The notes beneath the pieces were generated by a model. The model ran no database searches. It saw nothing but the letters and a program-made list of their open reading frames with translations, and was not told the origin of the DNA. A stretch of 64,000 nt of DNA from Massilia aquatica (GTDB lineage: Bacteria; Pseudomonadota; Gammaproteobacteria; Burkholderiales; Burkholderiaceae_D): the NCBI RefSeq assembly GCF_011682045.1, contig NZ_VVIW01000009.1:1-64000 (forward strand), in the 5' to 3' direction. Shown here piece after piece: positions 1-64,000 of the stretch. Position 1 is the first letter of the stretch. Each line of letters starts with the position of its first letter. Made by a program: the position numbers and the translations under genes.

Positions 1-597
1 CCAGGCCAGCGGCGCGGCCAGCGCCATGCCGTGCGCCACGGCCACGCCGGGCGCGGCCGGCAGCAGCGCCAGGCGCTCGACGCCCGCCTCGAGCGCCTGC
101 AACACCAGCGGCAGCCAGACGTCGGCGCGCCAGTCGGCCACGATCGCCAGCCCAGCCGCGCCGAGCACGGCGTCCGGCAGGCAGGCGCGCCCGAGGGTGT
201 CGAGCGGATGGGCGATCGCGCCCACCAGCGGCTCGACCAGCACCAGCGCCGCCGCCAGGCAGCGCGGGGCGGCGCGGCCGCTCGCCAGCGCCGCGCCATC
301 CAGGCGCAGCCGCAGAGGCGGCAGCTGCGCACCGAGGCAGGGCGTGGCGCCGGCCAGCCAGGCGGCCAGCACGCCTTCGACCAGCGCCGCCGGCGCGTCG
401 GCGCCAAGGCCGACCAGCTCGTGCGGGCGCACCTCATGCCGCCGCAGTGCATCGACCAGTTGCCCGATGCGCTCGGCCATGGCCGCGCCGCCTTGGCCGG
501 CGAGCACCTCGCGGGCGCCCGCGCCGCGCAGCGCAGCGCAGACCAGCGCGGCCAGTTGTGCGGGCTCGCGCGCCCGCTCGAAGAGCTTAGCTTGCAT
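1..597 (-). CDS. N-terminal part of an unidentified enzyme, possibly adenylate-forming (cut by window edge)
   Basis: An open frame runs from an ATG at 597 to the left edge without a stop, so only about 199 residues are visible. It starts MQAKLFERAREPAQL. A GGGAG ribosome site lies about 9 bases upstream, inside the end of the MetA-like gene, which it overlaps by 11 bp. This makes it the next cistron of the NRPS operon. Residues around 50-90 (ELVGLGADAPAALVEGVLAA, then WLAGATPC) resemble the N-terminal part of AMP-binding ligases, where an aerobic ligase scans for free substrate. The diagnostic TSGTTG-type loop would lie outside the window. The assignment is weak and the protein could be something else. 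The coding call itself is good because frame, coupling and composition agree. Confidence 0.55.
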   Translation of the reverse strand, partial: MQAKLFERAREPAQLAALVCAALRGAGAREVLAGQGGAAMAERIGQLVDALRRHEVRPHELVGLGADAPAALVEGVLAAWLAGATPCLGAQLPPLRLRLDGAALASGRAAPRCLAAALVLVEPLVGAIAHPLDTLGRACLPDAVLGAAGLAIVADWRADVWLPLVLQALEAGVERLALLPAAPGVAVAHGMALAAPLAW

Positions 598-1438
598 GCT
601 GGTGCACTCCCTCTGCCATGCCGGCCGGGGCCGGCAGCGCGCGCTTGCGCTCCATCGCCAGGCGCAGCCACGCCGCCAGCAGGGCGCGGCTGTTGGCGCG
701 CCAGCGGTTGAGCGGACGCTCCACGTCGTAGTTGAGCGGGAGCGGCGGATCTTCGCCGCGCTCGCGGGCATTGCGGTATTCCTGCATCAGGCGCTCGGTC
801 GGATAGTCCTGGTGCCCTTGCAGCATCAGGAAGCGGCAGTCGTCCGACACCACCGTGGTGTAGCCGCTGGCCTCGGACCAGTCGAGCGGCAGCAGCTTGC
901 CGGCGTCGACCGCGGCGGCGAAGCCCTCCGGCGCCATTTCCGCGTAGCGGCTCTGGGGCAGCCAGTAGCGCTCGTCCAGCCCGCTCATCAATGGGTGTTG
1001 CGGGCGCAGGTTCTGCATCTCGAACACGCCCGACAGCTTGGCCGGAAAATGTTGCTTGTCGATCCCGTAGAACACCTTGGCCAGGACCTGGGCGCCCCAG
1101 CACACCCCGGCGATCGAGCCGACCCGGGTGCTGGCGTCGCGCAGCGTCCCCACCACTTCGTCCCAGTAGGCGGCGGCGGTGAAGTCGGGATTGAGGTCCA
1201 TCGCCGCGCCGGTCAGCAGCAGCGCGTCGCAGCCATCGATGTCGCCCGGGTCGTAGTAGCGGTGGGTCGCGGCCAGGATCTCCTGGTTGCTGCTGCGGTA
1301 GGCATGGTTGCGCAGCCGCACCCAGCACACCTCGGTTCCGGCAGGCAAAGCCTGGGCCATATAATCGAAATACACTTCGGCCTGCGGCATCAGGTTGATG
1401 ATCGCCACGCGGGCATTGGGATTGCTTGCAGTTGTCAT
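587..1438 (-). CDS. MetA-like homoserine O-acyltransferase family protein in the NRPS operon
   Basis: This 283-residue protein has the MetA (class I glutamine-amidotransferase-like) fold signature. The nucleophile region is AGVCWGAQVLAKVFYGI, with Cys at the elbow. The catalytic region GHQDY keeps His but has Asp where E. coli MetA has Glu (GHPEY). The C-terminal NRWRANSRALLAAWL matches the usual end of the family. MetA enzymes transfer succinyl or acetyl from CoA to homoserine. Here the gene starts with an ATGA overlap on the NRPS stop codon, so a biosynthetic role is likely, such as O-acylating an amino-acid building block or the product. The length is slightly below the usual 300 or so residues. 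The acyl donor and acceptor cannot be read from sequence. The family assignment is firm and the role is inferred. Confidence 0.85.
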   Translation of the reverse strand: MTTASNPNARVAIINLMPQAEVYFDYMAQALPAGTEVCWVRLRNHAYRSSNQEILAATHRYYDPGDIDGCDALLLTGAAMDLNPDFTAAAYWDEVVGTLRDASTRVGSIAGVCWGAQVLAKVFYGIDKQHFPAKLSGVFEMQNLRPQHPLMSGLDERYWLPQSRYAEMAPEGFAAAVDAGKLLPLDWSEASGYTTVVSDDCRFLMLQGHQDYPTERLMQEYRNARERGEDPPLPLNYDVERPLNRWRANSRALLAAWLRLAMERKRALPAPAGMAEGVHQHAS

Positions 1439-4400
1439 GCGCTCACCTCAAGATTGTTGTTTTCGGCGTTCGCCAGGGCCGCCATCAGGCGCTCGGCGAC
1501 CAGGTGCGGACTATGGCGGACGAAATAATGGTCGCCCGGCAGTACCTGCAGTTCGCAGCGCTCGGCGCACAGGCGCCAGGCGCTCCATTGCCCTGCGTAG
1601 CCGCTGGTGAGCGGATCGGACTGGCCGATCAGGCAGGTCAGGGGCGTGCGCACCTTTTCCCCGGCCTGGCCCAGGCGCGCCCGGAAGTAGCGGCGCGCTT
1701 CGGCGCCGTCATGGCGCAGCAGGCGGCCGATCGCCTGCGCTTCGGCCGCGCTGAGCTCGCCGAAACCGCCCAGCCGGGCAAAGCCCATGGCCAGGTCCTG
1801 GTCGGACTGGCCGGCGAACGGGTCATGTTCGAGCTCGGCGGCCTGGCGCGGCGGATAGCTCGCGCCCACCACCAGCGCGCGCAGGTCGTGCGCCCCGCTT
1901 TCGAGGCGGCGCGCGATCTCGGTGGCCAGAGCCACCCCGCCGCAATGGCCGTACACCAGCAGCGGGCGCCCGCAAAAGCGCGCGGCCGCCTGCACCACGG
2001 CCGCCGCCACGCTCTCGATCGGCTGCAAGGGCTCGTCGCTGCCGTCGTGCTCGTGGCCGGGCAGGCGCACCGCGTGCACGCTGATGCGCCCTTCGAGCGC
2101 CTCGGCCAGGCCCTGGTACACCCCGGCATGGCCGCCGCCGTAGGGCACGCAGATCGCCACCGGGGCGGCCTCGGCGCGCGTGAGCGCCACCAGCACGCCG
2201 GCCTCGCGCTGCCCGGCGCCGAGGTGCTCGGCCAAGGCCCGCACCGAACGGTACTGGTACAGCGCGGTGACCGGAATCGGCCGGCCCGGCAGGCGGCAGG
2301 CGCGCAGCGCTTTCAGGGAATTGCCGCCCAGGTCGAAGAAGCTGGTGCCCACGTCGAGCAGTTCCGGGTCCATCCCGAGCACCCCGGCCCAGTGGCGCGC
2401 CAGGGCTTCTTCGAGCGCATTGGCCGGGGCGCTGCGGCAGGACGTGCCGGCGGCGAACTGCGCGGGCGGCAGGGCGCGCCGGTCGATCTTGCCATTCGCG
2501 CTCAGGGGCAGCTTGTCGAGCAGCACGAACGCTTCCGGCACCAGGGTTTCCGGGAGCCGCTGGCGCAGCCAGGCGCGCAGGGTCGCGCCCAGGGTGTCCG
2601 CGCCCGGCCCGGCCGCCACCACGTAGGCGGCCAGGCGCCGCTCGCCGGCCGCGTCGGCCGGGGCGCTGACCAGGCAGGCCGCCACCAGCGGGTGGCTGCG
2701 CAAGGTGGCCTCGATCTCGCCAAGCTCGATGCGGATGCCGCGGATCTTGACCTGGAAATCGATCCGCCCGATCAGTTCGATGGTACCGTCGGCCCCGAAG
2801 CGGGCCAGGTCGCCGGTACGGTACAGGCGCTCGCCCGGGACGCCCGGCCAGGGGTGCGGAATGAATTTCTCGGCGCTCAGGCCAGGACGCTCGAAATAGC
2901 CGGCGGCGATGCCGGCCCCGCCCAGCAGCAGCTCGCCCGGCACCCCGACCGGCGTGGCCTCGAGGTTCTGGTCGACGATGTAGGCGCTCTGGTTGCCCAT
3001 CGGCTTGCCGTAAGGAATGCTGCGCCAGGCCGGGTCGACCGCGCCCACCGGGAAGGTGAGCGAATCGATCGACAGCTCGGTGGCGCCGCCGGCGCTGACC
3101 ACCTGCGCCTGCGGGAAGGCGGCGCGCACCCGGTCCGGCATCGACAGGGGAATCCAGTCGCCGTCGAGCAGGGCCAGGCGCAGGCCGGGCGCGCCGTGGC
3201 CGTGGCCGTCCTGCGCGGCGGCATCGGCAGCCGTCTCGAGCAGGGCGTCCATCAGCGCCGGGGCCGAGTGCCACAGGGTGATGCCTTCGCGCCCGAGCAG
3301 CGCCAGCCAGTGCGCCGGGTCTTTCTCGTGTCCGGGCGAGGGGAACACCAGGGTGGCGCCGGCCTGCAGGGTCCAGAACAGGTCGCACACCGAAATGTCG
3401 AAGCTCAGCGACGAGACGCACAGGGTACGGTCTTGCGGGCCGATGTTGAACATGCGGCAGTAGTCTTCGACGTTGTTGACCCGCCCGCGGTGGTTCAGCA
3501 TCACGCCCTTGGGATGGCCGGACGAGCCGGAGGTATAGATCACGTAGGCGAACGCATCCGGCGACACGTCCAGCGCCAGCGGCTCGCCCGGCAGCGCGGC
3601 GTAGCGTTCGCGGTCGGCGTCGAGCGCGATGCGCGCCAGTTCCAGCCCGGCCGTGGCGGCGCCGCCGCTGCCCCAGGTGAGCAAGACCTTCAGGCGCGCA
3701 TCCCCGGCCATGTAGGCGATGCGCGCCGGCGGATAGGCCGGGTCGAGCGGCACGTAGGCCGCCCCCGCCTTCATGATCGCCAGCATGCCGATCACGGTGG
3801 CGGCCGACTTGTCGGTGCACAGGCCGACCCGGTCGCCCGGCCCGACCCCCTGTTGCTGAAGATAGCGGGCCAGCTGGTTGGCGCGGGTGTCGAGTTCGGC
3901 GTAGCTGAGCCGTTCGTCGCCGGCCACCAGCGCCAGCTGCTGCGGGCGCAGGCTGGCCTGGCGCTCGGCCAGGCCGTGCAAGGTCTGGCGCTCGGCGTAC
4001 GGGAAGGCTGTCGCGTTCCACTGGCCCAGCATGCGTTCGGCATGCGCTCCGGCCACCGGCGCCACTTCCCACATGAAGCGCTGGGGCGCGCTGCCCAGGC
4101 GCTCGACCAGGCTGTGCAACTGGTCCAGCATGGCCGCGGCCACCTCGTCGTCGAGCCGGTGCTGGTAATAAGTCAGCACCAGCATGATGCGCTCGCCGGG
4201 AAAGGCGCGCACCGCGAGCGGGTAGTTGGTCGGCCCGGTCCAGCTGTAATCAGTCAGGCGGATGCCTTCCCAGCTTTGCAGGTGGCCTTCTTCGAGCGGG
4301 TAGTTCTGGAAACTGAGCAGGGTTTCGAACAGCGGGTTGCCACGCTGTAGCGGCGACAGTTCCTGGATCCGGCCCAGCCCGGTGTATTGATGTTCCTGCA

Positions 4401-5376
4401 CTTCGAACAGGGCGCGCTGGAGCGCGAGCAGCCAGTCGCCGACGCGCGCCTGCGGATCGATGTCGACCAGCAGCGGCACGGCATTGATGAACAGGCCGAC
4501 CATCTGCTCGACCCCGCTCAGTTCGGGCGGGCGGCCGGCGGTGGTGGTGCCGAACATCACCTGGCGCTCGCCGCTGTAGGCGCCCAGCAGGCGCGCCCAG
4601 GCGCCATGCACGAGCGCACTGAGCGAGACCCCCAGCCGGGCGCAGCTGGATTTGACGAGCTCGCTGGCGCGCTCGTCAAGCTGGACCGACAAGGTCACCT
4701 CGGCCTTGCCGCCGCCTTCGTGCACGCCCTGGCCGCGGTCGACCGCGAGCCGGGTCGGCGCGCTGCAGCCGGCCAGGTAGCGTTGCCAGAAGCGTTCGTC
4801 GGCCTGCTGGTCGCGCCGGCGCAGATAGTCGATGAAGTCGGCGAACGGGCGCGCCGCCGGCAGCACCGGGGGCCGTCCGCAGCGCACCAGTTCGGCGTAG
4901 CAGCCGAGCACTTCGTGCAGCACCAGGCCGAAACTCCAGCCGTCGAGCAGGATGTGGTGGTGGCTCCAGACGAACAGGTGGTGCGCGGCGTCGAGCTGGC
5001 GCGCGGTCAGGCGCATCAGCGGCGCCTTGGCCATGTCGAAACCCTGGTCGCGGTCGGCCTGCAACAGCGCCTGCCAGGCCTGCTCCGGCGCCGCCTGCGC
5101 ACGCCAGTCGGCCCAGTCGAGCGCCAGGCGCACCTGGCGTCCGACCACCTGCATCGGTTCCTGCGCCTGCTTGTAGGCGAACGCGGTGCGCAGCACCGGG
5201 TGGCGCGCCAGGACCCAGTTCCAGGCCTGCTCGAACGCGGCGCGATCGAGCGTGCCGCGAATCGAACAGCAGATCTGCTCGAAGTAGGTCGGTTCGCCCG
5301 GGCGGCTGACCGTGTGGAACAGCAAGCCCTGCTGGAGCGGGGAGAGCGGATAGACCGCCTCGATATGTGTGCTCAT
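1435..5376 (-). CDS. Terminal NRPS module C-A-T-TE with a cysteine thioesterase
   Basis: This 1313-residue protein reads condensation (about 1-440, active site HHHILLDG), adenylation (about 460-960, TSGSSGHPKG and YRTGDLARF), thiolation (about 985-1060, LGGNSL) and thioesterase (about 1075-1313). In the TE the nucleophile elbow is GHCGG, so Cys1145 (codon 1942-1944) replaces the normal Ser. Asp1254 and His1283 complete the triad. Cys-type TEs are known for strained-ring release: obafluorin beta-lactone and sulfazecin beta-lactam. The adenylation pocket reads approximately D-I-C-H-L-D-A-I-D-K, which I do not recognise; Asp at the 331 position occurs in several codes for basic substrates. The ATG at 5376 has an AGGAAG site and lies 9 bp after the SHMT-like gene. 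No epimerase domain is present. Release chemistry is inferred. Confidence 0.95.
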   Translation of the reverse strand: MSTHIEAVYPLSPLQQGLLFHTVSRPGEPTYFEQICCSIRGTLDRAAFEQAWNWVLARHPVLRTAFAYKQAQEPMQVVGRQVRLALDWADWRAQAAPEQAWQALLQADRDQGFDMAKAPLMRLTARQLDAAHHLFVWSHHHILLDGWSFGLVLHEVLGCYAELVRCGRPPVLPAARPFADFIDYLRRRDQQADERFWQRYLAGCSAPTRLAVDRGQGVHEGGGKAEVTLSVQLDERASELVKSSCARLGVSLSALVHGAWARLLGAYSGERQVMFGTTTAGRPPELSGVEQMVGLFINAVPLLVDIDPQARVGDWLLALQRALFEVQEHQYTGLGRIQELSPLQRGNPLFETLLSFQNYPLEEGHLQSWEGIRLTDYSWTGPTNYPLAVRAFPGERIMLVLTYYQHRLDDEVAAAMLDQLHSLVERLGSAPQRFMWEVAPVAGAHAERMLGQWNATAFPYAERQTLHGLAERQASLRPQQLALVAGDERLSYAELDTRANQLARYLQQQGVGPGDRVGLCTDKSAATVIGMLAIMKAGAAYVPLDPAYPPARIAYMAGDARLKVLLTWGSGGAATAGLELARIALDADRERYAALPGEPLALDVSPDAFAYVIYTSGSSGHPKGVMLNHRGRVNNVEDYCRMFNIGPQDRTLCVSSLSFDISVCDLFWTLQAGATLVFPSPGHEKDPAHWLALLGREGITLWHSAPALMDALLETAADAAAQDGHGHGAPGLRLALLDGDWIPLSMPDRVRAAFPQAQVVSAGGATELSIDSLTFPVGAVDPAWRSIPYGKPMGNQSAYIVDQNLEATPVGVPGELLLGGAGIAAGYFERPGLSAEKFIPHPWPGVPGERLYRTGDLARFGADGTIELIGRIDFQVKIRGIRIELGEIEATLRSHPLVAACLVSAPADAAGERRLAAYVVAAGPGADTLGATLRAWLRQRLPETLVPEAFVLLDKLPLSANGKIDRRALPPAQFAAGTSCRSAPANALEEALARHWAGVLGMDPELLDVGTSFFDLGGNSLKALRACRLPGRPIPVTALYQYRSVRALAEHLGAGQREAGVLVALTRAEAAPVAICVPYGGGHAGVYQGLAEALEGRISVHAVRLPGHEHDGSDEPLQPIESVAAAVVQAAARFCGRPLLVYGHCGGVALATEIARRLESGAHDLRALVVGASYPPRQAAELEHDPFAGQSDQDLAMGFARLGGFGELSAAEAQAIGRLLRHDGAEARRYFRARLGQAGEKVRTPLTCLIGQSDPLTSGYAGQWSAWRLCAERCELQVLPGDHYFVRHSPHLVAERLMAALANAENNNLEVSA

Positions 5377-5385
5377 GGGGGCTTC

Positions 5386-6738
5386 CTAGTGGGCTTGGTC
5401 GATGGCGCCGTCGTACGGCAGCGGGAAACGCTGGCACAGCGCGTGCACTGCGGCCGAGACCTCGGCCCGCACCGGCTCGGGCAGCAGGGCCTCGCCGCCG
5501 GCGCCGACGCCGGTGTGGCGCAGCACCTCGTCGATCAGTTCGGCCGCCAGGGCCATCTCGGGCGCCTGCATGCCGCGCAGGGCCGCCGTGTTGGTGCCCA
5601 GGCGTACGCCGCTGGCGACCTGGGCCCCGCGCAGGTCGCCCGGGATCTTGTTCTTGTTGACCAGGATCCCGCACGACTCGAGCGCCGCCTGCGCCACCAG
5701 GCCGTTGATGGACGAGCGCACCCGGAACAGCACGATGTGGTTGTCGGTGCCGCCGCCAACGACCTGGTAGTCGCGCGCGGCCATCGCCGCCGCCAGCGCG
5801 TCGGCGTTGGCGCGGATGCGCAGCGCCAGTTCGCGAAATCCCGGTTCCAGCAGGCGCCCCATGGCGCGCGCCTTGGCCGCGATGGTGTGCACTTCGGGCG
5901 AGCCCTGCATCAGCGGGAACACCGCGCTCTGGATCCGCTCGGACAGGCTGCGCTTGCCGTCGTCGCTCACGGTGGCGGCGTCGCGGCCCATCATGATCAG
6001 GGCCCCGCGCGGGCCGAACAGCTGCTTGAAGGTGCAGGTGGTGGTGAAATGGGCGGCGTCGATCGAGCTCGGATGCAGGCCGGCCGCGACCAGGCCGGCG
6101 ATGTGGGTGATGTCGGCCAGCACGAAGGCGCCGACCTCGTCGGCGATGCCGCGGATGCGCTCGAAATCGATGGTGCGGGTGTACGAGGTGGTGCCGCACA
6201 CGATGAGGCGCGGGCGGTGTTCGCGCGCCTGTTCGCGCAGCTGCCCGTAGTCGATCAGACCCTTGCTGTCGAGGCCATAGGTATGCGAGCGGAACAGCCG
6301 TCCGCTCAGGTTGGCCGGCGCGCCATGGGTCAAGTGCCCGCCCTGGTCGAGCGCCAGTCCGAGGATGGCCTCGCCCGGCCGCAGCACCGCCTGCATCACC
6401 GTGTGGTTGGCGAAGCTGGCGCAGTGCGGCTGCACGTTGACATAGGCGGCGCCGAACACTTTCCGGGCGCGCTCGATGGCCAGGCGCTCGGCCTGGTCGA
6501 CATAGGTGCAGCCGGCATGGTAGCGGTTGCCCGGATAGCCCTCGGCGGTCACGTTGACGATGCTCGCGCCGGCCGCCGCCATCACCGACGGATCGGTGCC
6601 CCCGCACGACGCGACCAGCGACAAGGTGTTGCGCTGGCGCTCGTGTTCGCGTTCGAGGATCTCGTACAACACCGGATCGTCGCGCCGCATGGTGGTGACG
6701 CCGTGGGCCAGGTAGTGGCCGATGTTAGTCGATTGCAT
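5386..6738 (-). CDS. SHMT-fold PLP enzyme, candidate threonine transaldolase or aldolase
   Basis: This 450-residue fold-type I PLP protein aligns along its whole length with serine hydroxymethyltransferase: AEGYPGNRYHAGC, GGHLTHGAPANLSG, Asp209 in LADITHIAGL, and Lys238 in TTTCTFKQLFGPRG as the PLP lysine. Several invariant SHMT positions are changed. The I-A-S-E-N segment is V-A-S-C-G, so the Glu needed for the folate reaction is Cys45. The THK motif before the lysine is TFK, and HSGSQAN is HCASFAN. This argues against housekeeping glycine-serine interconversion. In natural-product clusters such proteins act as L-threonine transaldolases or aldolases that make beta-hydroxy amino acids. It sits between the KS protein and the Cys-TE NRPS with short spacing. 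Exact chemistry is inferred. Confidence 0.9.
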   Translation of the reverse strand: MQSTNIGHYLAHGVTTMRRDDPVLYEILEREHERQRNTLSLVASCGGTDPSVMAAAGASIVNVTAEGYPGNRYHAGCTYVDQAERLAIERARKVFGAAYVNVQPHCASFANHTVMQAVLRPGEAILGLALDQGGHLTHGAPANLSGRLFRSHTYGLDSKGLIDYGQLREQAREHRPRLIVCGTTSYTRTIDFERIRGIADEVGAFVLADITHIAGLVAAGLHPSSIDAAHFTTTCTFKQLFGPRGALIMMGRDAATVSDDGKRSLSERIQSAVFPLMQGSPEVHTIAAKARAMGRLLEPGFRELALRIRANADALAAAMAARDYQVVGGGTDNHIVLFRVRSSINGLVAQAALESCGILVNKNKIPGDLRGAQVASGVRLGTNTAALRGMQAPEMALAAELIDEVLRHTGVGAGGEALLPEPVRAEVSAAVHALCQRFPLPYDGAIDQAH

Positions 6739-6776
6739 TTTCTTGTCTCTCTTTGGTTAAGAAAAATGGCCGGGCG

Positions 6777-9700
6777 CTACCAGGCCAGATCGTGCAGCAG
6801 GTGATGAATGGAGTCGTCCGGCTGGAGCAGACCGGCTTCGAGGAGCGCGCACCAGTCCTGCCAGAAACTGTCGATGGTGGCGCGCTCGAACAGCGCGCTG
6901 CGGTAAGCCAGGATGCCCTCCAGGCCGCCCTGCGCGGTTTCCCACAGCACGGCGGACAGGTCGAACCACGCCACGGTCCCTTGCGGCGGCAGCGCGCGCA
7001 GCGCGGCCTGGCCCAGGCGCAGCTGGGCGTCCGCCCCCGGCGCGTTGCCCTGCAGCGAAACGAGGGTCTGCACCAGGGGCGAGCGGGCGGCGTCGCCGCC
7101 GGCGCGGACTTGCTCGACCATCAGGTCGAACGGATGGCGCTGGTGTTCGAGGGCGGCGTTGAGCGCGCCGCGCACCCGTTCGAACAGCACCCGGAAGCTC
7201 GGCTCGCCGCTGGCGTCGATCCGGATCGGCAAGGTGTTGATGAAACAACCGGGCAGGTTTTCGGCGTCCGGATGATGGCGCCCGGCGCTCGGCACGCCGA
7301 TCAGGAAATCCTCGGACTGGGTGAGGCGCGCCAGCCAGGCCGCGTAGCCGGTCAGCAGCCAGGTAAACAGGGTGCCGTGGGCGGCCCGCGCCGCCTCGCG
7401 CAGGCGCGCGGTCAGCGCGGCCGGCACGGCCAGCGGCAACCACGCCCCGGCATCGTCCTGGCGCGCCGCGGGCGGGAAGTCGGTCGGCAGCGCCAGGGTG
7501 GCCGGCGCATCGGCCAGCACGCGCTGCCAGTGCTCGCCGTCGCGCTGGCGCTGGGGCGACAGCGCCAGGCTGCGTTCCCACGCGGCCCAGTCGCCGAACT
7601 GCAGCTTGGGCGGCGCCACCGGCGAGGCTTGTCCGGCCAGCGCGGCGGCATAGTCGCACTCCAGTTCGCGCAGCAGCAGGTTGAGCGACCATTCGTCGCA
7701 GATCGCGTGGTGCAGCACCAGCTGCAGGCATCCATGGCCGCTCGCGCCCCGCTCTTGCAGCAGCAGCACGCGCCAGGCCCCCGGCGCGGCCAGGTCGAAC
7801 GGGCGCGCCGCGTGGCGCAGCAGGAGCGCGGCGGCGTCCTGCGCCGGCGTGCCGGCCACCTCGAAGTCGACCGCAGCGCCGGCGTGGACCAGCATCGTCA
7901 GTTCCCCGTCGTCGAGCGCAAAGGCCGAGCGCAGGATGTCGTGGCGCGCCGCCAGGCGCTGCAGCGCCGTGCGCAGCGCGTCCGGGTCGAGCGCGCCGTC
8001 GAGCCCATACGCGGCCGAGACGTTGTAGGCGCCGGACTGCGGGTCGAGTTGCTGGAGCAGCCACATGCGCCGCTGCGAATGGCTGGCCGGGAAGCGGGTG
8101 CGCCCCGGATCGCGCTGCGGGCCCGCCTCGCGGGGCTCGCCCGCGGCCTGCGCCTGCGCCTGCGGCGCCAGGGTGCGGATGTGCGCCGCCAGCCCCGCCA
8201 GGGTCGGGTGGTCGTACAGCGCATTGAAGTCCAGGTCGACCCCGAACGCCTGCTTGACCGCGTTGGCCAGCTGGGTCTGCATCAGCGAATCGCCGCCCAG
8301 GTCGAAGAAATCGTCGCCGCTGTCGATGCTGCCGGTTTCCAGCAGGCGGCGCCAGATCGCCGCCAGCGCCTGCTCGGTGTCGGCGGGGACGGGGGCGGGG
8401 GCGGGCGCGGCCAGGGATGGCTGGTGCGGCTGGGCCAGCCCGCCAGCGTCGGATGGCTGCGGCGCGTCGGTCCAGCAGCGCAGCGCCTCGAACAGGTCGG
8501 TGGGCACGCTGGCGCGGCGGCCGTCGCCGCTGCCCAGGCGTGCCAGCGCCTGCCAGTCGAGCGTCACGCCGCAGCGGTACAGCACGGCCAGCGCCGCCAG
8601 CAGGGCGCTGCGGGTCGCGGCGCCGGCGCCGGCCAGCGCGGCGCCATGGCGCAGCGGCGCCACTTGCGTGGCGGCCGTTGCCAGTTGCCCCGGCCAGGGA
8701 GCCAGGTACACCGGCTCGCCCTGCTCCGCGATGGCCGCGAACGCTTGCGCCAGGCGCCCCGCATCGGGCGCCGCCGGGCTTGCCTGCACGGCGGCCGCCG
8801 CCGCCGCTGCGGCCAGGCTCGATTGGCCGCGCAGCACGTCCAGCAGCAGGTTGCCGCTGCCATGGCCGATCAGGTTGCGCTCCGATACGCCCAGTTCCAG
8901 CAAGGTGCGCACCAGCACCAGCTTGTGCAGCAGCGCGTCGGCGTGCGCGCGCAGCGCCGGGTCGAGCGCGTCGAGGCGCGCGCGCTCTTGCGCGCACCAG
9001 GGGCGCAGGCCGGGCGCGAGCATCAGGCAGGCGTCGGCCGTGGCGGCGTCGACCGCGCCCTCGTGCGCCAGCAGCATGACCGGGACCGCTTCCGGACAGC
9101 GCTCCAGCGCCTGCGTGCCGGCCGCGATGGCGTGCAGCGCCGCCGCCGCTTGCGCGCCATCGAGCGCGCTCAGCGTGGCACGGTAGGGGCCATGGTCGCG
9201 CCCGGCCGCCTGCACCCAGGCCAGGTCGGCCAGGGCGGCGTCGCCCTTCTCTTCCAGGTAGGCTGCCAGGCAGGCCGCGTGACGCCGCAGCGCCGCAGCG
9301 CTATGGGCGGCAAGCAGCGCCAGGACCGGCTCGCTGCGCTTGCCGGGGCGCACCGGCGCCTGCGCCTGCGGCGGCGCCTGCTCCAGCACCAGGTGCACAT
9401 TGGTGCCGGTCATGCCGAAGGCGCTGACCCCGGCGCGGCGCGGCGCGGCGCTCGGCCAGTCCTGCGTCCGGTCCGACAACAGCAGCGCCGAGGTGGCGCT
9501 CTCGAGCAGCGGATTGGGCGTGCGGAAATGGGCCGAGGCATAGCGCCTGGCGTGTTTCAGCGCCAGCACCGCCTTGAGTACGCCGGCGGCGCCGGCGGCG
9601 CTATCGAGGTGGCCGATATTCGATTTCACCGAACCGAGCACGCAAAAGCCGGTACGCGCGGTGCTGCGCGCAAAGGCCGCGCTCAGGGCCTTGTACTCGA

Positions 9701-10643
9701 TCGGGTCGCCAAGGCGGGTGCCGGTGCCATGCGCCTCGATCAGGCCGATCGAGAGCGGATTGACGCCGGCCGCGCGCCAGGCCTCGACCAGCAATTGCTC
9801 CTGCGCTTCGGCGCTGGGAGCGGCGAAGCCGTTGCTGCGGCCCCCATCCTGATTGCGCGCCCCGCCCAGGATGACGGCGTGCACCGGGTCGCCGTCGCGC
9901 TGGGCCGCAGCCAGCGGCTTGAGCAGGTACACCACGCCCCCTTCGCCCAGGGCGGTGCCGTCGGCCGCCTGGTCGAAGCTGCGGGCGCGCGCGCCGGGCG
10001 ACAAAATGCCCTCGTTGCCGGCCACCAGCGCCAGCGGCGGCCGGCTCATCAGGCGCACGCCACCGGTCAACGCCATCTCGGCCTCGCCGCTGGCGAGCAG
10101 GCGCGCCGCTTCCAGGATCGCGCCGAGCGCCGAGGAGCAGGCGGTGTCGAGCGTGAACGCCGGACCGTGCAGGTCGAGCTGGTAGGCCACGCGTCCGGCC
10201 TGCGCGGCCGGCAGCAGCCCGGTCACCAGCGGCGCCTCCTCGTGCGCGAGCAGCGCCGAGTAGCTCTCGCTGGCGGCGCCGAACACCACCGCGGTACGGC
10301 TGCCGCGTACGCTGTCGAGGGCATGGCCGGCATCCCAGATGGCCTTGCAGCTAAGCTGGAGCAGCAAGCGCTGCTGCGGGTCCATCTGGCGCGCTTCGCG
10401 TAGCGACATGCCGAAAAACCCATGGTCGAACAGGTCGATCCGCTCCAGCAGCGCGCATTCCGAGAGCGCCTCGGCCGCGCCGAAGGCGCCGTCGCGGCGC
10501 CGCGACGGCGGCACCGGGGCGACCAGGTCGCGCCCCTGTTCCAGTGAGGCGGCCAGTTGCGCCAGGTCGGCGCCGGCGCCGGCACCGGGCAAGGCGGCGG
10601 CGATCCCGATGATCGCAATCGGTTGGTTGGCAAAGGTGTGCAT
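6777..10643 (-). CDS. PKS/NRPS hybrid: ketosynthase, degenerate acyltransferase, carrier, condensation domain
   Basis: The 1288 residues contain a complete KS (about 8-430; Cys169 in DTACSSA, His304 in EAHGTGT, His345 in KSNIGH). Next is a shortened AT-like segment (about 440-725). Its nucleophile motif reads GHGSG instead of GHSxG, and it ends in a typical post-AT linker (PTDLFEALRCW). A carrier domain follows (Ser786 in LGGDSL), then a condensation domain (about 850-1270, HHAICDEW). There is no adenylation, ketoreductase or dehydratase domain. The KS could extend the peptide by a ketide unit only if an acyltransferase acts in trans, and none is in the window. The next NRPS also starts with a C domain, so two C domains are adjacent. 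The ATG at 10643 has an AGGAG site, 9 bp after the upstream NRPS. Confidence 0.93.
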   Translation of the reverse strand: MHTFANQPIAIIGIAAALPGAGAGADLAQLAASLEQGRDLVAPVPPSRRRDGAFGAAEALSECALLERIDLFDHGFFGMSLREARQMDPQQRLLLQLSCKAIWDAGHALDSVRGSRTAVVFGAASESYSALLAHEEAPLVTGLLPAAQAGRVAYQLDLHGPAFTLDTACSSALGAILEAARLLASGEAEMALTGGVRLMSRPPLALVAGNEGILSPGARARSFDQAADGTALGEGGVVYLLKPLAAAQRDGDPVHAVILGGARNQDGGRSNGFAAPSAEAQEQLLVEAWRAAGVNPLSIGLIEAHGTGTRLGDPIEYKALSAAFARSTARTGFCVLGSVKSNIGHLDSAAGAAGVLKAVLALKHARRYASAHFRTPNPLLESATSALLLSDRTQDWPSAAPRRAGVSAFGMTGTNVHLVLEQAPPQAQAPVRPGKRSEPVLALLAAHSAAALRRHAACLAAYLEEKGDAALADLAWVQAAGRDHGPYRATLSALDGAQAAAALHAIAAGTQALERCPEAVPVMLLAHEGAVDAATADACLMLAPGLRPWCAQERARLDALDPALRAHADALLHKLVLVRTLLELGVSERNLIGHGSGNLLLDVLRGQSSLAAAAAAAAVQASPAAPDAGRLAQAFAAIAEQGEPVYLAPWPGQLATAATQVAPLRHGAALAGAGAATRSALLAALAVLYRCGVTLDWQALARLGSGDGRRASVPTDLFEALRCWTDAPQPSDAGGLAQPHQPSLAAPAPAPVPADTEQALAAIWRRLLETGSIDSGDDFFDLGGDSLMQTQLANAVKQAFGVDLDFNALYDHPTLAGLAAHIRTLAPQAQAQAAGEPREAGPQRDPGRTRFPASHSQRRMWLLQQLDPQSGAYNVSAAYGLDGALDPDALRTALQRLAARHDILRSAFALDDGELTMLVHAGAAVDFEVAGTPAQDAAALLLRHAARPFDLAAPGAWRVLLLQERGASGHGCLQLVLHHAICDEWSLNLLLRELECDYAAALAGQASPVAPPKLQFGDWAAWERSLALSPQRQRDGEHWQRVLADAPATLALPTDFPPAARQDDAGAWLPLAVPAALTARLREAARAAHGTLFTWLLTGYAAWLARLTQSEDFLIGVPSAGRHHPDAENLPGCFINTLPIRIDASGEPSFRVLFERVRGALNAALEHQRHPFDLMVEQVRAGGDAARSPLVQTLVSLQGNAPGADAQLRLGQAALRALPPQGTVAWFDLSAVLWETAQGGLEGILAYRSALFERATIDSFWQDWCALLEAGLLQPDDSIHHLLHDLAW

Positions 10644-10652
10644 TGCTAGCTC

Positions 10653-13600
10653 CTATAAGCGAAAACTGAAGTCGGCGGCGGCCGGCCGGCCCGCGCCGGC
10701 GTGTTCCAGCGCCGCGGCGATCGCCGCGACCGTGTTCAACTGGAACAGGTCGACCAGCTTGAGCGCGCCGCGATAGCGCTGGTCGATGCGGTCGAACAGG
10801 CGCGTCATGCTCAGCGACGTTCCGCCGGCGGCGAAGAAGCTGACGCTGCGTCCCACCTCGGCGCCGAGCACCTCGCGCCAGAGCGCGGCGACTTCCTGTT
10901 CCAGCGCACCGCGCGGGGGCGCGGCGGCGGCGCCGTCGGCGTGCGGCGGCGCGGCCAGCGCGGCCAGCGCTTTGCGGTCGAGCTTGCCGTTGCGGGTGAG
11001 CGGGAAGCGCTCGACGAACTGCAGCCAGGCCGGCACCATGTAGGCCGGCAGGCGCGCCGCCAGACCGGCCAGCAGCGGCTGCGGGTCGAAACGCTGCGCA
11101 CCGGTGACGAAGCCGACCAGGTACTGGTCGCTGGCGCCGCGCTCGAGCAGCACGGCGGCGTCGGCGATGCGCGCATCGAGCCCGGCCAGCACGCGCTCGA
11201 TCTCGCCCGGTTCGATGCGGATGCCGCGCAGCTTGACCTGCTCGTCGATCCGGCCCAGATAGTCGAGGCGGCCGTCGCCGCTCCAGCGCGCCAGGTCGCC
11301 GCTGCGGTACATGCGCGCCCCGGGCTCCTGCGAGAAGGGATCGGGCAGGAACGCTGCGGCGGTCATGCCGGGCCGGTTCAGGTAGCCACGCGCGACGCCC
11401 TGCCCGCCCAGGTACAGTTCGCCAGGCACGCCCACCGGCAAGGCGTTCAGGCCGGCGTCGAGCACATACGCGCGGGTGCCGGAGAGGGCGCGGCCGATCT
11501 CCGGGGCGCGCCCCGGGGCCGTATCGGCGCAGTCGTGCACGGTGGCGCACACGCTCGCCTCGGTCGGGCCATAGCCGTTCCACAGGCGCACGCAAGAACG
11601 CCAGCGCTGCGCCAGCTCGGCCGGCAGCGCCTCGCCGGCCAGCACCACGCAGCGCAGCGTCCCGGCCGCCGGCGCCAGCAGCGCCAGGTTGGACGGCGGC
11701 AGGGTCAGGTGGGTGATGGCGCGCTCGGCCAGGGTGGCCGCCAGCGCCGTGCCGGGCAACAGCGCGTGCGCGGCGGCCGTCAGGTGCAGGCAGGCGCCGC
11801 TCAGCAGCGCCATCGCCACATCCCACACTGAGGCGTCGAAGCTGACCGGGGCGTATTGCAGCACGTGGGCACCGGGGCCGGCGCCGAAACTGTCGCGATG
11901 CAGCGCCTGCAGCTGAGCCAGCCCGCGATGGCTCAGCATGACCCCTTTCGGCGCGCCCGTCGAACCGGAGGTGTAAATGATGTAGGCCAGGTGCTCCGCG
12001 CTCAGGCGCGCGCCCGGCAGGGCCACGCCGGGGTCGGCCTCGGGAATGGCGTCGGCCAACAGGCACGCGTGCGGCGCCAGGCCCAGCCGCGCCGCCTGCG
12101 CGCCGTCGGTGATGTGCAGGCGCACGCCGGCGTCGGCCGCGAGCGCGCGCAGGCGCTCGTCCGGCAAGAACGGATCGAGGCAAAGGAAGGCGGCGCCGGC
12201 CTTGGACACGGCCAGCAGGGCGACGATCGCCGCGCAGCTCTTGGGCAGCAGCAGCGCCACCCGGTCTTCCAGCGCCACCCCGGCGCCCACCAGGGCGCGC
12301 GCCATGCGCTCCGAGGCCAGGTCCAGTTCGCGGTAGCTGAGCACGCCGTTGTCGTCGCGCACGGCCGGCGCATCGGGCCAGGCCGCCGCCTGGGCGGCGA
12401 ACAGCGCGGGCAAGGTTGCCGGCAGCGGCGCGGCGCCATGCGCCACGGGCGGCGCCGCGCCCAGCGCCAGGCGCGAGAGCGGCGTGCGGGCCTGCCCGGG
12501 CGCCTGCGCCAGCAGCGCTTCGTAGCAGTCGGCCATGGCGCCGATGGTGGCCGGCTCGAACAGGTCGCTCCGGTAATCCCAGGCCGCGTGCCAGCCATCG
12601 TCGTCGCGCCCAATCATCAGCGTGACGTCGTACTGGGTGGCCAGCGGCGGCACGTCCACGCTGGCGCAGCGCAGGCCGGTGGGCAGGCTGCGCGCGCGCA
12701 CTGTATCGTTAAGCACGAACATGGTCTGGATCAGCGGCGTGTGGTTCACGCTGCGCTCGACGTCGAGCGCAGCGATGACCAGTTCGAACGGCGCGCGCTG
12801 GTGATCGAAGGCGGCCAGGCTGTCCTGGCGCGTGCGCAGCAGCAGTTGTTCGAAGCAGGGGTCGGCGGCGAAACCGGCGCGCAGCACCAGGGTGTTGAGC
12901 AGGCAGCCGACCACCTCGCCGGCGCCGGCCACGTCGCGGTTGGCGATCGGCGTGCCGACCAGCACCTCGTCCTGGCGCGACAGGCGCGCCAGCAAGGCCT
13001 GGTACACGCTGAGCAGGGCCACGAACGGGGTGGCCCCGAGCGGCCGGGCCAGCGCCAGCAGGGCCGCGAGCGCCTGCCCGTCGAGGCGGCGGCGCAGCCG
13101 CTCGCCGCGGTACGACGAGGCCTGCGCCGGCGCATGGTCCCAGGCCAGCTGCAGGCGCGGAGGCAGGCCGGCCAGGTGGCCGCGCCAGTAGTCCAGGTCG
13201 GGCGCGAGCAGCGCCGGCCGGTCCAGGTGGGTGCGCTGCCAGCGTGCGTAGTCGCGCGTCGACAGGGCCGGCGCCGGCGCCGGCGCATTGCCGGCGCGCA
13301 CGGCGTTGTAAGCCTCGAACAGCTGGTCGAACAGCAGCTCGATCGACCAGGCGTCGGCCACCAGGTGGTGGATCACCAGGCCCAGCACCGCCGCCTCCGG
13401 CGCGCGCAGCAGCACCCAGCGCGCCGGCGCTTCGCAAGCCAGGTCGAACGGGCTCTCGAGCAGGCCGCGCAGGACCGGGGCGCAGGCTTGCAGGCTGTCG
13501 ATGCCGGATTCCTGCAGCCAGGCCGCCTGCCCGGCCACGGCGCGTTGGCGCGGGACGCCGTCGGCGCCGCTGTCGACGCGCAGGCGCAGCGCTTCGTGGC

Positions 13601-16600
13601 GCTCGGTCAGCCATTGCAGGGCGCGGCGCAAGGCCTCGGTGTCGAGCGCGCCGTCGAGGCGCACGGCGGCGCCGATATTGAGCATGGAACTGTCCGGACG
13701 CATGCGCTGGAGCAGCCACATGCGCTCCTGGGCGAACGACAGCGGCGCGGCGCCCTGGTCGGCGCTGGCGACCAGTGGCGCCACGTCGGGTTCCTGCATG
13801 CGCAGCTCGTCGGCCAGCGCCGCCAGGGCGCGCACGGTGCGGTGCTTGAAGATATCGGACAGGCGCAGGCGCACCTGCAGCCGTTCGCGCACGCCCACCA
13901 GCAACTGCATCGCCAGCAGCGAATGCCCGCCGAGCGCGACGAAGTCGGCGTCGGCGCCGAGCGGGCCGACCTTGAGCACCTGCGCCATCAGCGCGGCCAG
14001 TGCGCTTTCGCTGGCGCTGGCCGCGCCGGCGCCATCCTGGCCGGGCGCGGCCGCGCCGGTTGCGGGCGCGGGCAGGAGCGCGCGCTCGATCTTGCCGTTG
14101 GCATTGAGCGGAAACTGCGCCAGCCGCACCAGGTAGTGCGGCACCATGAAGGCCGGCAGCTCGTCCGCCAGCGCGGCGCGCACGGCCTCCTCCCCGGCCG
14201 CGCCGGTCCAGTAGGCCACCAGATGCTCGGCGCCGCCCACCGTGCGCACCAGCACCAGCGCCTGCTCGACGCCGGCCACCGCGCGCGCCCGGCTTTCGAT
14301 CTCCGCGGTCTCGATGCGGAAACCGCGCAGCTTGACCTGATGGTCGAAGCGCCCCAGGTAGCGCAACTGGCCCTGCTCGCTCACGCGCACCCGGTCGCCG
14401 GTGCGGTACATGCGCCCGCCCGCCAGGAAGGGATCGGGCAGGAAGCGTTCGGCGCTCAGGGCCGGCCGGCCCAGGTAGCCGAGCGCGACCCCGGCCCCGC
14501 CCAGGTACAGTTCGCCGTCGGCGCCGAGCGGCGCCGGCAGCAGCCGGCTGTCGAGCACATACGCGCTGGTGCCGTCGATCGGCGCACCGATGGCCGGCTC
14601 GTCGGTAGCGCCGCGCGCCACTTCGCACCAGGTCGAGTAGGTAGTGTCTTCGGACGGCCCGTACAGGTTGAACACGCGCACTGCGGGCGCGGCGGCGTGG
14701 ATGGCCTCGACCAGGGTCCTGGCCAGCGCTTCGCCGGCCAGGTTGACCACCCGCACCTGGCCGGCCAGGGCGCCGGCGCGCAGCAGCTCCGTCATCGCCG
14801 ACGGTACCGTATTGATCAGGGTCGGCACCGGCGCGGCCTGTTCAACCAGGTCGAGCACGGTATTGACCAGGCGCACGGTTCCGCCGCGCGCCAGCGGCAG
14901 GAAAATCTCGAACACCGACAGGTCGAAGCAGACCGAAGTACTGGCCAGCACCATCGACAGGTGCTGCGCGCCGAACGCGCCGGCGGCCCAGCCGAGAAAG
15001 GCGCGCAAGGCCCGGTGCGGGATCGCCACGCCCTTCGGACGCCCGGTCGAGCCGGAGGTGTAGATCAGGTAGGCCGTGCTCTCCGGCGGCGCGGCCGGCC
15101 AGGCCGGGCAGGCGCCCGGCTGCGGCGGCGCCAGCGCCGCGAGGTCGAGCAGGCTGGCCACGCCCGGCGCCAGCACGCCGCGCGTGGCCGGCTCGACCAG
15201 GATCAGCGCGCAGCGCGCATCCTCGGCGATAAACCCCAGCCGGCCGGGCGGATAGGCCGGGTCGAACGGCACGTAGGCGGCCCCGCAGGCGAGCACCGCG
15301 AACAGGCTCGCCACCAGGTCGGACTGGCGGCGCAGGCAGACCCCGACGAAGTCGCCCGGCCCGACCCCGGCCGCCTGCAGGCCGGCCCGGATCGCGGCGA
15401 TGCGCCCGGCCAGTTCGGCGTAGCTGAGCGTGCGTTCGGCGTGCAGCGCCGGCGCGTCCGGCTGGGCCCGGGCCTGGGCGGCAAAGGCGGCGACCGGATC
15501 GAGCGGCGCCGGCATGCGCTGCGCCAGGCGCAGCGAGGCCAGCACGGCCTGTTCGGCCTGGGTCGCCGGAAGCAGGGCGGACCAGGCGCGCGCGGGCGCC
15601 TCGAGCAGCGCCGTCAACAGCATGTGCCAGTGCGCGAGCATGCGCCGGGCCAGCGCTTGCGGCACGGTGTCGGCGCGATATTCCAGTGCCGCATACACCC
15701 CGGCGGCGGCGCCGTCCGCGCCGGCGGCCAGCGCGGCGTCGATCTGCAGCGTGAGGTCGAACTTGGCATGGCTGTGCTCGACAAAATGCCAGGCCGCCCG
15801 CACGCCCTCGATGTGCGGCAGCGGGCACGGGCCCGGCTGGACCACGAGCATCGATTGCAGCGGGAAGCCGCCGAGGCGCTCGCCGAGCGCGTCGAGCGGC
15901 ACGTCGAGCGCGCAGGCGTCGAAGGCCTGGTCGCGCACGCGCCCGACCAGCGCGCTCCAGGTGTCGGCAGGGTCGACCCGCACGCGCACCGGGACCGTAT
16001 TGACGAACAGGCCATAGGTGTGCGCATCCTGTTCGTGCGCGCGCCCTGCCACCGGGACCCCGAACACGACCTCCTCCTGGCCGGTAAACCGGGCCAGCAG
16101 CACCGCGTAAGCGGTGGCGTACAGCACGAATGGCGTGGCGCCGTGATGGCGCGCCTGCTGCTCCACGCGCGCCACCAGCGCGGGTGCCAGCGGCATGCGC
16201 TCGGTTGAGGCCGGGGTTGCCTGCTCCAGGCGCACGCCGGCGAAGGGCAAGTCGAGCACGGGGGAGGCGCCGGCGAGCAGCGCCGCCGCCTGATCGAGCT
16301 CGGCGGCGAATGCGCGGCTCGCCAGGCGCGCGCTTTCGCGCGCCACCGCGTCGCGGTAGTCGCCGGGGACGCTGTCCCAGCGCGGCCGGGCGCCGCGCGC
16401 AATGGCGCCGTAGGCTTGGCCGAGTTCGGCGAACAGCAGGCCCGACGACCAGCCATCGGTAACGATATGGTGGATGCTCAGCACCAGCAGCGCCTCGCGC
16501 TCGCCGAGCATCAGCAGGCTGGCGCGGTACAGCGGGCCGCCGGCCAGGTCGAAGGGCTGCGCCAGTTCCCCGTCGAGCCAGGCGCGCACGGCGCCGCGAT

Positions 16601-16877
16601 CGCACTGGTGCACGGCCAGGCGCACGGGATGGGCGGCCGGCGGCAGCACGCGCTGGGTCAGGCCGGCGCTGTCGAGATCGAACACCGCGCGCAACTGCGC
16701 GTGGCGCTCGACCAGCGCGGCCAGGGCTTGTTCCATCCAGGCCGCATCGATGCGGCCGGCCAGGCTGATCGCCTCGGTCACGGTGTAGGCGCGGCTGTCC
16801 GGATAGCGGTGCTGGAGCGCCCACAGCCGGCGCTGGGCCGAGGATGCGGCAAAGCTGTTGCTGTTATCACGAGGCAT
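10653..16877 (-). CDS. Bimodular NRPS, C-A-T-C-A-T
   Basis: The 2074-residue protein starts at the ATG at 16877, with GAGGAAG upstream, rather than at any earlier in-frame start inside the thioesterase gene. Domains are C1 (about 1-440, HHIVTDGW at 136), A1 (about 465-960, TSGSTGRPKG), T1 (about 1030, LGGHSLLAM), C2 (about 1080-1500, HHLVADAW, with Ala for the usual Gly), A2 (about 1520-1990, TSGSTGAPKG) and T2 (about 2030, AGGTSLSM). Reading the pocket by hand, A1 gives D-L-F-N-N-A-L-T-Y-K, which I recall as an alanine code. A2 gives D-A-W-T-V-A-G-V-C-K, close to phenylalanine-type codes. C1 at the N terminus with no preceding carrier suggests an acyl-accepting starter C domain. It is the first assembly-line protein of the operon. 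Confidence 0.95.
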   Translation of the reverse strand: MPRDNSNSFAASSAQRRLWALQHRYPDSRAYTVTEAISLAGRIDAAWMEQALAALVERHAQLRAVFDLDSAGLTQRVLPPAAHPVRLAVHQCDRGAVRAWLDGELAQPFDLAGGPLYRASLLMLGEREALLVLSIHHIVTDGWSSGLLFAELGQAYGAIARGARPRWDSVPGDYRDAVARESARLASRAFAAELDQAAALLAGASPVLDLPFAGVRLEQATPASTERMPLAPALVARVEQQARHHGATPFVLYATAYAVLLARFTGQEEVVFGVPVAGRAHEQDAHTYGLFVNTVPVRVRVDPADTWSALVGRVRDQAFDACALDVPLDALGERLGGFPLQSMLVVQPGPCPLPHIEGVRAAWHFVEHSHAKFDLTLQIDAALAAGADGAAAGVYAALEYRADTVPQALARRMLAHWHMLLTALLEAPARAWSALLPATQAEQAVLASLRLAQRMPAPLDPVAAFAAQARAQPDAPALHAERTLSYAELAGRIAAIRAGLQAAGVGPGDFVGVCLRRQSDLVASLFAVLACGAAYVPFDPAYPPGRLGFIAEDARCALILVEPATRGVLAPGVASLLDLAALAPPQPGACPAWPAAPPESTAYLIYTSGSTGRPKGVAIPHRALRAFLGWAAGAFGAQHLSMVLASTSVCFDLSVFEIFLPLARGGTVRLVNTVLDLVEQAAPVPTLINTVPSAMTELLRAGALAGQVRVVNLAGEALARTLVEAIHAAAPAVRVFNLYGPSEDTTYSTWCEVARGATDEPAIGAPIDGTSAYVLDSRLLPAPLGADGELYLGGAGVALGYLGRPALSAERFLPDPFLAGGRMYRTGDRVRVSEQGQLRYLGRFDHQVKLRGFRIETAEIESRARAVAGVEQALVLVRTVGGAEHLVAYWTGAAGEEAVRAALADELPAFMVPHYLVRLAQFPLNANGKIERALLPAPATGAAAPGQDGAGAASASESALAALMAQVLKVGPLGADADFVALGGHSLLAMQLLVGVRERLQVRLRLSDIFKHRTVRALAALADELRMQEPDVAPLVASADQGAAPLSFAQERMWLLQRMRPDSSMLNIGAAVRLDGALDTEALRRALQWLTERHEALRLRVDSGADGVPRQRAVAGQAAWLQESGIDSLQACAPVLRGLLESPFDLACEAPARWVLLRAPEAAVLGLVIHHLVADAWSIELLFDQLFEAYNAVRAGNAPAPAPALSTRDYARWQRTHLDRPALLAPDLDYWRGHLAGLPPRLQLAWDHAPAQASSYRGERLRRRLDGQALAALLALARPLGATPFVALLSVYQALLARLSRQDEVLVGTPIANRDVAGAGEVVGCLLNTLVLRAGFAADPCFEQLLLRTRQDSLAAFDHQRAPFELVIAALDVERSVNHTPLIQTMFVLNDTVRARSLPTGLRCASVDVPPLATQYDVTLMIGRDDDGWHAAWDYRSDLFEPATIGAMADCYEALLAQAPGQARTPLSRLALGAAPPVAHGAAPLPATLPALFAAQAAAWPDAPAVRDDNGVLSYRELDLASERMARALVGAGVALEDRVALLLPKSCAAIVALLAVSKAGAAFLCLDPFLPDERLRALAADAGVRLHITDGAQAARLGLAPHACLLADAIPEADPGVALPGARLSAEHLAYIIYTSGSTGAPKGVMLSHRGLAQLQALHRDSFGAGPGAHVLQYAPVSFDASVWDVAMALLSGACLHLTAAAHALLPGTALAATLAERAITHLTLPPSNLALLAPAAGTLRCVVLAGEALPAELAQRWRSCVRLWNGYGPTEASVCATVHDCADTAPGRAPEIGRALSGTRAYVLDAGLNALPVGVPGELYLGGQGVARGYLNRPGMTAAAFLPDPFSQEPGARMYRSGDLARWSGDGRLDYLGRIDEQVKLRGIRIEPGEIERVLAGLDARIADAAVLLERGASDQYLVGFVTGAQRFDPQPLLAGLAARLPAYMVPAWLQFVERFPLTRNGKLDRKALAALAAPPHADGAAAAPPRGALEQEVAALWREVLGAEVGRSVSFFAAGGTSLSMTRLFDRIDQRYRGALKLVDLFQLNTVAAIAAALEHAGAGRPAAADFSFRL

Positions 16878-16894
16878 CGTCAGATCTTCCTCAG

Positions 16895-17602
16895 TCAGGT
16901 GAGCGCGGCATCGGCCAGCGCGTCGTGCGCCAGGTCGGCGCGGATACCGCGGCAGATGCTGGCGCGTTGCGAACGGATGACGAAGTGGTCGCCCGGGTAA
17001 AGCCGCACGCGCGCCCCGTTGGCGCCGAGCCGGGTCCATTCGCGCAGGTCGGCGCCGGGGACGAACGCGTCCGCTTCGGCGCCGAACACGGTGAGCGGGC
17101 AGCGCACCGTTTCTTGCGGCGACGCCTGCCAGGTTTCCACCACGCGGAAATCGGCGCGCAGGATCGGCAGGAACATCGACATCAGTTCCGCATTGGCCAG
17201 CACGTCGGGGTCGGTGCCGCTCATCGCCGCCAGCTCGGCGGCGAGCTGCGCATCGGACATCTGGTGGCGCAGCGGCGGCACGGGCGGCAGGAAGGGCGCG
17301 CGCGAGCCGCCCACGAACAGCCGCCGCAGGGTGCGCCCCTGCCCTTCCAGGTGGCACGCCAGCGCATGCGCGACGGTCGAGCCGAAGCTGTAGCCGAGCA
17401 GCGCCAGCGGACCGGGCGTGTCGCACTGCCGGGCCAGGTCGGCCACCAGTTCGGGCATACTGTGCAGCAGCGCCTCGCGATAGCGCCGCCCACGCCCCGG
17501 CAGTTCGGCGCCGACCACCTGCGCCACCGGTCCCAAGGCCTCCTGCCAGCCGCGGAACACCTCGCTGTCGCCGCCCGCATAGGGAATGCAGAACAGCATC
17601 AT
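16895..17602 (-). CDS. Type II thioesterase
   Basis: This 235-residue alpha/beta hydrolase has the GrsT/RifR pattern: CIPYAGGDSEVF at the start, nucleophile GYSFGS, an acidic residue in FGAEADAFV, and His in YPGDHFVI. Such proteins remove misloaded or stalled acyl groups from carrier domains. The start is placed at the ATGATG at 17602, which overlaps the mbtH stop (ATGA). The frame upstream of it would run into mbtH and is not used. It is followed 17 bp later by the bimodular NRPS. Unlike the TE built into the last NRPS module, this one keeps the normal Ser. Confidence 0.92.
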   Translation of the reverse strand: MMLFCIPYAGGDSEVFRGWQEALGPVAQVVGAELPGRGRRYREALLHSMPELVADLARQCDTPGPLALLGYSFGSTVAHALACHLEGQGRTLRRLFVGGSRAPFLPPVPPLRHQMSDAQLAAELAAMSGTDPDVLANAELMSMFLPILRADFRVVETWQASPQETVRCPLTVFGAEADAFVPGADLREWTRLGANGARVRLYPGDHFVIRSQRASICRGIRADLAHDALADAALT

Positions 17603-17820
17603 TGGGCGTCCGCCTGCTCGCGCAGGCTGCGCGGGCGCATGTCGGACCAGTGCGCCTCGATGTAGTCGAGGCAAGCCTGTTTCGGCGCCGGCGCCGGCCC
17701 CGTGGCGCGCCAGCCGGCGGGCAGGCCGCGGTAGGAAGGCCAGATGGAATACTGCTCCTCGTCGTTGATCACGACCTGGTACAGGGGTTCGTTCATGCTC
17801 TCGTTCAGGCTATCGTTCAT
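17599..17820 (-). CDS. MbtH-family NRPS accessory protein
   Basis: This 73-residue protein carries the MbtH signature: NDEEQYSIWPSYRGLPAGW, followed by CLDYIEAHWSDMRP. MbtH proteins bind adenylation domains and are often needed for their solubility or activity, so it probably partners one or more of the three A domains encoded downstream. The ATG at 17820 has AAGGA upstream and overlaps the aminotransferase stop by 4 bp. Both ends therefore show ATGA coupling, which implies translation in fixed ratio with its neighbours. Confidence 0.95.
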   Translation of the reverse strand: MNDSLNESMNEPLYQVVINDEEQYSIWPSYRGLPAGWRATGPAPAPKQACLDYIEAHWSDMRPRSLREQADAQ

Positions 17821-18932
17821 GGCTGTTTCCTTGTGCCTACCGGCCATTGCCAGCCCTTGGGGGCGGGCGCCAGACCGTGATGAATTTCCAGGAGGGACTT
17901 GCGCAGCAGCGGCGCCACGCTCGGGGCCGGCAGGGGCAGGCGCAGGCCGGACTCGTCGCCGAGCGCCTCGACCGAGGCGATCACCGCGCCCGTGCCGCAG
18001 CCGAACACTTCGATGTCGGCGCCGCCGCCGATGGCCTCGACCAGGGCATCGATGGCGATCGGCCGCTCTTGCATCGCCAGGCCGAGCGGGCCGGCCAGCG
18101 CCAGCAGGCTGTCGCGCGTGATGCCGGGCAAGATGGTGTCCGACAAGGGGGGCGTCAACAGCGTCTCGCCCCAGCGCACGAAGACATTCATCGCGGTGAA
18201 TTCTTCAAGGTGGGTGCGACTGTTGGCGTCGAGCCAGAGCAGTTGGTGAAAGCCTTGTTCGCGCAGGGGCGCGGCGGCCGCGAAACTGGCCGCGTAATTG
18301 CCGGCCGCCTTGACGTTGCCGGTGCCGCCGGCGCCGGCGCGGCTGTAGCGGCGCTCGATCCAGGCCTTGATCGGCGTGGTGAAAAACGCGTCCGAGGGCG
18401 TGGCCACCACCACGAAGCAGTATTCGGTCGAAGGCGTGACCGAAAGGTGGTCGGTGATGCCGAACATGGCCGGGCGCAGGTAGAGCGACTGGGCCAGGCG
18501 CTCCGGCACCAGCTTGTCGAGGTGCGCCACCAGTTGCTCGAGCGTTTCGACGAACACCTCTTCATCGATGCGCGGCATGCCCAGGCGCTGCGCCGAGCGG
18601 TTGAAGCGGCTGGCATGGTCGTAGGGCCGGAACAGCAGTGCCGGGCTCTGGAACAGCGCGCCGAGGTTGCGGTACGCCTTCATGCCTTCGAAAATGGCTT
18701 GCCCGTAGTGCAAGGCCTGGGCGTGCGGCGCCAGCTGGAGCGGCTCGAGCGCGGTCAGGCGTGGCGTTTCCCAGGCCCCGTCGCGGTAGTAGGCAAGCGC
18801 CATGATGGGCGCCATCAGCGTGCCGAAGCCGAGCGGGTCGGGCAAGCGCATCTGCTCGACGCCGGCCCTCAGTTCGCTGCTGGCAGGCGCGATCCGGCCG
18901 CACCCGGCCGGCGGTTTCATAACAGTAGACAT
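17817..18932 (-). CDS. Branched-chain-type class IV aminotransferase
   Basis: The 371-residue product is a long-form IlvE-like PLP enzyme: HYGQAIFEGMKAYR, the PLP lysine in GTGNVKAAGNYAAS, and the phosphate-binding GCGTGAVI. The ATG at 18932 with GGAG 8 bases upstream is preferred over a TTG 18 bases earlier that lies inside the oxygenase gene. It starts 5 bp after that gene. Branched-chain aminotransferases interconvert Val, Leu or Ile and their 2-oxo acids. In this operon it more likely makes or recycles a building block, for example aminating a 2-oxo acid. A second housekeeping copy elsewhere in the genome is expected but cannot be seen here. Confidence 0.93.
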   Translation of the reverse strand: MSTVMKPPAGCGRIAPASSELRAGVEQMRLPDPLGFGTLMAPIMALAYYRDGAWETPRLTALEPLQLAPHAQALHYGQAIFEGMKAYRNLGALFQSPALLFRPYDHASRFNRSAQRLGMPRIDEEVFVETLEQLVAHLDKLVPERLAQSLYLRPAMFGITDHLSVTPSTEYCFVVVATPSDAFFTTPIKAWIERRYSRAGAGGTGNVKAAGNYAASFAAAAPLREQGFHQLLWLDANSRTHLEEFTAMNVFVRWGETLLTPPLSDTILPGITRDSLLALAGPLGLAMQERPIAIDALVEAIGGGADIEVFGCGTGAVIASVEALGDESGLRLPLPAPSVAPLLRKSLLEIHHGLAPAPKGWQWPVGTRKQP

Positions 18933-18937
18933 GGTGA

Positions 18938-19729
18938 TTAGCTCCAGCAAAGCAGTGGCTGTTCGCTACCGCGGCTTCCAACGAAACCGGACACGGTAAT
19001 GCGGCGTCCGGCGGTGATTTTGCGCACGGCGTGGACATACGCCGTATTGATCATGACCAGGTCGCCGACCTGGGGGTGGATCAGCAGCGAGCGGCCCGGC
19101 AGGCGCTCGCGGTCGTAACCGTAGCTGCCCTCGTAACGCCCGCCCAGGCCGGCGTATTCTTCGTCGCTGACGACGTGGTCCCACGCTTCCAGGCCGCCGC
19201 CCTCCTCGGCCACGTCGAGATAGATGTTCACGCCGATCTGGCCGAGCAGGTCGATGCCTTTCATGTCCTCGCCCTGCTCGCGGCGCAGCACGTCCTGGTG
19301 CGGCAGCGCTTCGCTGTTGGTGCGCCACAGGCGCGTGGCGCCGAACGGCGTCTTGCGTCCGCCCATGCGCAGCAGGCCGGCGCCGCCCTGCCACGCCTCG
19401 TCGAGCGTCACGCGCAGCAGGTCGATGGGCGAGGGATGCGGCGCGCTGAAGCGCCGCAGCCGCCGCTGCAGCGGCAACGCGGCATCCAGGTAGCGGTCGC
19501 GGCGCCGATTGTCCTTGGCCACGCTCCAGTAAGAGTCGACGTTGCTTTCGTAGATGCCCGCGGCCACCGCATTGTCGATTTCCTGGTACAGCAGATCGGA
19601 CAGGGTCTTGGCATACGCCGGGTTGTAGAAGTGCGGCACGCGCACCGCGATGTGTTTCATGCTAAACAGATCGGCCAGCACTTGCTCGTCCAGGACATCG
19701 ACCGTGGCCAGCTTGGAATGCAGTTCCAT
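18938..19729 (-). CDS. 2-oxoglutarate/Fe(II)-dependent oxygenase
   Basis: The 263-residue protein shows the facial triad of non-haem iron oxygenases: H-Q-D in LPHQDVLRR, then the distal His in YVHAVRKI. The Arg of GRRITVSGFVG is in the position that holds 2-oxoglutarate. Because the HxD Asp is kept, hydroxylation or desaturation is expected rather than halogenation (halogenases have Gly or Ala there). The substrate may be a free amino acid or a carrier-bound intermediate of the pathway. The start has GTGAGG five bases upstream. It lies 52 bp after the formyltransferase-like gene and 5 bp before the aminotransferase. Confidence 0.85.
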   Translation of the reverse strand: MELHSKLATVDVLDEQVLADLFSMKHIAVRVPHFYNPAYAKTLSDLLYQEIDNAVAAGIYESNVDSYWSVAKDNRRRDRYLDAALPLQRRLRRFSAPHPSPIDLLRVTLDEAWQGGAGLLRMGGRKTPFGATRLWRTNSEALPHQDVLRREQGEDMKGIDLLGQIGVNIYLDVAEEGGGLEAWDHVVSDEEYAGLGGRYEGSYGYDRERLPGRSLLIHPQVGDLVMINTAYVHAVRKITAGRRITVSGFVGSRGSEQPLLCWS

Positions 19730-19781
19730 TGAACCTCACCAATTTCGTTAGTTGTCGAAAAAATGCAGCCAGCGGCGCCGC

Positions 19782-20480
19782 TCAGGCGACCAGGGCCCAC
19801 TTGTTGGCATCCGTGACGAAGACGCTGTCCGGTCCGGGCAGGGCCACCAGTTCGGGCTTGAACAGCAGCGGCGCGTCCATCGACGGCTCCCAGCTGGCCA
19901 GCTGCTCGTCCTGCGGCACCATGATGCGCAGGCCGCCGGCCAGGTCGTTGACCACGCGTAGCAGGAGCTGGACGCCGAGCGGCGCCAGCTGGTCGCGCCA
20001 CAGGCTTTCCACGCTGGCCTCGGGCGGCACCAGGATGTGTTCCTGCGCCGCGATCGGTCCGCCATCGGTGCGTTCGGTCAAGTGATAGACCGTGCCGCCG
20101 GTGACCTTGTCGCGATCGCGGATGGTCCACTTGATCGCATCCCTGCCGCGGTGCAGCGGCAACAGGCTGGGGTGATAACCGATGGCCGCCACCGAAGCCC
20201 GCGCCCGCGTCTGGCGTCCGATGAAGGCGTGTGAATGGGCACTGACGATCACGTGCACCTTGTCGGGAATATTGTGCGCACGCAACTCGCCAGCATCGGT
20301 CCACGGCAGTTCATGCCTCAGCGCCCAAGCCCTGAGCCGGTCGATGGTCGAAATATCTTCCACCGTTTTTCCTTTGCGCAAACGCGGAGAGGCAATACCC
20401 CTGATCGAATGGCCAGCCCCATTCAAGGCTTCAGCGACTTGCACCGCAAAAACGCCGCTCCCGGAAAGAAAGATATTCAC
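19782..20480 (-). CDS. Formyltransferase-like protein, first gene of the biosynthetic operon
   Basis: This 232-residue protein has the formyl_trans_N fold signature: GYHPSLLPLHRGRDA, then GGTVYHLTERTDGGPIAAQ. The catalytic His and the Asp of the D-x-G-P-I loop are present. The Asn usually two residues before the His (N-x-H) is Gly. The product is also shorter than methionyl-tRNA formyltransferase and lacks its C-terminal domain. Related enzymes formylate amino sugars or amines from 10-formyl-tetrahydrofolate, so it may cap an amine on the precursor or product. The start codon is GTG at 20480 with a strong AAGGGGGG site. It is the most upstream gene of the run, so the operon promoter should lie in the AT-rich region to its right. 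Confidence 0.85.
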   Translation of the reverse strand: MNIFLSGSGVFAVQVAEALNGAGHSIRGIASPRLRKGKTVEDISTIDRLRAWALRHELPWTDAGELRAHNIPDKVHVIVSAHSHAFIGRQTRARASVAAIGYHPSLLPLHRGRDAIKWTIRDRDKVTGGTVYHLTERTDGGPIAAQEHILVPPEASVESLWRDQLAPLGVQLLLRVVNDLAGGLRIMVPQDEQLASWEPSMDAPLLFKPELVALPGPDSVFVTDANKWALVA

Positions 20481-21271
20481 ACGCCCCCCTTAGAAATAAG
20501 CAATAAGATGCCGCGGCGATCAGGATGTTTATTTCCTTATCGCAATATTAGATTAATGGGTTGTATTAAGATGGACTAAACGAAACGTAGATTATTGGCA
20601 AAATTCTTCTTTGTCAATAATTTATTAAGGTTAATTTTTTTGAAATTAAATCCCGCGGCACATAAATAAATCAAGGATATTGATCTAGAACAAACAATAT
20701 GCAAAAAGACGCCGGCGCGCTGGGCTCCTCCTATGACAGCAGGCATTCGCCGCAAGGCAGCAGCCGCGCGCCACTTATCTGAAAGGCATAAGAAGGATAT
20801 GCCATGCGCATAAAAGAGGGCGCACCGGCGATCAAGCGCGGAGGGGTTTATGTCATAAACCGGTGCCGCATTTAACAATGCCGGCGATTAACTTGCAGCG
20901 CGCATGATTTTTTTATCGGATAGCGCCGCATTAATCTGTCATATAAGTTTTCATTTAAATCGCATGGCGCCGGCACCTGCCATTTCCAGCGGTGCGTGAA
21001 TACCGCTTATGCGCCCGGCATGCGATTTAACTTATTATCAAAACGCTTTTACATTCTTGTTTCAAGCATATGGAAAAGCGCGGCGAGAAGGCCGGGATCG
21101 TTTCAGGAACAGGATCGGGAGCGAGGAGCGCCGCACAGCGCGCCGACACGGCACGGCGCACGGCAATGGGGACGGGGCGGGGGCGCGCGTTTGCCCAGCA
21201 AGCGTGCGGTCCCGCCCCGCACGCGGATTTACAATAGCGTATTGACCACCACAACCGACCGCCCCCATTCC
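20481..21271. promoter_or_regulatory. AT-rich intergenic region between the biosynthetic operon and the NERD helicase gene
   Basis: About 790 bp, of which roughly 20490-20990 is much richer in A+T than anything else in the first 24 kb. It must hold the promoter for the minus-strand biosynthetic operon and one for the plus-strand helicase. I could not fix either with confidence. A 100-codon minus-strand frame here looks random. No tRNA or inverted repeat was recognised. Confidence 0.5.
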
Positions 21272-22906
21272 ATGGCCCACATTCATCCTACCGGCTGGCA
21301 AGCCATGTCGGTCACCGGCACCGCCGTGCGCGAGATCGAGACGCTCACCTATCTCGAACGCACCCTGCTTGATGCCCCCTACCGCATCTACCACGGCGTG
21401 CACTGGACCAATGTCGAGAATGGTTTTTCGGCGTTCGGCGAGATCGATTTCATCGTCGTCGCGCCGAGCGGGCGCCTGCTGCTGATCGAGCAGAAATCGG
21501 GCCTGCTCAACGAAACGGCCGACGGCCTGGTCAAGCACTACGAGGGCAAGCCGCGCAAGGTCGCCAACCACCTGATGCGCTCCATCAAGGGCCTGACCGA
21601 GCGCTTCGGCGGCGAGCTGTCGATCGACTACCTGCTGTACTGCCCCGACTACCTGATGCGCAGTCCGCAGCTGGCCGGCATCGACCCGCGCCACATCATC
21701 GACGCCACCAATAAAGACCGGCTGGCGCAGGTGATCCGCGAGATCCTGCCGGTCACCGACAGCAAGCCCAGCGAGCAGTTCGAGAAAGTCACGCGCTTTC
21801 TTGGCAACATGCTCAGCCTGCGGCCCGATCCGAGCGCCATGATCGGCAATGCGGCGGCCATGGTCACGCGCCTGTCGGGCGGGCTGGCGACCTGGGCGCG
21901 CAAGCTGGAATTTACCCCGTTCCGCCTGCGCGTGTCGGGCACCGCCGGCAGCGGCAAGACCCAGCTGGCGCTGGCCGAATACGCGGGGGCCATCGAGGCT
22001 GGCCTGGCGCCCCTGTACGTGTGCTACAACCGGCCGCTGGCGGACCATATCGGGCAGCTGGTTCCGGCCGGCGGTCGGGTGGCGACCTTCCACATGCTCA
22101 GCGACGCCTTCCTGCGCGCCCAGGGCCACATTCCCGACTACGCCGCGCCCGGCGTGTGGGACCGGATCGAAGCGCGCATGGCCGGCGCCGAGCTGCCCGA
22201 CAACTGGAAATACGACGTGCTGATCGTCGACGAGGGCCAGGATTTTTCGCTGGCCTGGCGCGATATCCTGCTGCGCATGCTCAAGCCCGGGGGCCGCGCC
22301 ATCTGGCTGGAAGACCCCAACCAGAACCTGTACGGCCGCCCCACGGTGCCGCTGCCGGATTGGGTCACCTTGCATTCCGACACCAACTTCCGCAGCCCGC
22401 GCCAGATCATCGACATGCTGGCCTCGATCGGCGCGGTCCATCCACCGGTCGAGGCCGGCAGTCCCTTCAAGGGCGCCGACATCGAGGAGCTGATGTATCC
22501 GGAGGGCGACACCGAAGCCATGCTGGCGCAGACGCGGCGCGCGGTCACCCTGTGCCTGGGCGCCGGCTTCGCGCGCCACGATATCGCCATCGCCTCGTTC
22601 CGCGGCCGCGAAAAATCGGCCATCCTGCGCCTCGACAAGCTCAGCGAAGCGCATACCCTGCACTCCTTCACCGGCGAATACGACCTGTTCGGTACTCCGA
22701 TCTACCGCGAGGGCGGCCTGCTGGCCGAGTCGGTGTACCGCTTCAAGGGCCAGTCGGCGCCGGCGGTCATCTTCACCGAGATCGATTTCGAACAGATCGA
22801 CGAGCTGGTCCTGCGCAAGCTGTTCGTGGGCATGACCCGCGCCAGGCTCAAGCTGGTGCTGGTCATGAGCGAGCGGGCAGGACAGCAGTTGCTGGACCGG
22901 ATGTGA
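21272..22906 (+). CDS. NERD-domain superfamily 1 DNA helicase
   Basis: The 544-residue product joins an N-terminal NERD nuclease-related domain (about 15-130; GEIDFIVV and LLLIEQKSG supply the E-D-ExK core) to an SF1/UvrD-like helicase. Walker A is GTAGSGKTQ, motif II is VLIVDEGQDF, and the C-terminal motifs are VYRFKGQSAP and LFVGMTRARLKL. The start is placed at the ATG at 21272; the frame stays open further upstream, but that part reads as non-coding composition. Proteins of this design are widespread and of uncertain role in DNA processing, with some found near mobile or defence genes. It stands alone on the plus strand. Confidence 0.88.
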   Translation: MAHIHPTGWQAMSVTGTAVREIETLTYLERTLLDAPYRIYHGVHWTNVENGFSAFGEIDFIVVAPSGRLLLIEQKSGLLNETADGLVKHYEGKPRKVANHLMRSIKGLTERFGGELSIDYLLYCPDYLMRSPQLAGIDPRHIIDATNKDRLAQVIREILPVTDSKPSEQFEKVTRFLGNMLSLRPDPSAMIGNAAAMVTRLSGGLATWARKLEFTPFRLRVSGTAGSGKTQLALAEYAGAIEAGLAPLYVCYNRPLADHIGQLVPAGGRVATFHMLSDAFLRAQGHIPDYAAPGVWDRIEARMAGAELPDNWKYDVLIVDEGQDFSLAWRDILLRMLKPGGRAIWLEDPNQNLYGRPTVPLPDWVTLHSDTNFRSPRQIIDMLASIGAVHPPVEAGSPFKGADIEELMYPEGDTEAMLAQTRRAVTLCLGAGFARHDIAIASFRGREKSAILRLDKLSEAHTLHSFTGEYDLFGTPIYREGGLLAESVYRFKGQSAPAVIFTEIDFEQIDELVLRKLFVGMTRARLKLVLVMSERAGQQLLDRM

Positions 22907-23010
22907 AGCGACAGCGGCCTCATCATTTGATCGAAGCGCACTGCGCCGCACTACCCGGCCACGCCACCTGCAAGGACATTGCTTTCGTTCGGCCCCGGAT
23001 GATGCGGCGA

Positions 23011-23925
23011 CTAAGTCAGCTTGATAGAATCGGCAGACGTGAAACGATAGCGAGGACGGCTCTGCCCGACCTGCACCACTGCAAAAGTGACCGTGACTTC
23101 CTTTTTATAGTATCCCCTAAGCAATAGATCCGGATCGTCAACCTCGCGGGCAATTTTTCCTTTGATGACATGAGCAGACTCGGCTTGCGTAAATTCGAAC
23201 GTCCGGTCGTTGGGCAAGATGCCCGTAAATGCGCCGATGACTGTCTCGCATGACTCTTTGATATTGCCTGCCAGTAGTCGCTCAGTGGACAGCCTAAGTT
23301 GGTCGATATCTTTATACCGGAAAAAGCTCCCACCAAATTCAAGGCCGCACCATGCTTGCTGCTGCGCCAGATAACTCAAGAATTCGTGAACTTTGGCCAC
23401 GGCCCGCGGGTGAATTTCATCGACCAACTCGGAAATTTCATCATCGGAACCCTCTGCGGATTTTTGCATAAGCTCCTGGAGCTTCCTTAACGTCTGCTCA
23501 GCCGGGGGCTCATCCCCGAACAAGTCGTCCCTCTCGGCCGGAAGCTCAAATTCAAACCCGAAAGAGCCAATCGCCGTCCCGGTAATAAGGAGCTGATGTT
23601 TGGCGCGATCGGGAATCGGCCCCTTGTAGCGCAACCTTTCGCCCAAGCCCGCAGCAACCGCCGCAAAAGCGTCTGCAAAATTGAGCGCGGCGCGACTGCC
23701 GAATTCGGCATGAACGCCGTGCGAACCCACGACGGGCTTGCCACGAAATGTCAGCGTCGCTTTTTTAGATCTCGGCAAACGCTCGTATGCCTCCAAGGCA
23801 ATTTTTGCTGAACGCAATCTACTCTCAAAAGTCATTCTTTTGATGACTTGGGCCGGAGCAATATTACGTAGAATTCCCTCTATTTCAGCTATTTCCGATT
23901 TGATGGATAAGTATTCGTAACTCAC
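23011..23925 (-). CDS. Unknown protein paired with a DUF6932-like gene
   Basis: I do not recognise this 304-residue protein. It has a charged, helical N-terminal third (about 1-60, KSEIAEIEGILRN). A small beta-rich part follows, including RAKHQLLITGTAIGSFGFEF, which resembles a stretch seen in some phage-defence or toxin-antitoxin partners. The C-terminal beta region ends in YKKEVTVTFAVVQVGQ. Its ATG overlaps the stop of the upstream gene by 4 bp, so the two are translated together. Base composition is clearly lower in G+C than the flanks, which suggests transfer. No signal peptide or membrane segment is present. Confidence 0.75.
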   Translation of the reverse strand: MSYEYLSIKSEIAEIEGILRNIAPAQVIKRMTFESRLRSAKIALEAYERLPRSKKATLTFRGKPVVGSHGVHAEFGSRAALNFADAFAAVAAGLGERLRYKGPIPDRAKHQLLITGTAIGSFGFEFELPAERDDLFGDEPPAEQTLRKLQELMQKSAEGSDDEISELVDEIHPRAVAKVHEFLSYLAQQQAWCGLEFGGSFFRYKDIDQLRLSTERLLAGNIKESCETVIGAFTGILPNDRTFEFTQAESAHVIKGKIAREVDDPDLLLRGYYKKEVTVTFAVVQVGQSRPRYRFTSADSIKLT

Positions 23926-24542
23926 GACGCCACCCCACTTAACAGTGGTAAAAATGCATGTGCAACTACATCCTCCTGAGGATCCAGGCTAACCTGAATA
24001 AATCCTTTCCAGAGTCCATCCCTTCTGTGGGACCACATACTGTACCAATAAGCGATTTCCCTGACACTATCGGCATTCAGGAACTGTCCCAGCACGACCA
24101 AATAGTGATCGACCTGGTATGCCGCCTTCACCTCATCGTGATCAAAAATCTGCGGAGCTTTATCTACGAGACTTTGTTCACTTTCTCCCGGCGGGATGGC
24201 GAAAAAGGTAACAGCATCGATATCCTTCGGATCCCGGTCCTCAAGTACTTCAACTTGCTCCATGAAACTTCCATCCAACCACTGAAAACCGCTGGTAATG
24301 CCAATTCTGTGTAGTTCAGCTCGAAACGCTAACAAACCACGAAGAATGGCGACGCGCTGTGGAGACATGCTGAAGCGTTGGACCATCCGACAGTGCAGCG
24401 ACGTAAGGAGACCGATCGACTGAATGACCAGCCTCGCCAGGACGCAGCGCTGGTAAAACTCCCGCCAAGTTCCATTCTGGCAACATTTTAATCTCCAGGG
24501 TGCATTCACTTCATTTTGCCAGAGCCTGTGGCGGCTCGCCAT
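23922..24542 (-). CDS. DUF6932-like protein with nucleotidyltransferase-type motif
   Basis: Residues about 80-115 read FQWLDGSFMEQ, then a short spacer and PKDIDAVTFF. The G-S-F...D-x-D spacing is that of minimal nucleotidyltransferases and of DUF6932 proteins. The frame is open for 206 codons from the ATG at 24542. The first 52 residues look atypical, and the real start may be an internal ATG near residue 53 or 59; no candidate has a convincing ribosome site. The stop overlaps the next gene (ATGA). The low-GC pair could be a toxin-antitoxin or defence module, but that is inference only. Confidence 0.7.
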   Translation of the reverse strand: MASRHRLWQNEVNAPWRLKCCQNGTWREFYQRCVLARLVIQSIGLLTSLHCRMVQRFSMSPQRVAILRGLLAFRAELHRIGITSGFQWLDGSFMEQVEVLEDRDPKDIDAVTFFAIPPGESEQSLVDKAPQIFDHDEVKAAYQVDHYLVVLGQFLNADSVREIAYWYSMWSHRRDGLWKGFIQVSLDPQEDVVAHAFLPLLSGVAS

Positions 24543-24842
24543 TTTTCACTTCAATCGTAGCGAGTGCGCAGCTAGGTTGGAGTTCCCTATAGACATCCCA
24601 CAAACATCGCCCCACGCGCAATAGCTACTTGGGAAGCACCGGCAGATTGCCCCCATGCCACGCCGGACATCGCGCGCGCCCTCTTCCCCCTTTTTCCGGC
24701 ACGCTTCCATACAAGCAAACTCATCTGTTGTTTTACCGCATCGCGTCAATATGCAGTGCTGGACGGCGATTGCCCCGTAGCACCTACTTGCACGTAAATA
24801 CACACCAATTATTTTTAAGCAATATGACTGACAGTCAACACG

Positions 24843-24873
24843 TTGTTCAGATACTATGCTTTATGGTTATATA
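24843..24873 (+). promoter_or_regulatory. Candidate promoter for the VgrG toxin operon
   Basis: TTGTTC at 24843 and TTATAT/TATATA at 24867-24873 are spaced 18-19 bp, about 26 bp before the vgrG start. The rest of the 24543-24898 gap contains no credible gene on either strand. The -10 is good and the spacing slightly long. Confidence 0.35.
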
Positions 24874-24898
24874 ACGCCTGATTAAGGAAGCAATTCTT

Positions 24899-27499
24899 AT
24901 GGGTAGTATTTCTGCGGTGGTCGCGGCGATGGCGCTGGGCCGGCAACACAATCGCATCATGCGCCTGGCCTTTCCGCACGCGGACGGGCCGGACGATGTG
25001 CTGCTGCCCAACCGGCTGGAGGCGCGCGAGGAACTCTCGCGCGACTTCGAGTTCAGCGTGGAAGTGCTGTCCGACAACGCCAGCCTGGCCCTCAAAGATG
25101 TGCAGGGCAAGATGGTCACCATCGAACTGGTGCGTGGCGACGGTTCCCTGCGCTACTTCAACGGCTACGTGTTCGCCTTCCAGCTCATGCGCACCGACGG
25201 CAGCGTGGCGTTCTACTCGATGCTGCTGAAACCCTGGCTGGCCTACCTCAAGCTGCGGCGCGACAACTACGTGTTCCACGACGCCACCCTGCGCGACCAG
25301 ACCACCAGCATCTTCGACGATTACGGCACCCATCCCGACTGGGACTGCCGCCTGCGCGGGCCCGAGACGCGCATGACCATGGCTTGCCAGTTCGCCGAAG
25401 ACGACCACAATTACCTGCACCGGCGCTGGGAAGCGGCCGGCTGGTATTACTGGTACGAACACACGGCCAGCGGCCACAAGCTGGTGCTGTCGGACGATTC
25501 GCCCCAGGCCGCGCCGGTCGACGGCAACCCGGACGTGCGTTTCCAGCGCCACGGCGGCGCGCTGGAAGAAGATGCGATCGGCGACTGGTCGCCGGTGCGC
25601 GACCTGGTCGCGGCCAGCGTGGCGCTGTCGAGCTTCGACTTCAAGCGTCCGCAGCCGGCCCATACGGACGTGCCGACCGTGAACCAGCAGGGTACGGTGC
25701 TCACGATCGAATCCTACGAGTACACCGGCGCCTACGGTTTTGCCGACAGCGCCGCCGGGCTTGACCAGGCCCGCCTGCGCATGGAAGAAATCGAAGCGAG
25801 CGGCAAGCATTTTACGGCGCGCGGGAATCACCGCTTCAGCATGCCGGGCCGCAGCTTCCGCCTGGCCGGGCATTTCCATGACGACGCCGGCGGCGCCGAC
25901 CAGAATGAATTCCTGATCGTCGGCGTGCACCATTCGATCAGTAACAATTACCTCCAGCACGCCGATAGCCAGTCCGACTACAGCAACCACTTCACCTGCA
26001 TCCGCAAGCGCATTCCGTGGCGTCCGGGACGTGGCTACAACAGCAGCGCCACGCGCATCCTGGCGCCGCAGACGGCCACCGTGGTCACCCCGGGCGGCGA
26101 AGATATCTTCACCGACGAATACGGCCGCGTGCGCGTGCAGTTCCACTGGGACCGGGCCGGCAGCAACGATGAACGCAGCTCGGCCTGGCTGCGGGTGTCG
26201 AGCCCCTGGGCCGGCGCCGAACTGGGCGCGCAGGCGATTCCGCGCCGTGGCCAGGAAGTGGTGGTGGTCTGGCTCGACGGCAACCCCGACCGGCCGATCA
26301 TTTCGGGCGCGGTGTACAACGAAAACAATATGCCGCCCTGGAAGCTGGCCGACCAGAAAGCCCTGATGGGCATCCGCAGCCGCGAACTGACACCCGGCGG
26401 CGGCAATGCGGCGGGCGGGCGCAGCAACCACCTGGTGCTGGACGATTCGGGCGGCCAGATCCAGGCCCAGCTCAAAAGCGACCATCAGCACAGCCAGCTC
26501 TCGCTCGGCCACATCACCCGCATCGAAGACAATCTGGGGCGCAAGGACAGCCGCGGCGAAGGCTTCGCGCTGGAAACTAACGGCGCCGGCGCCGTGCGCG
26601 CCTCGCGCGGCCTGCTGCTCAGTACCGATGGGCGCACGCGCGCCGTCGGCGGCACCTTGAGCCGCGACGAACTGGTGCGCTGCCTGGAACAGGCGCTCGA
26701 CCTGGCCAGAAGCCTGGGCGAGGCCGCCGAACAGCACGAAGGCGGCGCCCGCGATCCCAAGCCGCAAGAGTCGCTGACCGAAGCGGTCGGCTCACTCGGC
26801 CATGGCAGCGGCGACGAGGCCGGCGCCAAGGGCCGCATGCCGGGCGGGGTACCGGTGATTGCCATCACGGCGGCGGCCGGCATCGCCAGCGCCACCCCGA
26901 TGGACCAGACCCACTTTGCCGGCAAGAACATGGACACCGTGGCGCGCCACAACCAGCAGCACTACGCCGGCAAGTCGATCCTGCAAACGGCCGGCAAGGA
27001 TATCGAACAGTTCGCGCTCGACGGCGACATCCGCAGCATCGCCAACAAGGGCAAGCTGATCCAGCAGGCCCAGCACAACGCCATCGAGATCACGGCCGAC
27101 AAGAGCATCACCATGCTCTCGACCAAGGACCACATCCTGATGGCGGCCGACAAGCACATCACGCTCACCAGCGGCGGGGCCTATATCAAGCTCTCGGGCG
27201 GAAATATCGAAATCGTTTGTCCGGGCAACCTGATCTTCAAGTCGGCCTCGCGCGCCTTCACCGGCCCGGGCAGCATGAAGCAGGACATGCCCACATTCGA
27301 GGTGGGCGACACCGGGCGCAAGTTCATGCTGCACCGCGATGGCGACAAGCTCGACAAACTCGACAACCACAACTATCAAATCAAGCTCGATGACGGCCAG
27401 CTTATCGAAGGCAAGACCGGCAAGGATGGCTTGACCAAACTGGCGGAGAAAGACGTGATGCGCATCGCCGACATCAAGGTCTGGAAGGACAAGGCATGA
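24899..27499 (+). CDS. vgrG: VgrG type VI secretion spike protein with DUF2345 tail
   Basis: The 866-residue protein has the gp27-like part (about 15-400; LPNRLEAREELSRDFEFSVE). It is followed by the gp5/OB region (about 420-520; DIFTDEYGRVRVQFHWDR and GQEVVVVWLDGNPDRPIISG). A long DUF2345-type beta-helical tail follows (about 640-800, with ITADKSITMLS). Its last 60 residues end DIKVWKDKA. It forms the trimeric tip of the type VI needle and carries effectors. The start has AAGGAAG 8 bases upstream. It overlaps the lipase gene by 4 bp (ATGA), the normal arrangement for a dedicated carrier and its cargo. No core secretion genes (tssB, C, K, clpV) are in the window, so this is an orphan effector island. 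Confidence 0.95.
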   Translation: MGSISAVVAAMALGRQHNRIMRLAFPHADGPDDVLLPNRLEAREELSRDFEFSVEVLSDNASLALKDVQGKMVTIELVRGDGSLRYFNGYVFAFQLMRTDGSVAFYSMLLKPWLAYLKLRRDNYVFHDATLRDQTTSIFDDYGTHPDWDCRLRGPETRMTMACQFAEDDHNYLHRRWEAAGWYYWYEHTASGHKLVLSDDSPQAAPVDGNPDVRFQRHGGALEEDAIGDWSPVRDLVAASVALSSFDFKRPQPAHTDVPTVNQQGTVLTIESYEYTGAYGFADSAAGLDQARLRMEEIEASGKHFTARGNHRFSMPGRSFRLAGHFHDDAGGADQNEFLIVGVHHSISNNYLQHADSQSDYSNHFTCIRKRIPWRPGRGYNSSATRILAPQTATVVTPGGEDIFTDEYGRVRVQFHWDRAGSNDERSSAWLRVSSPWAGAELGAQAIPRRGQEVVVVWLDGNPDRPIISGAVYNENNMPPWKLADQKALMGIRSRELTPGGGNAAGGRSNHLVLDDSGGQIQAQLKSDHQHSQLSLGHITRIEDNLGRKDSRGEGFALETNGAGAVRASRGLLLSTDGRTRAVGGTLSRDELVRCLEQALDLARSLGEAAEQHEGGARDPKPQESLTEAVGSLGHGSGDEAGAKGRMPGGVPVIAITAAAGIASATPMDQTHFAGKNMDTVARHNQQHYAGKSILQTAGKDIEQFALDGDIRSIANKGKLIQQAQHNAIEITADKSITMLSTKDHILMAADKHITLTSGGAYIKLSGGNIEIVCPGNLIFKSASRAFTGPGSMKQDMPTFEVGDTGRKFMLHRDGDKLDKLDNHNYQIKLDDGQLIEGKTGKDGLTKLAEKDVMRIADIKVWKDKA

Positions 27500-29343
27500 G
27501 CAAGCAGGACAACCTGGTCGTTCCCGGCAATGAAGAACAAATCCTGCTGACAAGCAAGTCGACGGCGGGCATTCCAATCAAGCGCAGCATGCCCTGCATC
27601 ACCATCCTGGTGCACGGGGTCAACGATGTGGGCGAAGCCTTCGCCAAACAGGAGGCCGGCCTGTGCGCCGGCCTGAACACGCGCCTGGACCGCAAGGATA
27701 TCCTGGCCGGCGAGTGGGCTTTGCCGCCCACCAAACCAACCGGCGACTACACGGTCGAGGATATCCATCCCGACCCCGACAAGGTGTACTTCCAGCGCAA
27801 GCCCGACCAGGGTACCTCGTCGGTGATCCCGTTTTACTGGGGTTTCCGCGAAGAGAGCGCGCAGGCCGACACCGAACAGCCGCACAAGGAATACCTGGAC
27901 CGCTACGGCAACCGCATCGACAAGCGCTTCGGCAAGAACGGCGGGCCGTTCGCCAACGCCACCACGAATATTCCCGACATGTTCGGCGAAGGTTTCCGGC
28001 GCAACTGGGCGATCCGGCGCGCCGATCCGGACGACGGCACCCACCCGCTGCTGAGCGCGCCGCCCCGGACCTACATGGTGCTGGCGGCCCAGCGCCTGGC
28101 CGCCCTGCTGCGCATCATCCGCAAGAAGTCGCCCAACGAGCCGGTCAATATCATCGCGCACAGCCAGGGCTGTTTCGTCACCCTGCTGGCGCACGCCATG
28201 CTGGGCAAGGAAGGCGCCGGCATCAAGGCCGATACGGTGGTGCTCAACAATCCGCCCTACAGCCTCGAAGAACCCTTCATCGAAACCTTCCAGACCGGCG
28301 GCGAACAGCAGACCGCGCACGCGCGCGAAGAAACCTTGCGCAAGATCGTGGCCGATTTCATGACCACCGCGCCCGCCACCGTGCCCGCCTTCGCCAGCCT
28401 CAAGACCGAGGGCGAGGGCGTGGTCGGGCGCCTGTGGGAAGCGGCGGCAAAAATGGAGCGCGACAACCGCGGCAAGGTGTTTCTCTACTTCAGCCCGGAC
28501 GACGCCACCGTCGGCCTGCCCAACATCCAGGGCATCGGCTGGTGGGGCGTGTACGAAGACATGCGCCAGAAGCTCGGCAGCCGCTTTTACCAGCGCATGT
28601 TCGTCTCGCCACTGGGCAAGAACGCCGACGCGCCGCCGGTCGGCTCCGCACCCTACCAGTACAAGATCCACTTCAAATGGAATGTCGGCCCCACCGTGGC
28701 GCGCAAGCGCTTCATCAACGCCGAGCCGCTGCATGTGCCGTTCCTGCCCGACATGGGCGCCGCCGCACTGCAAAACGGCCCGATCGACGCCTCCATCGGC
28801 GCCACCAGCCCCTACAGCAAAAAGGGCCAGGAAGGCATGCTGGCCGGCGAGACGGCGGAACAGGCTAAGGCCCGCTGGATGAACCGCGAAGGCGACAACT
28901 CCTACCATTCGAGCATTGTCAGCAACGCCATGCACAGCCAGAAGGCGGTCGCCTTCGATGTCTGCATCGGCATCAGCGAGATTCTCAAGACCAATGACGT
29001 GAAATGGATCACCTTCCTGCGCGCGGCGGCCGACTGGCGCACCAACTGGCATGGCGTGGTCAACGACAAGTCGCTCGACAGTGCCGCCTTTCCGCCACCG
29101 GCGCCGGAAATCGTCGCCATGCTCAGCGGCGAGATCGGCGCCGGCGAACGCGATGTCATCAATGGCAATTTCCATTACCATTCAGCGGACGGCTTACATC
29201 CGGGCAAGCTGCCGGCCTTTACCGACGCCTGCACCGTGGGCACCCTGGACCCGTTCGTGATTTCCGAAACAACCCGGCAGCGCTTCGAGGAAAGCCAGCG
29301 TCTCAATCATCAACATGCGTTTCCCCGTGGAGGACAACATTGA
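27496..29343 (+). CDS. Tle3-like type VI lipase effector
   Basis: This 615-residue alpha/beta hydrolase has the oxyanion region ITILVHGVNDVGE at about 35 and nucleophile elbow IAHSQGC at about 215. It also has DUF3274-like C-terminal blocks. The HSQG elbow in a protein directly after vgrG fits the Tle3 phospholipase family. It would be delivered into the periplasm of neighbouring bacteria to attack membrane lipids. There is no signal peptide, as expected for needle-delivered cargo. It is coupled to vgrG by ATGA and to the following lipoprotein gene through an overlapping TTG start. The downstream DUF2875 genes strengthen the Tle3 assignment, because that domain defines the Tla3 partner in Pseudomonas aeruginosa. 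Confidence 0.85.
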   Translation: MSKQDNLVVPGNEEQILLTSKSTAGIPIKRSMPCITILVHGVNDVGEAFAKQEAGLCAGLNTRLDRKDILAGEWALPPTKPTGDYTVEDIHPDPDKVYFQRKPDQGTSSVIPFYWGFREESAQADTEQPHKEYLDRYGNRIDKRFGKNGGPFANATTNIPDMFGEGFRRNWAIRRADPDDGTHPLLSAPPRTYMVLAAQRLAALLRIIRKKSPNEPVNIIAHSQGCFVTLLAHAMLGKEGAGIKADTVVLNNPPYSLEEPFIETFQTGGEQQTAHAREETLRKIVADFMTTAPATVPAFASLKTEGEGVVGRLWEAAAKMERDNRGKVFLYFSPDDATVGLPNIQGIGWWGVYEDMRQKLGSRFYQRMFVSPLGKNADAPPVGSAPYQYKIHFKWNVGPTVARKRFINAEPLHVPFLPDMGAAALQNGPIDASIGATSPYSKKGQEGMLAGETAEQAKARWMNREGDNSYHSSIVSNAMHSQKAVAFDVCIGISEILKTNDVKWITFLRAAADWRTNWHGVVNDKSLDSAAFPPPAPEIVAMLSGEIGAGERDVINGNFHYHSADGLHPGKLPAFTDACTVGTLDPFVISETTRQRFEESQRLNHQHAFPRGGQH

Positions 29344-29510
29344 AGCTCGTTAAATATTGCACATCCCGCCTCGTGCCGGCCATCGCGCTCACCGGGGTGC
29401 TGATCTCGGCAAGCGGCTGCTTCACGGCGTTTGCGCCGAAGCGCGACTTTTGTACCGGCGACCCGAAAGATACCTCGCTGCCGCGCTGCAAGCCGCAGGC
29501 GCCCCAGTAA
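29340..29510 (+). CDS. Small lipoprotein (56 aa) after the lipase gene
   Basis: A TTG start at 29340 follows GGAGG at six bases' distance and overlaps the lipase stop. The product begins MKLVKYCTSRLVPAIALTG and has a lipobox ending A-S-G-C at about residue 27. The mature part has about 30 residues, with two further Cys (DFCTGDP, PRCKPQ) that could form a disulphide. It ends in TAATG with the next gene. Lipoproteins at this place in type VI lipase operons are often immunity proteins, but this one is far shorter than known Tli3 proteins. It could instead be an entericidin-like small protein. Confidence 0.7.
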   Translation: MKLVKYCTSRLVPAIALTGVLISASGCFTAFAPKRDFCTGDPKDTSLPRCKPQAPQ

Positions 29511-30985
29511 TGTGCCTCCCGGCGCCGCGCGCCTGGGCGCTGGCGGCCCTGCTCGCCGCACCCGCCTGGGGCGCCGCGCCGAATGTCATTCACAAGATGG
29601 ACTCACTTATGCCGCAGACGCAAACAGGAACCACATTTCCGCCGATCGCATCGCTCGAACTGGTCGGCGTCGGCGTTGCCGTCGAAACCTGGCGCAACCA
29701 TCCCGACCATCCCAAGGCCAACCTGTGGCAGGCGCTGCAGGACAGCAAGGGCAACTACATCGTCTCGCAAGATCCCAAGCACTATCCGAAAACCTTGCCC
29801 GAATGGCAGATGATGGCGGCCAAGCGCAACCTGGACACCATCGACGCCGCGGTGCGCGAATTCATGGACCGCTATCCGCTGCCGATCTCGGTGGTGGCGC
29901 CCGCGTTCGGCGAGCCGGAAGCCGGCGAAGCACGCGAACTGAGCCGAAGATCGAACGCGGGCAGCATCGTCGTCACCACCGTCGGCGGCCCCTATACCGC
30001 GCCCGGTTCTTTCCGCGAATTGCTGACCCAGAGCGGCCAGGTGGTCAATTCCTATCTCAACGACGAGCCCGACGCGCTGTGGCAGACCCTGTTCTCCACC
30101 TTCGAGCAGAACGCCGATGTACCCGCCATCGGCGTGGCCGCCAAGGACAGCGCCATGCACCGCGCCCTGAGCTTCAAGCGCAGCGACCCGCCGCGCTACG
30201 AAAAACTGGCGGCCGAACAAGTCTACCGCCCCAAGCAGGCGCGCGTGGTCAGCGACAGCTTCGCCATGCTGGTGCTGGCGCAGCGCGCGCGCGTCGAGCG
30301 CCTGCGGCCGTTCGCCCCGTTCGTGGCCGACACCATGGTGGTCAAGAACCGCGGCGGCCGTTTTTCGCGCAACTGGTCCGAGTTTGCCGGCTGGAAGAAA
30401 AACCCGCCCGCGCCGTTCGTGCCCACGCCCTTCGTGGCCAAGCCCTGGACCGCCTTCCAGGTCGACCAGTTCGACCACCTGGAAAACCTGGGCACGGTGT
30501 ACCGCCCGCAAGTGGTGTCGTATCTCGACGCCGCCGGCAAGCCGGTCAAGGCGCTTGAAAAAGTGGCGCGCATGCAAACCGCCCTGCGCGCCGCACTGGC
30601 GCCGCTGGGCGGCAAGCTGCCGGTGCGTATTTTCTACGATTACGGCAGCGTGCTGGACGACCGCAAGAGCGGCGAGCGCTTCGTGCCGCTGGTGCAAAGC
30701 GTGCATGCGGTCGACGACGAGTTCGACCTGCTCGACCCCGAGCGCGGCTTCGACCTGGCGCGCATCCTGGGCGACACGGGCGCGGCCAGCGGCTTTGTCG
30801 GCGTGGCGCTGGCCTCGATGGCCGGACGCCAGAGCGGCGGCGCCACCCTGGTCGCCAACCTGCGCCGCAACGATGGCGCCACCTTGCTGCTGGTGACGCC
30901 ACCGAGCGCCGAACAGATGAAAAAAGATGCGGCCATCAAGCGCCCGTATTTCCCCTCCACCGCCGGCGTGAAGGATACCTTCTGA
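29510..30985 (+). CDS. DUF2875 / Tla3-like protein, copy 1
   Basis: The 491-residue product starts at the ATG at 29510 (TAATG junction). It has a signal-peptide-like N terminus (RAWALAALLAAPAWGAA). Three proteins in this operon share blocks such as VGVGVAVETWRNHPD, SGQV-NSYL, VARVERLRPFAPFV-type stretches, and the C terminus RPYFPST-GVKDTF. The domain matches DUF2875, which in Pseudomonas aeruginosa is Tla3, the adaptor that loads Tle3 onto VgrG. An exported protein would not easily act as a cytoplasmic loader, so an immunity or periplasmic role is also possible. The stop overlaps the PAAR gene start (TGATG). Confidence 0.85.
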   Translation: MCLPAPRAWALAALLAAPAWGAAPNVIHKMDSLMPQTQTGTTFPPIASLELVGVGVAVETWRNHPDHPKANLWQALQDSKGNYIVSQDPKHYPKTLPEWQMMAAKRNLDTIDAAVREFMDRYPLPISVVAPAFGEPEAGEARELSRRSNAGSIVVTTVGGPYTAPGSFRELLTQSGQVVNSYLNDEPDALWQTLFSTFEQNADVPAIGVAAKDSAMHRALSFKRSDPPRYEKLAAEQVYRPKQARVVSDSFAMLVLAQRARVERLRPFAPFVADTMVVKNRGGRFSRNWSEFAGWKKNPPAPFVPTPFVAKPWTAFQVDQFDHLENLGTVYRPQVVSYLDAAGKPVKALEKVARMQTALRAALAPLGGKLPVRIFYDYGSVLDDRKSGERFVPLVQSVHAVDDEFDLLDPERGFDLARILGDTGAASGFVGVALASMAGRQSGGATLVANLRRNDGATLLLVTPPSAEQMKKDAAIKRPYFPSTAGVKDTF

Positions 30986-31245
30986 TGGACCGTCCAATCT
31001 GTTGCGAAGGCGACATGACCACCCACGGCGGCAAGGTCATCAAGGCCAGCGGCAGCTTCACCATCGACGGGCGCCGGGTGGCCCGCGTGGGCGATCTGGT
31101 CAGCTGCCCGCTGCACGGCATCAACCCCATCATCGAGGGCGATGGCGCGACCCTGGACGAAGCGCTTCCGCTGACCTTGCACGGCCACAAGAGCGCCTGC
31201 ACCAGCATGGTCATCTGCACCGCCAACGCCACGGTCGACGCCTGA
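30985..31245 (+). CDS. PAAR-domain spike tip protein
   Basis: The 86-residue protein has the PAAR pattern: TTHGGKVIKASGSFTIDG, RVARVGDLVSCPLHG, and a final half with HGHKSACTSMVICT. PAAR proteins cap the VgrG trimer and bind one metal ion near the tip through His and Cys residues. It lies between two DUF2875 genes in a run of overlapping genes. Its presence with vgrG means the island encodes a full spike plus cargo. Confidence 0.9.
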   Translation: MDRPICCEGDMTTHGGKVIKASGSFTIDGRRVARVGDLVSCPLHGINPIIEGDGATLDEALPLTLHGHKSACTSMVICTANATVDA

Positions 31246-31272
31246 AATCCCACTTACCGACGGAACTGTCCC

Positions 31273-31527
31273 ATGTCCACCAGCAGCACTGAAGAATACC
31301 CGCAGGACGACCTGAGCGGCGTGCTGGCCACCCCGCCCGGCACCGAACACCTGGCCCCGCTGCCGCCCGAGCCAGTGCCGCTGGTGGTGCTCGCCGCCGA
31401 GGCGCCCGCAACCGGCGCCGCCACCCCGCCGGCGCAGCCCGAGCCGGCCGGACGCGTGCTGCAAGTGGTGGTCGGCGCCACCGTGGTCGGCTGCGCCGCC
31501 GCCGGCCTGTTCGCCTTTTTTGGCTGA
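31273..31527 (+). CDS. Small Pro/Ala-rich protein with one C-terminal membrane helix
   Basis: Of the 84 residues, about 1-60 are acidic and Pro/Ala-rich (TPPGTEHLAPLPPEPVP). The last 25 form one hydrophobic helix (VLQVVVGATVVGCAAAGLFAFF). I recognise no family. A tail-anchored topology with the N terminus in the cytoplasm is likely. It overlaps the next gene's TTG start by 8 bp and belongs to the toxin operon. It may help anchor the DUF2875 partner or give immunity, but this is guesswork. Confidence 0.6.
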   Translation: MSTSSTEEYPQDDLSGVLATPPGTEHLAPLPPEPVPLVVLAAEAPATGAATPPAQPEPAGRVLQVVVGATVVGCAAAGLFAFFG

Positions 31528-33001
31528 GCGCCTGCCGCTGCGCGCGCTGGCGGCGCGGGCCTGGCCGCTGGCGGCCATCCTGTTCGCCGCCCCGGCGCTG
31601 TGCGGCCCCGCCACGCCCAATTACATGGATTCGCTGATGCCGCTTGCTGAGGGCGGCAAGCCCGCCAATCCCCCGATCGAGGCGCTCGAGCTGGTCGGCG
31701 TGGGCGTCGCCGTCGAAACCTGGCGCAACCATCCCGACTATCCCGAGGCCAACCTGTGGCGGGCGGTGCAGGCTAGCAAGGGCAACTACATCGTCTCGCA
31801 AGACCCGGCCCAGTATCCCAAGACACTGCCCGAATGGCAGCTGATGGCGGCCAAGCGCAACATGGATGCCAACGACGCCGCGCTGCGCGACTTCATGGAC
31901 CGCTACCCGCTGCCGATCGCTGTCGTCGCGCCCTCCTTCGGCGAGCCGGAAAGCGGGCCGGAGCGCGAGAACAGCCGCGCCTCGAACGCAGTGAGCATCG
32001 TCGTCACCAAGGCCAGCGGCCCGTACACCGCGCAGGGTTCCTTCCGCGAACTGCTGACCCAGAGCGGCCAGGTGCTCAATTCCTACCTGCACGACGAGCC
32101 CGACACCTTGTGGCGCACCCTGTTCGCCACCATGGAACAGCACGGCGACATGCCGGCCATCGGCGTGGCCGCCAAGGATGGGGCCATGCACCGCGCCCTG
32201 AGCTTTGTCGATACCGACCCGCCGCGCTACGAAAAACTGGCGGCCGAACAAGTGTTCAAGCCCAGGCAGCCGGGCATGCTTACCGAGGGTTTCAGCATGC
32301 TGGTGCTGGCGCAGCGCGCGCGGGTCGAACGCCTGCGTCCGTTCGCGCCCTTCGTGGCCGACAACATGGTGCTCAAGAATCGTGGCGGGCGATTCTCGCG
32401 CAACGCCTCGATGTTTACCGGCTGGAAGCAAACCCCGCCCACGCCCTTCGTCCCGACCCCGTACATGGCCACGCCATGGACTCCGTTCCAGATCGACCAG
32501 TTCGACCATCTGGAGCACCTCGGCACGGTGTACCGGCCGCAGATCGTCTCCTGGCTCGACGCCGCCGGCCAGCCGCTGCCGGCGTCCGAGAAAGCGGCGC
32601 GCATGGAAAGCGCACTGCGCGACGCCCTGGCCCCGCTCGGCGGCAAGCCGCCGGCGCGCATCTTCTTTGATGACAACGCCGGCGCGGCCCGCTTCGCGCC
32701 GCTGGCGCAAGGACTGCGCGCGATCGCCCCCGGCTTCGACCTGCGCGACCCCGAACGCGGCTACGACCTGGCGCGCATCCTGGGAAACACGGGCGCGGCC
32801 AGCGCCTTCATCGGCGTGGCGCTGGCCTCGATGGCCGGACGCCAGAGCGGCGGCGCCACCCTGGTGGTGAACCTGCGCCGGATGGATGGCGCCAGCGTGC
32901 TGCTGGTGGTACCGCCCACGGCCGAACAGATCAAGCGCGACGCCGCCATCAAGCGCCCCTATTTCCCTTCCACCGCCGGCGTGAAAGACACGTTCCGATG
33001 A
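31520..33001 (+). CDS. DUF2875 / Tla3-like protein, copy 2
   Basis: The 493-residue paralogue of the genes before and after it starts at a TTG (31520) inside the end of the previous ORF. That start gives a plausible signal peptide (ARAWPLAAILFAAPALCG). The next ATG would remove the signal and lies directly before the conserved MDSLMP block, so TTG is preferred. It shares the C-terminal RPYFPSTAGVKDTF with copy 1. It differs in the middle (FMDRYPLPIAVVAPSFGE against PLPISVVAPAFGE in copies 1 and 3). Its function is as for copy 1. The stop overlaps copy 3 (ATGA). Confidence 0.82.
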   Translation: MAERLPLRALAARAWPLAAILFAAPALCGPATPNYMDSLMPLAEGGKPANPPIEALELVGVGVAVETWRNHPDYPEANLWRAVQASKGNYIVSQDPAQYPKTLPEWQLMAAKRNMDANDAALRDFMDRYPLPIAVVAPSFGEPESGPERENSRASNAVSIVVTKASGPYTAQGSFRELLTQSGQVLNSYLHDEPDTLWRTLFATMEQHGDMPAIGVAAKDGAMHRALSFVDTDPPRYEKLAAEQVFKPRQPGMLTEGFSMLVLAQRARVERLRPFAPFVADNMVLKNRGGRFSRNASMFTGWKQTPPTPFVPTPYMATPWTPFQIDQFDHLEHLGTVYRPQIVSWLDAAGQPLPASEKAARMESALRDALAPLGGKPPARIFFDDNAGAARFAPLAQGLRAIAPGFDLRDPERGYDLARILGNTGAASAFIGVALASMAGRQSGGATLVVNLRRMDGASVLLVVPPTAEQIKRDAAIKRPYFPSTAGVKDTFR

Positions 33002-34464
33002 AGCGTTCAGGCATCATGGCGGCTTGCGCGCTGGTGGGACTGCTGCTGTCCGCGCCAGCCGCTTCCGGCGACAAGATGGACTCCCTGATGATGCAAGTGC
33101 AAGCCAATGCCACTCCTTCCGTACCCATCGACGCGCTCGACCTGATCGGCGTGGGCGTGGCCGTCGAAACCTGGCGCAACCATCCCGACCATCCCAAGGC
33201 CAACCTGTGGCAGGCGGTGCAAAGCAGCAAGGGCGGATATATCGTCTCGCAGGACCCCAAAACCTACCCCGCCAATCTGCAAGAGTGGCAAATGATGGCG
33301 GCCAAGCGCAACATGGACACGATCGACGCCGCCGTGCGCGAATTCATGGACCGCTACCCGCTGCCGATCTCGGTGGTCGCGCCCGCGTTTGGCGAGGCGC
33401 CGGACGGCGAGGCACGCGAGTTCCGGCGCAAGGTCAATGCCGGCGGCATCGTTGTGACCAAGGTCAGCGGCCACTACACCGACGAAGGATCGTTCCGCGA
33501 ACTGCTGACCCAGAGCGGCCAGGTGCTCAACTCCTACCTGCACGACGAGCCCGACACGCTGTGGCACACCCTGTTCGCCACCTTCGGCCAGCATGGCGAC
33601 CTTCCCGCCCTGGCCGTCGCCGCCAAAGACAGCGCCATGCACCGCGCCCTGAGCTTCATCCGCAGCGACCCGCCGCGCTACCAGACGCTGGCGGCCGAGC
33701 AAGTCTACCGGCCCAAGCAGCCGGGCGTGATCAGCGACAGCTACGCCATGCTGGTGCTGGCGCGGCGCGAGCGGGTCGAGCGTTTGCGCCCGTTCGCGCC
33801 GTTCGTGGCCGACAGCATGGTCATCAAGCGGCGTGGCGCGCAAATCTCGCGCAACTGGTCGGAGTTTGCCGGCTGGAAGAAAGCTCCGCCCACGCCGTTC
33901 GTGCCGACGCCCTACCTGGCCAAGCCGTGGACCCAGTTCCAGGTCGACCAGTTCGACCGCCTGGAACACCTGGGCACGGTCTACCGGCCGCAGGCGGTGT
34001 CCTGGCTCGACGCCGCCGGCCAGGCGCTGCCGGCCGCCGTGAAAGCGGCGCGCATGGAAGGCGCACTGCGCGCGGCACTGACCCCGCTCGGCGGCAAACT
34101 GCCGGCGCGCATCTTCTTTGATGACGCCAGCGGGCGCGACAACGGCGGCGCGGCCCGCTTCGCGCCGCTGGCGGACGCACTGCGCGCGATCGACCCCGGT
34201 TTCGACCTGCGCGACCCCGAGCGCGGCGTCGACCTGGCGCGCATCCTCGGCGACACCGGCGCGGCCAGCGCGTTTGTGGGCGTGGCGCTGGCCTCGATGG
34301 CGGGCCGCCAGAGCGGCGGTGCATCCTTGGTGGTGAACCTGCGCCGCAACGAGGGCGCCACCTTGCTGCTGGTAACGCCGCCCACGCCCGAGCAGATCAG
34401 GAATGATGCGGCAATCACACGCCCGTATTTCCCTTCCACCAAAGGCGTGAAAGATACGTTCTGA
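32998..34464 (+). CDS. DUF2875 / Tla3-like protein, copy 3
   Basis: The 488-residue third tandem paralogue begins MKRSGIMAACALVGLLLSAPA, a clear signal peptide, then DKMDSLMMQ. Blocks LIGVGVAVETWRNHPDHPK, SFRELLTQSGQVLNSYLHDE and RPYFPSTKGVKDTF show recent duplication. It is the last gene of the operon. A fragment of what was probably a fourth copy lies about 1.5 kb downstream (35966-36019). Confidence 0.85.
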   Translation: MKRSGIMAACALVGLLLSAPAASGDKMDSLMMQVQANATPSVPIDALDLIGVGVAVETWRNHPDHPKANLWQAVQSSKGGYIVSQDPKTYPANLQEWQMMAAKRNMDTIDAAVREFMDRYPLPISVVAPAFGEAPDGEAREFRRKVNAGGIVVTKVSGHYTDEGSFRELLTQSGQVLNSYLHDEPDTLWHTLFATFGQHGDLPALAVAAKDSAMHRALSFIRSDPPRYQTLAAEQVYRPKQPGVISDSYAMLVLARRERVERLRPFAPFVADSMVIKRRGAQISRNWSEFAGWKKAPPTPFVPTPYLAKPWTQFQVDQFDRLEHLGTVYRPQAVSWLDAAGQALPAAVKAARMEGALRAALTPLGGKLPARIFFDDASGRDNGGAARFAPLADALRAIDPGFDLRDPERGVDLARILGDTGAASAFVGVALASMAGRQSGGASLVVNLRRNEGATLLLVTPPTPEQIRNDAAITRPYFPSTKGVKDTF

Positions 34465-34578
34465 CCCACCGTTCCAAGTCGAAGTCGCGTGCAATGCGAG
34501 GCTCCCACGCAAAACAGTGCGACGGCGGAAAATGCCGCACACCGGCTATGCGTAAAAGAACAGCTATATTTTTTGTGG

Positions 34579-35370
34579 CTACCTAGTAGCGGAAGTTGGG
34601 ACGACAAAATGACTACCGTTCGATATTGAACTATCGGCACTGCGGGATTCCGACTCCGCCACGGCAAGCTCCAGCATGACAATAATACGGTCCATTTTTG
34701 CATACATTCCAAACGCCAAAAAATTAAGAAAATGAAATGTAGTAATGATAGGAACAAGCATTTGAATCCAGTGGTTCTCCGGTGATAATTTATATATTCC
34801 CGCCGCCAATAACGCAGCCGCGCCAAGCGCCGGGAACAGTCCGATTCTGTCAATTGATCCGGAAAGGAGAGAACCTCTTTTTTCCATGCCATTGCGCCCG
34901 TCCTTGTAATACGCCAAAACTTGTTTCAATATACCCGCGTCTTGAGCCGCCAGCCGTTCAATAAATGGCCTATCCGCAGTCAAAAATCGTTGAACTGAAC
35001 TAAGCATAGGAGCATATGGGTTTTTAAATATTCTGAACAAACTCGGAATTCCTACAACAATGGCAATCAGCGAATATATTAAGGCAACCAGATGCGCACC
35101 AGCCGAAAAAAGCAAGGATACATTGGCTAGCACGGGAATATTAAAAAAATAGGCGAGTGCAAGTGATACTGATAACCCGACTAAAAGAAAGAACATTATT
35201 CCAAGCAAGATTTTCTGCTTGGCATCGATTTTCGCTTGAACCTTCTCGAACCAAGGCGCATCAATGTTAACTGGCGTTGAAGGTAATTTATAGGCTGTCG
35301 CCTCGGCTAGAATCGCTAGTACTGTCTCAAAGGGAGGCTTCTGCAAAACCAAATCAACATTTTTATCCAT
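34579..35370 (-). CDS. Low-GC integral membrane protein of unknown function
   Basis: This 263-residue protein starts at MDKNVDLVL, chosen over an ATG 21 bases earlier because AGAAGG lies 8 bases upstream. It has at least four hydrophobic helices: about 55-80, 85-120, 185-205 and 210-235. The soluble N terminus contains KPPFETVLAILAE and DAPWFEKVQAKIDAKQ. A+T content is far above the flanking genes, which points to recent acquisition. I do not recognise a family. Its place next to the toxin operon, on the other strand, would suit an immunity or accessory gene, but nothing proves it. Confidence 0.75.
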   Translation of the reverse strand: MDKNVDLVLQKPPFETVLAILAEATAYKLPSTPVNIDAPWFEKVQAKIDAKQKILLGIMFFLLVGLSVSLALAYFFNIPVLANVSLLFSAGAHLVALIYSLIAIVVGIPSLFRIFKNPYAPMLSSVQRFLTADRPFIERLAAQDAGILKQVLAYYKDGRNGMEKRGSLLSGSIDRIGLFPALGAAALLAAGIYKLSPENHWIQMLVPIITTFHFLNFLAFGMYAKMDRIIVMLELAVAESESRSADSSISNGSHFVVPTSATR

Positions 35371-35599
35371 ATATTGCCTTCTTGAATTCATTTATTAAAA
35401 AAACAGTATTGTATGAAATTCTTGTACACCCAACGTCGCATATGCGTTGATGAAATTAACCTCCTGCAGCTTTTATCAAGACTCCGAGCCGACCGTTGTA
35501 CGTCAATATACCTCGACAACCGCTTAATTTGTAGAGCGAGAGCACCGCTACTAAGCTGCTGCCAGCAATAGGCGTGATCCATCCGAACGGGGTTGAATA

Positions 35600-35960
35600 T
35601 GAGCATGCCCGGTTTGGAATACGCCACCATACGCCCAAGCTCGCGCGCCTATCCCTGCATCGAGCCAACGTGGCCGCCGCCTCGTCGAAAAGGGTCGCAT
35701 TCTCCTGGGTTACGCCATCCATCGCCCGAATGGCGCTGCTGATCTGGCCGATGCTGTGTTCCTGCCCGCTGGTGGCCATGCTGATCGCTACTATGAGCGT
35801 CGTCACCTTCTGTACCCGCAACATGATCTCGTCCATGGTGACGCAGCTCCATGCGCCAACTCGCTGCCGTTCGGCGATCTTGGCCGACGAATTGCCCAGC
35901 AAGGTGTGGATATCGCGCGCGGCCGACGCCACATGCTACGCCAGGCTGCACACTTCCGAG
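35600..35960 (-). pseudogene. Fragment of a methyl-accepting chemotaxis protein C terminus
   Basis: The minus strand encodes [43 protein letters not shown] and [12 protein letters not shown]. These are nearly identical to the end of the intact MCP at 40060-41646. The alignment at DNA level covers about 350 bp with several frame-breaking differences near the MCP end. There is no 5' part, no start and no HAMP domain. It is a dead partial duplicate. Its right edge abuts the DUF2875 remnant. Confidence 0.8.
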
Positions 35961-35965
35961 ACTAC

Positions 35966-36019
35966 GCCATCAAGCGCCCGTATTTCCCGTCCACCAAAGG
36001 CGTGAAAGACAGCTTCTGA
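35966..36019 (+). pseudogene. 3' remnant of a fourth DUF2875/Tla3-like gene
   Basis: The last 17 codons plus stop read AIKRPYFPSTKGVKDSF, almost the same as the ends of the three intact copies. Upstream, homology stops at about 35960, where the MCP fragment begins. No start or domain remains. It marks the former end of a longer paralogue array. Confidence 0.8.
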
Positions 36020-36020
36020 G

Positions 36021-36764
36021 CTACATCGCCCGGAACAGGTGCACGAAGGCGCGGCTGACCGGCAGCTCGCGCTGGCAGCCGCGCATGCGCACGAACAGGC
36101 GCCCGCCCTCGTCGCGCCGGGTGCCATCCAAAAACGCCAGGTTGATCAGGGTCGACCGGTGCACCTGCCAGAACTGCTCGGGATCGAGCTGCGCCGCCAG
36201 CTCGGTGAGCGGGGTGCGGATCAGGTGTTCGCCGGCCGCCGTGCTCACCACCGTGTATTTGTCGTCGGCGTGAAAGAACAGCACGTTCTCCACCGCGACC
36301 TGGAAGGTCAGCTCGCCTTGTCCGGCGCGGATGTAGCGCAGGCGCGGCTGCGCCGGCAGCGCCAGCAAGCGCGCCAGCGCCAGCGACAGGCGCGCATCGG
36401 CCTCTACCTGCACGCAGGTGGCCTTGATGCGCTCCAGGGTGCGCGCCAGGCGCTCGATCCTGACCGGCTTGAGCACATAATCGAGCGCCGCATGCTCGAA
36501 GGCCTCGACCGCATGGTTGTCGTAGGCGGTCACGAACACCACCCTGGTCGGCCCTTCGATGCCTTGCGCCACTTCCAGTCCGGTCAGCCCCGGCATCTGG
36601 ATGTCGAGGAAGGCCAGGTCAGGCTGCAATGCGGCAATCGCGCGCGCCGCCTCGACGCCGTTCTCGGCCAGCTGCACGATCTCCAGCGCCGGCCACAAGG
36701 TAGCCAGTTGCTGTTGCAGGAAGCGCGCCAGGTGCGGCTCGTCGTCGGCGATCAGGGCGCGCAT
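36021..36764 (-). CDS. LytTR-family response regulator
   Basis: The 247-residue protein has a receiver domain (about 1-120; acidic DDE at 7-9, phospho-Asp in LAFLDIQMPG, Thr in VFVTAYD, Lys in LKPVRIE) and a LytTR DNA-binding domain (about 145-245; ENVLFFHADDKYTVV, VHRSTLINLAFLDG). The start is placed at MRALIADDE. The longer open frame to 36956 adds residues unlike a receiver. The best partner is the LytS-type kinase at 38008-39141, transcribed away from it with one exported protein gene between. Confidence 0.9.
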   Translation of the reverse strand: MRALIADDEPHLARFLQQQLATLWPALEIVQLAENGVEAARAIAALQPDLAFLDIQMPGLTGLEVAQGIEGPTRVVFVTAYDNHAVEAFEHAALDYVLKPVRIERLARTLERIKATCVQVEADARLSLALARLLALPAQPRLRYIRAGQGELTFQVAVENVLFFHADDKYTVVSTAAGEHLIRTPLTELAAQLDPEQFWQVHRSTLINLAFLDGTRRDEGGRLFVRMRGCQRELPVSRAFVHLFRAM

Positions 36765-36979
36765 CGGGGAAGGGAAGAAAAAATCATGGCACCATTGTAG
36801 TGTGGCTTTCAGCACCGGCGCCAGCGCGCCGCGACGAATCGACGCCGGCTGCGACCGGCTGCCGTTCGTCCGCGCGCATGGCGATTCGTCGCCGCGCCTG
36901 TCGATCCGTCGCGGCGGGCATGCGCGCGAGCTCGCCCCCTGCCATCCTGCGTGCATCCCAACCCACCCGCAGGCACGCC

Positions 36980-37978
36980 ATGTTCAACCGACCCACCCTG
37001 GCCGTTTTCCTCCTCCTTCTCGCCAACGGCGCCGTGGCGGCGCCGATCGAACCGCAAATGGTCGCGATCAAGGCCGGCGACTTTTTGATGGGCAGCGCGC
37101 GCGCCGACAATACGCAACCGGTGCACAGCGTCACGCTCAAGGCGTTCAGGATCGGAAAATATGAAGTCACCGCCGCCGAATTCCAGCGTTTCGTCGAGGC
37201 TACCAGGTACAAGGCGCCGCGCATGTGCCTGCAAATGGCGTCGAAGCGCTGGTTCACCAGCGTGCCCAACGAGTTCGTCGACGGCGCCACCCTGCAGTCG
37301 CTCAGCAAGTTCGAACCGGCCACCTGCATCGGCTGGAACGGCGCCCAGGCCTACGTCGCCTGGCTGGCCAGGGAGACCGGCAAACCCTACCGCCTGCCGA
37401 GCGAAGCGGAATGGGAATACGCCAGCCGCGCCGGCAGCGCCAAGCGCTACTTTTTCGGCAACGAGGAAACCGCCGCCTGCCGCTACGCCAACCTGGCCGA
37501 CCGCTCCGCCGAAGCGGCCATCCGGCGCGACTTCGACGGCCTCGAATCGCGCGAGCACGTGGGCGTGATGCCGTGCGACGACAAGTCCGGCTACGCCAGC
37601 ATCGTCGGCATGTACGAAGCGAACGCCTTCGGCCTGCATGACACGCTCGGCAATATCGCCGAATATGTCCAGGACTGCGAGCACGACACCTACGCCGGCG
37701 CATCCGCCGACGGCAGCGCCTGGGTCGATGCCGCCTGCAAGGCGCGCGTGGTGCGCGGCGGCAGCTGGCACTGGCGCGGCTATCACGCCAGCCACCGCAG
37801 CGCCATGCCGACCGACTTCATCGGTGCGCTGGAAGGCTTCCGGGTGGCGCAGGATGGCGGCGGCCCGGCGCTCGCCGACGCCGCTCCCGGCCCCTTCGAC
37901 CTCGAACTGGCCGAGGCGCAGAAGATCGAGCGCGCACGCCGCGCCGCGCTGGCCGAGATCCCGCGCCCGAAAAGCTGA
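36980..37978 (+). CDS. Exported SUMF1/formylglycine-generating-enzyme-like protein
   Basis: The 332-residue protein has a signal peptide (NRPTLAVFLLLLANGAVAA) followed by the FGE-sulfatase fold: MVAIKAGDFLMGS, KYEVTAAEFQRFVE, YRLPSEAEWEYASRAG, LGNIAEYVQDC, and RGGSWHWRGYHASHRS. The paired Cys of true formylglycine-generating enzymes are not obvious in the usual place, and no sulfatase gene is near. A non-catalytic or substrate-binding role is therefore as likely as enzyme activity. It lies between a divergently transcribed regulator and its likely kinase, so it may be the target or sensor accessory of that pair. Confidence 0.85.
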   Translation: MFNRPTLAVFLLLLANGAVAAPIEPQMVAIKAGDFLMGSARADNTQPVHSVTLKAFRIGKYEVTAAEFQRFVEATRYKAPRMCLQMASKRWFTSVPNEFVDGATLQSLSKFEPATCIGWNGAQAYVAWLARETGKPYRLPSEAEWEYASRAGSAKRYFFGNEETAACRYANLADRSAEAAIRRDFDGLESREHVGVMPCDDKSGYASIVGMYEANAFGLHDTLGNIAEYVQDCEHDTYAGASADGSAWVDAACKARVVRGGSWHWRGYHASHRSAMPTDFIGALEGFRVAQDGGGPALADAAPGPFDLELAEAQKIERARRAALAEIPRPKS

Positions 37979-38007
37979 GCCGGCGAAGCTGCTACACTCT
38001 TTTCCCC

Positions 38008-39141
38008 ATGGATATCCGCCCCACCCTGCAGCAGGCCCTGCGCAGTTTTCCGGTCCTGAAAAAGCACCGCGAGGAGCCCTGGTGGGCACGCCTGCTGGCC
38101 GCCATCGGGCTGGCGCTCGCGGTGACGCTGGTGCTGATGCTGGTGTCGATGTTCCTGATGGCCAAAGCCGAGCTGGCTTGGTGGATCAGCTCGCTCACCA
38201 ACAACCTCCTGTTCGGCACCTGCGCCGCCGCCAACATGCTGCTGCTCATGCGCGCCTGCGGATGGCTGCTGCCGGAGGCGTGGATCGAGGCCCTGTCCGC
38301 CATGCAGGGCTGGCGCCCCGTCGCACTGATGAGCGTGATCCTGGTCGCCAGTGTCGCGCTCGGCGTGCGCGCCGGCTACGCCGTGCTGGGGCAGGTGTAC
38401 GCTGTCAACGTCTGGCACAAACTGGCGGCCGCGCCCATGGTGCAGCTCAAGTTCGCCATTTTCGCGCTGCTGATCGTGGCGGCCAACTGGGTCTGGTGGC
38501 AATTTCGCGCCAAGGAAAAGGCGCTCGCGCAGCAGGCCGCCGAATCGCAGTTGCGCATGCTGCAGGCGCAGATCGAGCCGCACTTCCTGTTCAATACCCT
38601 GGCCAATGTCCAGAGCCTGATCGCCACCGATGCCGCGCGCGCGCAGCTGATGCTCGAATCGTTCACCGACTACCTGCGCGCCAGCCTCGGGCAGATGCGC
38701 GCGAGCGACAGCAGCCTTGGCGCCGAACTGGAGACGGCCCACAACTATCTGCTGCTGATGCAGATCCGGATGGGCAGCCGCCTGGCGTTTTCCATCGACG
38801 CCAGCGCGGCCGCGCGCCAGGCGCTGATGCCGCCCCTGCTGTTGCAGCCGCTGGTCGAAAACGCCGTGCAGCACGGCGTCGCCCCCAGGCTGGAAGGCGG
38901 GCACGTGCGCATCAGCGCAGTGGTGCGCCATGGCGTGCTGGAGATCGTGGTCGACGACGATGGCGTCGGCCTCGGGCACGCGCGCCGCAGCGCCGGCAAT
39001 GGCGTGGCGCTGATCAATCTGCGCGCCCGCCTCGAGACCGGTTTCGGCACGCGCGCCGCACTGGTCATCGCACCGCTGGCGCAAGGAACGCGGGCGGCGA
39101 TGAGCATGCCGTTCCGGGCGGCGTTCGAGCAACCCGGCTAG
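38008..39141 (+). CDS. LytS/YpdA-type membrane sensor histidine kinase
   Basis: This 377-residue protein has four hydrophobic segments (about 28-55, 63-85, 105-125 and 140-165). They are followed by the His_kinase domain with phospho-acceptor His in QIEPHFLFNTLAN (about 190). The ATP-binding domain has N-box LVENAVQHGV and a G-box (DDGVGLGHARRS, GNGVALINL). This type pairs with LytTR regulators. It starts 29 bp after the SUMF1-like gene and is probably co-transcribed with it. No separate extracytoplasmic sensor domain is seen, so the signal is likely membrane-linked. Confidence 0.9.
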   Translation: MDIRPTLQQALRSFPVLKKHREEPWWARLLAAIGLALAVTLVLMLVSMFLMAKAELAWWISSLTNNLLFGTCAAANMLLLMRACGWLLPEAWIEALSAMQGWRPVALMSVILVASVALGVRAGYAVLGQVYAVNVWHKLAAAPMVQLKFAIFALLIVAANWVWWQFRAKEKALAQQAAESQLRMLQAQIEPHFLFNTLANVQSLIATDAARAQLMLESFTDYLRASLGQMRASDSSLGAELETAHNYLLLMQIRMGSRLAFSIDASAAARQALMPPLLLQPLVENAVQHGVAPRLEGGHVRISAVVRHGVLEIVVDDDGVGLGHARRSAGNGVALINLRARLETGFGTRAALVIAPLAQGTRAAMSMPFRAAFEQPG

Positions 39142-39613
39142 TGCTTCGCCGGGTGCATCACGTGGCGCGCAGCAATGCGGCGTGGCCGCGCGGTGTTGAT
39201 GAATGCCCTATTGTTCGGGAAAGGGCGGGACGCGAGCGGTCAGCCAGCATCCTGGCTGTGCCAATTGGCTCTGGGAATGGCGTCATCACCGTCGCCGTTC
39301 CGTGCTGACTTTCAACTTGGCGCACGCGCTCCTGACATCCTGATATCGTTTGAATAGCGCACAGTGCAATCGAGGTTAGCACCATAGAATTTCGCATTGA
39401 CCTTTCCCTGGCGGCCGCACTGGCGTCGGAGCACGCAGTTCACACGCGATGACAATTTTCGCCGTCCAGGAGCGGCGAGCCAGGATCAGCCTCGTGCCAA
39501 CGACATTGCCGTCACCGGATTCCACCCACATGCACGAGCCGAGGCGAACAATGAACCATCCCGTCGAATGTCCGCTTACCTGCGGCCGCTACCACCTCAA
39601 TTTGCTTACCGCG
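39142..39613. other. Intergenic stretch with no supported gene
   Basis: About 470 bp between the kinase and the frameshifted secreted-protein gene. A 79-codon minus-strand frame (39158-39397) begins with a lipoprotein-like segment (ALCAIQTISGC) but continues as low-quality sequence, so it is not called. No RNA gene or repeat was recognised. Confidence 0.4.
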
Positions 39614-40038
39614 ATGAAGTTGCTACTGCTTGTTGCGATGTTTGCTTAAGCGCTTCTGTCGCTCAAGGCCACACTGTTCCCGCGACACTGAACTTGACTG
39701 AAACAGTGAGCGCCAATGTCGTGCCTGGCATGCGATCCGTCGATTTAACGTTCAGCGTCGCCGACGCCGACGCCCTCGGATTCGCCCTGATCGTTCCGGT
39801 GCAGGGCGCTACCTTCACCTTGCTTGATCCGGGCGGGAACCCGGTACTCGATTCCAACGATGCTCGCCTGAGCTTCGATTCCAGTAGCGAGCGCTTCCCG
39901 CCATTACCGGGAAGTGTGTTTCAACTGAGCGCGTTAGCGGCCCCGGCAGATGGCAACTGGACCATCCGCCTCGCGTTCCCACCCGTACCGGCCAAGACGG
40001 TTGTCCTGGCGACCATTTTCACGCGCTCGCGCTATTGA
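39614..40038 (+). pseudogene. Secreted beta-rich protein, interrupted by a one-base frameshift
   Basis: The ATG at 39614 opens a signal peptide, MKLLLLVAMFA, that hits TAA at 39647-39649. In the next frame the sequence continues CLSASVAQG and then about 120 good residues (TVPATLNLTETVSANVVPG, SVDLTFSVADADALGF, FTLLDPGGNPVLDSND). The last part ends WTIRLAFPPVPAKTVV and TIFTRSRY. Adding one T to the TTT at about 39639 would give MFCLSASVAQG and one 141-residue exported protein with a P-domain-like beta fold. It is either a real frameshift mutation or a homopolymer sequencing error. Confidence 0.65.
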
Positions 40039-40059
40039 AAGCACTTGCCGCAACAGTGA

Positions 40060-41646
40060 CTACGACGCACCGATCAGCAGCGGCTGTGATTGGTCATGCT
40101 GCCTTCCGGTCTGGAAATACGCCACCATGCGTGCCAGTTCGCGCGCCTGCCCGCGCATCGCGCCCGATGCGGCTGCCGCTTCGTCCACCAGGCTGGCATT
40201 CTGCTGGGTCACGCCGTCCATCGCCCGGATCGCGCTGCTGACCTGGCCGATGCTGTGCTCCTGCCCGCTGGTGGCCATGCTGATCGCGCCCATGATCGTG
40301 GTCACCTTCTGCACCCGCAGCATGATCTCGTCCATGGTGGCGCCGGCCGCTTGCGCCAGCTCGCTGCCGTTGGCGATCTTGGCCGACGAATTGCCCAGCA
40401 AGGTATGGATATCGCGCGCCGCCGCCGCCGAGCGCTGCGCCAGGCTGCGCACTTCCGCCGCCACCACCGCAAAGCCCCGCCCCTGCTCGCCCGCGCGCGC
40501 CGCTTCCACCGCGGCGTTGAGCGCCAAAATATTGGTCTGGAACGCAATGGCGTCGATCACGCTGGTGATGTCGGCGATTTTCTTGCCGAAGTCGTTGATG
40601 TGCGTCATTGTGTGCATGACTTGCGCCACCACCCGGCTACCCTCGCGCGCCACGCTCTCGGCCGACTCCGCCAGTTCGTTGGCAAGGCGCGCGTTGGCGC
40701 TGTTCTGGCGCACGGCGTCGGTCAGGGTTTCCATCGACGAGGCCGTTTCTTCCAGCGCGGCCGCCTGCTGCTCGGTGCGCCCGGACAATTCAAAATTGCC
40801 TTCCGCAATCTCGCGCGACGCCAGGTCGATCGCCAGCGCGCCCTCATGCACCTTGCCGACCGTAGCAGCCAGGCGCGCCGACATCTCGGAGAGCGCACTG
40901 AACAGCTGGCCGATTTCATCGGCGCGCGCATGCTCGATCGACATGCGCAGGTCGCCTTGCGCCACGCGCTCGGCCAGTCCCACCGCGCGTTTCAGGGGCG
41001 TGACGATGCCGCGCGTGAGCATCCACGACAGCAGTGCCGCCACCGCCAGCGCGGCCAGCCCGAGCCCGACCAGCAGGTTGCGGCTGTGGTGGAACTGCAG
41101 CACCGACGCCGCCGCCAGCGCCTGCGACTGCGCGCTCTGGTACTGCAAGGCCGCGTCCATCGCCGCCACATAGGCGTTGAAGGTCGATTCGAGGGTGGTC
41201 TCGGCCAAGGTGGCGACATCTTGCGTGCGGCCAATTTCCTTGAGCCGGAATACCTCGCCGCGCACCGCCGCGTACGCTTGCTTGCGCTGCACCACGGTTT
41301 GCCACAGCGCGCGCTCCTCCTGCCCGGGCGCGAGCGCGGCCAGGCGCTGTTCGGTCTGGCGCAGCGCCTTCTCGCCGGCGTCGAGCTGGGCCTGGAAATA
41401 GTCGGCCACTTCCAGGCTGTCGCTGCGCGCAATGGCCGAGGTGCGCGAGCCGTTCAGGCGCGCCGTCGCCAGTTGCTCCGACAGCGCCTGCTGCCGGGCC
41501 AGGTGCACATCCACCAGGCTCGTCATTGCCTGTTCGGCCGCCTGCTGGCGCCACAGCGAGGCGCCGGTCATGCCGGCCATGATCAGCAATACCAGGGAAA
41601 ACGAGCCGACCACGCGGGTGCCGGTGGAAAATTGGGGAATCTTCAT
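40060..41646 (-). CDS. Methyl-accepting chemotaxis protein
   Basis: The 528-residue receptor starts at [16 protein letters not shown]. It has a first membrane helix (about 11-30), a four-helix-type periplasmic domain (about 35-190), a second helix (about 192-212) and HAMP (about 213-265). The signalling domain contains the hairpin tip with [23 protein letters not shown]. The ligand is unknown. The C terminus has no NWETF-type CheR-binding pentapeptide. A broken copy of its last 350 bp lies at 35600-35960. No che genes are nearby. The longer frame upstream (to 41685) lacks a good ribosome site. Confidence 0.93.
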
Positions 41647-41918
41647 GGATGTCTCACACAACTTGCGAATTTGCAGGCACATCATGCACGCGGACTATGA
41701 CAGGGTAATTACCTCAAAGAAATTACAATGATCAAAAACACATTGGTCCGCCAGGGATTTGTGTCGGATTGTTTCCAGTGCCGCTGTGGACACGTTCACA
41801 TCGATTTGGGGCGTATTCCCGACATCGCACGGAAACACCGAAAAGGTCTAATCGCTCCTGTCGACGCAGCAAGCCACCCTGGCCTGGTGCGCATCGGCAA
41901 ACTCAAAGGAGCATCACC

Positions 41919-42350
41919 ATGAACGCCATCCACAAGCACATCCGTCCATCGTTGGTCCGCAACGCCGCCTGCGCCATGCTCATGGCGGGTGCGGGATTGT
42001 TGTCGACGGCGGCCGGCGCGCAGCAGTTCGACGCCAAGGGCATCGCCCGCACCGAATCGGTCCGCCACGACTTCGACGGCAACCGCGAAGCGATCCAGGT
42101 GCGCGTCGATTTCGCACCGGGCGCCTCGGCCCCGAAACACTCCCACCCCGGCGTGGAAATCGCCTACGTCCTGGAAGGCACGATCGAATATGAAATGAAC
42201 GGCAAGACGTACCGCCTGAAGGCCGGCGAGTCCCTCTACATTCCGGCCGGCGCCGCCCACTCGGCCAAGAATGTCTCGAACGGCGTCACGGCGGAACTGG
42301 CGACCTACCTGGTCGAAAAGAACAAGCCCGTCTTCGTTCTGGAAAAATGA
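41919..42350 (+). CDS. Exported cupin-domain protein
   Basis: The 143-residue protein has a signal peptide (RNAACAMLMAGAGLLSTAAGA) and one cupin barrel. Metal-binding motif 1 is present as APKHSHPGVEIAYVLEGTIEYEM (His, His, Glu) and motif 2 as IPAGAAHSAKNV (His). It is a small mononuclear cupin whose substrate is unknown. The start has AAAGGAG at good spacing. It precedes the thioredoxin-like gene by 18 bp and may be co-transcribed with it, which would suit a role in oxidative or quinone stress. Confidence 0.88.
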   Translation: MNAIHKHIRPSLVRNAACAMLMAGAGLLSTAAGAQQFDAKGIARTESVRHDFDGNREAIQVRVDFAPGASAPKHSHPGVEIAYVLEGTIEYEMNGKTYRLKAGESLYIPAGAAHSAKNVSNGVTAELATYLVEKNKPVFVLEK

Positions 42351-42368
42351 TTATTTAAGGGAGCCGCC

Positions 42369-43439
42369 ATGAACCGCTATTCCATCGCCGCACTCGGATG
42401 CGTCGCCGTCCTCGGCGTGGCCGCCTTGTCGATGCCGTCCGGTAGCAGCGCCGCCAGTCCTTACCGCAGCAGCCTGCCGGTGCAGGCCAGCATGCCCGGC
42501 TTCGACGGCGCCACCACCTGGTTCAACAGCGCGCCGCTCACGCCCGCGCAATTGCGCGGCAAAGTGGTGCTGGTCGATTTCTGGACCTACTCCTGCATCA
42601 ACTGCATCCGCACGGTGCCGTACGTGCGGGCCTGGGCCGACAAGTACCGGGCCCAGGGCCTGACGGTGGTCGGGGTGCATTCGCCCGAGTTCAAATTCGA
42701 AAAAGACCTGACCAACGTAAGCGCCGCCGTGAGCCGCTTCAAGATCGATTTTCCGGTGGCGGTCGACAGCGACCACCGCATCTGGCAAGCCTGGGGCAAC
42801 AACGCCTGGCCCGCGTGGTATCTGGTCGACGCCAACGGCAAGATCCGTTATCGCCAGGTCGGCGAAGGCAACTACGACAAGCTGGAACGGGCGATGCAGT
42901 CGCTGCTTGCGGAAGCGCGCGGCGCGCCGGTCGATGCCACCCTGGTCGATCCGCCCGAGCCGGCTGAACACATGGCGCCCGACCTGCGCCAGCTTGATTC
43001 GGCCGAGACCTACGTCGGCTACCGCCAGGCCAGCGGTTTCAATTCGCCCGAAGGCGTGCGCAGCGACGTGGCGCACCAGTATTCGGTGGGCCAGCTTGGC
43101 CTGAACCAGTGGGGCCTGTCCGGACGCTGGACCGTGCACGCCGAAGCGGCACAGGCGGAACTGGCTGGCGCCGCCATCGCGCACAAGTTCCGCGCGCGCG
43201 ACCTGCATCTGGTGATGGGACCCGGCCAGGGTTCACGCCCGGTGCGCATCAAGGTCACGGTCGATGGGCGCGCGCCGGGTGCGGACCATGGCGCCGACGT
43301 CGATGCCGACGGCAACGGCGTGGTAACAGCCACCCGCCTGTACCAGCTGGTCAGGCAGTCAGGTTCGGTCGAACAGCGGCGCGTGGAGATCCGTTTTCTC
43401 GACGCCGGCGCCGAGGTCTATGCGTTCACCTTCGGCTGA
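42369..43439 (+). CDS. Periplasmic thioredoxin-like protein with DipZ-type C-terminal domain
   Basis: The 356-residue product has a signal peptide (about 1-28), a redoxin domain with active site YSCINCIRT (CxxC at about 77-80) and AWPAWYLVDANGKIRY. A C-terminal beta domain (about 210-356, ETYVGYRQASGFNSPEGV) is known from the soluble half of DipZ/CcdA-fusion proteins. It lacks the CcdA membrane part, so an electron donor must be supplied by another protein. The start has AAGGGAG upstream. Its 3' end overlaps the converging kinase gene by 22 bp. Confidence 0.9.
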   Translation: MNRYSIAALGCVAVLGVAALSMPSGSSAASPYRSSLPVQASMPGFDGATTWFNSAPLTPAQLRGKVVLVDFWTYSCINCIRTVPYVRAWADKYRAQGLTVVGVHSPEFKFEKDLTNVSAAVSRFKIDFPVAVDSDHRIWQAWGNNAWPAWYLVDANGKIRYRQVGEGNYDKLERAMQSLLAEARGAPVDATLVDPPEPAEHMAPDLRQLDSAETYVGYRQASGFNSPEGVRSDVAHQYSVGQLGLNQWGLSGRWTVHAEAAQAELAGAAIAHKFRARDLHLVMGPGQGSRPVRIKVTVDGRAPGADHGADVDADGNGVVTATRLYQLVRQSGSVEQRRVEIRFLDAGAEVYAFTFG

Positions 43440-44761
43440 ACCGCGCGCAGCACCAGCCGCGCTTCCAGCCCGCCGCCGGGCCGGTTGTGCAGGCTCAAGC
43501 CGCCGTCGAGCGTGAGCGCCAGCTGGCGCGCAATGGCTAGTCCCAGGCCGGTGCCGCCGGTGTCGCGGTTGCGCGAGCTCTCCAAGCGGTAGAACGGCTC
43601 GAAGACCTGTTCCAGCGCCGCCTCGGGAATGCCCGAGCCGCGGTCGAGCACCCGGATCGTGATGGCGTCCGGCCCTGCGCGTTCCATCACGATATGCACC
43701 TCGCCGGCGTATTTCAAGCCGTTGTCGACCAGGTTGTTGACGACGCGGCGCAAGGCGCCGGGACGCGTGCAGAACGGCGCGCTGCCCGCGCTGGCATAGG
43801 CCACGTCGGCGCCGCTGTCGCGGTAGTCGAGCGCCATGGCGTCGAGCAGGTCGTTGGGGTCGATCGCGCGCGCAGGTTCCAGCTGGCCGTGCATGGTGCG
43901 CGCGTAACCGATTCCCTGGCGCGCCAGGTCTTCGAGGTGCTGCAGATCGTCGATCAGGCGTTGCTGCTGCGGCGACTCGTCCATCAGGTCGACGCGCAGG
44001 CGCATGCGCGTGATCGGCGTTTGCAAGTCGTGCGAGATCGCCGCCAGGATGCGCAGCCGTTCGTCGACGTAGGCGGCAATGCGCTGCTGCATGGCGTTGA
44101 AGGCGCGCGCGGCCGCCACCACTTCGGACGGGCCTTGTTCGGGCATGCGCACCGGGCGCAGGTCGGGTCCGAGCGCGTCGGCCGCCTGCGCCAGGGTGCG
44201 CAAGGGACGGATGGCCAGCCGCACCGCCAGCCAGCAGGCCAGCGCCACCAGCGCCAGCTGCGCCGCCAGCATCCAGGGCAGCCGCTCCGACAGCGGCAAG
44301 CCGCGGCGCGGGCGGAAGTCGACCGTCAGCGGCTGCCCGTCAGCCAGCGGCACGTGCACCTGGAAGCGTTCGGCGTCGCCGGCGACCGCGTTGGCGGTAA
44401 ACGCATGGCCGGGCGTGAGCGCGCGCCTGACCGAAGCGAGCAGGCGCAGCGAATGCGGCGCCGTCACCGGCGGGCCGGCCTGGCCGGCGTCGAGCGCGTA
44501 GCGGTAGCCGCCACGCTGGAGGCGCGGCAGCCAGGCCGCGCGCTCGTCGTGCGGCAAGCGGTCGAGCAGGGCGACAGCGGTGCGCAGGTCGACTTCGACA
44601 TAATCGATCATCGCGCCCATGCTGGCGTCGTTGCGCTCGTCGATGGTCAGCATGGTGGAGAGAAACTGGGCCGCCGCCAGCCCGGCCAGCAAAATCAGGG
44701 TCAGGCGCGCGAACAGGCTGGCCGGCGCCAGCGATCGCAGGCGCGCGGCGAGGCGCTTCAC
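43418..44761 (-). CDS. EnvZ-type sensor histidine kinase
   Basis: The 447-residue kinase starts at a GTG that overlaps the stop of the regulator gene (GTGA). It has two membrane helices (about 17-37 and 160-185) around a periplasmic domain of about 120 residues, then HAMP (about 187-240). The HisKA His is in ILAAISHDLQTPITRMR. ATPase boxes are NLVDNGLKYAG, DRGSGIP and GGTGLGLAIARQ. It is co-translated with its OmpR-type regulator, so the two form a pair. The signal is unknown; the nearby thioredoxin-like and cupin genes make envelope redox stress a possible one. Confidence 0.92.
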   Translation of the reverse strand: MKRLAARLRSLAPASLFARLTLILLAGLAAAQFLSTMLTIDERNDASMGAMIDYVEVDLRTAVALLDRLPHDERAAWLPRLQRGGYRYALDAGQAGPPVTAPHSLRLLASVRRALTPGHAFTANAVAGDAERFQVHVPLADGQPLTVDFRPRRGLPLSERLPWMLAAQLALVALACWLAVRLAIRPLRTLAQAADALGPDLRPVRMPEQGPSEVVAAARAFNAMQQRIAAYVDERLRILAAISHDLQTPITRMRLRVDLMDESPQQQRLIDDLQHLEDLARQGIGYARTMHGQLEPARAIDPNDLLDAMALDYRDSGADVAYASAGSAPFCTRPGALRRVVNNLVDNGLKYAGEVHIVMERAGPDAITIRVLDRGSGIPEAALEQVFEPFYRLESSRNRDTGGTGLGLAIARQLALTLDGGLSLHNRPGGGLEARLVLRAVQPKVNA

Positions 44762-45498
44762 GCAGCACCCGCCAGTGGCGTGACGGGGCACGACAGCACA
44801 TAGCCTTCGCTGCGCAGCGTCTTGATGTAGCGCGGCTCGCGCGGGTCGTCGCGCAGGCGCTGGCGCAGGCGGCTGACCAGGATGTCGATCGAGCGGTCGA
44901 AGGCCTGCGCATCGTGGCCATGGGTCAGTTCCAGCAACTGATCGCGCGTGAGCACCCGTTGCGGATGGTCGAGGAAGACCCGCAGCAGCCGGTATTCGGC
45001 GCTGCTCAGCGCGACCGCGACATCGTCTTCGGCCAGCAGATGGCGCGCCACCAGGTCGAGGCGCCAGGCGCCGAAGCCGATCAGGGACGCCGTTTCGGTC
45101 GCCTGCATGTTGGGCGGCAGCATGCGCGTGCGGCGCAGCACGGCGCGGATGCGCGCCAGCAGCTCGCGCGCCGCGAACGGCTTGGACATATAGTCGTCGG
45201 CGCCCAGTTCCAGGCCGACCACGCGGTCGGTTTCATCGTCGCGCGCGGTGAGCATCAGGATCGGAATGGCGCGCTGCTTGCCGGAGCGGATCTCGCGGCA
45301 CAGGGCCAGCCCGTCGTCGCCGGGCAGCATGATGTCGAGCACGATGACATCCGGCGTGGCCCGTTGCAGCGCCGCGCGCATGGCGCGGCCGTCTTCCACC
45401 GCGGTGCAGTGCAGGCCCTGCTTTTCAAGGTAGGCCGTGACCAGTTCACGGATGTCGCGGTCGTCGTCGACGATCAGTACATGATCGATGTCTGCCAA
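44758..45498 (-). CDS. OmpR-family response regulator
   Basis: The 246-residue protein has a receiver domain (DDD at 11-13, phospho-Asp in VIVLDIMLPGDDG, Lys in YMSKPFAARELLARI) and a winged-helix DNA-binding domain (about 140-240; LSSAEYRLLRVFLDHP, RSIDILVSRLRQRL, RYIKTLRSEGYVL). The start codon is TTG at 45498, with GGAG 7 bases upstream. It overlaps the kinase gene by 4 bp. The pair is probably transcribed from the short gap 45499-45583, separate from the acetolactate decarboxylase gene. Confidence 0.92.
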   Translation of the reverse strand: MADIDHVLIVDDDRDIRELVTAYLEKQGLHCTAVEDGRAMRAALQRATPDVIVLDIMLPGDDGLALCREIRSGKQRAIPILMLTARDDETDRVVGLELGADDYMSKPFAARELLARIRAVLRRTRMLPPNMQATETASLIGFGAWRLDLVARHLLAEDDVAVALSSAEYRLLRVFLDHPQRVLTRDQLLELTHGHDAQAFDRSIDILVSRLRQRLRDDPREPRYIKTLRSEGYVLSCPVTPLAGAA

Positions 45499-45583
45499 GG
45501 TAGGTCTCCAGTGCGCGTGTTAGCAGGCCCGTATTCTACATTGGAGACCCGGAACAATTTTTGCGCCTGGCGCGATGCCCCGT

Positions 45584-46540
45584 TCAGGGCTTGGGATTGC
45601 CGTCCTGGGCTTTGTCCTGGGATTTGTCCTGGGCTTTATCGTTTTTATCATGCTGCGCGCTCTCGACCTTGCGCAGTTCGGCGGCGCGGTCCTTGTCCTG
45701 GTCGGCCCTGGCAAAATCGTCGTTGAGCGGCAGCTCCACTTCCAGCCGGCGCACCTGGGCCAGCCGCAGCACGCCGCGTTCCAGCGCCGTGCCCAGCACA
45801 TGTCCGCCGAAGCTGCGGTCGTCCGAGATGAAGTGCCAGTGGTAGCCCGGCACGCTGATGCCCTTACTCAGGCTCGGGCTGCGGATGCCGACCAGGGTGC
45901 CCGCCACCGCATCGCGCGCGAACACGTTCTGCGACTTAGACACCTCGGCCAGTGGCCGGTACGGCCGTACCTGGGCGGGAATGGCGCGCGTGGAGATGCC
46001 GGTAAAGCGGCCCTTGATCTCGATCGCGTAAAACATGTTCTTGTTACCGAGCTGCTGGTCGGCCAGCGCTTCGAGCGCTGGCAGGCTGGCGGCCGCGCCC
46101 AGCGCCACGCTGCGGGTCGGCGCGAACGGCAGCACGTAGGCCAGCGGCGTGCGGTCCGTCGGCGCGGCGATGCGCACCGAGCCGTCGGCGCGCACGTGAT
46201 AGAACCTGCCCTCGTGGGCCACCAGTTCGCCATCGAGACCGTTGTAGGTGCCGATCCCGAAGTCGCCCCTGGCACTGAGCTGGCCGATGGTCAGTTCGCC
46301 CTCGTACACGCCGGCCAGCAGCGCGTCGATGGTCGAGTACACGTACAGGGCCGGTTCCTGCGCGGCGCCGGCCAGGCTGGCGGCGCCCAGTACCAGGCCC
46401 GCTACCCAGCGGCGGCATGACAGTGCGGAAGGTATGGCAATCTCCTTGGTCGATGAGGGCCGTGCGGCGCTCCTGCCTGTATTAGATGCCGGCCGCCCCG
46501 GGGAAGCAAGCTTCGCCACCCGCCGGCATGCCAGCCGCAT
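45584..46540 (-). CDS. Acetolactate decarboxylase, apparently exported
   Basis: The protein matches the AlsD/BudA family, which converts 2-acetolactate to acetoin: VYSTIDALLAGVYEGELTIG, FGIGTYNGLDGELVAHEG, NMFYAIEIKGRFTGIS. The zinc ligands are the three His of PGYHWHFISDDRSFGGHVL. A hydrophobic signal-like segment (WVAGLVLGAASLAGAA) precedes the domain, and the last 25 residues are a charged repeat-like tail (AQDKSQDKAQD). The start is uncertain. The longest frame begins at the ATG at 46540, but the AAGGAG at about 46443 and the signal segment suggest a shorter form starting near 46435 with a non-standard codon. No acetolactate synthase gene is adjacent. Confidence 0.85.
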   Translation of the reverse strand: MRLACRRVAKLASPGRPASNTGRSAARPSSTKEIAIPSALSCRRWVAGLVLGAASLAGAAQEPALYVYSTIDALLAGVYEGELTIGQLSARGDFGIGTYNGLDGELVAHEGRFYHVRADGSVRIAAPTDRTPLAYVLPFAPTRSVALGAAASLPALEALADQQLGNKNMFYAIEIKGRFTGISTRAIPAQVRPYRPLAEVSKSQNVFARDAVAGTLVGIRSPSLSKGISVPGYHWHFISDDRSFGGHVLGTALERGVLRLAQVRRLEVELPLNDDFARADQDKDRAAELRKVESAQHDKNDKAQDKSQDKAQDGNPKP

Positions 46541-46555
46541 GCACGCGTGCCCCTT

Positions 46556-48031
46556 TCACAACACTTTACCGGCGGCGCGCCCGCGCAGATAGCGCCGCAG
46601 CGCTTCGCTCGGGGTCTTGAGCGCGGCGGCGCAGCGCCCGGCGTCGCCGCCGTGGGCGGCCAGCGCCGCCTCGATTTCGGCCGGCGCAATCTGGCCGATC
46701 TGGCGGATGGCCGGATGCGCTTCCATCAGCTTGTACATCGACGGGCGCGACACGCCCAGCGCCAGCGCCGCGTTGCGGATCAGCCAACCGTTCGCTTCCA
46801 GCGCGTCGAGCACCGCCTGCGGCGACAGCTTGTTGGGCCGGGTGCGCGCCGGCCGGCCCGCCACGCCCGGCATCAGCGCGTCGACATCGAGCGGCTGGCC
46901 GGCCTGGACGGCGCTCATGGCGCGCTGCACCACGCTTCCGAGCTGGCGCACATTGCCCGGCCAGTCGTGGTTGCACAACTGGCTCATGAACGCGACCGGC
47001 AGTTCGGGCGTGCAGCCGGTGCGCGCGCTCCAGGACTGCATGAAATGCAGCGCCAGCACGCCGATATCGCAGCGCCGTTCGCGCAGCGGCGGCAGGTACA
47101 CCACCAGCGCTTCCAGGCGGCGCAGCAAGGCCTGGTTGAAGCTGCCGTCATGCAGGTCATGGTCGCTGGCGCCGATCAGGCGCGCCTTCGCCGCTTCTTT
47201 CATGCGCGCGCCGGACGGACGGTACTCGCCCGTTTGCAGTACGCGCCGCAGCATCGCCTGCACCACCGGCGGCGCAAAGCCGATTTTATCGAGGAAGACG
47301 ATGCCGTCACGCGCCTGCGCGAAGGCGCCGGAGCCGGCGCCGAACAGCTCGGCCTCGGCCAGCGCCGCGCCGACGGTCGCCATGTTCACCGTCACCATCG
47401 GGCTGCGGCAGCGCGCGCTGGCCTGGTGGATCGCCTGCGCCGCCAGTTCCTTGCCGCTGCCGGCTTCACCGAGCAGCAGCACCGGCAGGTCGGTCGCGGC
47501 CACCTGGCGGATCAACTCGCGCACGCGGATCGCGGCGCCGCTGACCCCGACCAGCGAGCCGATCGCGCTCGGCTGCGGCAGGCGGTCCATCCAGTGCACG
47601 CACAGCAGCACCACGCCACCGAGGCCGATCACCAGGCCGGCATCGACCTGTTCGGGCGTGCAGCGCGTCTCGGGGGCGGCCAGCATGGCGCCGTTCAGTT
47701 CCACCCGCATGCGGCTTTGCGGCAGCAGCAGGCTCACGCCATCGTCGCGATGGCGGCGCAGGCGCAGCGAATCGCGCGCGATGCGGCGGTGATCGAGCGG
47801 CGCGCAGTCGCCCGCCACAGCGGCGAACAGCGGCGCGAAGCGGTTCACCGCAATGTCGGCCGCGCGCGTGGGGGCGATGAACTGCTCGCCGATGCGCGCA
47901 GGCTCGGGATGCCACAGGATGGTCAGCGCCAGCATCTGGGCGGCGCGTCCGGACGGCACCGGTACCGGCGAGGCCAGGGTGTTTTCGGCGTCGAGCAGGG
48001 ACAAAGGTGCGTGCTTCAAGGGCGCCTGCAT
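46556..48031 (-). CDS. Degenerate sigma-54-activator-like AAA+ regulator
   Basis: The 491-residue product has an FHA-like N-terminal part (about 20-180), an AAA+ domain (about 195-420) and a C-terminal Fis-type helix-turn-helix (about 430-480; RNAALALGVSRPSMYKLME). Walker A (GEAGSGKE) is intact. Walker B reads IVFLDKIGF where activators have LFLDEIGE, so the catalytic Glu is Lys. The GAFTGA loop that touches sigma-54 reads GAFAQA. It is therefore unlikely to activate sigma-54 promoters by ATP hydrolysis and may act as a repressor or sigma-70 regulator. It starts one base after the kdpE stop, so it may be expressed with the kdp genes. Confidence 0.88.
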   Translation of the reverse strand: MQAPLKHAPLSLLDAENTLASPVPVPSGRAAQMLALTILWHPEPARIGEQFIAPTRAADIAVNRFAPLFAAVAGDCAPLDHRRIARDSLRLRRHRDDGVSLLLPQSRMRVELNGAMLAAPETRCTPEQVDAGLVIGLGGVVLLCVHWMDRLPQPSAIGSLVGVSGAAIRVRELIRQVAATDLPVLLLGEAGSGKELAAQAIHQASARCRSPMVTVNMATVGAALAEAELFGAGSGAFAQARDGIVFLDKIGFAPPVVQAMLRRVLQTGEYRPSGARMKEAAKARLIGASDHDLHDGSFNQALLRRLEALVVYLPPLRERRCDIGVLALHFMQSWSARTGCTPELPVAFMSQLCNHDWPGNVRQLGSVVQRAMSAVQAGQPLDVDALMPGVAGRPARTRPNKLSPQAVLDALEANGWLIRNAALALGVSRPSMYKLMEAHPAIRQIGQIAPAEIEAALAAHGGDAGRCAAALKTPSEALRRYLRGRAAGKVL

Positions 48032-48032
48032 G

Positions 48033-48731
48033 TCAGTCCTGCGCCAGCAGGCGGTAGCCGACGCCGGTTTCGGTGAGCAGGTAGCGCGGCTGCGCCGGGT
48101 CGTCTTCGAGCTTGTGGCGCAGGTGGCCCATGTAGATGCGCAGGTAGTGGCCATCTTCGGCGTGCGACGGCCCCCACACCTCGCGCAGCAATTGCGGATT
48201 GGTGACCACGCGCCCGGCATTGGCAACGATCACCGACAGCAGGCGAAACTCGGTCGGGGTCAGGTGCACGTGGCAGCCGGCGCGGGTGATGCGGCGCGCC
48301 TGCAAGTCCACGCACACGTCGCCGAAGCGCACCAGCGCGGCGGGACTGGCGCCCGGCTGGCGCTGGCGGCGCAAGGTGGCGCGCACCCTTGCCTGCAATT
48401 CGCCCACACCGAACGGCTTGGTCAGGTAGTCGTCGGCGCCGGCGTCGAGCGCGCGGATCTTGTCGGCCTCGCCCACCCGCGCCGACAGCACAATCACCGG
48501 CACCGACGACCAGCGGCGCAGGTCGGCGATGAAGGCGATGCCGTCGCCGTCGGGCAGGCCCAGGTCGAGCACCACCAGGTCGGGCGTGCGGGTGCCGGCG
48601 TCGATCAGGCCGCGCTGCATGGTGGCCGCCTCGAACACCACCCAGCCCTCATCTTCGAGCGCGGCGCGCACAAAGCGGCGGATCTGCGGCTCGTCTTCGA
48701 CCAGCAGGGCGGTGGGGGCGGGATCAGTCAT
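48033..48731 (-). CDS. kdpE: KdpE response regulator of potassium transport
   Basis: The 232-residue OmpR-family regulator has a receiver domain (EDE at 12-14, LVVLDLGLPDGDG, YLTKPFGVGELQARVR) and a winged helix (LTPTEFRLLSVIVAN, RIYMGHLRHKLEDDP, GVGYRLL). Position after kdpD, with an 8-bp overlap, and similarity identify it as KdpE. It activates kdpFABC when potassium is low. Candidate operator repeats lie upstream of the kdp operon and of the TorF-type porin gene. Confidence 0.95.
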   Translation of the reverse strand: MTDPAPTALLVEDEPQIRRFVRAALEDEGWVVFEAATMQRGLIDAGTRTPDLVVLDLGLPDGDGIAFIADLRRWSSVPVIVLSARVGEADKIRALDAGADDYLTKPFGVGELQARVRATLRRQRQPGASPAALVRFGDVCVDLQARRITRAGCHVHLTPTEFRLLSVIVANAGRVVTNPQLLREVWGPSHAEDGHYLRIYMGHLRHKLEDDPAQPRYLLTETGVGYRLLAQD

Positions 48732-51426
48732 CGGGCAAGTCGGGGCTTTCTGGTTCTGGGCCGGGCGGTGGGGTTCCGAGCGGCAGTGTCATTACAAGGG
48801 CCGCGCCGCCGGTGGGCGACGCGCCAGCCTCGATTTTACCGCCATGTGCCTCAATGATCGCGCGACAGATCGCCAGCCCCAGTCCCACGCCCGGTTTGGC
48901 CGACTCGCGCTCGCCGCGCGCGAACTTCTCGAACAGCGTTTCGGCGCGCCCGGGCGGGAAGCCCGGGCCGTCGTCGCAGACGCTCATTTGCAGCCAGGCG
49001 CCATGGCGCGCGCCGCCGATCACGATGGTCGAACCGGGCGGCGTGTACTTGGCCGCGTTCTCCAGCAGGTTGTACAGGACCCGTTCAATCAGCACCGCGT
49101 CGAAGCGCACCAGCGGCAGGCCGGGCGCCAGTTCGGTGCGCACCACATGTGCGCGTAGCGGCGCGGCGCAGGCGCGCGAGGCGCTGCCGACCACTTCTTC
49201 GAGCGGCTGCCACTGCATGTTGAAGGTGATCTGGCCGCTCTGGATGCGCGCCATCTCCAGCAGGTTGGCCACCAGGGCGCTCATGCGCAGCGCTTCCTCG
49301 TGCAGGATGGCGGCCATCTCGCGCTGCGGCGCGGCCAGCGCGGGGGTGGAGGTGGCCAGCGATTCCGACAGGCCGACCAGTAGCGTCAATGGCGTGCGCA
49401 GGTCGTGCGAGAGCGCCGCCAGCAGGGAATTGCGCAGGCGTTCGGACTCCATGTCGACCAGCGCGTCCTGCGCCACCTCGATGTAGTGCACCCGCTCGAG
49501 CGCAATGGCGGCCAGCGCGGCGAAGGTGTCGAGCTGCTGGCGCTGCTCGGGTATGAGTATCGAGCGCTGCTGCTCGGGGGCGATCGCCAGCACTCCGCGC
49601 GTGCGCATGGGGGCCACCAGCGGCAGGTAGAACAGCGGGCTGGCCGGCAAAGTGCCGGTGCCCAGGCCCGCGCCCTGCGCATGGTCGAAGGCCCACTGGG
49701 CCACGCCCAGGTCGGCCGTGGTGCCTGGTGGCGCTTGCAGGCGGCCGTCGGCGTCGGGCACCAGCAGGGTGGCGGTCGCGCGGAAAGTGCGGGCGATGGC
49801 GTCCTTGGTGGTGTCGACGATCTGTTCGGTCTGGAGCGCGCCGGAGAGCTCGCGCGCGAATTCGTACAGGGCGCGCGAACGGCGCTCGCGGTGCGCCGCC
49901 ACGCGCGCCTGGAAGCGCAGGCCGGCGGTCAGGTGGCCGGTGATCAGGCCCACCGCCAGCATCACGCCGAAGGTGATCAGGTATTCCAGGTCCGAGACGT
50001 TGAAGGTGAAGCGCGGCGTGACGAAGAAAAAGTCGAAGAAGGCCACGCACAGGCAGGTGCACAGCACCGACGGCCCGCGCCCGAAGCGCACCGCCACCAG
50101 CAGCACCACCAGCAGGAACAGCATGGCGATGTTGGCCAGGTCGACGTAGCCGACCAGGGGCGCGAGCAGCAGCGCGGCGGCCAAGCTGGCCGCGCCCGAC
50201 CAGGCGTAGGATGCGGCGCGCCGCTTGCCGCTGTCGATGGCGAGGGTGACGGTGTTGGTTTCCGGCGCCGTCTCGGCCGCGCGCGGCTTGCCGGTGCCGA
50301 CTTCGATCAGGTCGATGTCCGGCGCGGCGGCGGCGATGCGGGAGCGCTGCGAACGGCGCCACGGCCAGGACGACTGCGCGCGCGCCAGCACCAGCTTCGA
50401 CATATTGTGGCCGCGCGCATAGTCGACCAGGGTGGCGCCGATGTCGCGCCCCGCCAGCACCGCCGTGGTGGCGCCCAATTCCTGCGCCAGGCGCAGCGTT
50501 TTCAGGGTCAGTTCGCGCCGCGCCGGCACGTTGCGCTGCAGGGCCGGCGTTTCAACGTACACGGCGTGCCAGTCGGCGCCCAGCTGGCCGGCCAGGCGCG
50601 CGGTGCTGCGCACCACATGCTCGGCGTCCGCGCGCGGCCCCACGCAGGCCAGCAGCGCGCCGCCGGTCTTCCAGACCGTGTCGATGGATTTTTCGATGCG
50701 GTAGGCGCGCACATCGTCCTCGACGCGGTCGGCGGTGCGGCGCAGGGCCAGCTCGCGCAGGGCGATCAGGTTCCCTTTGCGGAAGAAGTTTTTCGAGGCG
50801 CGTTCGGCCTGTTCCGGCTGATACACCTTGCCGCTGCGCAGGCGCGCCAGCAGTTCGTCGGCCGGCAGGTCCACCAGCACCACTTCATCGGCGTTGTCGA
50901 ACACCGTGTCTGGCACGGTTTCGGCCACGCGCACGCCGGTGATGCCGCCGACCACGTCGTTCAGGCTGTCCAGGTGCTGCACATTGACCGTGGTGAAGAC
51001 ATCGATGCCGGCCGCCAGCAGTTCCTCCACATCCTGCCAGCGCTTGGGGTGGCGCGAGCCGGGGGCGTTCGAGTGGGCCAGTTCGTCGACCAGGATCAGG
51101 GCCGGGGTGGCGGCCAGGGCGCCATCGAGGTCGAACTCCTGCAGCGTTTTGCCGCGATGCGACAAGGTGTTCTGCGCGAGGCGCTCCAGGCCATCGAGCA
51201 GGGCGGCGGTGTCGATGCGGCCGTGGGTTTCGAGCACGCCGACCAGCACCTTGACGCCGTCGGCGTGCAGCTTGCGCGCCGCCGCCAGCATGGCATAGGT
51301 CTTGCCGACGCCGGCCGAGGCGCCGAAGTAGATGCGCAGCTTGCCGCGCGCCGCCTTGCGTTCCTCGGTCTGGACCTGGGCCAGCAGGGCATCGGGATCG
51401 GGGCGTTGGATTTCAGTTGGGGACAT
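48724..51426 (-). CDS. kdpD: KdpD sensor histidine kinase
   Basis: The 900-residue protein starts at MSPTEIQRPDPDALL. It has the KdpD cytoplasmic N domain (GKLRIYFGASAGVGKTYAML with Walker A; ILVDELAHSNAPGSRHPKRW). A USP-like domain follows (about 250-370), then four membrane helices (about 405-500), GAF and the kinase core (His in LAALSHDLRTPLTLL, GVGLGLAICRAI). KdpD senses potassium limitation or turgor and phosphorylates KdpE. The frame extends upstream to 51489, but that part runs through the spacer after kdpC and has no ribosome site. Confidence 0.95.
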   Translation of the reverse strand: MSPTEIQRPDPDALLAQVQTEERKAARGKLRIYFGASAGVGKTYAMLAAARKLHADGVKVLVGVLETHGRIDTAALLDGLERLAQNTLSHRGKTLQEFDLDGALAATPALILVDELAHSNAPGSRHPKRWQDVEELLAAGIDVFTTVNVQHLDSLNDVVGGITGVRVAETVPDTVFDNADEVVLVDLPADELLARLRSGKVYQPEQAERASKNFFRKGNLIALRELALRRTADRVEDDVRAYRIEKSIDTVWKTGGALLACVGPRADAEHVVRSTARLAGQLGADWHAVYVETPALQRNVPARRELTLKTLRLAQELGATTAVLAGRDIGATLVDYARGHNMSKLVLARAQSSWPWRRSQRSRIAAAAPDIDLIEVGTGKPRAAETAPETNTVTLAIDSGKRRAASYAWSGAASLAAALLLAPLVGYVDLANIAMLFLLVVLLVAVRFGRGPSVLCTCLCVAFFDFFFVTPRFTFNVSDLEYLITFGVMLAVGLITGHLTAGLRFQARVAAHRERRSRALYEFARELSGALQTEQIVDTTKDAIARTFRATATLLVPDADGRLQAPPGTTADLGVAQWAFDHAQGAGLGTGTLPASPLFYLPLVAPMRTRGVLAIAPEQQRSILIPEQRQQLDTFAALAAIALERVHYIEVAQDALVDMESERLRNSLLAALSHDLRTPLTLLVGLSESLATSTPALAAPQREMAAILHEEALRMSALVANLLEMARIQSGQITFNMQWQPLEEVVGSASRACAAPLRAHVVRTELAPGLPLVRFDAVLIERVLYNLLENAAKYTPPGSTIVIGGARHGAWLQMSVCDDGPGFPPGRAETLFEKFARGERESAKPGVGLGLAICRAIIEAHGGKIEAGASPTGGAALVMTLPLGTPPPGPEPESPDLPDD

Positions 51427-51500
51427 GGCCGCCTTGGTTACGAACTTTACTGAGTATGACCAGCTTCGGCGTTTGGCGCCACACCGCAATCTTTTGCGCC

Positions 51501-51576
51501 GTCTCCCCCGCGCAGGCGGGGGCCCATAGCACCGCTGCTCTTGGGTGCTATAGCCCCCCGCCTGCGCGGGGGAGAC
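51501..51576. repeat. Long GC-rich inverted repeat (REP-like element) at the kdpC end
   Basis: Left arm 51501-51533 and right arm 51544-51576 are inverted copies of 33 bp (core CCCCCGCGCAGGCGGGGG) with about two mismatches and a 10-bp loop. The form is that of the dispersed palindromic repeats of many proteobacteria. It overlaps the last codons of kdpC and lies between kdpC and kdpD. It could act as an attenuator or mRNA stabiliser, which would set kdpFABC above kdpDE. No T-run follows, so it is not a typical terminator. Confidence 0.85.
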
Positions 51577-52150
51577 GGGACGACTCGGCGTCGAGCGCCA
51601 GGTTCAGCGCCAGCACATTCACGCGCGCCTCGCCGAACACGCCCAGCATCGGCACGATCGCGTGTTCCTTGATGATCGCCTCGACCCGCTCGCGCGGGAT
51701 CTTGCGCGCGCTCGCCACCCGGCCCGTCTGGTACTGCGCCGCCGCCAGGCTGATCTCGGGATCGAGCCCGCTGGCCGATGCCGTCACCAGGTCCACCGGC
51801 ACCAGCGCTGTATTGCCCGGGTCAAGCGCCCGCAGCGCGGCCAACCTGCCCTTGACCGCCTCCACCAGCGCCGGATTGAGCGGCCCCTGGTTCGAGCCCG
51901 AACTGCCAGCCGCATTGTTGGCCATCGGCCCGGTCGCCGACGGCCGGCCCCAGAAATATCCCGGCGACGAAAATGACTGCCCGATCAGGCGCGAGCCGAC
52001 CGTCTTGCCGTCCTGCGTCACCAGGCTGCCGCGCACCTGCTCCGGAAAAGCGACATAGCCGATCCCGGTCACCGCCAGCGGATAGAGTACGCCAACGGCC
52101 AGGGTCAGGGCGCCAAACAGCATGAGGGCGGGGCGAAAAGTGGTTTTCAT
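51548..52150 (-). CDS. kdpC: KdpC subunit of the potassium-transporting ATPase
   Basis: The 200-residue protein has one N-terminal membrane helix (about 8-30, LMLFGALTLAVGVLYPLAV) and the KdpC periplasmic blocks FWGRPSATGP, NPALVEAVKGRLAALRA, TASASGLDPEISLAAAQYQ and VNVLALNLALD. KdpC stabilises the KdpFABC complex and aids potassium binding. The last dozen residues (ESSRLPRAGGGL) are encoded by one arm of the inverted repeat and are not part of the family, so the natural C terminus was probably replaced by the repeat. It starts 13 bp after kdpB. Confidence 0.95.
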   Translation of the reverse strand: MKTTFRPALMLFGALTLAVGVLYPLAVTGIGYVAFPEQVRGSLVTQDGKTVGSRLIGQSFSSPGYFWGRPSATGPMANNAAGSSGSNQGPLNPALVEAVKGRLAALRALDPGNTALVPVDLVTASASGLDPEISLAAAQYQTGRVASARKIPRERVEAIIKEHAIVPMLGVFGEARVNVLALNLALDAESSRLPRAGGGL

Positions 52151-52163
52151 GAGAATGTCCTTT

Positions 52164-54266
52164 CTAGACCAGGTGAAGCGCCGACAGCAGCATGTCGATC
52201 AGCTTGATGCCGATGAACGGCAGCACAATGCCGCCCACACCGTAAATAAGGATGTTCCGGCGCAGCAGGGCCGCCGCGCCAATGGCCCGGTACTTCACGC
52301 CCTTGAGCGCCAGCGGAATGAGCACCACGATAATCAGGGCATTGAAAATCACCGCCGACATGATGGCCGAATCGGGGCTGGTCAATCGCATCACGTCCAG
52401 GCTTTTGAGCTGCGGGTAAGTGCCCACAAACGCCGCCGGAATGATCGCGAAATACTTGGCGATGTCGTTCGCGATCGAGAACGTGGTGAGCGAGCCGCGC
52501 GTCATCAGCATCTGCTTGCCGATTTCGACGATCTCCAGCAGCTTGGTCGGATTCGAGTCCAGGTCGACCATGTTGCCCGCTTCCTTGGCGGCCTGCGTGC
52601 CCGAGTTCATGGCCACCGCCACGTCGGCCTGGGCCAGCGCCGGCGCGTCGTTGGTGCCGTCGCCGGTCATCGCCACCAGGCGGCCCTCGGCCTGGTAGCT
52701 GCGAATCAGTTTGAGCTTGTCTTCCGGCGTGGCCTCGGCCAGGAAATCGTCCACGCCCGCTTCGGCGGCAATCGCGGCGGCGGTCAGCTTGTTGTCGCCG
52801 GTGATCATGACGGTCTTGATGCCCATGCGGCGCAGTTCGGCGAAGCGCTCGCGGATGCCGCCCTTGACGATATCCTTCAACTCCACCACGCCCATCACGC
52901 GGCCATCGTCAACCACCACCAGCGGCGTGCTGCCGCGGCGCGACACATCGTCGACCGTGCGCGCCATCTCGGGCGGATACAGCAGGCCGAGCGCCTCCAC
53001 ATGCTTTTTCACCGAATCGGCCGCGCCCTTGCGCACCTGGCGCGCGCCGATATCGACCCCGCTCATGCGCGTATTGGCGCTGAAGGGGATGAAGCTGGCC
53101 TGCAAACTGGCCATGTCGCGCTCACGGATATTGAAGCGCTGCTTGGCCAGCACCACGATCGAGCGCCCTTCCGGGGTTTCGTCGGCGAGCGAAGCGAGTT
53201 GCGCCACGTCGGCCAGTTCCTGCTCGGTGACGCCAGGGGCCGGGAAGAAGCCGGCGGCCTGGCGGTTGCCGAGCGTGATGGTGCCGGTTTTGTCTAACAG
53301 CAGTACGTCGACGTCGCCCGCCGCTTCCACCGCGCGGCCCGAGGTGGCGATGACATTCGCGCCCATCATGCGGCTCATGCCGGCCACGCCGATGGAGGAG
53401 AGCAGCGCGCCGATGGTGGTCGGGATCAGGCACACCAGCAGCGCGATCAACACCGTGACGCTGACCGGTTTGCCCGCACCGGCCGCCGCCACGCCGAACA
53501 GCGAAAACGGCAGCAGGGTCACGGTGACCACCAAAAACACGATGGTCAGCGCCACCAGCAGGATGGTGAGCGCGATTTCATTGGGCGTTTTCTGGCGCTT
53601 GGCGCCTTCGACCATCGAGATCATGCGGTCCAGGAAGGTCTCGCCGGGATTGACAGACACCCGCACCACCAGCCAGTCCGACAGCACGCGGGTGCCGCCG
53701 GTGACGGCCGAAAAATCGCCGCCCGACTCGCGGATCACCGGCGCCGATTCGCCGGTGATGGCGCTTTCGTCGACCGAGGCCACGCCCTCGATCACTTCGC
53801 CGTCGATGGGAATGACATCACCCGCTTCGACCAGGATGGTATTGCCCTTGCGCAGATCGGCGCCGGGAACCGGCAGCCAGGTGGTGCCGTATTTGGGCGT
53901 GGCCAGCTGCTTGGCGCTGACGGTTTGCTTGAGGCCGCGCAGGGACGCGGCCTGCGCCTTGCTGCGCCCTTCGGCCAGCGCTTCGGCGAAGTTCGCGAAC
54001 AGCACCGTGAACCACAGCCAGACGGCAATCGCCAGGATAAAGCCGCTGTTGGCGTCACCCTTGCCGGCGACGGACTGAAAATACATCAAGGTGGTGAGGA
54101 TGCTGCCGACGTAGACGACGAACATGACGGGACTGCGCAGTTGCGTGCGCGGCCCCAGCTTCATGACGGCGTCGAGGATGGCCGGGCCAATCAGCGCCGA
54201 ATCGAACAGGGTAAGCGTCTTGCGGGTGGTCGCTGCCGGTGGCAGCGGAAGTGCTTGCGACATCAT
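52164..54266 (-). CDS. kdpB: KdpB catalytic ATPase subunit
   Basis: The 700-residue P-type ATPase has TGES (about 163), the phosphorylation site DKTGTIT (about 315), the hinge GDGTNDAP (about 525) and seven membrane helices. It hydrolyses ATP to power potassium uptake through KdpA. An ATGATG start follows GGAG. It is 15 bp from kdpA and 13 bp from kdpC. Length and motifs are normal. Confidence 0.97.
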
Positions 54267-54281
54267 ATGCTCCGCATGAAA

Positions 54282-56063
54282 TTAGTGTGAATACAACTGC
54301 AAATGCTCGACAACGGGACCGAGCGCCAGCGCCGGGACGTAATTGAGCACGCCGACCAGCATCACCACGCCAACGAGCAGGCCGATGAAGATCGGGCCGT
54401 GCGTGGGCATGGTGCCGGCGTTCTCTTTCAGGCGCGGCTTGGCGGCCAGCGCGCCGGCAATCGCCAGCACCGGCACGATCACGCCAAAGCGCCCGAACCA
54501 CATGGCAATGGCCAGCATGGTGTTGTAGAACGGCGTATTGGCCGACAAGCCGGCAAAGGCGCTGCCGTTGTTATTGGCGGCCGAACTGAAGGCGTACAGG
54601 ATCTCCGAGAAGCCATGTGCGCCGGGGTTGGCGATGCCGGCGCGGCCTGCGTCGAGCATCACCGCCAGGGCGGTGCCGCTCAGGACCAGCAGCGGCGTGA
54701 CCAGGATGGCGATCGAGGTCATTTTCATCTCGTAGGCCTGGATTTTCTTGCCCAGGTATTCCGGCGTGCGGCCGATCATCAGGCCGGCGATGAAGACCGC
54801 CATGATGGCAAACACCAGCATCCCGTACAAGCCCGAACCGACCCCGCCGAACACTACTTCGCCCAGCTGCATGAGCAGCATCGGCACCATGCCGCCGATG
54901 GGCGTAAACGAGTCGTGCATGGCGTTGACCGCGCCGCACGAGGCGGCCGTGGTCACGGCGGCGAACAGGGACGAGGCGGCGATGCCGAAGCGCGCTTCCT
55001 TGCCTTCCATATTGCCGCCGGCTTGCAGGATGCTCGCGCCCTGGTCCACGCCCAGCGCCGCCAGTTGCGGATGCACGGCCTGTTCGGCGTTCATTACCAC
55101 GCTGGTGGCAACCACGAAGATCAGGCTCATGGCCGCCAGCACCGCCCAGCCCTGGCGCGCATCGCCCACCATGCGTCCGAACGCGAAGCACAGCGCGGCG
55201 GGAATCAGGAAGATCGCCAGCATCTGCGCAAAGTTCGACAGCGCGCTCGGGTTTTCGTACGGGTGGGACGAATTGGCGTTGAAGAAGCCGCCGCCGTTGG
55301 TGCCAATCAGCTTGATCGCTTCCTGCGAGGCGACCGGGCCCATGGCGATGGTCTGGGTGGTGGCGACCTTCGCTTGCGTCACAGCCTGGCCGTCAGGGCC
55401 CGGCGTGGCGACCGAGTACGCGACCGGATCGATCAGCTGCACTTCCTGGTAGCTGTTGAAGTTCTGGACCACGCCCTGCCCCATCAGGAACACCGCGCAC
55501 ACCAGCGACAGCGGCAACAGCACGTACAGGGTCGAGCGGCTGATGTCGGCCCAGAAGTTACCGATCGACGCGGCCGAACGCGAACTGAAACCGCGGATCA
55601 GCGCAAAGGCGACAGCGATGCCGGTGGCGGCCGAAAAGAAGTTCTGGCCGGTCAGCGCAACCATCTGCGTCAGGTAGCTCATGGTCTGCTCGCCGCCGTA
55701 GCCTTGCCAGTTGGTGTTGGCCACGAAGCTGACAGCGGTGTTGAACGAGGAATCGGGGCTGACATTGGCCAGCGCCTGCGGATTGAGCGGCAAGAATGCT
55801 TGCAGGCGCTGCACGCCGTACACGAACAGCGCCCCAAGGCCGTTAAACACCAGCAGTGCGATGGCATACGATTTCCAGCCCATTCCGGTTTCCGGGAGCA
55901 CGCCGCCCAGGCGGTACAGCAGCCGCTCCACGGGCGCCAGCCAGCCCAGGCCGGGCACGGCGCCGCCCTCGCCGACCTTTGCCAGCAGACGCCCAAGCGG
56001 CCAGGCCAGCGCCAGCAGCACGGCCAGGAAAGCGCCCAGCAGCGCCATCGATTGCATGGTCAT
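54282..56063 (-). CDS. kdpA: KdpA potassium channel-like subunit
   Basis: The 593-residue integral membrane protein has the four repeated pore loops typical of KdpA, for example [40 protein letters not shown], and [19 protein letters not shown]. It selects and translocates potassium. The start is the ATG at 56063, with GGAGG seven bases upstream. The A of this ATG is the last base of the kdpF stop, so the genes are coupled. Confidence 0.97.
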
Positions 56064-56149
56064 CACAGGTCCTCCGCGTTGAGCAGCGCATGGACCAGGT
56101 AGGCCAGCAGGGCGGCGGCCACCAGGCCGGCGATATATACGGGTTCCAT
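56063..56149 (-). CDS. kdpF: KdpF small stabilising subunit
   Basis: This 28-codon gene begins [19 protein letters not shown] and ends HALLNAEDL: a single membrane helix with the typical KdpF end. It is coupled on both sides (TAATG with the ORF before it, TGATG with kdpA). KdpF stabilises the KdpABC complex in the membrane. Confidence 0.9.
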
Positions 56150-56241
56150 TATTTCTTGTCCCCCAGGGTGGCGCAGCCGGCTGCGAAAGCGCAGGCCAGG
56201 CCGAAAAAGAGCAGCAGCGCTGCGATGAAAATCAAGTCCAT
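56149..56241 (-). CDS. 30-residue membrane peptide, first gene of the kdp operon
   Basis: The ATG at 56241 follows GAGGGTGAT. The frame reads [20 protein letters not shown] then [10 protein letters not shown], one membrane helix with two Cys, and stops in TAATG with kdpF. It has size and topology like KdpF but a different sequence. Small leading ORFs before kdpF occur in related bacteria. It may be a further small subunit or a leader affecting kdpF translation. No function is known to me. Confidence 0.75.
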
Positions 56242-56302
56242 ATCACCCTCGAACGAGTTGGTTTTGTTATTGATGAGCGTATCGGCAAGCGTCTAAAAAC
56301 GG

Positions 56303-56340
56303 TGTAAAGAGTTGCCGCGCGGGTGTAAACAAAGCGTAAA
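56303..56340 (-). promoter_or_regulatory. KdpE-like operator repeats upstream of the kdp operon
   Basis: On the minus strand TTTACG-N5-TTTACA (56324-56340) is followed by a third TTTACA (56303-56308). Repeats are 11 and 21 bp apart, on one face of the helix. The E. coli KdpE site upstream of kdpFABC has the same style, with T-rich repeats ending TTTACACCC. The block lies about 83 bp before the first start codon. Confidence 0.6.
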
Positions 56341-56348
56341 CGCCGGCC

Positions 56349-57071
56349 TTAAAAAGTCTTGCTGACGGTCAGTTGCAAGGCAGTCTTGCCGAGGAACTTG
56401 CCGTTGGCGGGCGAGGCGTAGGCGGCCTTGCCGGCATTGGTGCCGATCGCGGCCAGGGCCACACTCGCCACGCCGAAGTCGCGCGTCACGCCGATTTTGT
56501 AGTCGGTGTAGCTGGCGGCGCCGTTGTTGGCCACGCGCTGGCGCCCGGCGTGCAGGTTGAGCACAAAGCCGTTGCCCAGCTCGGGATTGGCGGCCAGGTC
56601 GAGATAGCCGCTGTGTTTGCTGTCGACGTAGCCGAACAGGTTGGTCAGCGCGTGCGAATACTTGATCAGGGCCACGCCGTACGACAACTGGCCATAGACC
56701 TCGGTGGTGTTGGCGTTGGCAAAGCCGGCCACGTGGCCGAGCCGGTTGGACGGGTAGGCGTAGGTCAGCACGCCGGCGTCGTAGCCGATGCCGCGCGCCA
56801 GCTCGCCGCGCTTGCCGCCGTAGATGTCGATTTCGACCTTGCCGTCGCCGCCGGCGTCATTGGTCCACTTGATGGTCGAGGCCCACGCGCCGGCGTACCA
56901 GCCCGATGGCTTGTGCACCAGGTCGGCCCCGCCCTGCAAGGCCGGCTGGAGGCGGGTTTGCGAGATGCCGCGATAGCGGTAGTCGCTGGTGGCGGCGGCG
57001 TTGAAACTGACTTCGGTCGCGGCATGGGCGGACAAGGACAACAGGGCTGCTGCGACAATGGCGATCTTCAT
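56349..57071 (-). CDS. TorF-family putative outer-membrane porin
   Basis: The 240-residue product has a signal peptide (MKIAIVAAALLSLSAHAA) and alternating beta strands typical of the Gcw_chp/TorF group: FNAAATSDYRYRGISQ near the start, DIYGGKRGELARGIGYDAGV in the middle, and the final aromatic strand TALQLTVSKTF ending in Phe, the outer-membrane insertion signal. The start has AAGAAAG upstream; the frame extends further 5' without support. It probably lets solutes across the outer membrane. It directly precedes the kdp promoter on the same strand and shares a similar operator, suggesting joint control in low potassium. Confidence 0.85.
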   Translation of the reverse strand: MKIAIVAAALLSLSAHAATEVSFNAAATSDYRYRGISQTRLQPALQGGADLVHKPSGWYAGAWASTIKWTNDAGGDGKVEIDIYGGKRGELARGIGYDAGVLTYAYPSNRLGHVAGFANANTTEVYGQLSYGVALIKYSHALTNLFGYVDSKHSGYLDLAANPELGNGFVLNLHAGRQRVANNGAASYTDYKIGVTRDFGVASVALAAIGTNAGKAAYASPANGKFLGKTALQLTVSKTF

Positions 57072-57162
57072 GGTGCTTCTTTCTTGGCTGTGGTGGAAAA
57101 CGGAGACACGCCAAATCGTATCGGCGCAGCCGTAAAAAATTTCTAAAGAGTGGGGGTGCTGG

Positions 57163-57179
57163 CGTAAAGGAAATGTAAA
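57163..57179 (-). promoter_or_regulatory. KdpE-like repeat upstream of the TorF-type porin gene
   Basis: On the minus strand TTTACA-N5-TTTACG lies 92 bp before the porin start, the same repeat type, 11-bp period and position as before the kdp operon. A further half-site (TTTACG) is at 57131-57136. It could also act on the divergent acetyltransferase gene at 57212. Confidence 0.5.
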
Positions 57180-57211
57180 AATGCAGGCTTTGAGCAAGCC
57201 GGGGAGCGACG

Positions 57212-57670
57212 ATGGACATGCAGGGAAGGGCGATAATTCGCAACGCGTCGATGGACGATGTGGAGACGCTGGCAGCGCTCGAAGAGGCCAGCTTCAGCGG
57301 CGACCGGGTGAGCCGGCGCAGTTTTCGCTATCTTCTGTCGAGGGGGAAATCAGTGACGCTGATCGATGCGCTGGCGGGAGAAACGCGCGGCTATCTGACC
57401 TTGCTGTTTCGCGCGAACAGGGCGCGGGTGTACACCATTGCCACGGCGGCGGCCTGGCGCGGCCATGGGGTGGCGGCGCAACTGGTGCGCGCGGCGGAAC
57501 AGGCGGCGCTGGCGCGCGGGTGCACGGCGTTGTATCTGGAGGTGCGCAAGGATAACGTGGCCTCGATCGCCCTGTTCGCCGGAAACGGCTATCGGGTATT
57601 CGGCGAATATGAGGCGTATTACGACGATGGGATGGACGCCTGGCGCATGGAGAAGACATTGCCTGAATAA
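57212..57670 (+). CDS. GNAT-family N-acetyltransferase (RimI-like)
   Basis: The 152-residue protein has the GNAT core: RNASMDDVETLAALEEASF at the start, and the acetyl-CoA loop WRGHGVAAQLVRAAEQAAL in place of the usual Q/RxxGxG/A. The end LYLEVRKDNVASIALFAGNGY is typical of RimI-type enzymes. The start ATG has GGGGAG upstream. Likely substrates are protein N termini or small amines. It stands alone, divergent from the porin gene. Confidence 0.88.
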   Translation: MDMQGRAIIRNASMDDVETLAALEEASFSGDRVSRRSFRYLLSRGKSVTLIDALAGETRGYLTLLFRANRARVYTIATAAAWRGHGVAAQLVRAAEQAALARGCTALYLEVRKDNVASIALFAGNGYRVFGEYEAYYDDGMDAWRMEKTLPE

Positions 57671-57771
57671 ACCTGGGACAGGGAGCCTGCTTTCCCGCCT
57701 AAAAACATTTCCTAAAGCAACATCCTCACGTATGCTCCTGCTACGGAGAACAGTTCATTTTTGAGGATGCG

Positions 57772-58096
57772 ATGACGGCACAGTCGGACCCATTAATCTG
57801 CCAGGGATGCGGTGCCCAGCTGACTTACGCGGCCGGCTTGCAGGCATTGCAATGCGCTTATTGCGAGACGGTCACGCCGATCCCGCGCGCCGCAGCGATG
57901 GCCGGGAAGACCGGGCAACGGATCATTCCGCTCTCGGTCGACGACAAGGCCTTCGCATTCGGGGTGCTGCGCTCCTTGTCGCTGAACCATGAGGTGCCGG
58001 ACGACATGGTCGAGCGCGCCGTGCTGTCGGTCAAAGCTTCCTACCTGCCCTGCCTGGCCCACGACGTCTCGTACACCGCCTCGTGGACAGCCTCGT
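57772..58096 (+). pseudogene. Zinc-ribbon protein gene truncated at the copper-island boundary
   Basis: The ATG at 57772 opens a protein with two CxxC knuckles (LICQGCGAQL, LQCAYCETVTP) and a following domain to [10 protein letters not shown], a stretch usual in zinc-ribbon proteins related to superfamily II helicase accessory factors. Normal relatives continue well beyond this point. Here homology stops at 58096, and the next bases are the stop codon of cueR on the other strand. Downstream codons are the antisense of cueR. About 108 residues remain and the function is probably lost. Confidence 0.75.
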
Positions 58097-58510
58097 TCAC
58101 CCAAGCGACAAATCATCCAGGATCGGGCAATCCGGCCGTTCGTCGCCATGGCAGGCGCCGGCCAGCTTTTCCAGGGTGCGCTTCATGGCTTCCATCTCGC
58201 CGATCTTGCGGTCGAGTTCGGCGATGTGCTGCCTGGCCATCGCCCGCACATCCTTGCTGGCCCGATGCTTGTCCTGCCACAAGGCCAGCAGGGTCTTGAT
58301 CTGTTCCAGCGAAAAGCCCAGCGCCCGGCTGCGGTGGATGAATAGCAGCACCTGCACATCTTGCGGCCCATACACGCGATAGCCGGCATCGGTGCGCTGC
58401 GCCTCGCCGATCAACCCGATCGACTCGTAGTGCCGGATCATCTTGGCCGACACGCCCGAGGCCTTGGCCGTGTCGCCGATATTCATCGTCGTCATAGTCA
58501 TCGTCGTCAT
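58097..58510 (-). CDS. cueR: CueR copper-responsive MerR-family regulator
   Basis: The 137-residue regulator has the MerR helix-turn-helix ([21 protein letters not shown]), the dimer helix and the copper loop C-x7-C in [13 protein letters not shown]. That spacing with two Cys is the CueR type for Cu(I), Ag(I) or Au(I). The ATG at 58510 overlaps the copA stop (ATGA) and has GGAG 7 bases upstream, so the unusual MTTMTMTT leader seems to be translated. Being downstream of copA, it is autoregulated through the copA promoter. Confidence 0.93.
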
Positions 58511-60705
58511 GCTGCGTCTCCCCCTGCGCTTCCCGCTACCCAGCGCTTGAGCAGCAGCGCATTGCTGACCACCGATACGCTCGAAAACGCCATCGCCGCC
58601 CCCGCAATCATCGGGTTGAGCAAGCCGAACGCGGCCAGCGGCACGCCGATCACGTTGAACACGAAGGCCCAGAACAGGTTCTGGCGAATCTTGCTGTAGG
58701 TGCGGCGCGAGATGTCGATGGCGTCGACCAGCAGGCGCGGGTCGCCCCGCATCAGGGTCACGCCGGCGGTGTGCATCGCCACGTCGGTGCCGCTGCCCAT
58801 GGCCACGCCGATATCGGCCGCCGCCAGGGCCGGCGCATCGTTGATGCCGTCGCCCACCATCGCCACCCGTTCGCCTTTGGCGCGCAGGGCCGCGATGATT
58901 GCCGCCTTGCCTTCAGGCAGCACCTGCGCGTGGACCTCGTCGATGCCGAGCTGGTCCGCGATGTGGCGCGCGCTGCCGGGATTGTCGCCGCTCAGCATCA
59001 CGGTGCGGATGCCGGCCGCGTGCAGCCGCTCGACCGCTTGCCGGCTCTCGGGCTTGAGGGCGTCGCCGAAGGCCAGCATGCCGAGCAGGCGCGTGCCATC
59101 GGCCAGCCACGAGACCGTCTCGCCGGCCGCCTCGCGCGCCTGCCCTTGCACGGCCAGGGCGGCGAGGTCGACGCCGTGCTGGCGCATCAGTGCGGCGTTA
59201 CCCAGCAGCAGCGCGCGCCCATCGACCGTGGCGGCAACGCCCAGCCCGGCCAGGGCACGCGTGCCGACAGCCGGCGCCAGGGTCATGCCCGCTTCCCGCG
59301 CCGCGTCGCCCACTGCGCGCGCCAGCGGATGTTCGCTGCCCTGCTGCACGGCGGCGGCCAGCGCCAGCAAGGTGTGCTGGTCGCCGTGCGCGGGGACAGT
59401 CGCGGTCAGGCGCGGCTTGCCGGCGGTCAGGGTGCCGGTCTTGTCGAACGCCACGACGGTGACGCCGTGCAAGAGTTCCAGGGCCTCGGCATCCTTGATC
59501 AGGATGCCGTATCTGGCGGCCACGCCGGTGCCGGCCATGATCGCCGTCGGCGTCGCCAGCCCCAGCGCGCACGGACAGGCGATCACCAGCACCGCCACCG
59601 CGTTGAGCAGCGCCGCGCTCCAGTCGCCGTTGGCCAGCCACCAGCCGATGAAGGTTACAAGCGCGATAAGCACGATGGCCGGCACGAACACGGCGCTGAC
59701 CTTGTCCACCAGGCGCTGGATCGGCGCCTTGGCCGCCTGCGCGTCCTCGACCGCACGGATGATGCGTGCCAGCACGGTTTCGGCGCCGATGGCGCTGGCG
59801 CGGGCGAGCAGCAAGCCTTCGCCGTTGACCGCCCCGCCGATCACGCGCGCGCCCACGGTTTTGCTCACGGGCAGGCTTTCGCCGGTCAGCATCGATTCAT
59901 CGGCGTGGCTGGCGCCTTCGATGACGTCGCCATCCATCGGAATGCGTTCGCCGGGGCGGATCACAACCTCGTCGCCGACCTTCAGTTTGCTGATCGGAAT
60001 GTCGCTTTCCACGCCGTTGCGGCGTACCCTTGCCGTTTCCGGGCGCAGCGACTGGAGGGCGCGGATCGCTTCGGTGGTCTGGCGCTTGGCGCGCGTTTCC
60101 AGCCATTTGCCCAGCCGCACCAGGGTGATCACCACGGCGGACGCCTCGAAATACAGGTGCGCGCCGTGATGCTGCTGGCCCAGCCACTGGTACAGGCTCA
60201 GGCCGTATGCGGCCGAGGTGCCGAGCGCGACCAGCAAGTCCATGTTGCCGCTTCTGGCCAACAATGCTTTCCAGGCGGAACGGTAAAAGCGCGCGCCGAT
60301 CCAGAACTGCACCGGCGTGGCCAGCAGCCATTGGATCCAGGCGGGCAACATCCAGTCAATTCCCGCAGCGGCCAGCAGCATCGGCGCGAGCAAGGGGATG
60401 GTGAGGGCGGCGGCGATCGCGATTTCCATCGGCTCGGACAGTCCGCGCCGCGGCGCCACGGGGGCGGCCACCTCGGCCGGCGCGTTGGCCGAGTAGCCGG
60501 CGCGCTCGACCGCCGCGATCAGCTGGGCCGGATCGAGCGCTGCGCCGGTAATTAATACTTTCTCGGTGGCCAGGTTGACGGTGGCGCCCTGCACGCCGGG
60601 GACCGCGCGCAAGGCTTTTTCGACCCGTCCGGCGCACGAGGCGCACGTCATGCCGCCAACCTCCAGCGTGGTTTCGGCGGCGTCCTGCATTGTCATGGTC
60701 GTCAT
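58507..60705 (-). CDS. copA: CopA copper-exporting P1B-type ATPase
   Basis: The 732-residue ATPase has one N-terminal heavy-metal domain ([11 protein letters not shown], about 18-28), TGES, the ion-binding CPC of [15 protein letters not shown], the HP motif (GSEHPLARA) and GDGINDAPA. It pumps Cu(I) out of the cytoplasm. It is translated from the ATG at 60705 (GGAGCTTGAA before it). A CueR-type promoter lies directly upstream, and cueR follows in the same operon. Confidence 0.96.
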
Positions 60706-60735
60706 TTCAAGCTCCTGTTACATTCGCATGCCACC

Positions 60736-60766
60736 ATCATTAAGCTTCCCATTATAGTAAGGTCAA
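60736..60766 (-). promoter_or_regulatory. CueR-type promoter for copA-cueR
   Basis: On the minus strand -35 TTGACC (60761-60766) is followed by a 19-bp spacer holding CCTTACTATAATGGGAAG and a weak -10 AATGAT (60736-60741). The long spacer with an imperfect dyad is the mark of MerR-family-controlled promoters. Confidence 0.75.
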
Positions 60767-60779
60767 GCGAAAAAACCGC

Positions 60780-60810
60780 TTGACCTTCCCACAGTGGGAA
60801 CGTCGACAAT
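60780..60810 (+). promoter_or_regulatory. CueR-type promoter for copZ and the downstream copper genes
   Basis: TTGACC at 60780-60785, a 19-bp spacer (dyad CCTTCCCACAGTGGGAACG) and GACAAT at 60805-60810 match the E. coli copA promoter layout. The ribosome site and the copZ ATG follow within 35 bp. Confidence 0.8.
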
Positions 60811-60843
60811 GACTTCATTCCATTCACCAACAGGAGTGTTGCC

Positions 60844-61041
60844 ATGATCAAGCTGAGTATTCCCGAGATGAGCTGCGGCCATTGCGCCGGCGTCATCACC
60901 AAGACCGTCAAGGAGCTCGACCAGGATGCCGTCGTGACATTCGACATGCCTGCGCGCACCATTGAGCTGGACACGACGGCGGCGCGGGACGAGGTGCTCG
61001 CCAGCCTGGCCGAGGCCGGCTATCCCGCCAAGGCCGCTTGA
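60844..61041 (+). CDS. copZ: CopZ-like copper chaperone
   Basis: The 65-residue protein is a single heavy-metal-associated domain with metal site MSCGHCAGV. It binds Cu(I) in the cytoplasm and would pass it to CopA, transcribed divergently. The start has CAGGAG upstream, and a CueR-type promoter lies 34 bp before the ATG. Confidence 0.93.
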   Translation: MIKLSIPEMSCGHCAGVITKTVKELDQDAVVTFDMPARTIELDTTAARDEVLASLAEAGYPAKAA

Positions 61042-61085
61042 TCCGCACGGCGCGGCCCTGATTTTCCATGTGCTAGACTTTGTCC

Positions 61086-61442
61086 ATGAAGTGCTTCCGA
61101 ACATTGCTGGTGTGGCTGATGCTGCTCGCGATTCCCTTGCAGGGTTTCGCAGCGGCATCGTCGGCGCTGTGCGAAGCGGCCGCCGCGCCGCTCGCCAGCC
61201 ATGTCGCCGTCGCCAGCATGGACGAGGGCCACTGCGCCGGGCCGGACAGCGCCGCACCGGACAGCACCGCCAAGTGCAGTAACTGCGCTTTCTGCTGCGT
61301 GGGCATGGCCATCGCGCCGGCATGTCCCGCAGCAGGCGCCGCGCCCCCGCTGGCCTCCGAATTGATTGCCTACGCCGCCATGCACGTGACGGCGCACATC
61401 CCGGGCGGCCTGGAACGCCCTCCTCACTCCCCGATCGCCTGA
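61086..61442 (+). CDS. Exported small Cys-rich protein of a copper operon
   Basis: The 118-residue product has a signal peptide (FRTLLVWLMLLAIPLQGFAA), then a Cys cluster (KCSNCAFCCVG) and an Ala-rich end. Such proteins are common beside copper-resistance genes in betaproteobacteria and may bind copper in the periplasm, but no function is fixed. The start is the ATG at 61086. A TTG six bases earlier is in frame, and neither has a strong ribosome site. It lies 44 bp after copZ. Confidence 0.75.
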   Translation: MKCFRTLLVWLMLLAIPLQGFAAASSALCEAAAAPLASHVAVASMDEGHCAGPDSAAPDSTAKCSNCAFCCVGMAIAPACPAAGAAPPLASELIAYAAMHVTAHIPGGLERPPHSPIA

Positions 61443-61498
61443 ATGCCCTTGGTCCGTCCACGGACCAGCGTCTTTTAACCAACACGATTGAGGTTGTC

Positions 61499-61840
61499 AT
61501 GAATTCCCTTCGCCTGATATGGCCGCTGCTGCTTGCCTGCGCCGCGCCGGCGCTGGCGCAAACGCGCGCCGCGCCACCTGCCTACGACTCGGCGTTTGCC
61601 GGGTACCGCACCTACCGGGAGCCGCAAGCGGCCTCCTGGAAGGACACCAACGAACAACTGCTCAAGCGGCCCGCCCGGATGGGCCACATGGGTCACATGA
61701 ACCACAACATGGACGCCGCCAAAAAACCGGATGCGCCCAAGCTTGACGATCCCCATGCCGGGCACGATATGAGCGGCATGAAAAAGAGCGCGGAGCCGGC
61801 CAGAGCCGCGCCGCACCACGGCCACCAGCACAAGGAGTGA
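61499..61840 (+). CDS. Exported His/Met-rich copper-binding protein
   Basis: The 113-residue protein has a signal peptide (IWPLLLACAAPALA). The mature half is rich in Met and His: MGHMGHMNHNMD, then HAGHDMSGM, then HHGHQHKE. These are typical periplasmic copper ligands, as in CopB-like and PcoE-like proteins. It should buffer copper for the oxidase and efflux system downstream. Its stop overlaps the region just before the next start, so the two are coupled. Confidence 0.85.
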   Translation: MNSLRLIWPLLLACAAPALAQTRAAPPAYDSAFAGYRTYREPQAASWKDTNEQLLKRPARMGHMGHMNHNMDAAKKPDAPKLDDPHAGHDMSGMKKSAEPARAAPHHGHQHKE

Positions 61841-61842
61841 CG

Positions 61843-63267
61843 ATGCGACGACTATCTACTCCGCTGCGCCGTATCGCGCTGGCCGGCATCTGCGCCTTTG
61901 CTGCCGGCTGCGCCTCCTTCTCGCCAGACGGCGGCTACGCCGGGGTGCGCCAGTTCGCGCAGCAGCGTACTGGAGACGCCATTCCCGCCAGCGCACCCGG
62001 CACTGACACCGGCAATGTCGAACAGCAGGTCGCGGCCTTGCTGGCCAAGCCCTTGTCGGCCGAAGACGCGGTCACCATCGCGCTGCTCAATAACCGCGGC
62101 CTGCAAGCAGGCTACGCGGAACTCGGTATCGCCGAGGCGGACCTGGTGCAGGCCGGCCGCATCGCCAATCCGGTGCTTAGTTTCGGCCGCATGAAAAGCC
62201 ACGAGGGCGTCGAGATCGAGCGCACGCTGATGCTGCCCGTGATTGGCCTGTTGACCATGCCGGTCGCTACCCGCCTCGAACGGCGCCGTTACGAACAGGC
62301 GCAACTGCGCGCCGCCGGCGAGGTGCTGCGCACCGCCGACGCCACCCGGCGCGCCTGGTACGGTGCGGTCGCCGCCCAGCAAAGCGCCGAGTACATGGAG
62401 CAGGTAAAAAACGCCGCCGAAGCGAGCGCCGAACTGGCGCGCCGCATGGCGCTGGCCGGCAACTGGAGCCGCCTGCAGCATGCGCGCGAGCAGGCGTTCT
62501 ACGCCGATGCGGTGGCCGGTCTGGCGCGCGCGCGCCAGGTCCGCACCCTGGAACGCGAACAGCTCACGCGCCTGCTGGGCGTGTCGAACCCGGCTGCCTT
62601 CACCCTGCCCGCACGCCTGCCCGACCTGCCAGGGGCCCCGCGCGAGGTGCACGATGCCGAAGCCCAGGCCATGGGCAACCGGCTCGACATGCTCATGGCG
62701 CAGAAGGAACTGGCCGGACTGGCATCGTCGCTGGGCTTGAGCCGCGCCACCCGCTTCGTCAACCTGCTCGACCTGAGCTACCTGCGCAACACCGGCGAGA
62801 CCGGCGAGCGCGCCACCGGCTACGAAATCGAACTGCAGATTCCCCTGTTCGACTGGGGCGGCGCCAGGGTGGCCAAGGCCGAGGCAATGTACATGCAGGC
62901 CGTGCACCGCGCCGCCGGCCTGGCTGTCGACGCCCGTTCGCAGGTACGCGAAAGCTATAGCGGCTACCGCACCGCCTACGACCTGGCGCGCCACTACCGC
63001 GACGAAGTGGTGCCGCTCAAAAAACGCATCGCCGACGAACAGCTGCTGCGCTACAACGGCATGCTGATCAGCGTCTTCGAACTGCTGGCCGACGCGCGCG
63101 AGCAGGTCGTCGCCGTCAACGCCGCCATCGAAGCGCAGCGCGACTACTGGATCGCCGACGCCGCCCTGCAAGCGGCGCTGACCGGCAGCGGCGACGCCGC
63201 AGCCGCAGGAACCGCCACGCCACGCGCCGGCAGCGCAGCGCCCGGCGCCGCTCCGGCCCCACACTGA
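61843..63267 (+). CDS. TolC/OprM-family outer-membrane efflux lipoprotein
   Basis: The 474-residue protein has a lipobox (FAAGC at about 23) and the duplicated outer-membrane-efflux helix and strand pattern, for example VTIALLNNRGLQAGYAELGI. The ATG at 61843 is preferred over a GTG six bases earlier because of the AAGGAG spacing. In copper islands such factors form part of CusC-like efflux. No CusA or CusB gene is visible before the window ends; the next gene is a multicopper oxidase. The C terminus is an Ala/Pro-rich tail. Confidence 0.9.
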   Translation: MRRLSTPLRRIALAGICAFAAGCASFSPDGGYAGVRQFAQQRTGDAIPASAPGTDTGNVEQQVAALLAKPLSAEDAVTIALLNNRGLQAGYAELGIAEADLVQAGRIANPVLSFGRMKSHEGVEIERTLMLPVIGLLTMPVATRLERRRYEQAQLRAAGEVLRTADATRRAWYGAVAAQQSAEYMEQVKNAAEASAELARRMALAGNWSRLQHAREQAFYADAVAGLARARQVRTLEREQLTRLLGVSNPAAFTLPARLPDLPGAPREVHDAEAQAMGNRLDMLMAQKELAGLASSLGLSRATRFVNLLDLSYLRNTGETGERATGYEIELQIPLFDWGGARVAKAEAMYMQAVHRAAGLAVDARSQVRESYSGYRTAYDLARHYRDEVVPLKKRIADEQLLRYNGMLISVFELLADAREQVVAVNAAIEAQRDYWIADAALQAALTGSGDAAAAGTATPRAGSAAPGAAPAPH

Positions 63268-63280
63268 AAGGACATGCAAC

Positions 63281-64000
63281 ATGGTCTCACGTAGAAATTT
63301 CTTCACTGGCGCGGGCGCGCTTGCGGTCAGCACGGCGCTGGTCTCGCGCGCCGGCGCCGCCTCGCTGCCGGAAGCGGTCATCATGGACAAGGCGGCGACC
63401 CAGCCGCCTTTAACGCCGCCCAACGGCCGCCCGTACAACCCGGTGGTCACCCTCAATGGCTGGACCCTGCCGTGGCGGATGAAAGACGGCGTCAAGGAAT
63501 TCCACCTTGTCGCCGAGCCGGTGGTGCGCGAAATCGCACCCGGCATGAAGGCCAACCTGTGGGGTTACAACGGCCAGTCGCCAGGACCGACCATCGAAGT
63601 GGTGGAAGGCGACCGGGTACGCATTTTCGTCACCAACAAGCTGCCCGAGCACACCAGCGTGCACTGGCACGGCCAGCGCCTGCCGAACGGCATGGACGGC
63701 GTGACCGGGCTGACCCAGCCCGGCATCGATCCAGGCAAGACCTTCGTCTACGAATTCGTGGCCAGGCGTCCAGGCACTTTCATGTACCACCCGCACGCCG
63801 ATGAAATGACGCAGATGGCGATGGGGATGATGGGCTTCTGGATCACCCACCCCAAGGACCACAACTTCATGCGGGTCGACCGCGACTTCTGCTTTTTACT
63901 GAACGCTTACGACATCGACCCGGGCAGCTACACGCCCAAGGTCAACACGATGCTCGACTTTAACCTGTGGACCTTCAACAGCCGCGCCTTTCCCGGGATC
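63281..64000 (+). CDS. Multicopper oxidase, N-terminal part (cut by window edge)
   Basis: The ATG at 63281 has AAAGGA upstream. The first 240 residues are visible. SRRNFFTGAGALAV is a Tat-type signal (twin Arg), so it is exported folded. Cupredoxin domain 1 contains the copper ligands in SVHWHGQRLPNGMDGV and GTFMYHPHADE. This fits CopA/CueO-type periplasmic oxidases that oxidise Cu(I) to the less toxic Cu(II). The type 1 copper site would lie beyond the right edge. It is the fifth gene of the copZ-led run. Confidence 0.92.
   Translation, partial: MVSRRNFFTGAGALAVSTALVSRAGAASLPEAVIMDKAATQPPLTPPNGRPYNPVVTLNGWTLPWRMKDGVKEFHLVAEPVVREIAPGMKANLWGYNGQSPGPTIEVVEGDRVRIFVTNKLPEHTSVHWHGQRLPNGMDGVTGLTQPGIDPGKTFVYEFVARRPGTFMYHPHADEMTQMAMGMMGFWITHPKDHNFMRVDRDFCFLLNAYDIDPGSYTPKVNTMLDFNLWTFNSRAFPGI

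What the first reader, a model, noticed from the sequence alone, without database searches (positions are those of the whole stretch)
1435..6738. Cys-thioesterase NRPS next to a divergent SHMT-type enzyme: candidate beta-lactone or other strained-ring pathway
The terminal thioesterase has GHCGG, with a TGC codon at the nucleophile (1942-1944), and keeps Asp and His. The gene directly before it encodes an SHMT-fold enzyme without the folate-reaction Glu. In obafluorin biosynthesis a threonine transaldolase of this fold makes a beta-hydroxy amino acid, and a Cys-TE closes it to a beta-lactone; in sulfazecin a Cys-TE closes a beta-lactam. Here the pair sits in a different context (Ala-like and Phe-like modules, a KS, formyltransferase, oxygenase, MetA-like enzyme). 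This suggests a new scaffold ending in a reactive ring.
Basis: partly seen in the sequence, partly recalled or inferred. Interest (0 to 1): 0.85.

Follow-up and report, generated by a model that had tools for sequence, protein, structure and literature searches.

The report
Strained-ring peptide cluster, likely PheRS-targeting
These genes belong to an antibiotic-type gene cluster shared by distant bacteria; it probably makes a reactive small peptide, and most relatives found carry a spare copy of the enzyme that loads phenylalanine onto tRNA, which hints at what the compound attacks.

Summary
The Cys-thioesterase is real: TGC at 1942-1944 with matching Asp and His. Its predicted fold matches ObiF1 (beta-lactone) first and SulM (beta-lactam) second among solved structures. 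The PLP protein keeps the folate Glu and does not group with transaldolase-like proteins. It carries the TAEG--RYH signature of PbzB-type enzymes, which build alpha-substituted serines, and the last A domain has a serine-like code. I therefore predict a quaternary alpha-substituted-serine beta-lactone rather than an obafluorin-like one. The same cluster occurs in Azospirillum, five Streptomyces and Actinophytocola. In six of these eight clusters a second phenylalanyl-tRNA synthetase (PheS+PheT) follows the AL-KR-T-E gene; the five Streptomyces copies have the FPF phenylalanine-pocket loop changed to YPY. This mirrors ObaO (ThrRS) in obafluorin and predicts PheRS as the target. The window's own genome has only one PheRS; an RND pump follows its cluster instead. 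No product is known to me; no chemistry was tested.

The parts
1435..5376 (-). terminal NRPS module C-A-T-TE (P0001); A code DICHLDAIDK (Ser-like)
   Evidence: Pfam; code read; the nine core positions are the same in 8 of 8 clusters except L/V and I/V at two places
1498..2154 (-). thioesterase domain with Cys nucleophile (codon 1942-1944), Asp 1615-1617, His 1528-1530
5386..6738 (-). PbzB-type SHMT (TAEG--RYH motif), predicted to make an alpha-substituted serine
   Evidence: PMC10098953
6777..10643 (-). KS - degenerate AT (GHGSG, no Ser) - T - C
   Evidence: Pfam; motifs (AT remnant named by eye)
10653..16877 (-). NRPS C-A(Ala-like, DLFNNALTY)-T-C-A(Phe-like, DAWTVAGVC)-T
   Evidence: Pfam; codes; start
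16895..17602 (-). type II thioesterase (Ser nucleophile, GYSFG)
   Evidence: Pfam
17599..17820 (-). MbtH-like protein
   Evidence: named by eye; homologues beside the other cluster genes in 8 of 8 clusters
17817..18932 (-). branched-chain-type aminotransferase (class IV)
18938..19729 (-). 2-oxoglutarate oxygenase, HxD motif (WelO5/HilA-like)
19782..20480 (-). formyltransferase-like protein, HPSLLP motif without the usual Asn
   Evidence: missing Asn judged from recalled motif
587..1438 (-). MetA-like acyltransferase, GVCWGAQ nucleophile motif kept
1..597 (-). first part of an AL-KR-T-E protein, cut by the contig end; continues by homology on contigs C59 and C30

Best explanation
This is a hybrid NRPS/KS gene cluster for a short N-acyl-(Ala, Phe-like) peptide ending in an alpha-substituted serine. 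Proposed order: (1, inferred from enzyme class) the PbzB-type SHMT adds a hydroxymethyl group from methylene-tetrahydrofolate to alanine, serine or a similar amino acid, giving alpha-methylserine, 2-hydroxymethylserine or a relative; (2, inferred from the code) the last A domain loads it; (3, inferred from homology) the chain is passed to the active-site Cys of the TE, and the CH2-OH of the terminal residue attacks the thioester, releasing an alpha,alpha-disubstituted amino beta-lactone. (4, inferred from gene linkage in relatives) the product targets phenylalanyl-tRNA synthetase, helped by its Phe-like residue; six of eight family members protect themselves with a second PheRS, pocket-altered in five, while this genome and Actinophytocola have efflux genes at that place. 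Shown: gene content, Cys-TE and its fold neighbours, SHMT clade and motif, conservation in 8 species, PheRS linkage in 6 of 8. The AL-KR-T-E protein, oxygenase, aminotransferase, formyltransferase-like and MetA-like steps stay unassigned.
For: TE: ObiF1 best by sequence, ObiF1 then SulM best by Foldseek on a model of mean pLDDT 91.5. SHMT: TAEG--RYH in 8 of 8 cluster copies, and in PbzB; starred 14-row clade with PbzB (7qcw) and SHMTs beside NRPS genes or on plasmids, with the housekeeping and transaldolase-like rows outside; PbzB makes 2-hydroxymethylserine in vitro, and FmoH and AsmD are given as the same type (PMC10098953); Thr/His at these two places mark alpha-methylserine hydroxymethyltransferases (PMC6411801). 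The genome has a separate housekeeping-type SHMT at C27. A code DICH(L/V)DA(I/V)D in 8 of 8. PheS+PheT directly after AL-KR-T-E in 6 of 8 clusters; five of five Streptomyces carriers hold 2 PheS against 7 of the other 198 genomes drawn from the genus of one carrier; FPF to YPY in 5 of 5 of their copies, a loop described as conserved across all bacterial species. Precedent: ObaO, a ThrRS homologue, protects against the beta-lactone obafluorin, which binds covalently to a Tyr of ThrRS (abstract).
Against: No product, no assay. The TE family forms its own clade (100) and the backbone linking it to the ObiF1 clade is unresolved, and by sequence alone type II TEs rank above SulM, so ring type is by analogy. 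The window's genome holds only one PheS and one PheT, with normal FPF, and Actinophytocola only one PheS. The Azospirillum PheS keeps FPF; FPF-to-YPY is 2 of 25 columns that are invariant in the seven other rows and changed in all five Streptomyces copies, so the change may be part of general divergence. The five Streptomyces copies form one clade, so the PheRS link rests on perhaps two lineages. The A domain of the pbz-type NRPS on a Staphylococcus plasmid has another code (DMFAVACNW by my reading). An alpha-quaternary residue hinders amide formation.
Confidence: 0.5

Rival explanations
1. One reading: a threonine-transaldolase-like enzyme makes a beta-hydroxy amino acid with a large side chain, and the Cys-TE closes an obafluorin-like beta-lactone.
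For: Adjacent gene pair; Cys-TE related to ObiF1.
Against: The SHMT-like protein keeps the folate loop and Glu, is 43-47 percent identical to ordinary plasmid-borne SHMTs (listed rows H6-H30), whereas ObaG is given as 25 percent identical to bacterial SHMTs (PMC5490192), and clades with PbzB, not with the six transaldolase-like rows; A code is Ser-like, unlike ObiF1's D/A/W/G/C/G/M/I.
Confidence: 0.08
2. The Cys-TE does not close a strained ring: it hydrolyses, makes a larger lactone, or transfers the chain to another nucleophile (for example an ester or amide).
For: Own clade, unresolved backbone; Cys-TE clades of unknown product exist in actinobacteria; a peptide with a free hydroxyl elsewhere could be macrocyclised.
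Against: The two best fold matches both close four-membered rings; the Ser-like terminal residue would supply the matching hydroxyl.
Confidence: 0.3
3. The Cys-TE closes a beta-lactam, as in sulfazecin.
For: SulM TE is the second fold match.
Against: No sulfotransferase and no diaminopropionate-type synthesis gene among the cluster proteins scanned; the hydroxymethyl-transfer enzyme and Ser-like code point to oxygen.
Confidence: 0.05
4. The PheRS genes are not self-resistance: they hitchhike, or supply Phe-tRNA for a tRNA-dependent step.
For: Absent from 2 of 8 clusters; second PheS copies exist in 7 of 198 other genomes drawn from the genus of one carrier.
Against: Both subunits directly after the same gene in two phyla; pocket substitutions at a loop said to be conserved; no tRNA-dependent transferase family among the cluster proteins scanned.
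Confidence: 0.2

Closest known systems
Obafluorin system (ObiF1 TE, ObaG/ObiH transaldolase, ObaO ThrRS)
   Same: Cys-TE at the end of an NRPS module; a second tRNA synthetase in the cluster (in 6 of 8 relatives here)
   Different: SHMT of another kind; different A code; different synthetase (PheRS); larger hybrid assembly line; separate TE clade
Benzobactin PbzB, and by the paper's account FmoH (JBIR-34/35) and AsmD (ashimides)
   Same: TAEG--RYH motif, shared clade with PbzB, SHMT beside an NRPS
   Different: His before the PLP Lys (as in PbzB) is Phe here; no benzoxazolinate genes seen; a Cys-TE follows; FmoH and AsmD sequences were not in hand
Sulfazecin SulM TE
   Same: Cys nucleophile (FAQCNG), second-best fold match
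   Different: 21-22 percent identity in the Foldseek alignments; closes a beta-lactam (recalled: from diaminopropionate)
Azospirillum sp. B510 pAB510a cluster (about 739-769 kb of NC_013855)
   Same: the same cluster: SHMT 68, TE 62, MetA-like 71 percent identical
   Different: adds PheS, PheT and, just before it, a LuxI-type gene; fmt-like gene at the other end; two T domains in the KS protein; unannotated in the collection

Membership tests
strained-ring Cys-thioesterases (ObiF1, SulM) | Cys nucleophile with Asp and His | tested here: met
strained-ring Cys-thioesterases (ObiF1, SulM) | closest fold and sequence relatives are such TEs | tested here: met
   fold: ObiF1, then SulM. Sequence: ObiF1 first, but type II TEs (BorB, RifR) rank above SulM, and BorB above SulM
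strained-ring Cys-thioesterases (ObiF1, SulM) | inside the ObiF1 TE clade | tested here: not met
   separate 8-row clade, SH-aLRT 100; backbone open
strained-ring Cys-thioesterases (ObiF1, SulM) | product with a four-membered ring | not testable with these tools
   needs chemistry
L-threonine transaldolases | falls in the transaldolase clade | tested here: not met
   with six transaldolase-like rows from genomes with ObiF1-like TEs; no characterised transaldolase sequence was in hand
L-threonine transaldolases | SHMT folate loop (AEGYPG) replaced | tested here: not met
   loop and Glu kept in 8 of 8; absent from the transaldolase-like rows
PbzB-type SHMT | TAEG--RYH motif | tested here: met
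   8 of 8
PbzB-type SHMT | clade with PbzB, apart from housekeeping GlyA | tested here: met
   14-row clade 100/100
PbzB-type SHMT | makes an alpha-substituted serine | not testable with these tools
   needs assay
housekeeping GlyA | YAEG--RYY motif; the genome's main SHMT | tested here: not met
   motif differs; another copy with the motif at C27
clusters with a self-resistance tRNA synthetase | second synthetase linked to the cluster | tested here: inconclusive
   met in 6 of 8 clusters, not in the window's genome
clusters with a self-resistance tRNA synthetase | altered target site | tested here: inconclusive
   FPF to YPY in 5 of 5 Streptomyces copies, among 25 such changed columns; FPF kept in Azospirillum
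benzobactin clusters | benzoxazolinate gene cassette | tested here: not met
   no such family in the cluster proteins scanned

The most novel reading that the evidence does not exclude
A natural-product family, spread between Proteobacteria and Actinomycetota, of covalent PheRS inhibitors whose warhead is a quaternary alpha-substituted-serine beta-lactone, with a resistant PheRS encoded in most of the clusters.
Probability: 0.35. Interest if true: 0.9.

Novelty: new variant of a known kind. Interest (0 to 1): 0.74.

Why it matters
PheRS is pursued as an antibacterial target, and the natural inhibitors named in the passages I saw are ochratoxin A and isopatulin. A cluster that carries its own altered PheRS would name target and resistance site before isolation. 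It would also be a second case that I know of, after obafluorin, of a Cys-TE peptide aimed at a tRNA synthetase, with a different building block, making it possible to ask whether such TEs are a general route to synthetase inhibitors.

Tried and rejected
Considered and rejected: SHMT as transaldolase; TE as ordinary type II TE; P0002 as the genome's only SHMT; a second PheRS in the window's genome (one PheS and one PheT; the neighbourhood looks housekeeping by eye). Tried without result: close relatives in sampled genomes at strict cut-offs, own genome only: SHMT in the genus 1 of 17 (E<=1e-100) and order 1 of 399 (1e-125), MetA-like in the order 1 of 399 (1e-60), TE in the class 1 of 369 (1e-22); weaker relatives there were not looked at. 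Papers on 7QCW: none. PheRS with self-resistance and gene cluster: none; PheRS with beta-lactone and gene cluster: one review, not opened; a wider search: 24 papers, 15 listed, no listed title on such a system, of which I searched two for passages. The AlphaFold model of the SHMT was poor (mean pLDDT 54.6, 7 sequences), so its fold search was used only to learn that 7qcw is PbzB. I have no MIBiG or antiSMASH, so a known product cannot be excluded; subscription papers are not in the library. Whether Azospirillum B510 has another pheS could not be looked up (one search failed).

Errors of mine, mended: read some genes on the wrong strand; searches use the corrected rows. One search missed the Azospirillum Phe-like A domain (FDAAVW, not matched by my pattern); I read it by eye as DAWTVAGVC. 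The tenth code position (Lys) of the last A domain was matched in 3 of 8 by my pattern, so I compare nine. The TE tree (quick method, SH-aLRT only) used 21 of the 31 loci. The SHMT tree is rooted at the midpoint, and the tool warns of long branches among three other rows. The E. coli SHMT row is from a Y55F mutant entry, hence NKF. A-domain positions, E-domain, KS, AT and formyltransferase motifs were placed from recalled rules; no predictor was run. Transaldolase-like rows are so called from their place in genomes with ObiF1-like TEs and their altered loop.
Full report
What is there. The window is bases 1-64000 of contig C99 of a 7.47 Mb draft. On the minus strand, from 20480 down to base 1, lies one biosynthetic cluster: formyltransferase-like, 2OG oxygenase with HxD, branched-chain-type aminotransferase, MbtH, type II TE, NRPS (C-A-T-C-A-T), KS-T-C, SHMT, NRPS (C-A-T-TE), MetA-like, and a protein cut by the contig end. 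By homology to the Azospirillum protein P0006 the cut gene goes on in contig C59 and ends in C30. In the Azospirillum protein it reads as AMP-ligase, KR, T and a C-family domain with epimerase-type motifs (motif recalled); in this genome's C59 and C30 pieces Pfam shows the AMP-ligase, T and C-family parts. Directly after it on C30 come an HlyD-type adaptor and an AcrB-type RND pump, then a MATE protein.

The thioesterase. The nucleophile is Cys (TGC, 1942-1944), with Asp (1615-1617) and His (1528-1530). The best solved relative by sequence is ObiF1, E 1.9e-31, ahead of type II TEs at 1.6e-19 and SulM at 1.5e-13. An AlphaFold model (mean pLDDT 91.5) has ObiF1 as first and SulM as second fold match (E 1.1e-19 and 5.9e-16), BorB and RifR next (7.1e-15 and 1.3e-14). 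In a tree, the eight TEs of this cluster family form one clade (100); ObiF1 and five loci like it another (99); actinobacterial Cys-TEs of unknown product a third (98 for 11 rows, 92 with Embleya); the backbone is open. So it resembles the strained-ring TEs as far as structure tells, but is a separate lineage.

The PLP enzyme. Against PDB sequences the best match is 7qcw (453 bits; E. coli-type SHMT 352 bits), which one search identifies as PbzB of benzobactin biosynthesis. In the tree (32 rows) the eight family members are one clade (100/100) inside a 14-row clade (100/100) with PbzB, a Staphylococcus plasmid protein and four actinobacterial plasmid-borne SHMTs, most of them seen beside NRPS genes; housekeeping-type SHMTs, including this genome's own from C27, lie outside, and six transaldolase-like proteins from genomes with ObiF1-like TEs lie beyond a very long branch. 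All eight carry TAEG--RYH where GlyA has YAEG--RYY. I read section 11 and passages of PMC10098953: it names this motif as that of PbzB-type enzymes, shows PbzB making 2-hydroxymethylserine in vitro, and lists FmoH and AsmD as relatives. A passage of PMC6411801 says Thr and His at these places mark alpha-methylserine hydroxymethyltransferases. One clade member, from Pseudonocardia, has RYY, so the motif is not universal there.

The building block. The terminal A domain reads DICHLDAID in the window and DICHVDA(I/V)D in the other seven clusters, that is Ser-like at the side-chain His and Asp by the recalled serine code, but more open. The ObiF1 code is D/A/W/G/C/G/M/I (passage of PMC6668435). 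The pbz-type A domain of the Staphylococcus plasmid and the A domains beside the actinobacterial SHMTs read differently, so the exact residue is open. The first A domain of the cluster reads DLFNNALTY in 8 of 8; the second DAWTVA(A/G)VC in 7 of 7 printed, plus Azospirillum by eye. All eight KS proteins keep Cys-His-His, while their AT remnant lacks the Ser.

The family. tblastn of the plasmid collection gave one close cluster, on Azospirillum sp. B510 pAB510a. A scan of the 84,980-species genome collection with a TE alignment gave 31 loci, six of them the same cluster: Streptomyces albus NRRL F-4971, S. roseolilacinus, S. termitum, Streptomyces sp. ST2-7A, S. halstedii, Actinophytocola oryzae. 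Sampled genomes of the window's own genus, order and class had no match besides itself at strict cut-offs. Such a patchy spread suggests horizontal transfer (inference).

The target clue. Directly after the AL-KR-T-E gene stand pheS and pheT in Azospirillum and all five Streptomyces. Each of these five Streptomyces genomes holds exactly two PheS genes; of 199 genomes drawn from the genus of the S. albus carrier, 8 hold two, one of them that carrier itself, so 7 of 198 others, whose context I did not see. Cluster and housekeeping PheS cores are 44-48 percent identical. At the Phe-binding loop all seven other PheS rows and Azospirillum have FPF, and 5 of 5 Streptomyces cluster copies have YPY; a Glu that binds ligand in the Mycobacterium enzyme appears to match an E-to-D column, by my alignment; the motif-3 ER is SR in the five and TR in Azospirillum. 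These are among 25 columns that are invariant in the seven rows and changed in all five, so part may be plain divergence. Passages of PMC12447630 call the FPF loop conserved across all bacterial species and place its two Phe against the ligand ring. The PheS tree joins the Streptomyces and Azospirillum cluster copies only weakly (79/78), so one or two origins cannot be told. Against: Actinophytocola and the window's genome have one PheS each; in its place stand an MFS protein (Actinophytocola) and an RND pump. For Azospirillum B510 a chromosomal pheS is assumed, not checked.

Reading. A PheRS-directed peptide with a Cys-TE-made ring would parallel obafluorin, whose ThrRS copy ObaO confers resistance (passage of PMC9854587) and whose lactone binds covalently to a Tyr of ThrRS (abstract of PMC9880928). 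My steps from SHMT to alpha-substituted serine to beta-lactone are inference from class, motif and fold. Full-text searches found no listed paper on this system, within an open-licence library only.

Noticed in passing
window 24899-30985 (+): VgrG, Tle3 phospholipase effector and Tla3 adaptor genes in a row: a type VI secretion effector unit.
   Followed up: no
L039-L058 (except L046) and L104: Actinobacterial Cys-TEs with one extra residue in the nucleophile elbow (VYGHC-x-x-G); 11 of them form their own clade; products unknown; one is on Streptomyces clavuligerus pSCL4.
   Followed up: partly
L102 (Staphylococcus epidermidis plasmid NZ_CP070059): A plasmid-borne cluster with PbzB-type SHMT, NRPS and anthranilate-synthase-like genes, resembling benzobactin clusters.
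   Followed up: partly
L013:8004-8930: LuxI-type autoinducer synthase directly before the Azospirillum cluster.
   Followed up: no
L071:3457-6156: M1 aminopeptidase gene right after pheT in the S. albus cluster.
   Followed up: no
L017:15001-15714 (Caballeronia NK8) and L103 (Embleya): Further TEs with a Cys nucleophile (VYGHCVG, LYGHCLG) on large plasmids; I did not identify their systems.
   Followed up: no
window 48724-56066 and 58507-60705 (-): By eye, a potassium-transport Kdp-type operon and a heavy-metal P-type ATPase; not searched.
   Followed up: no
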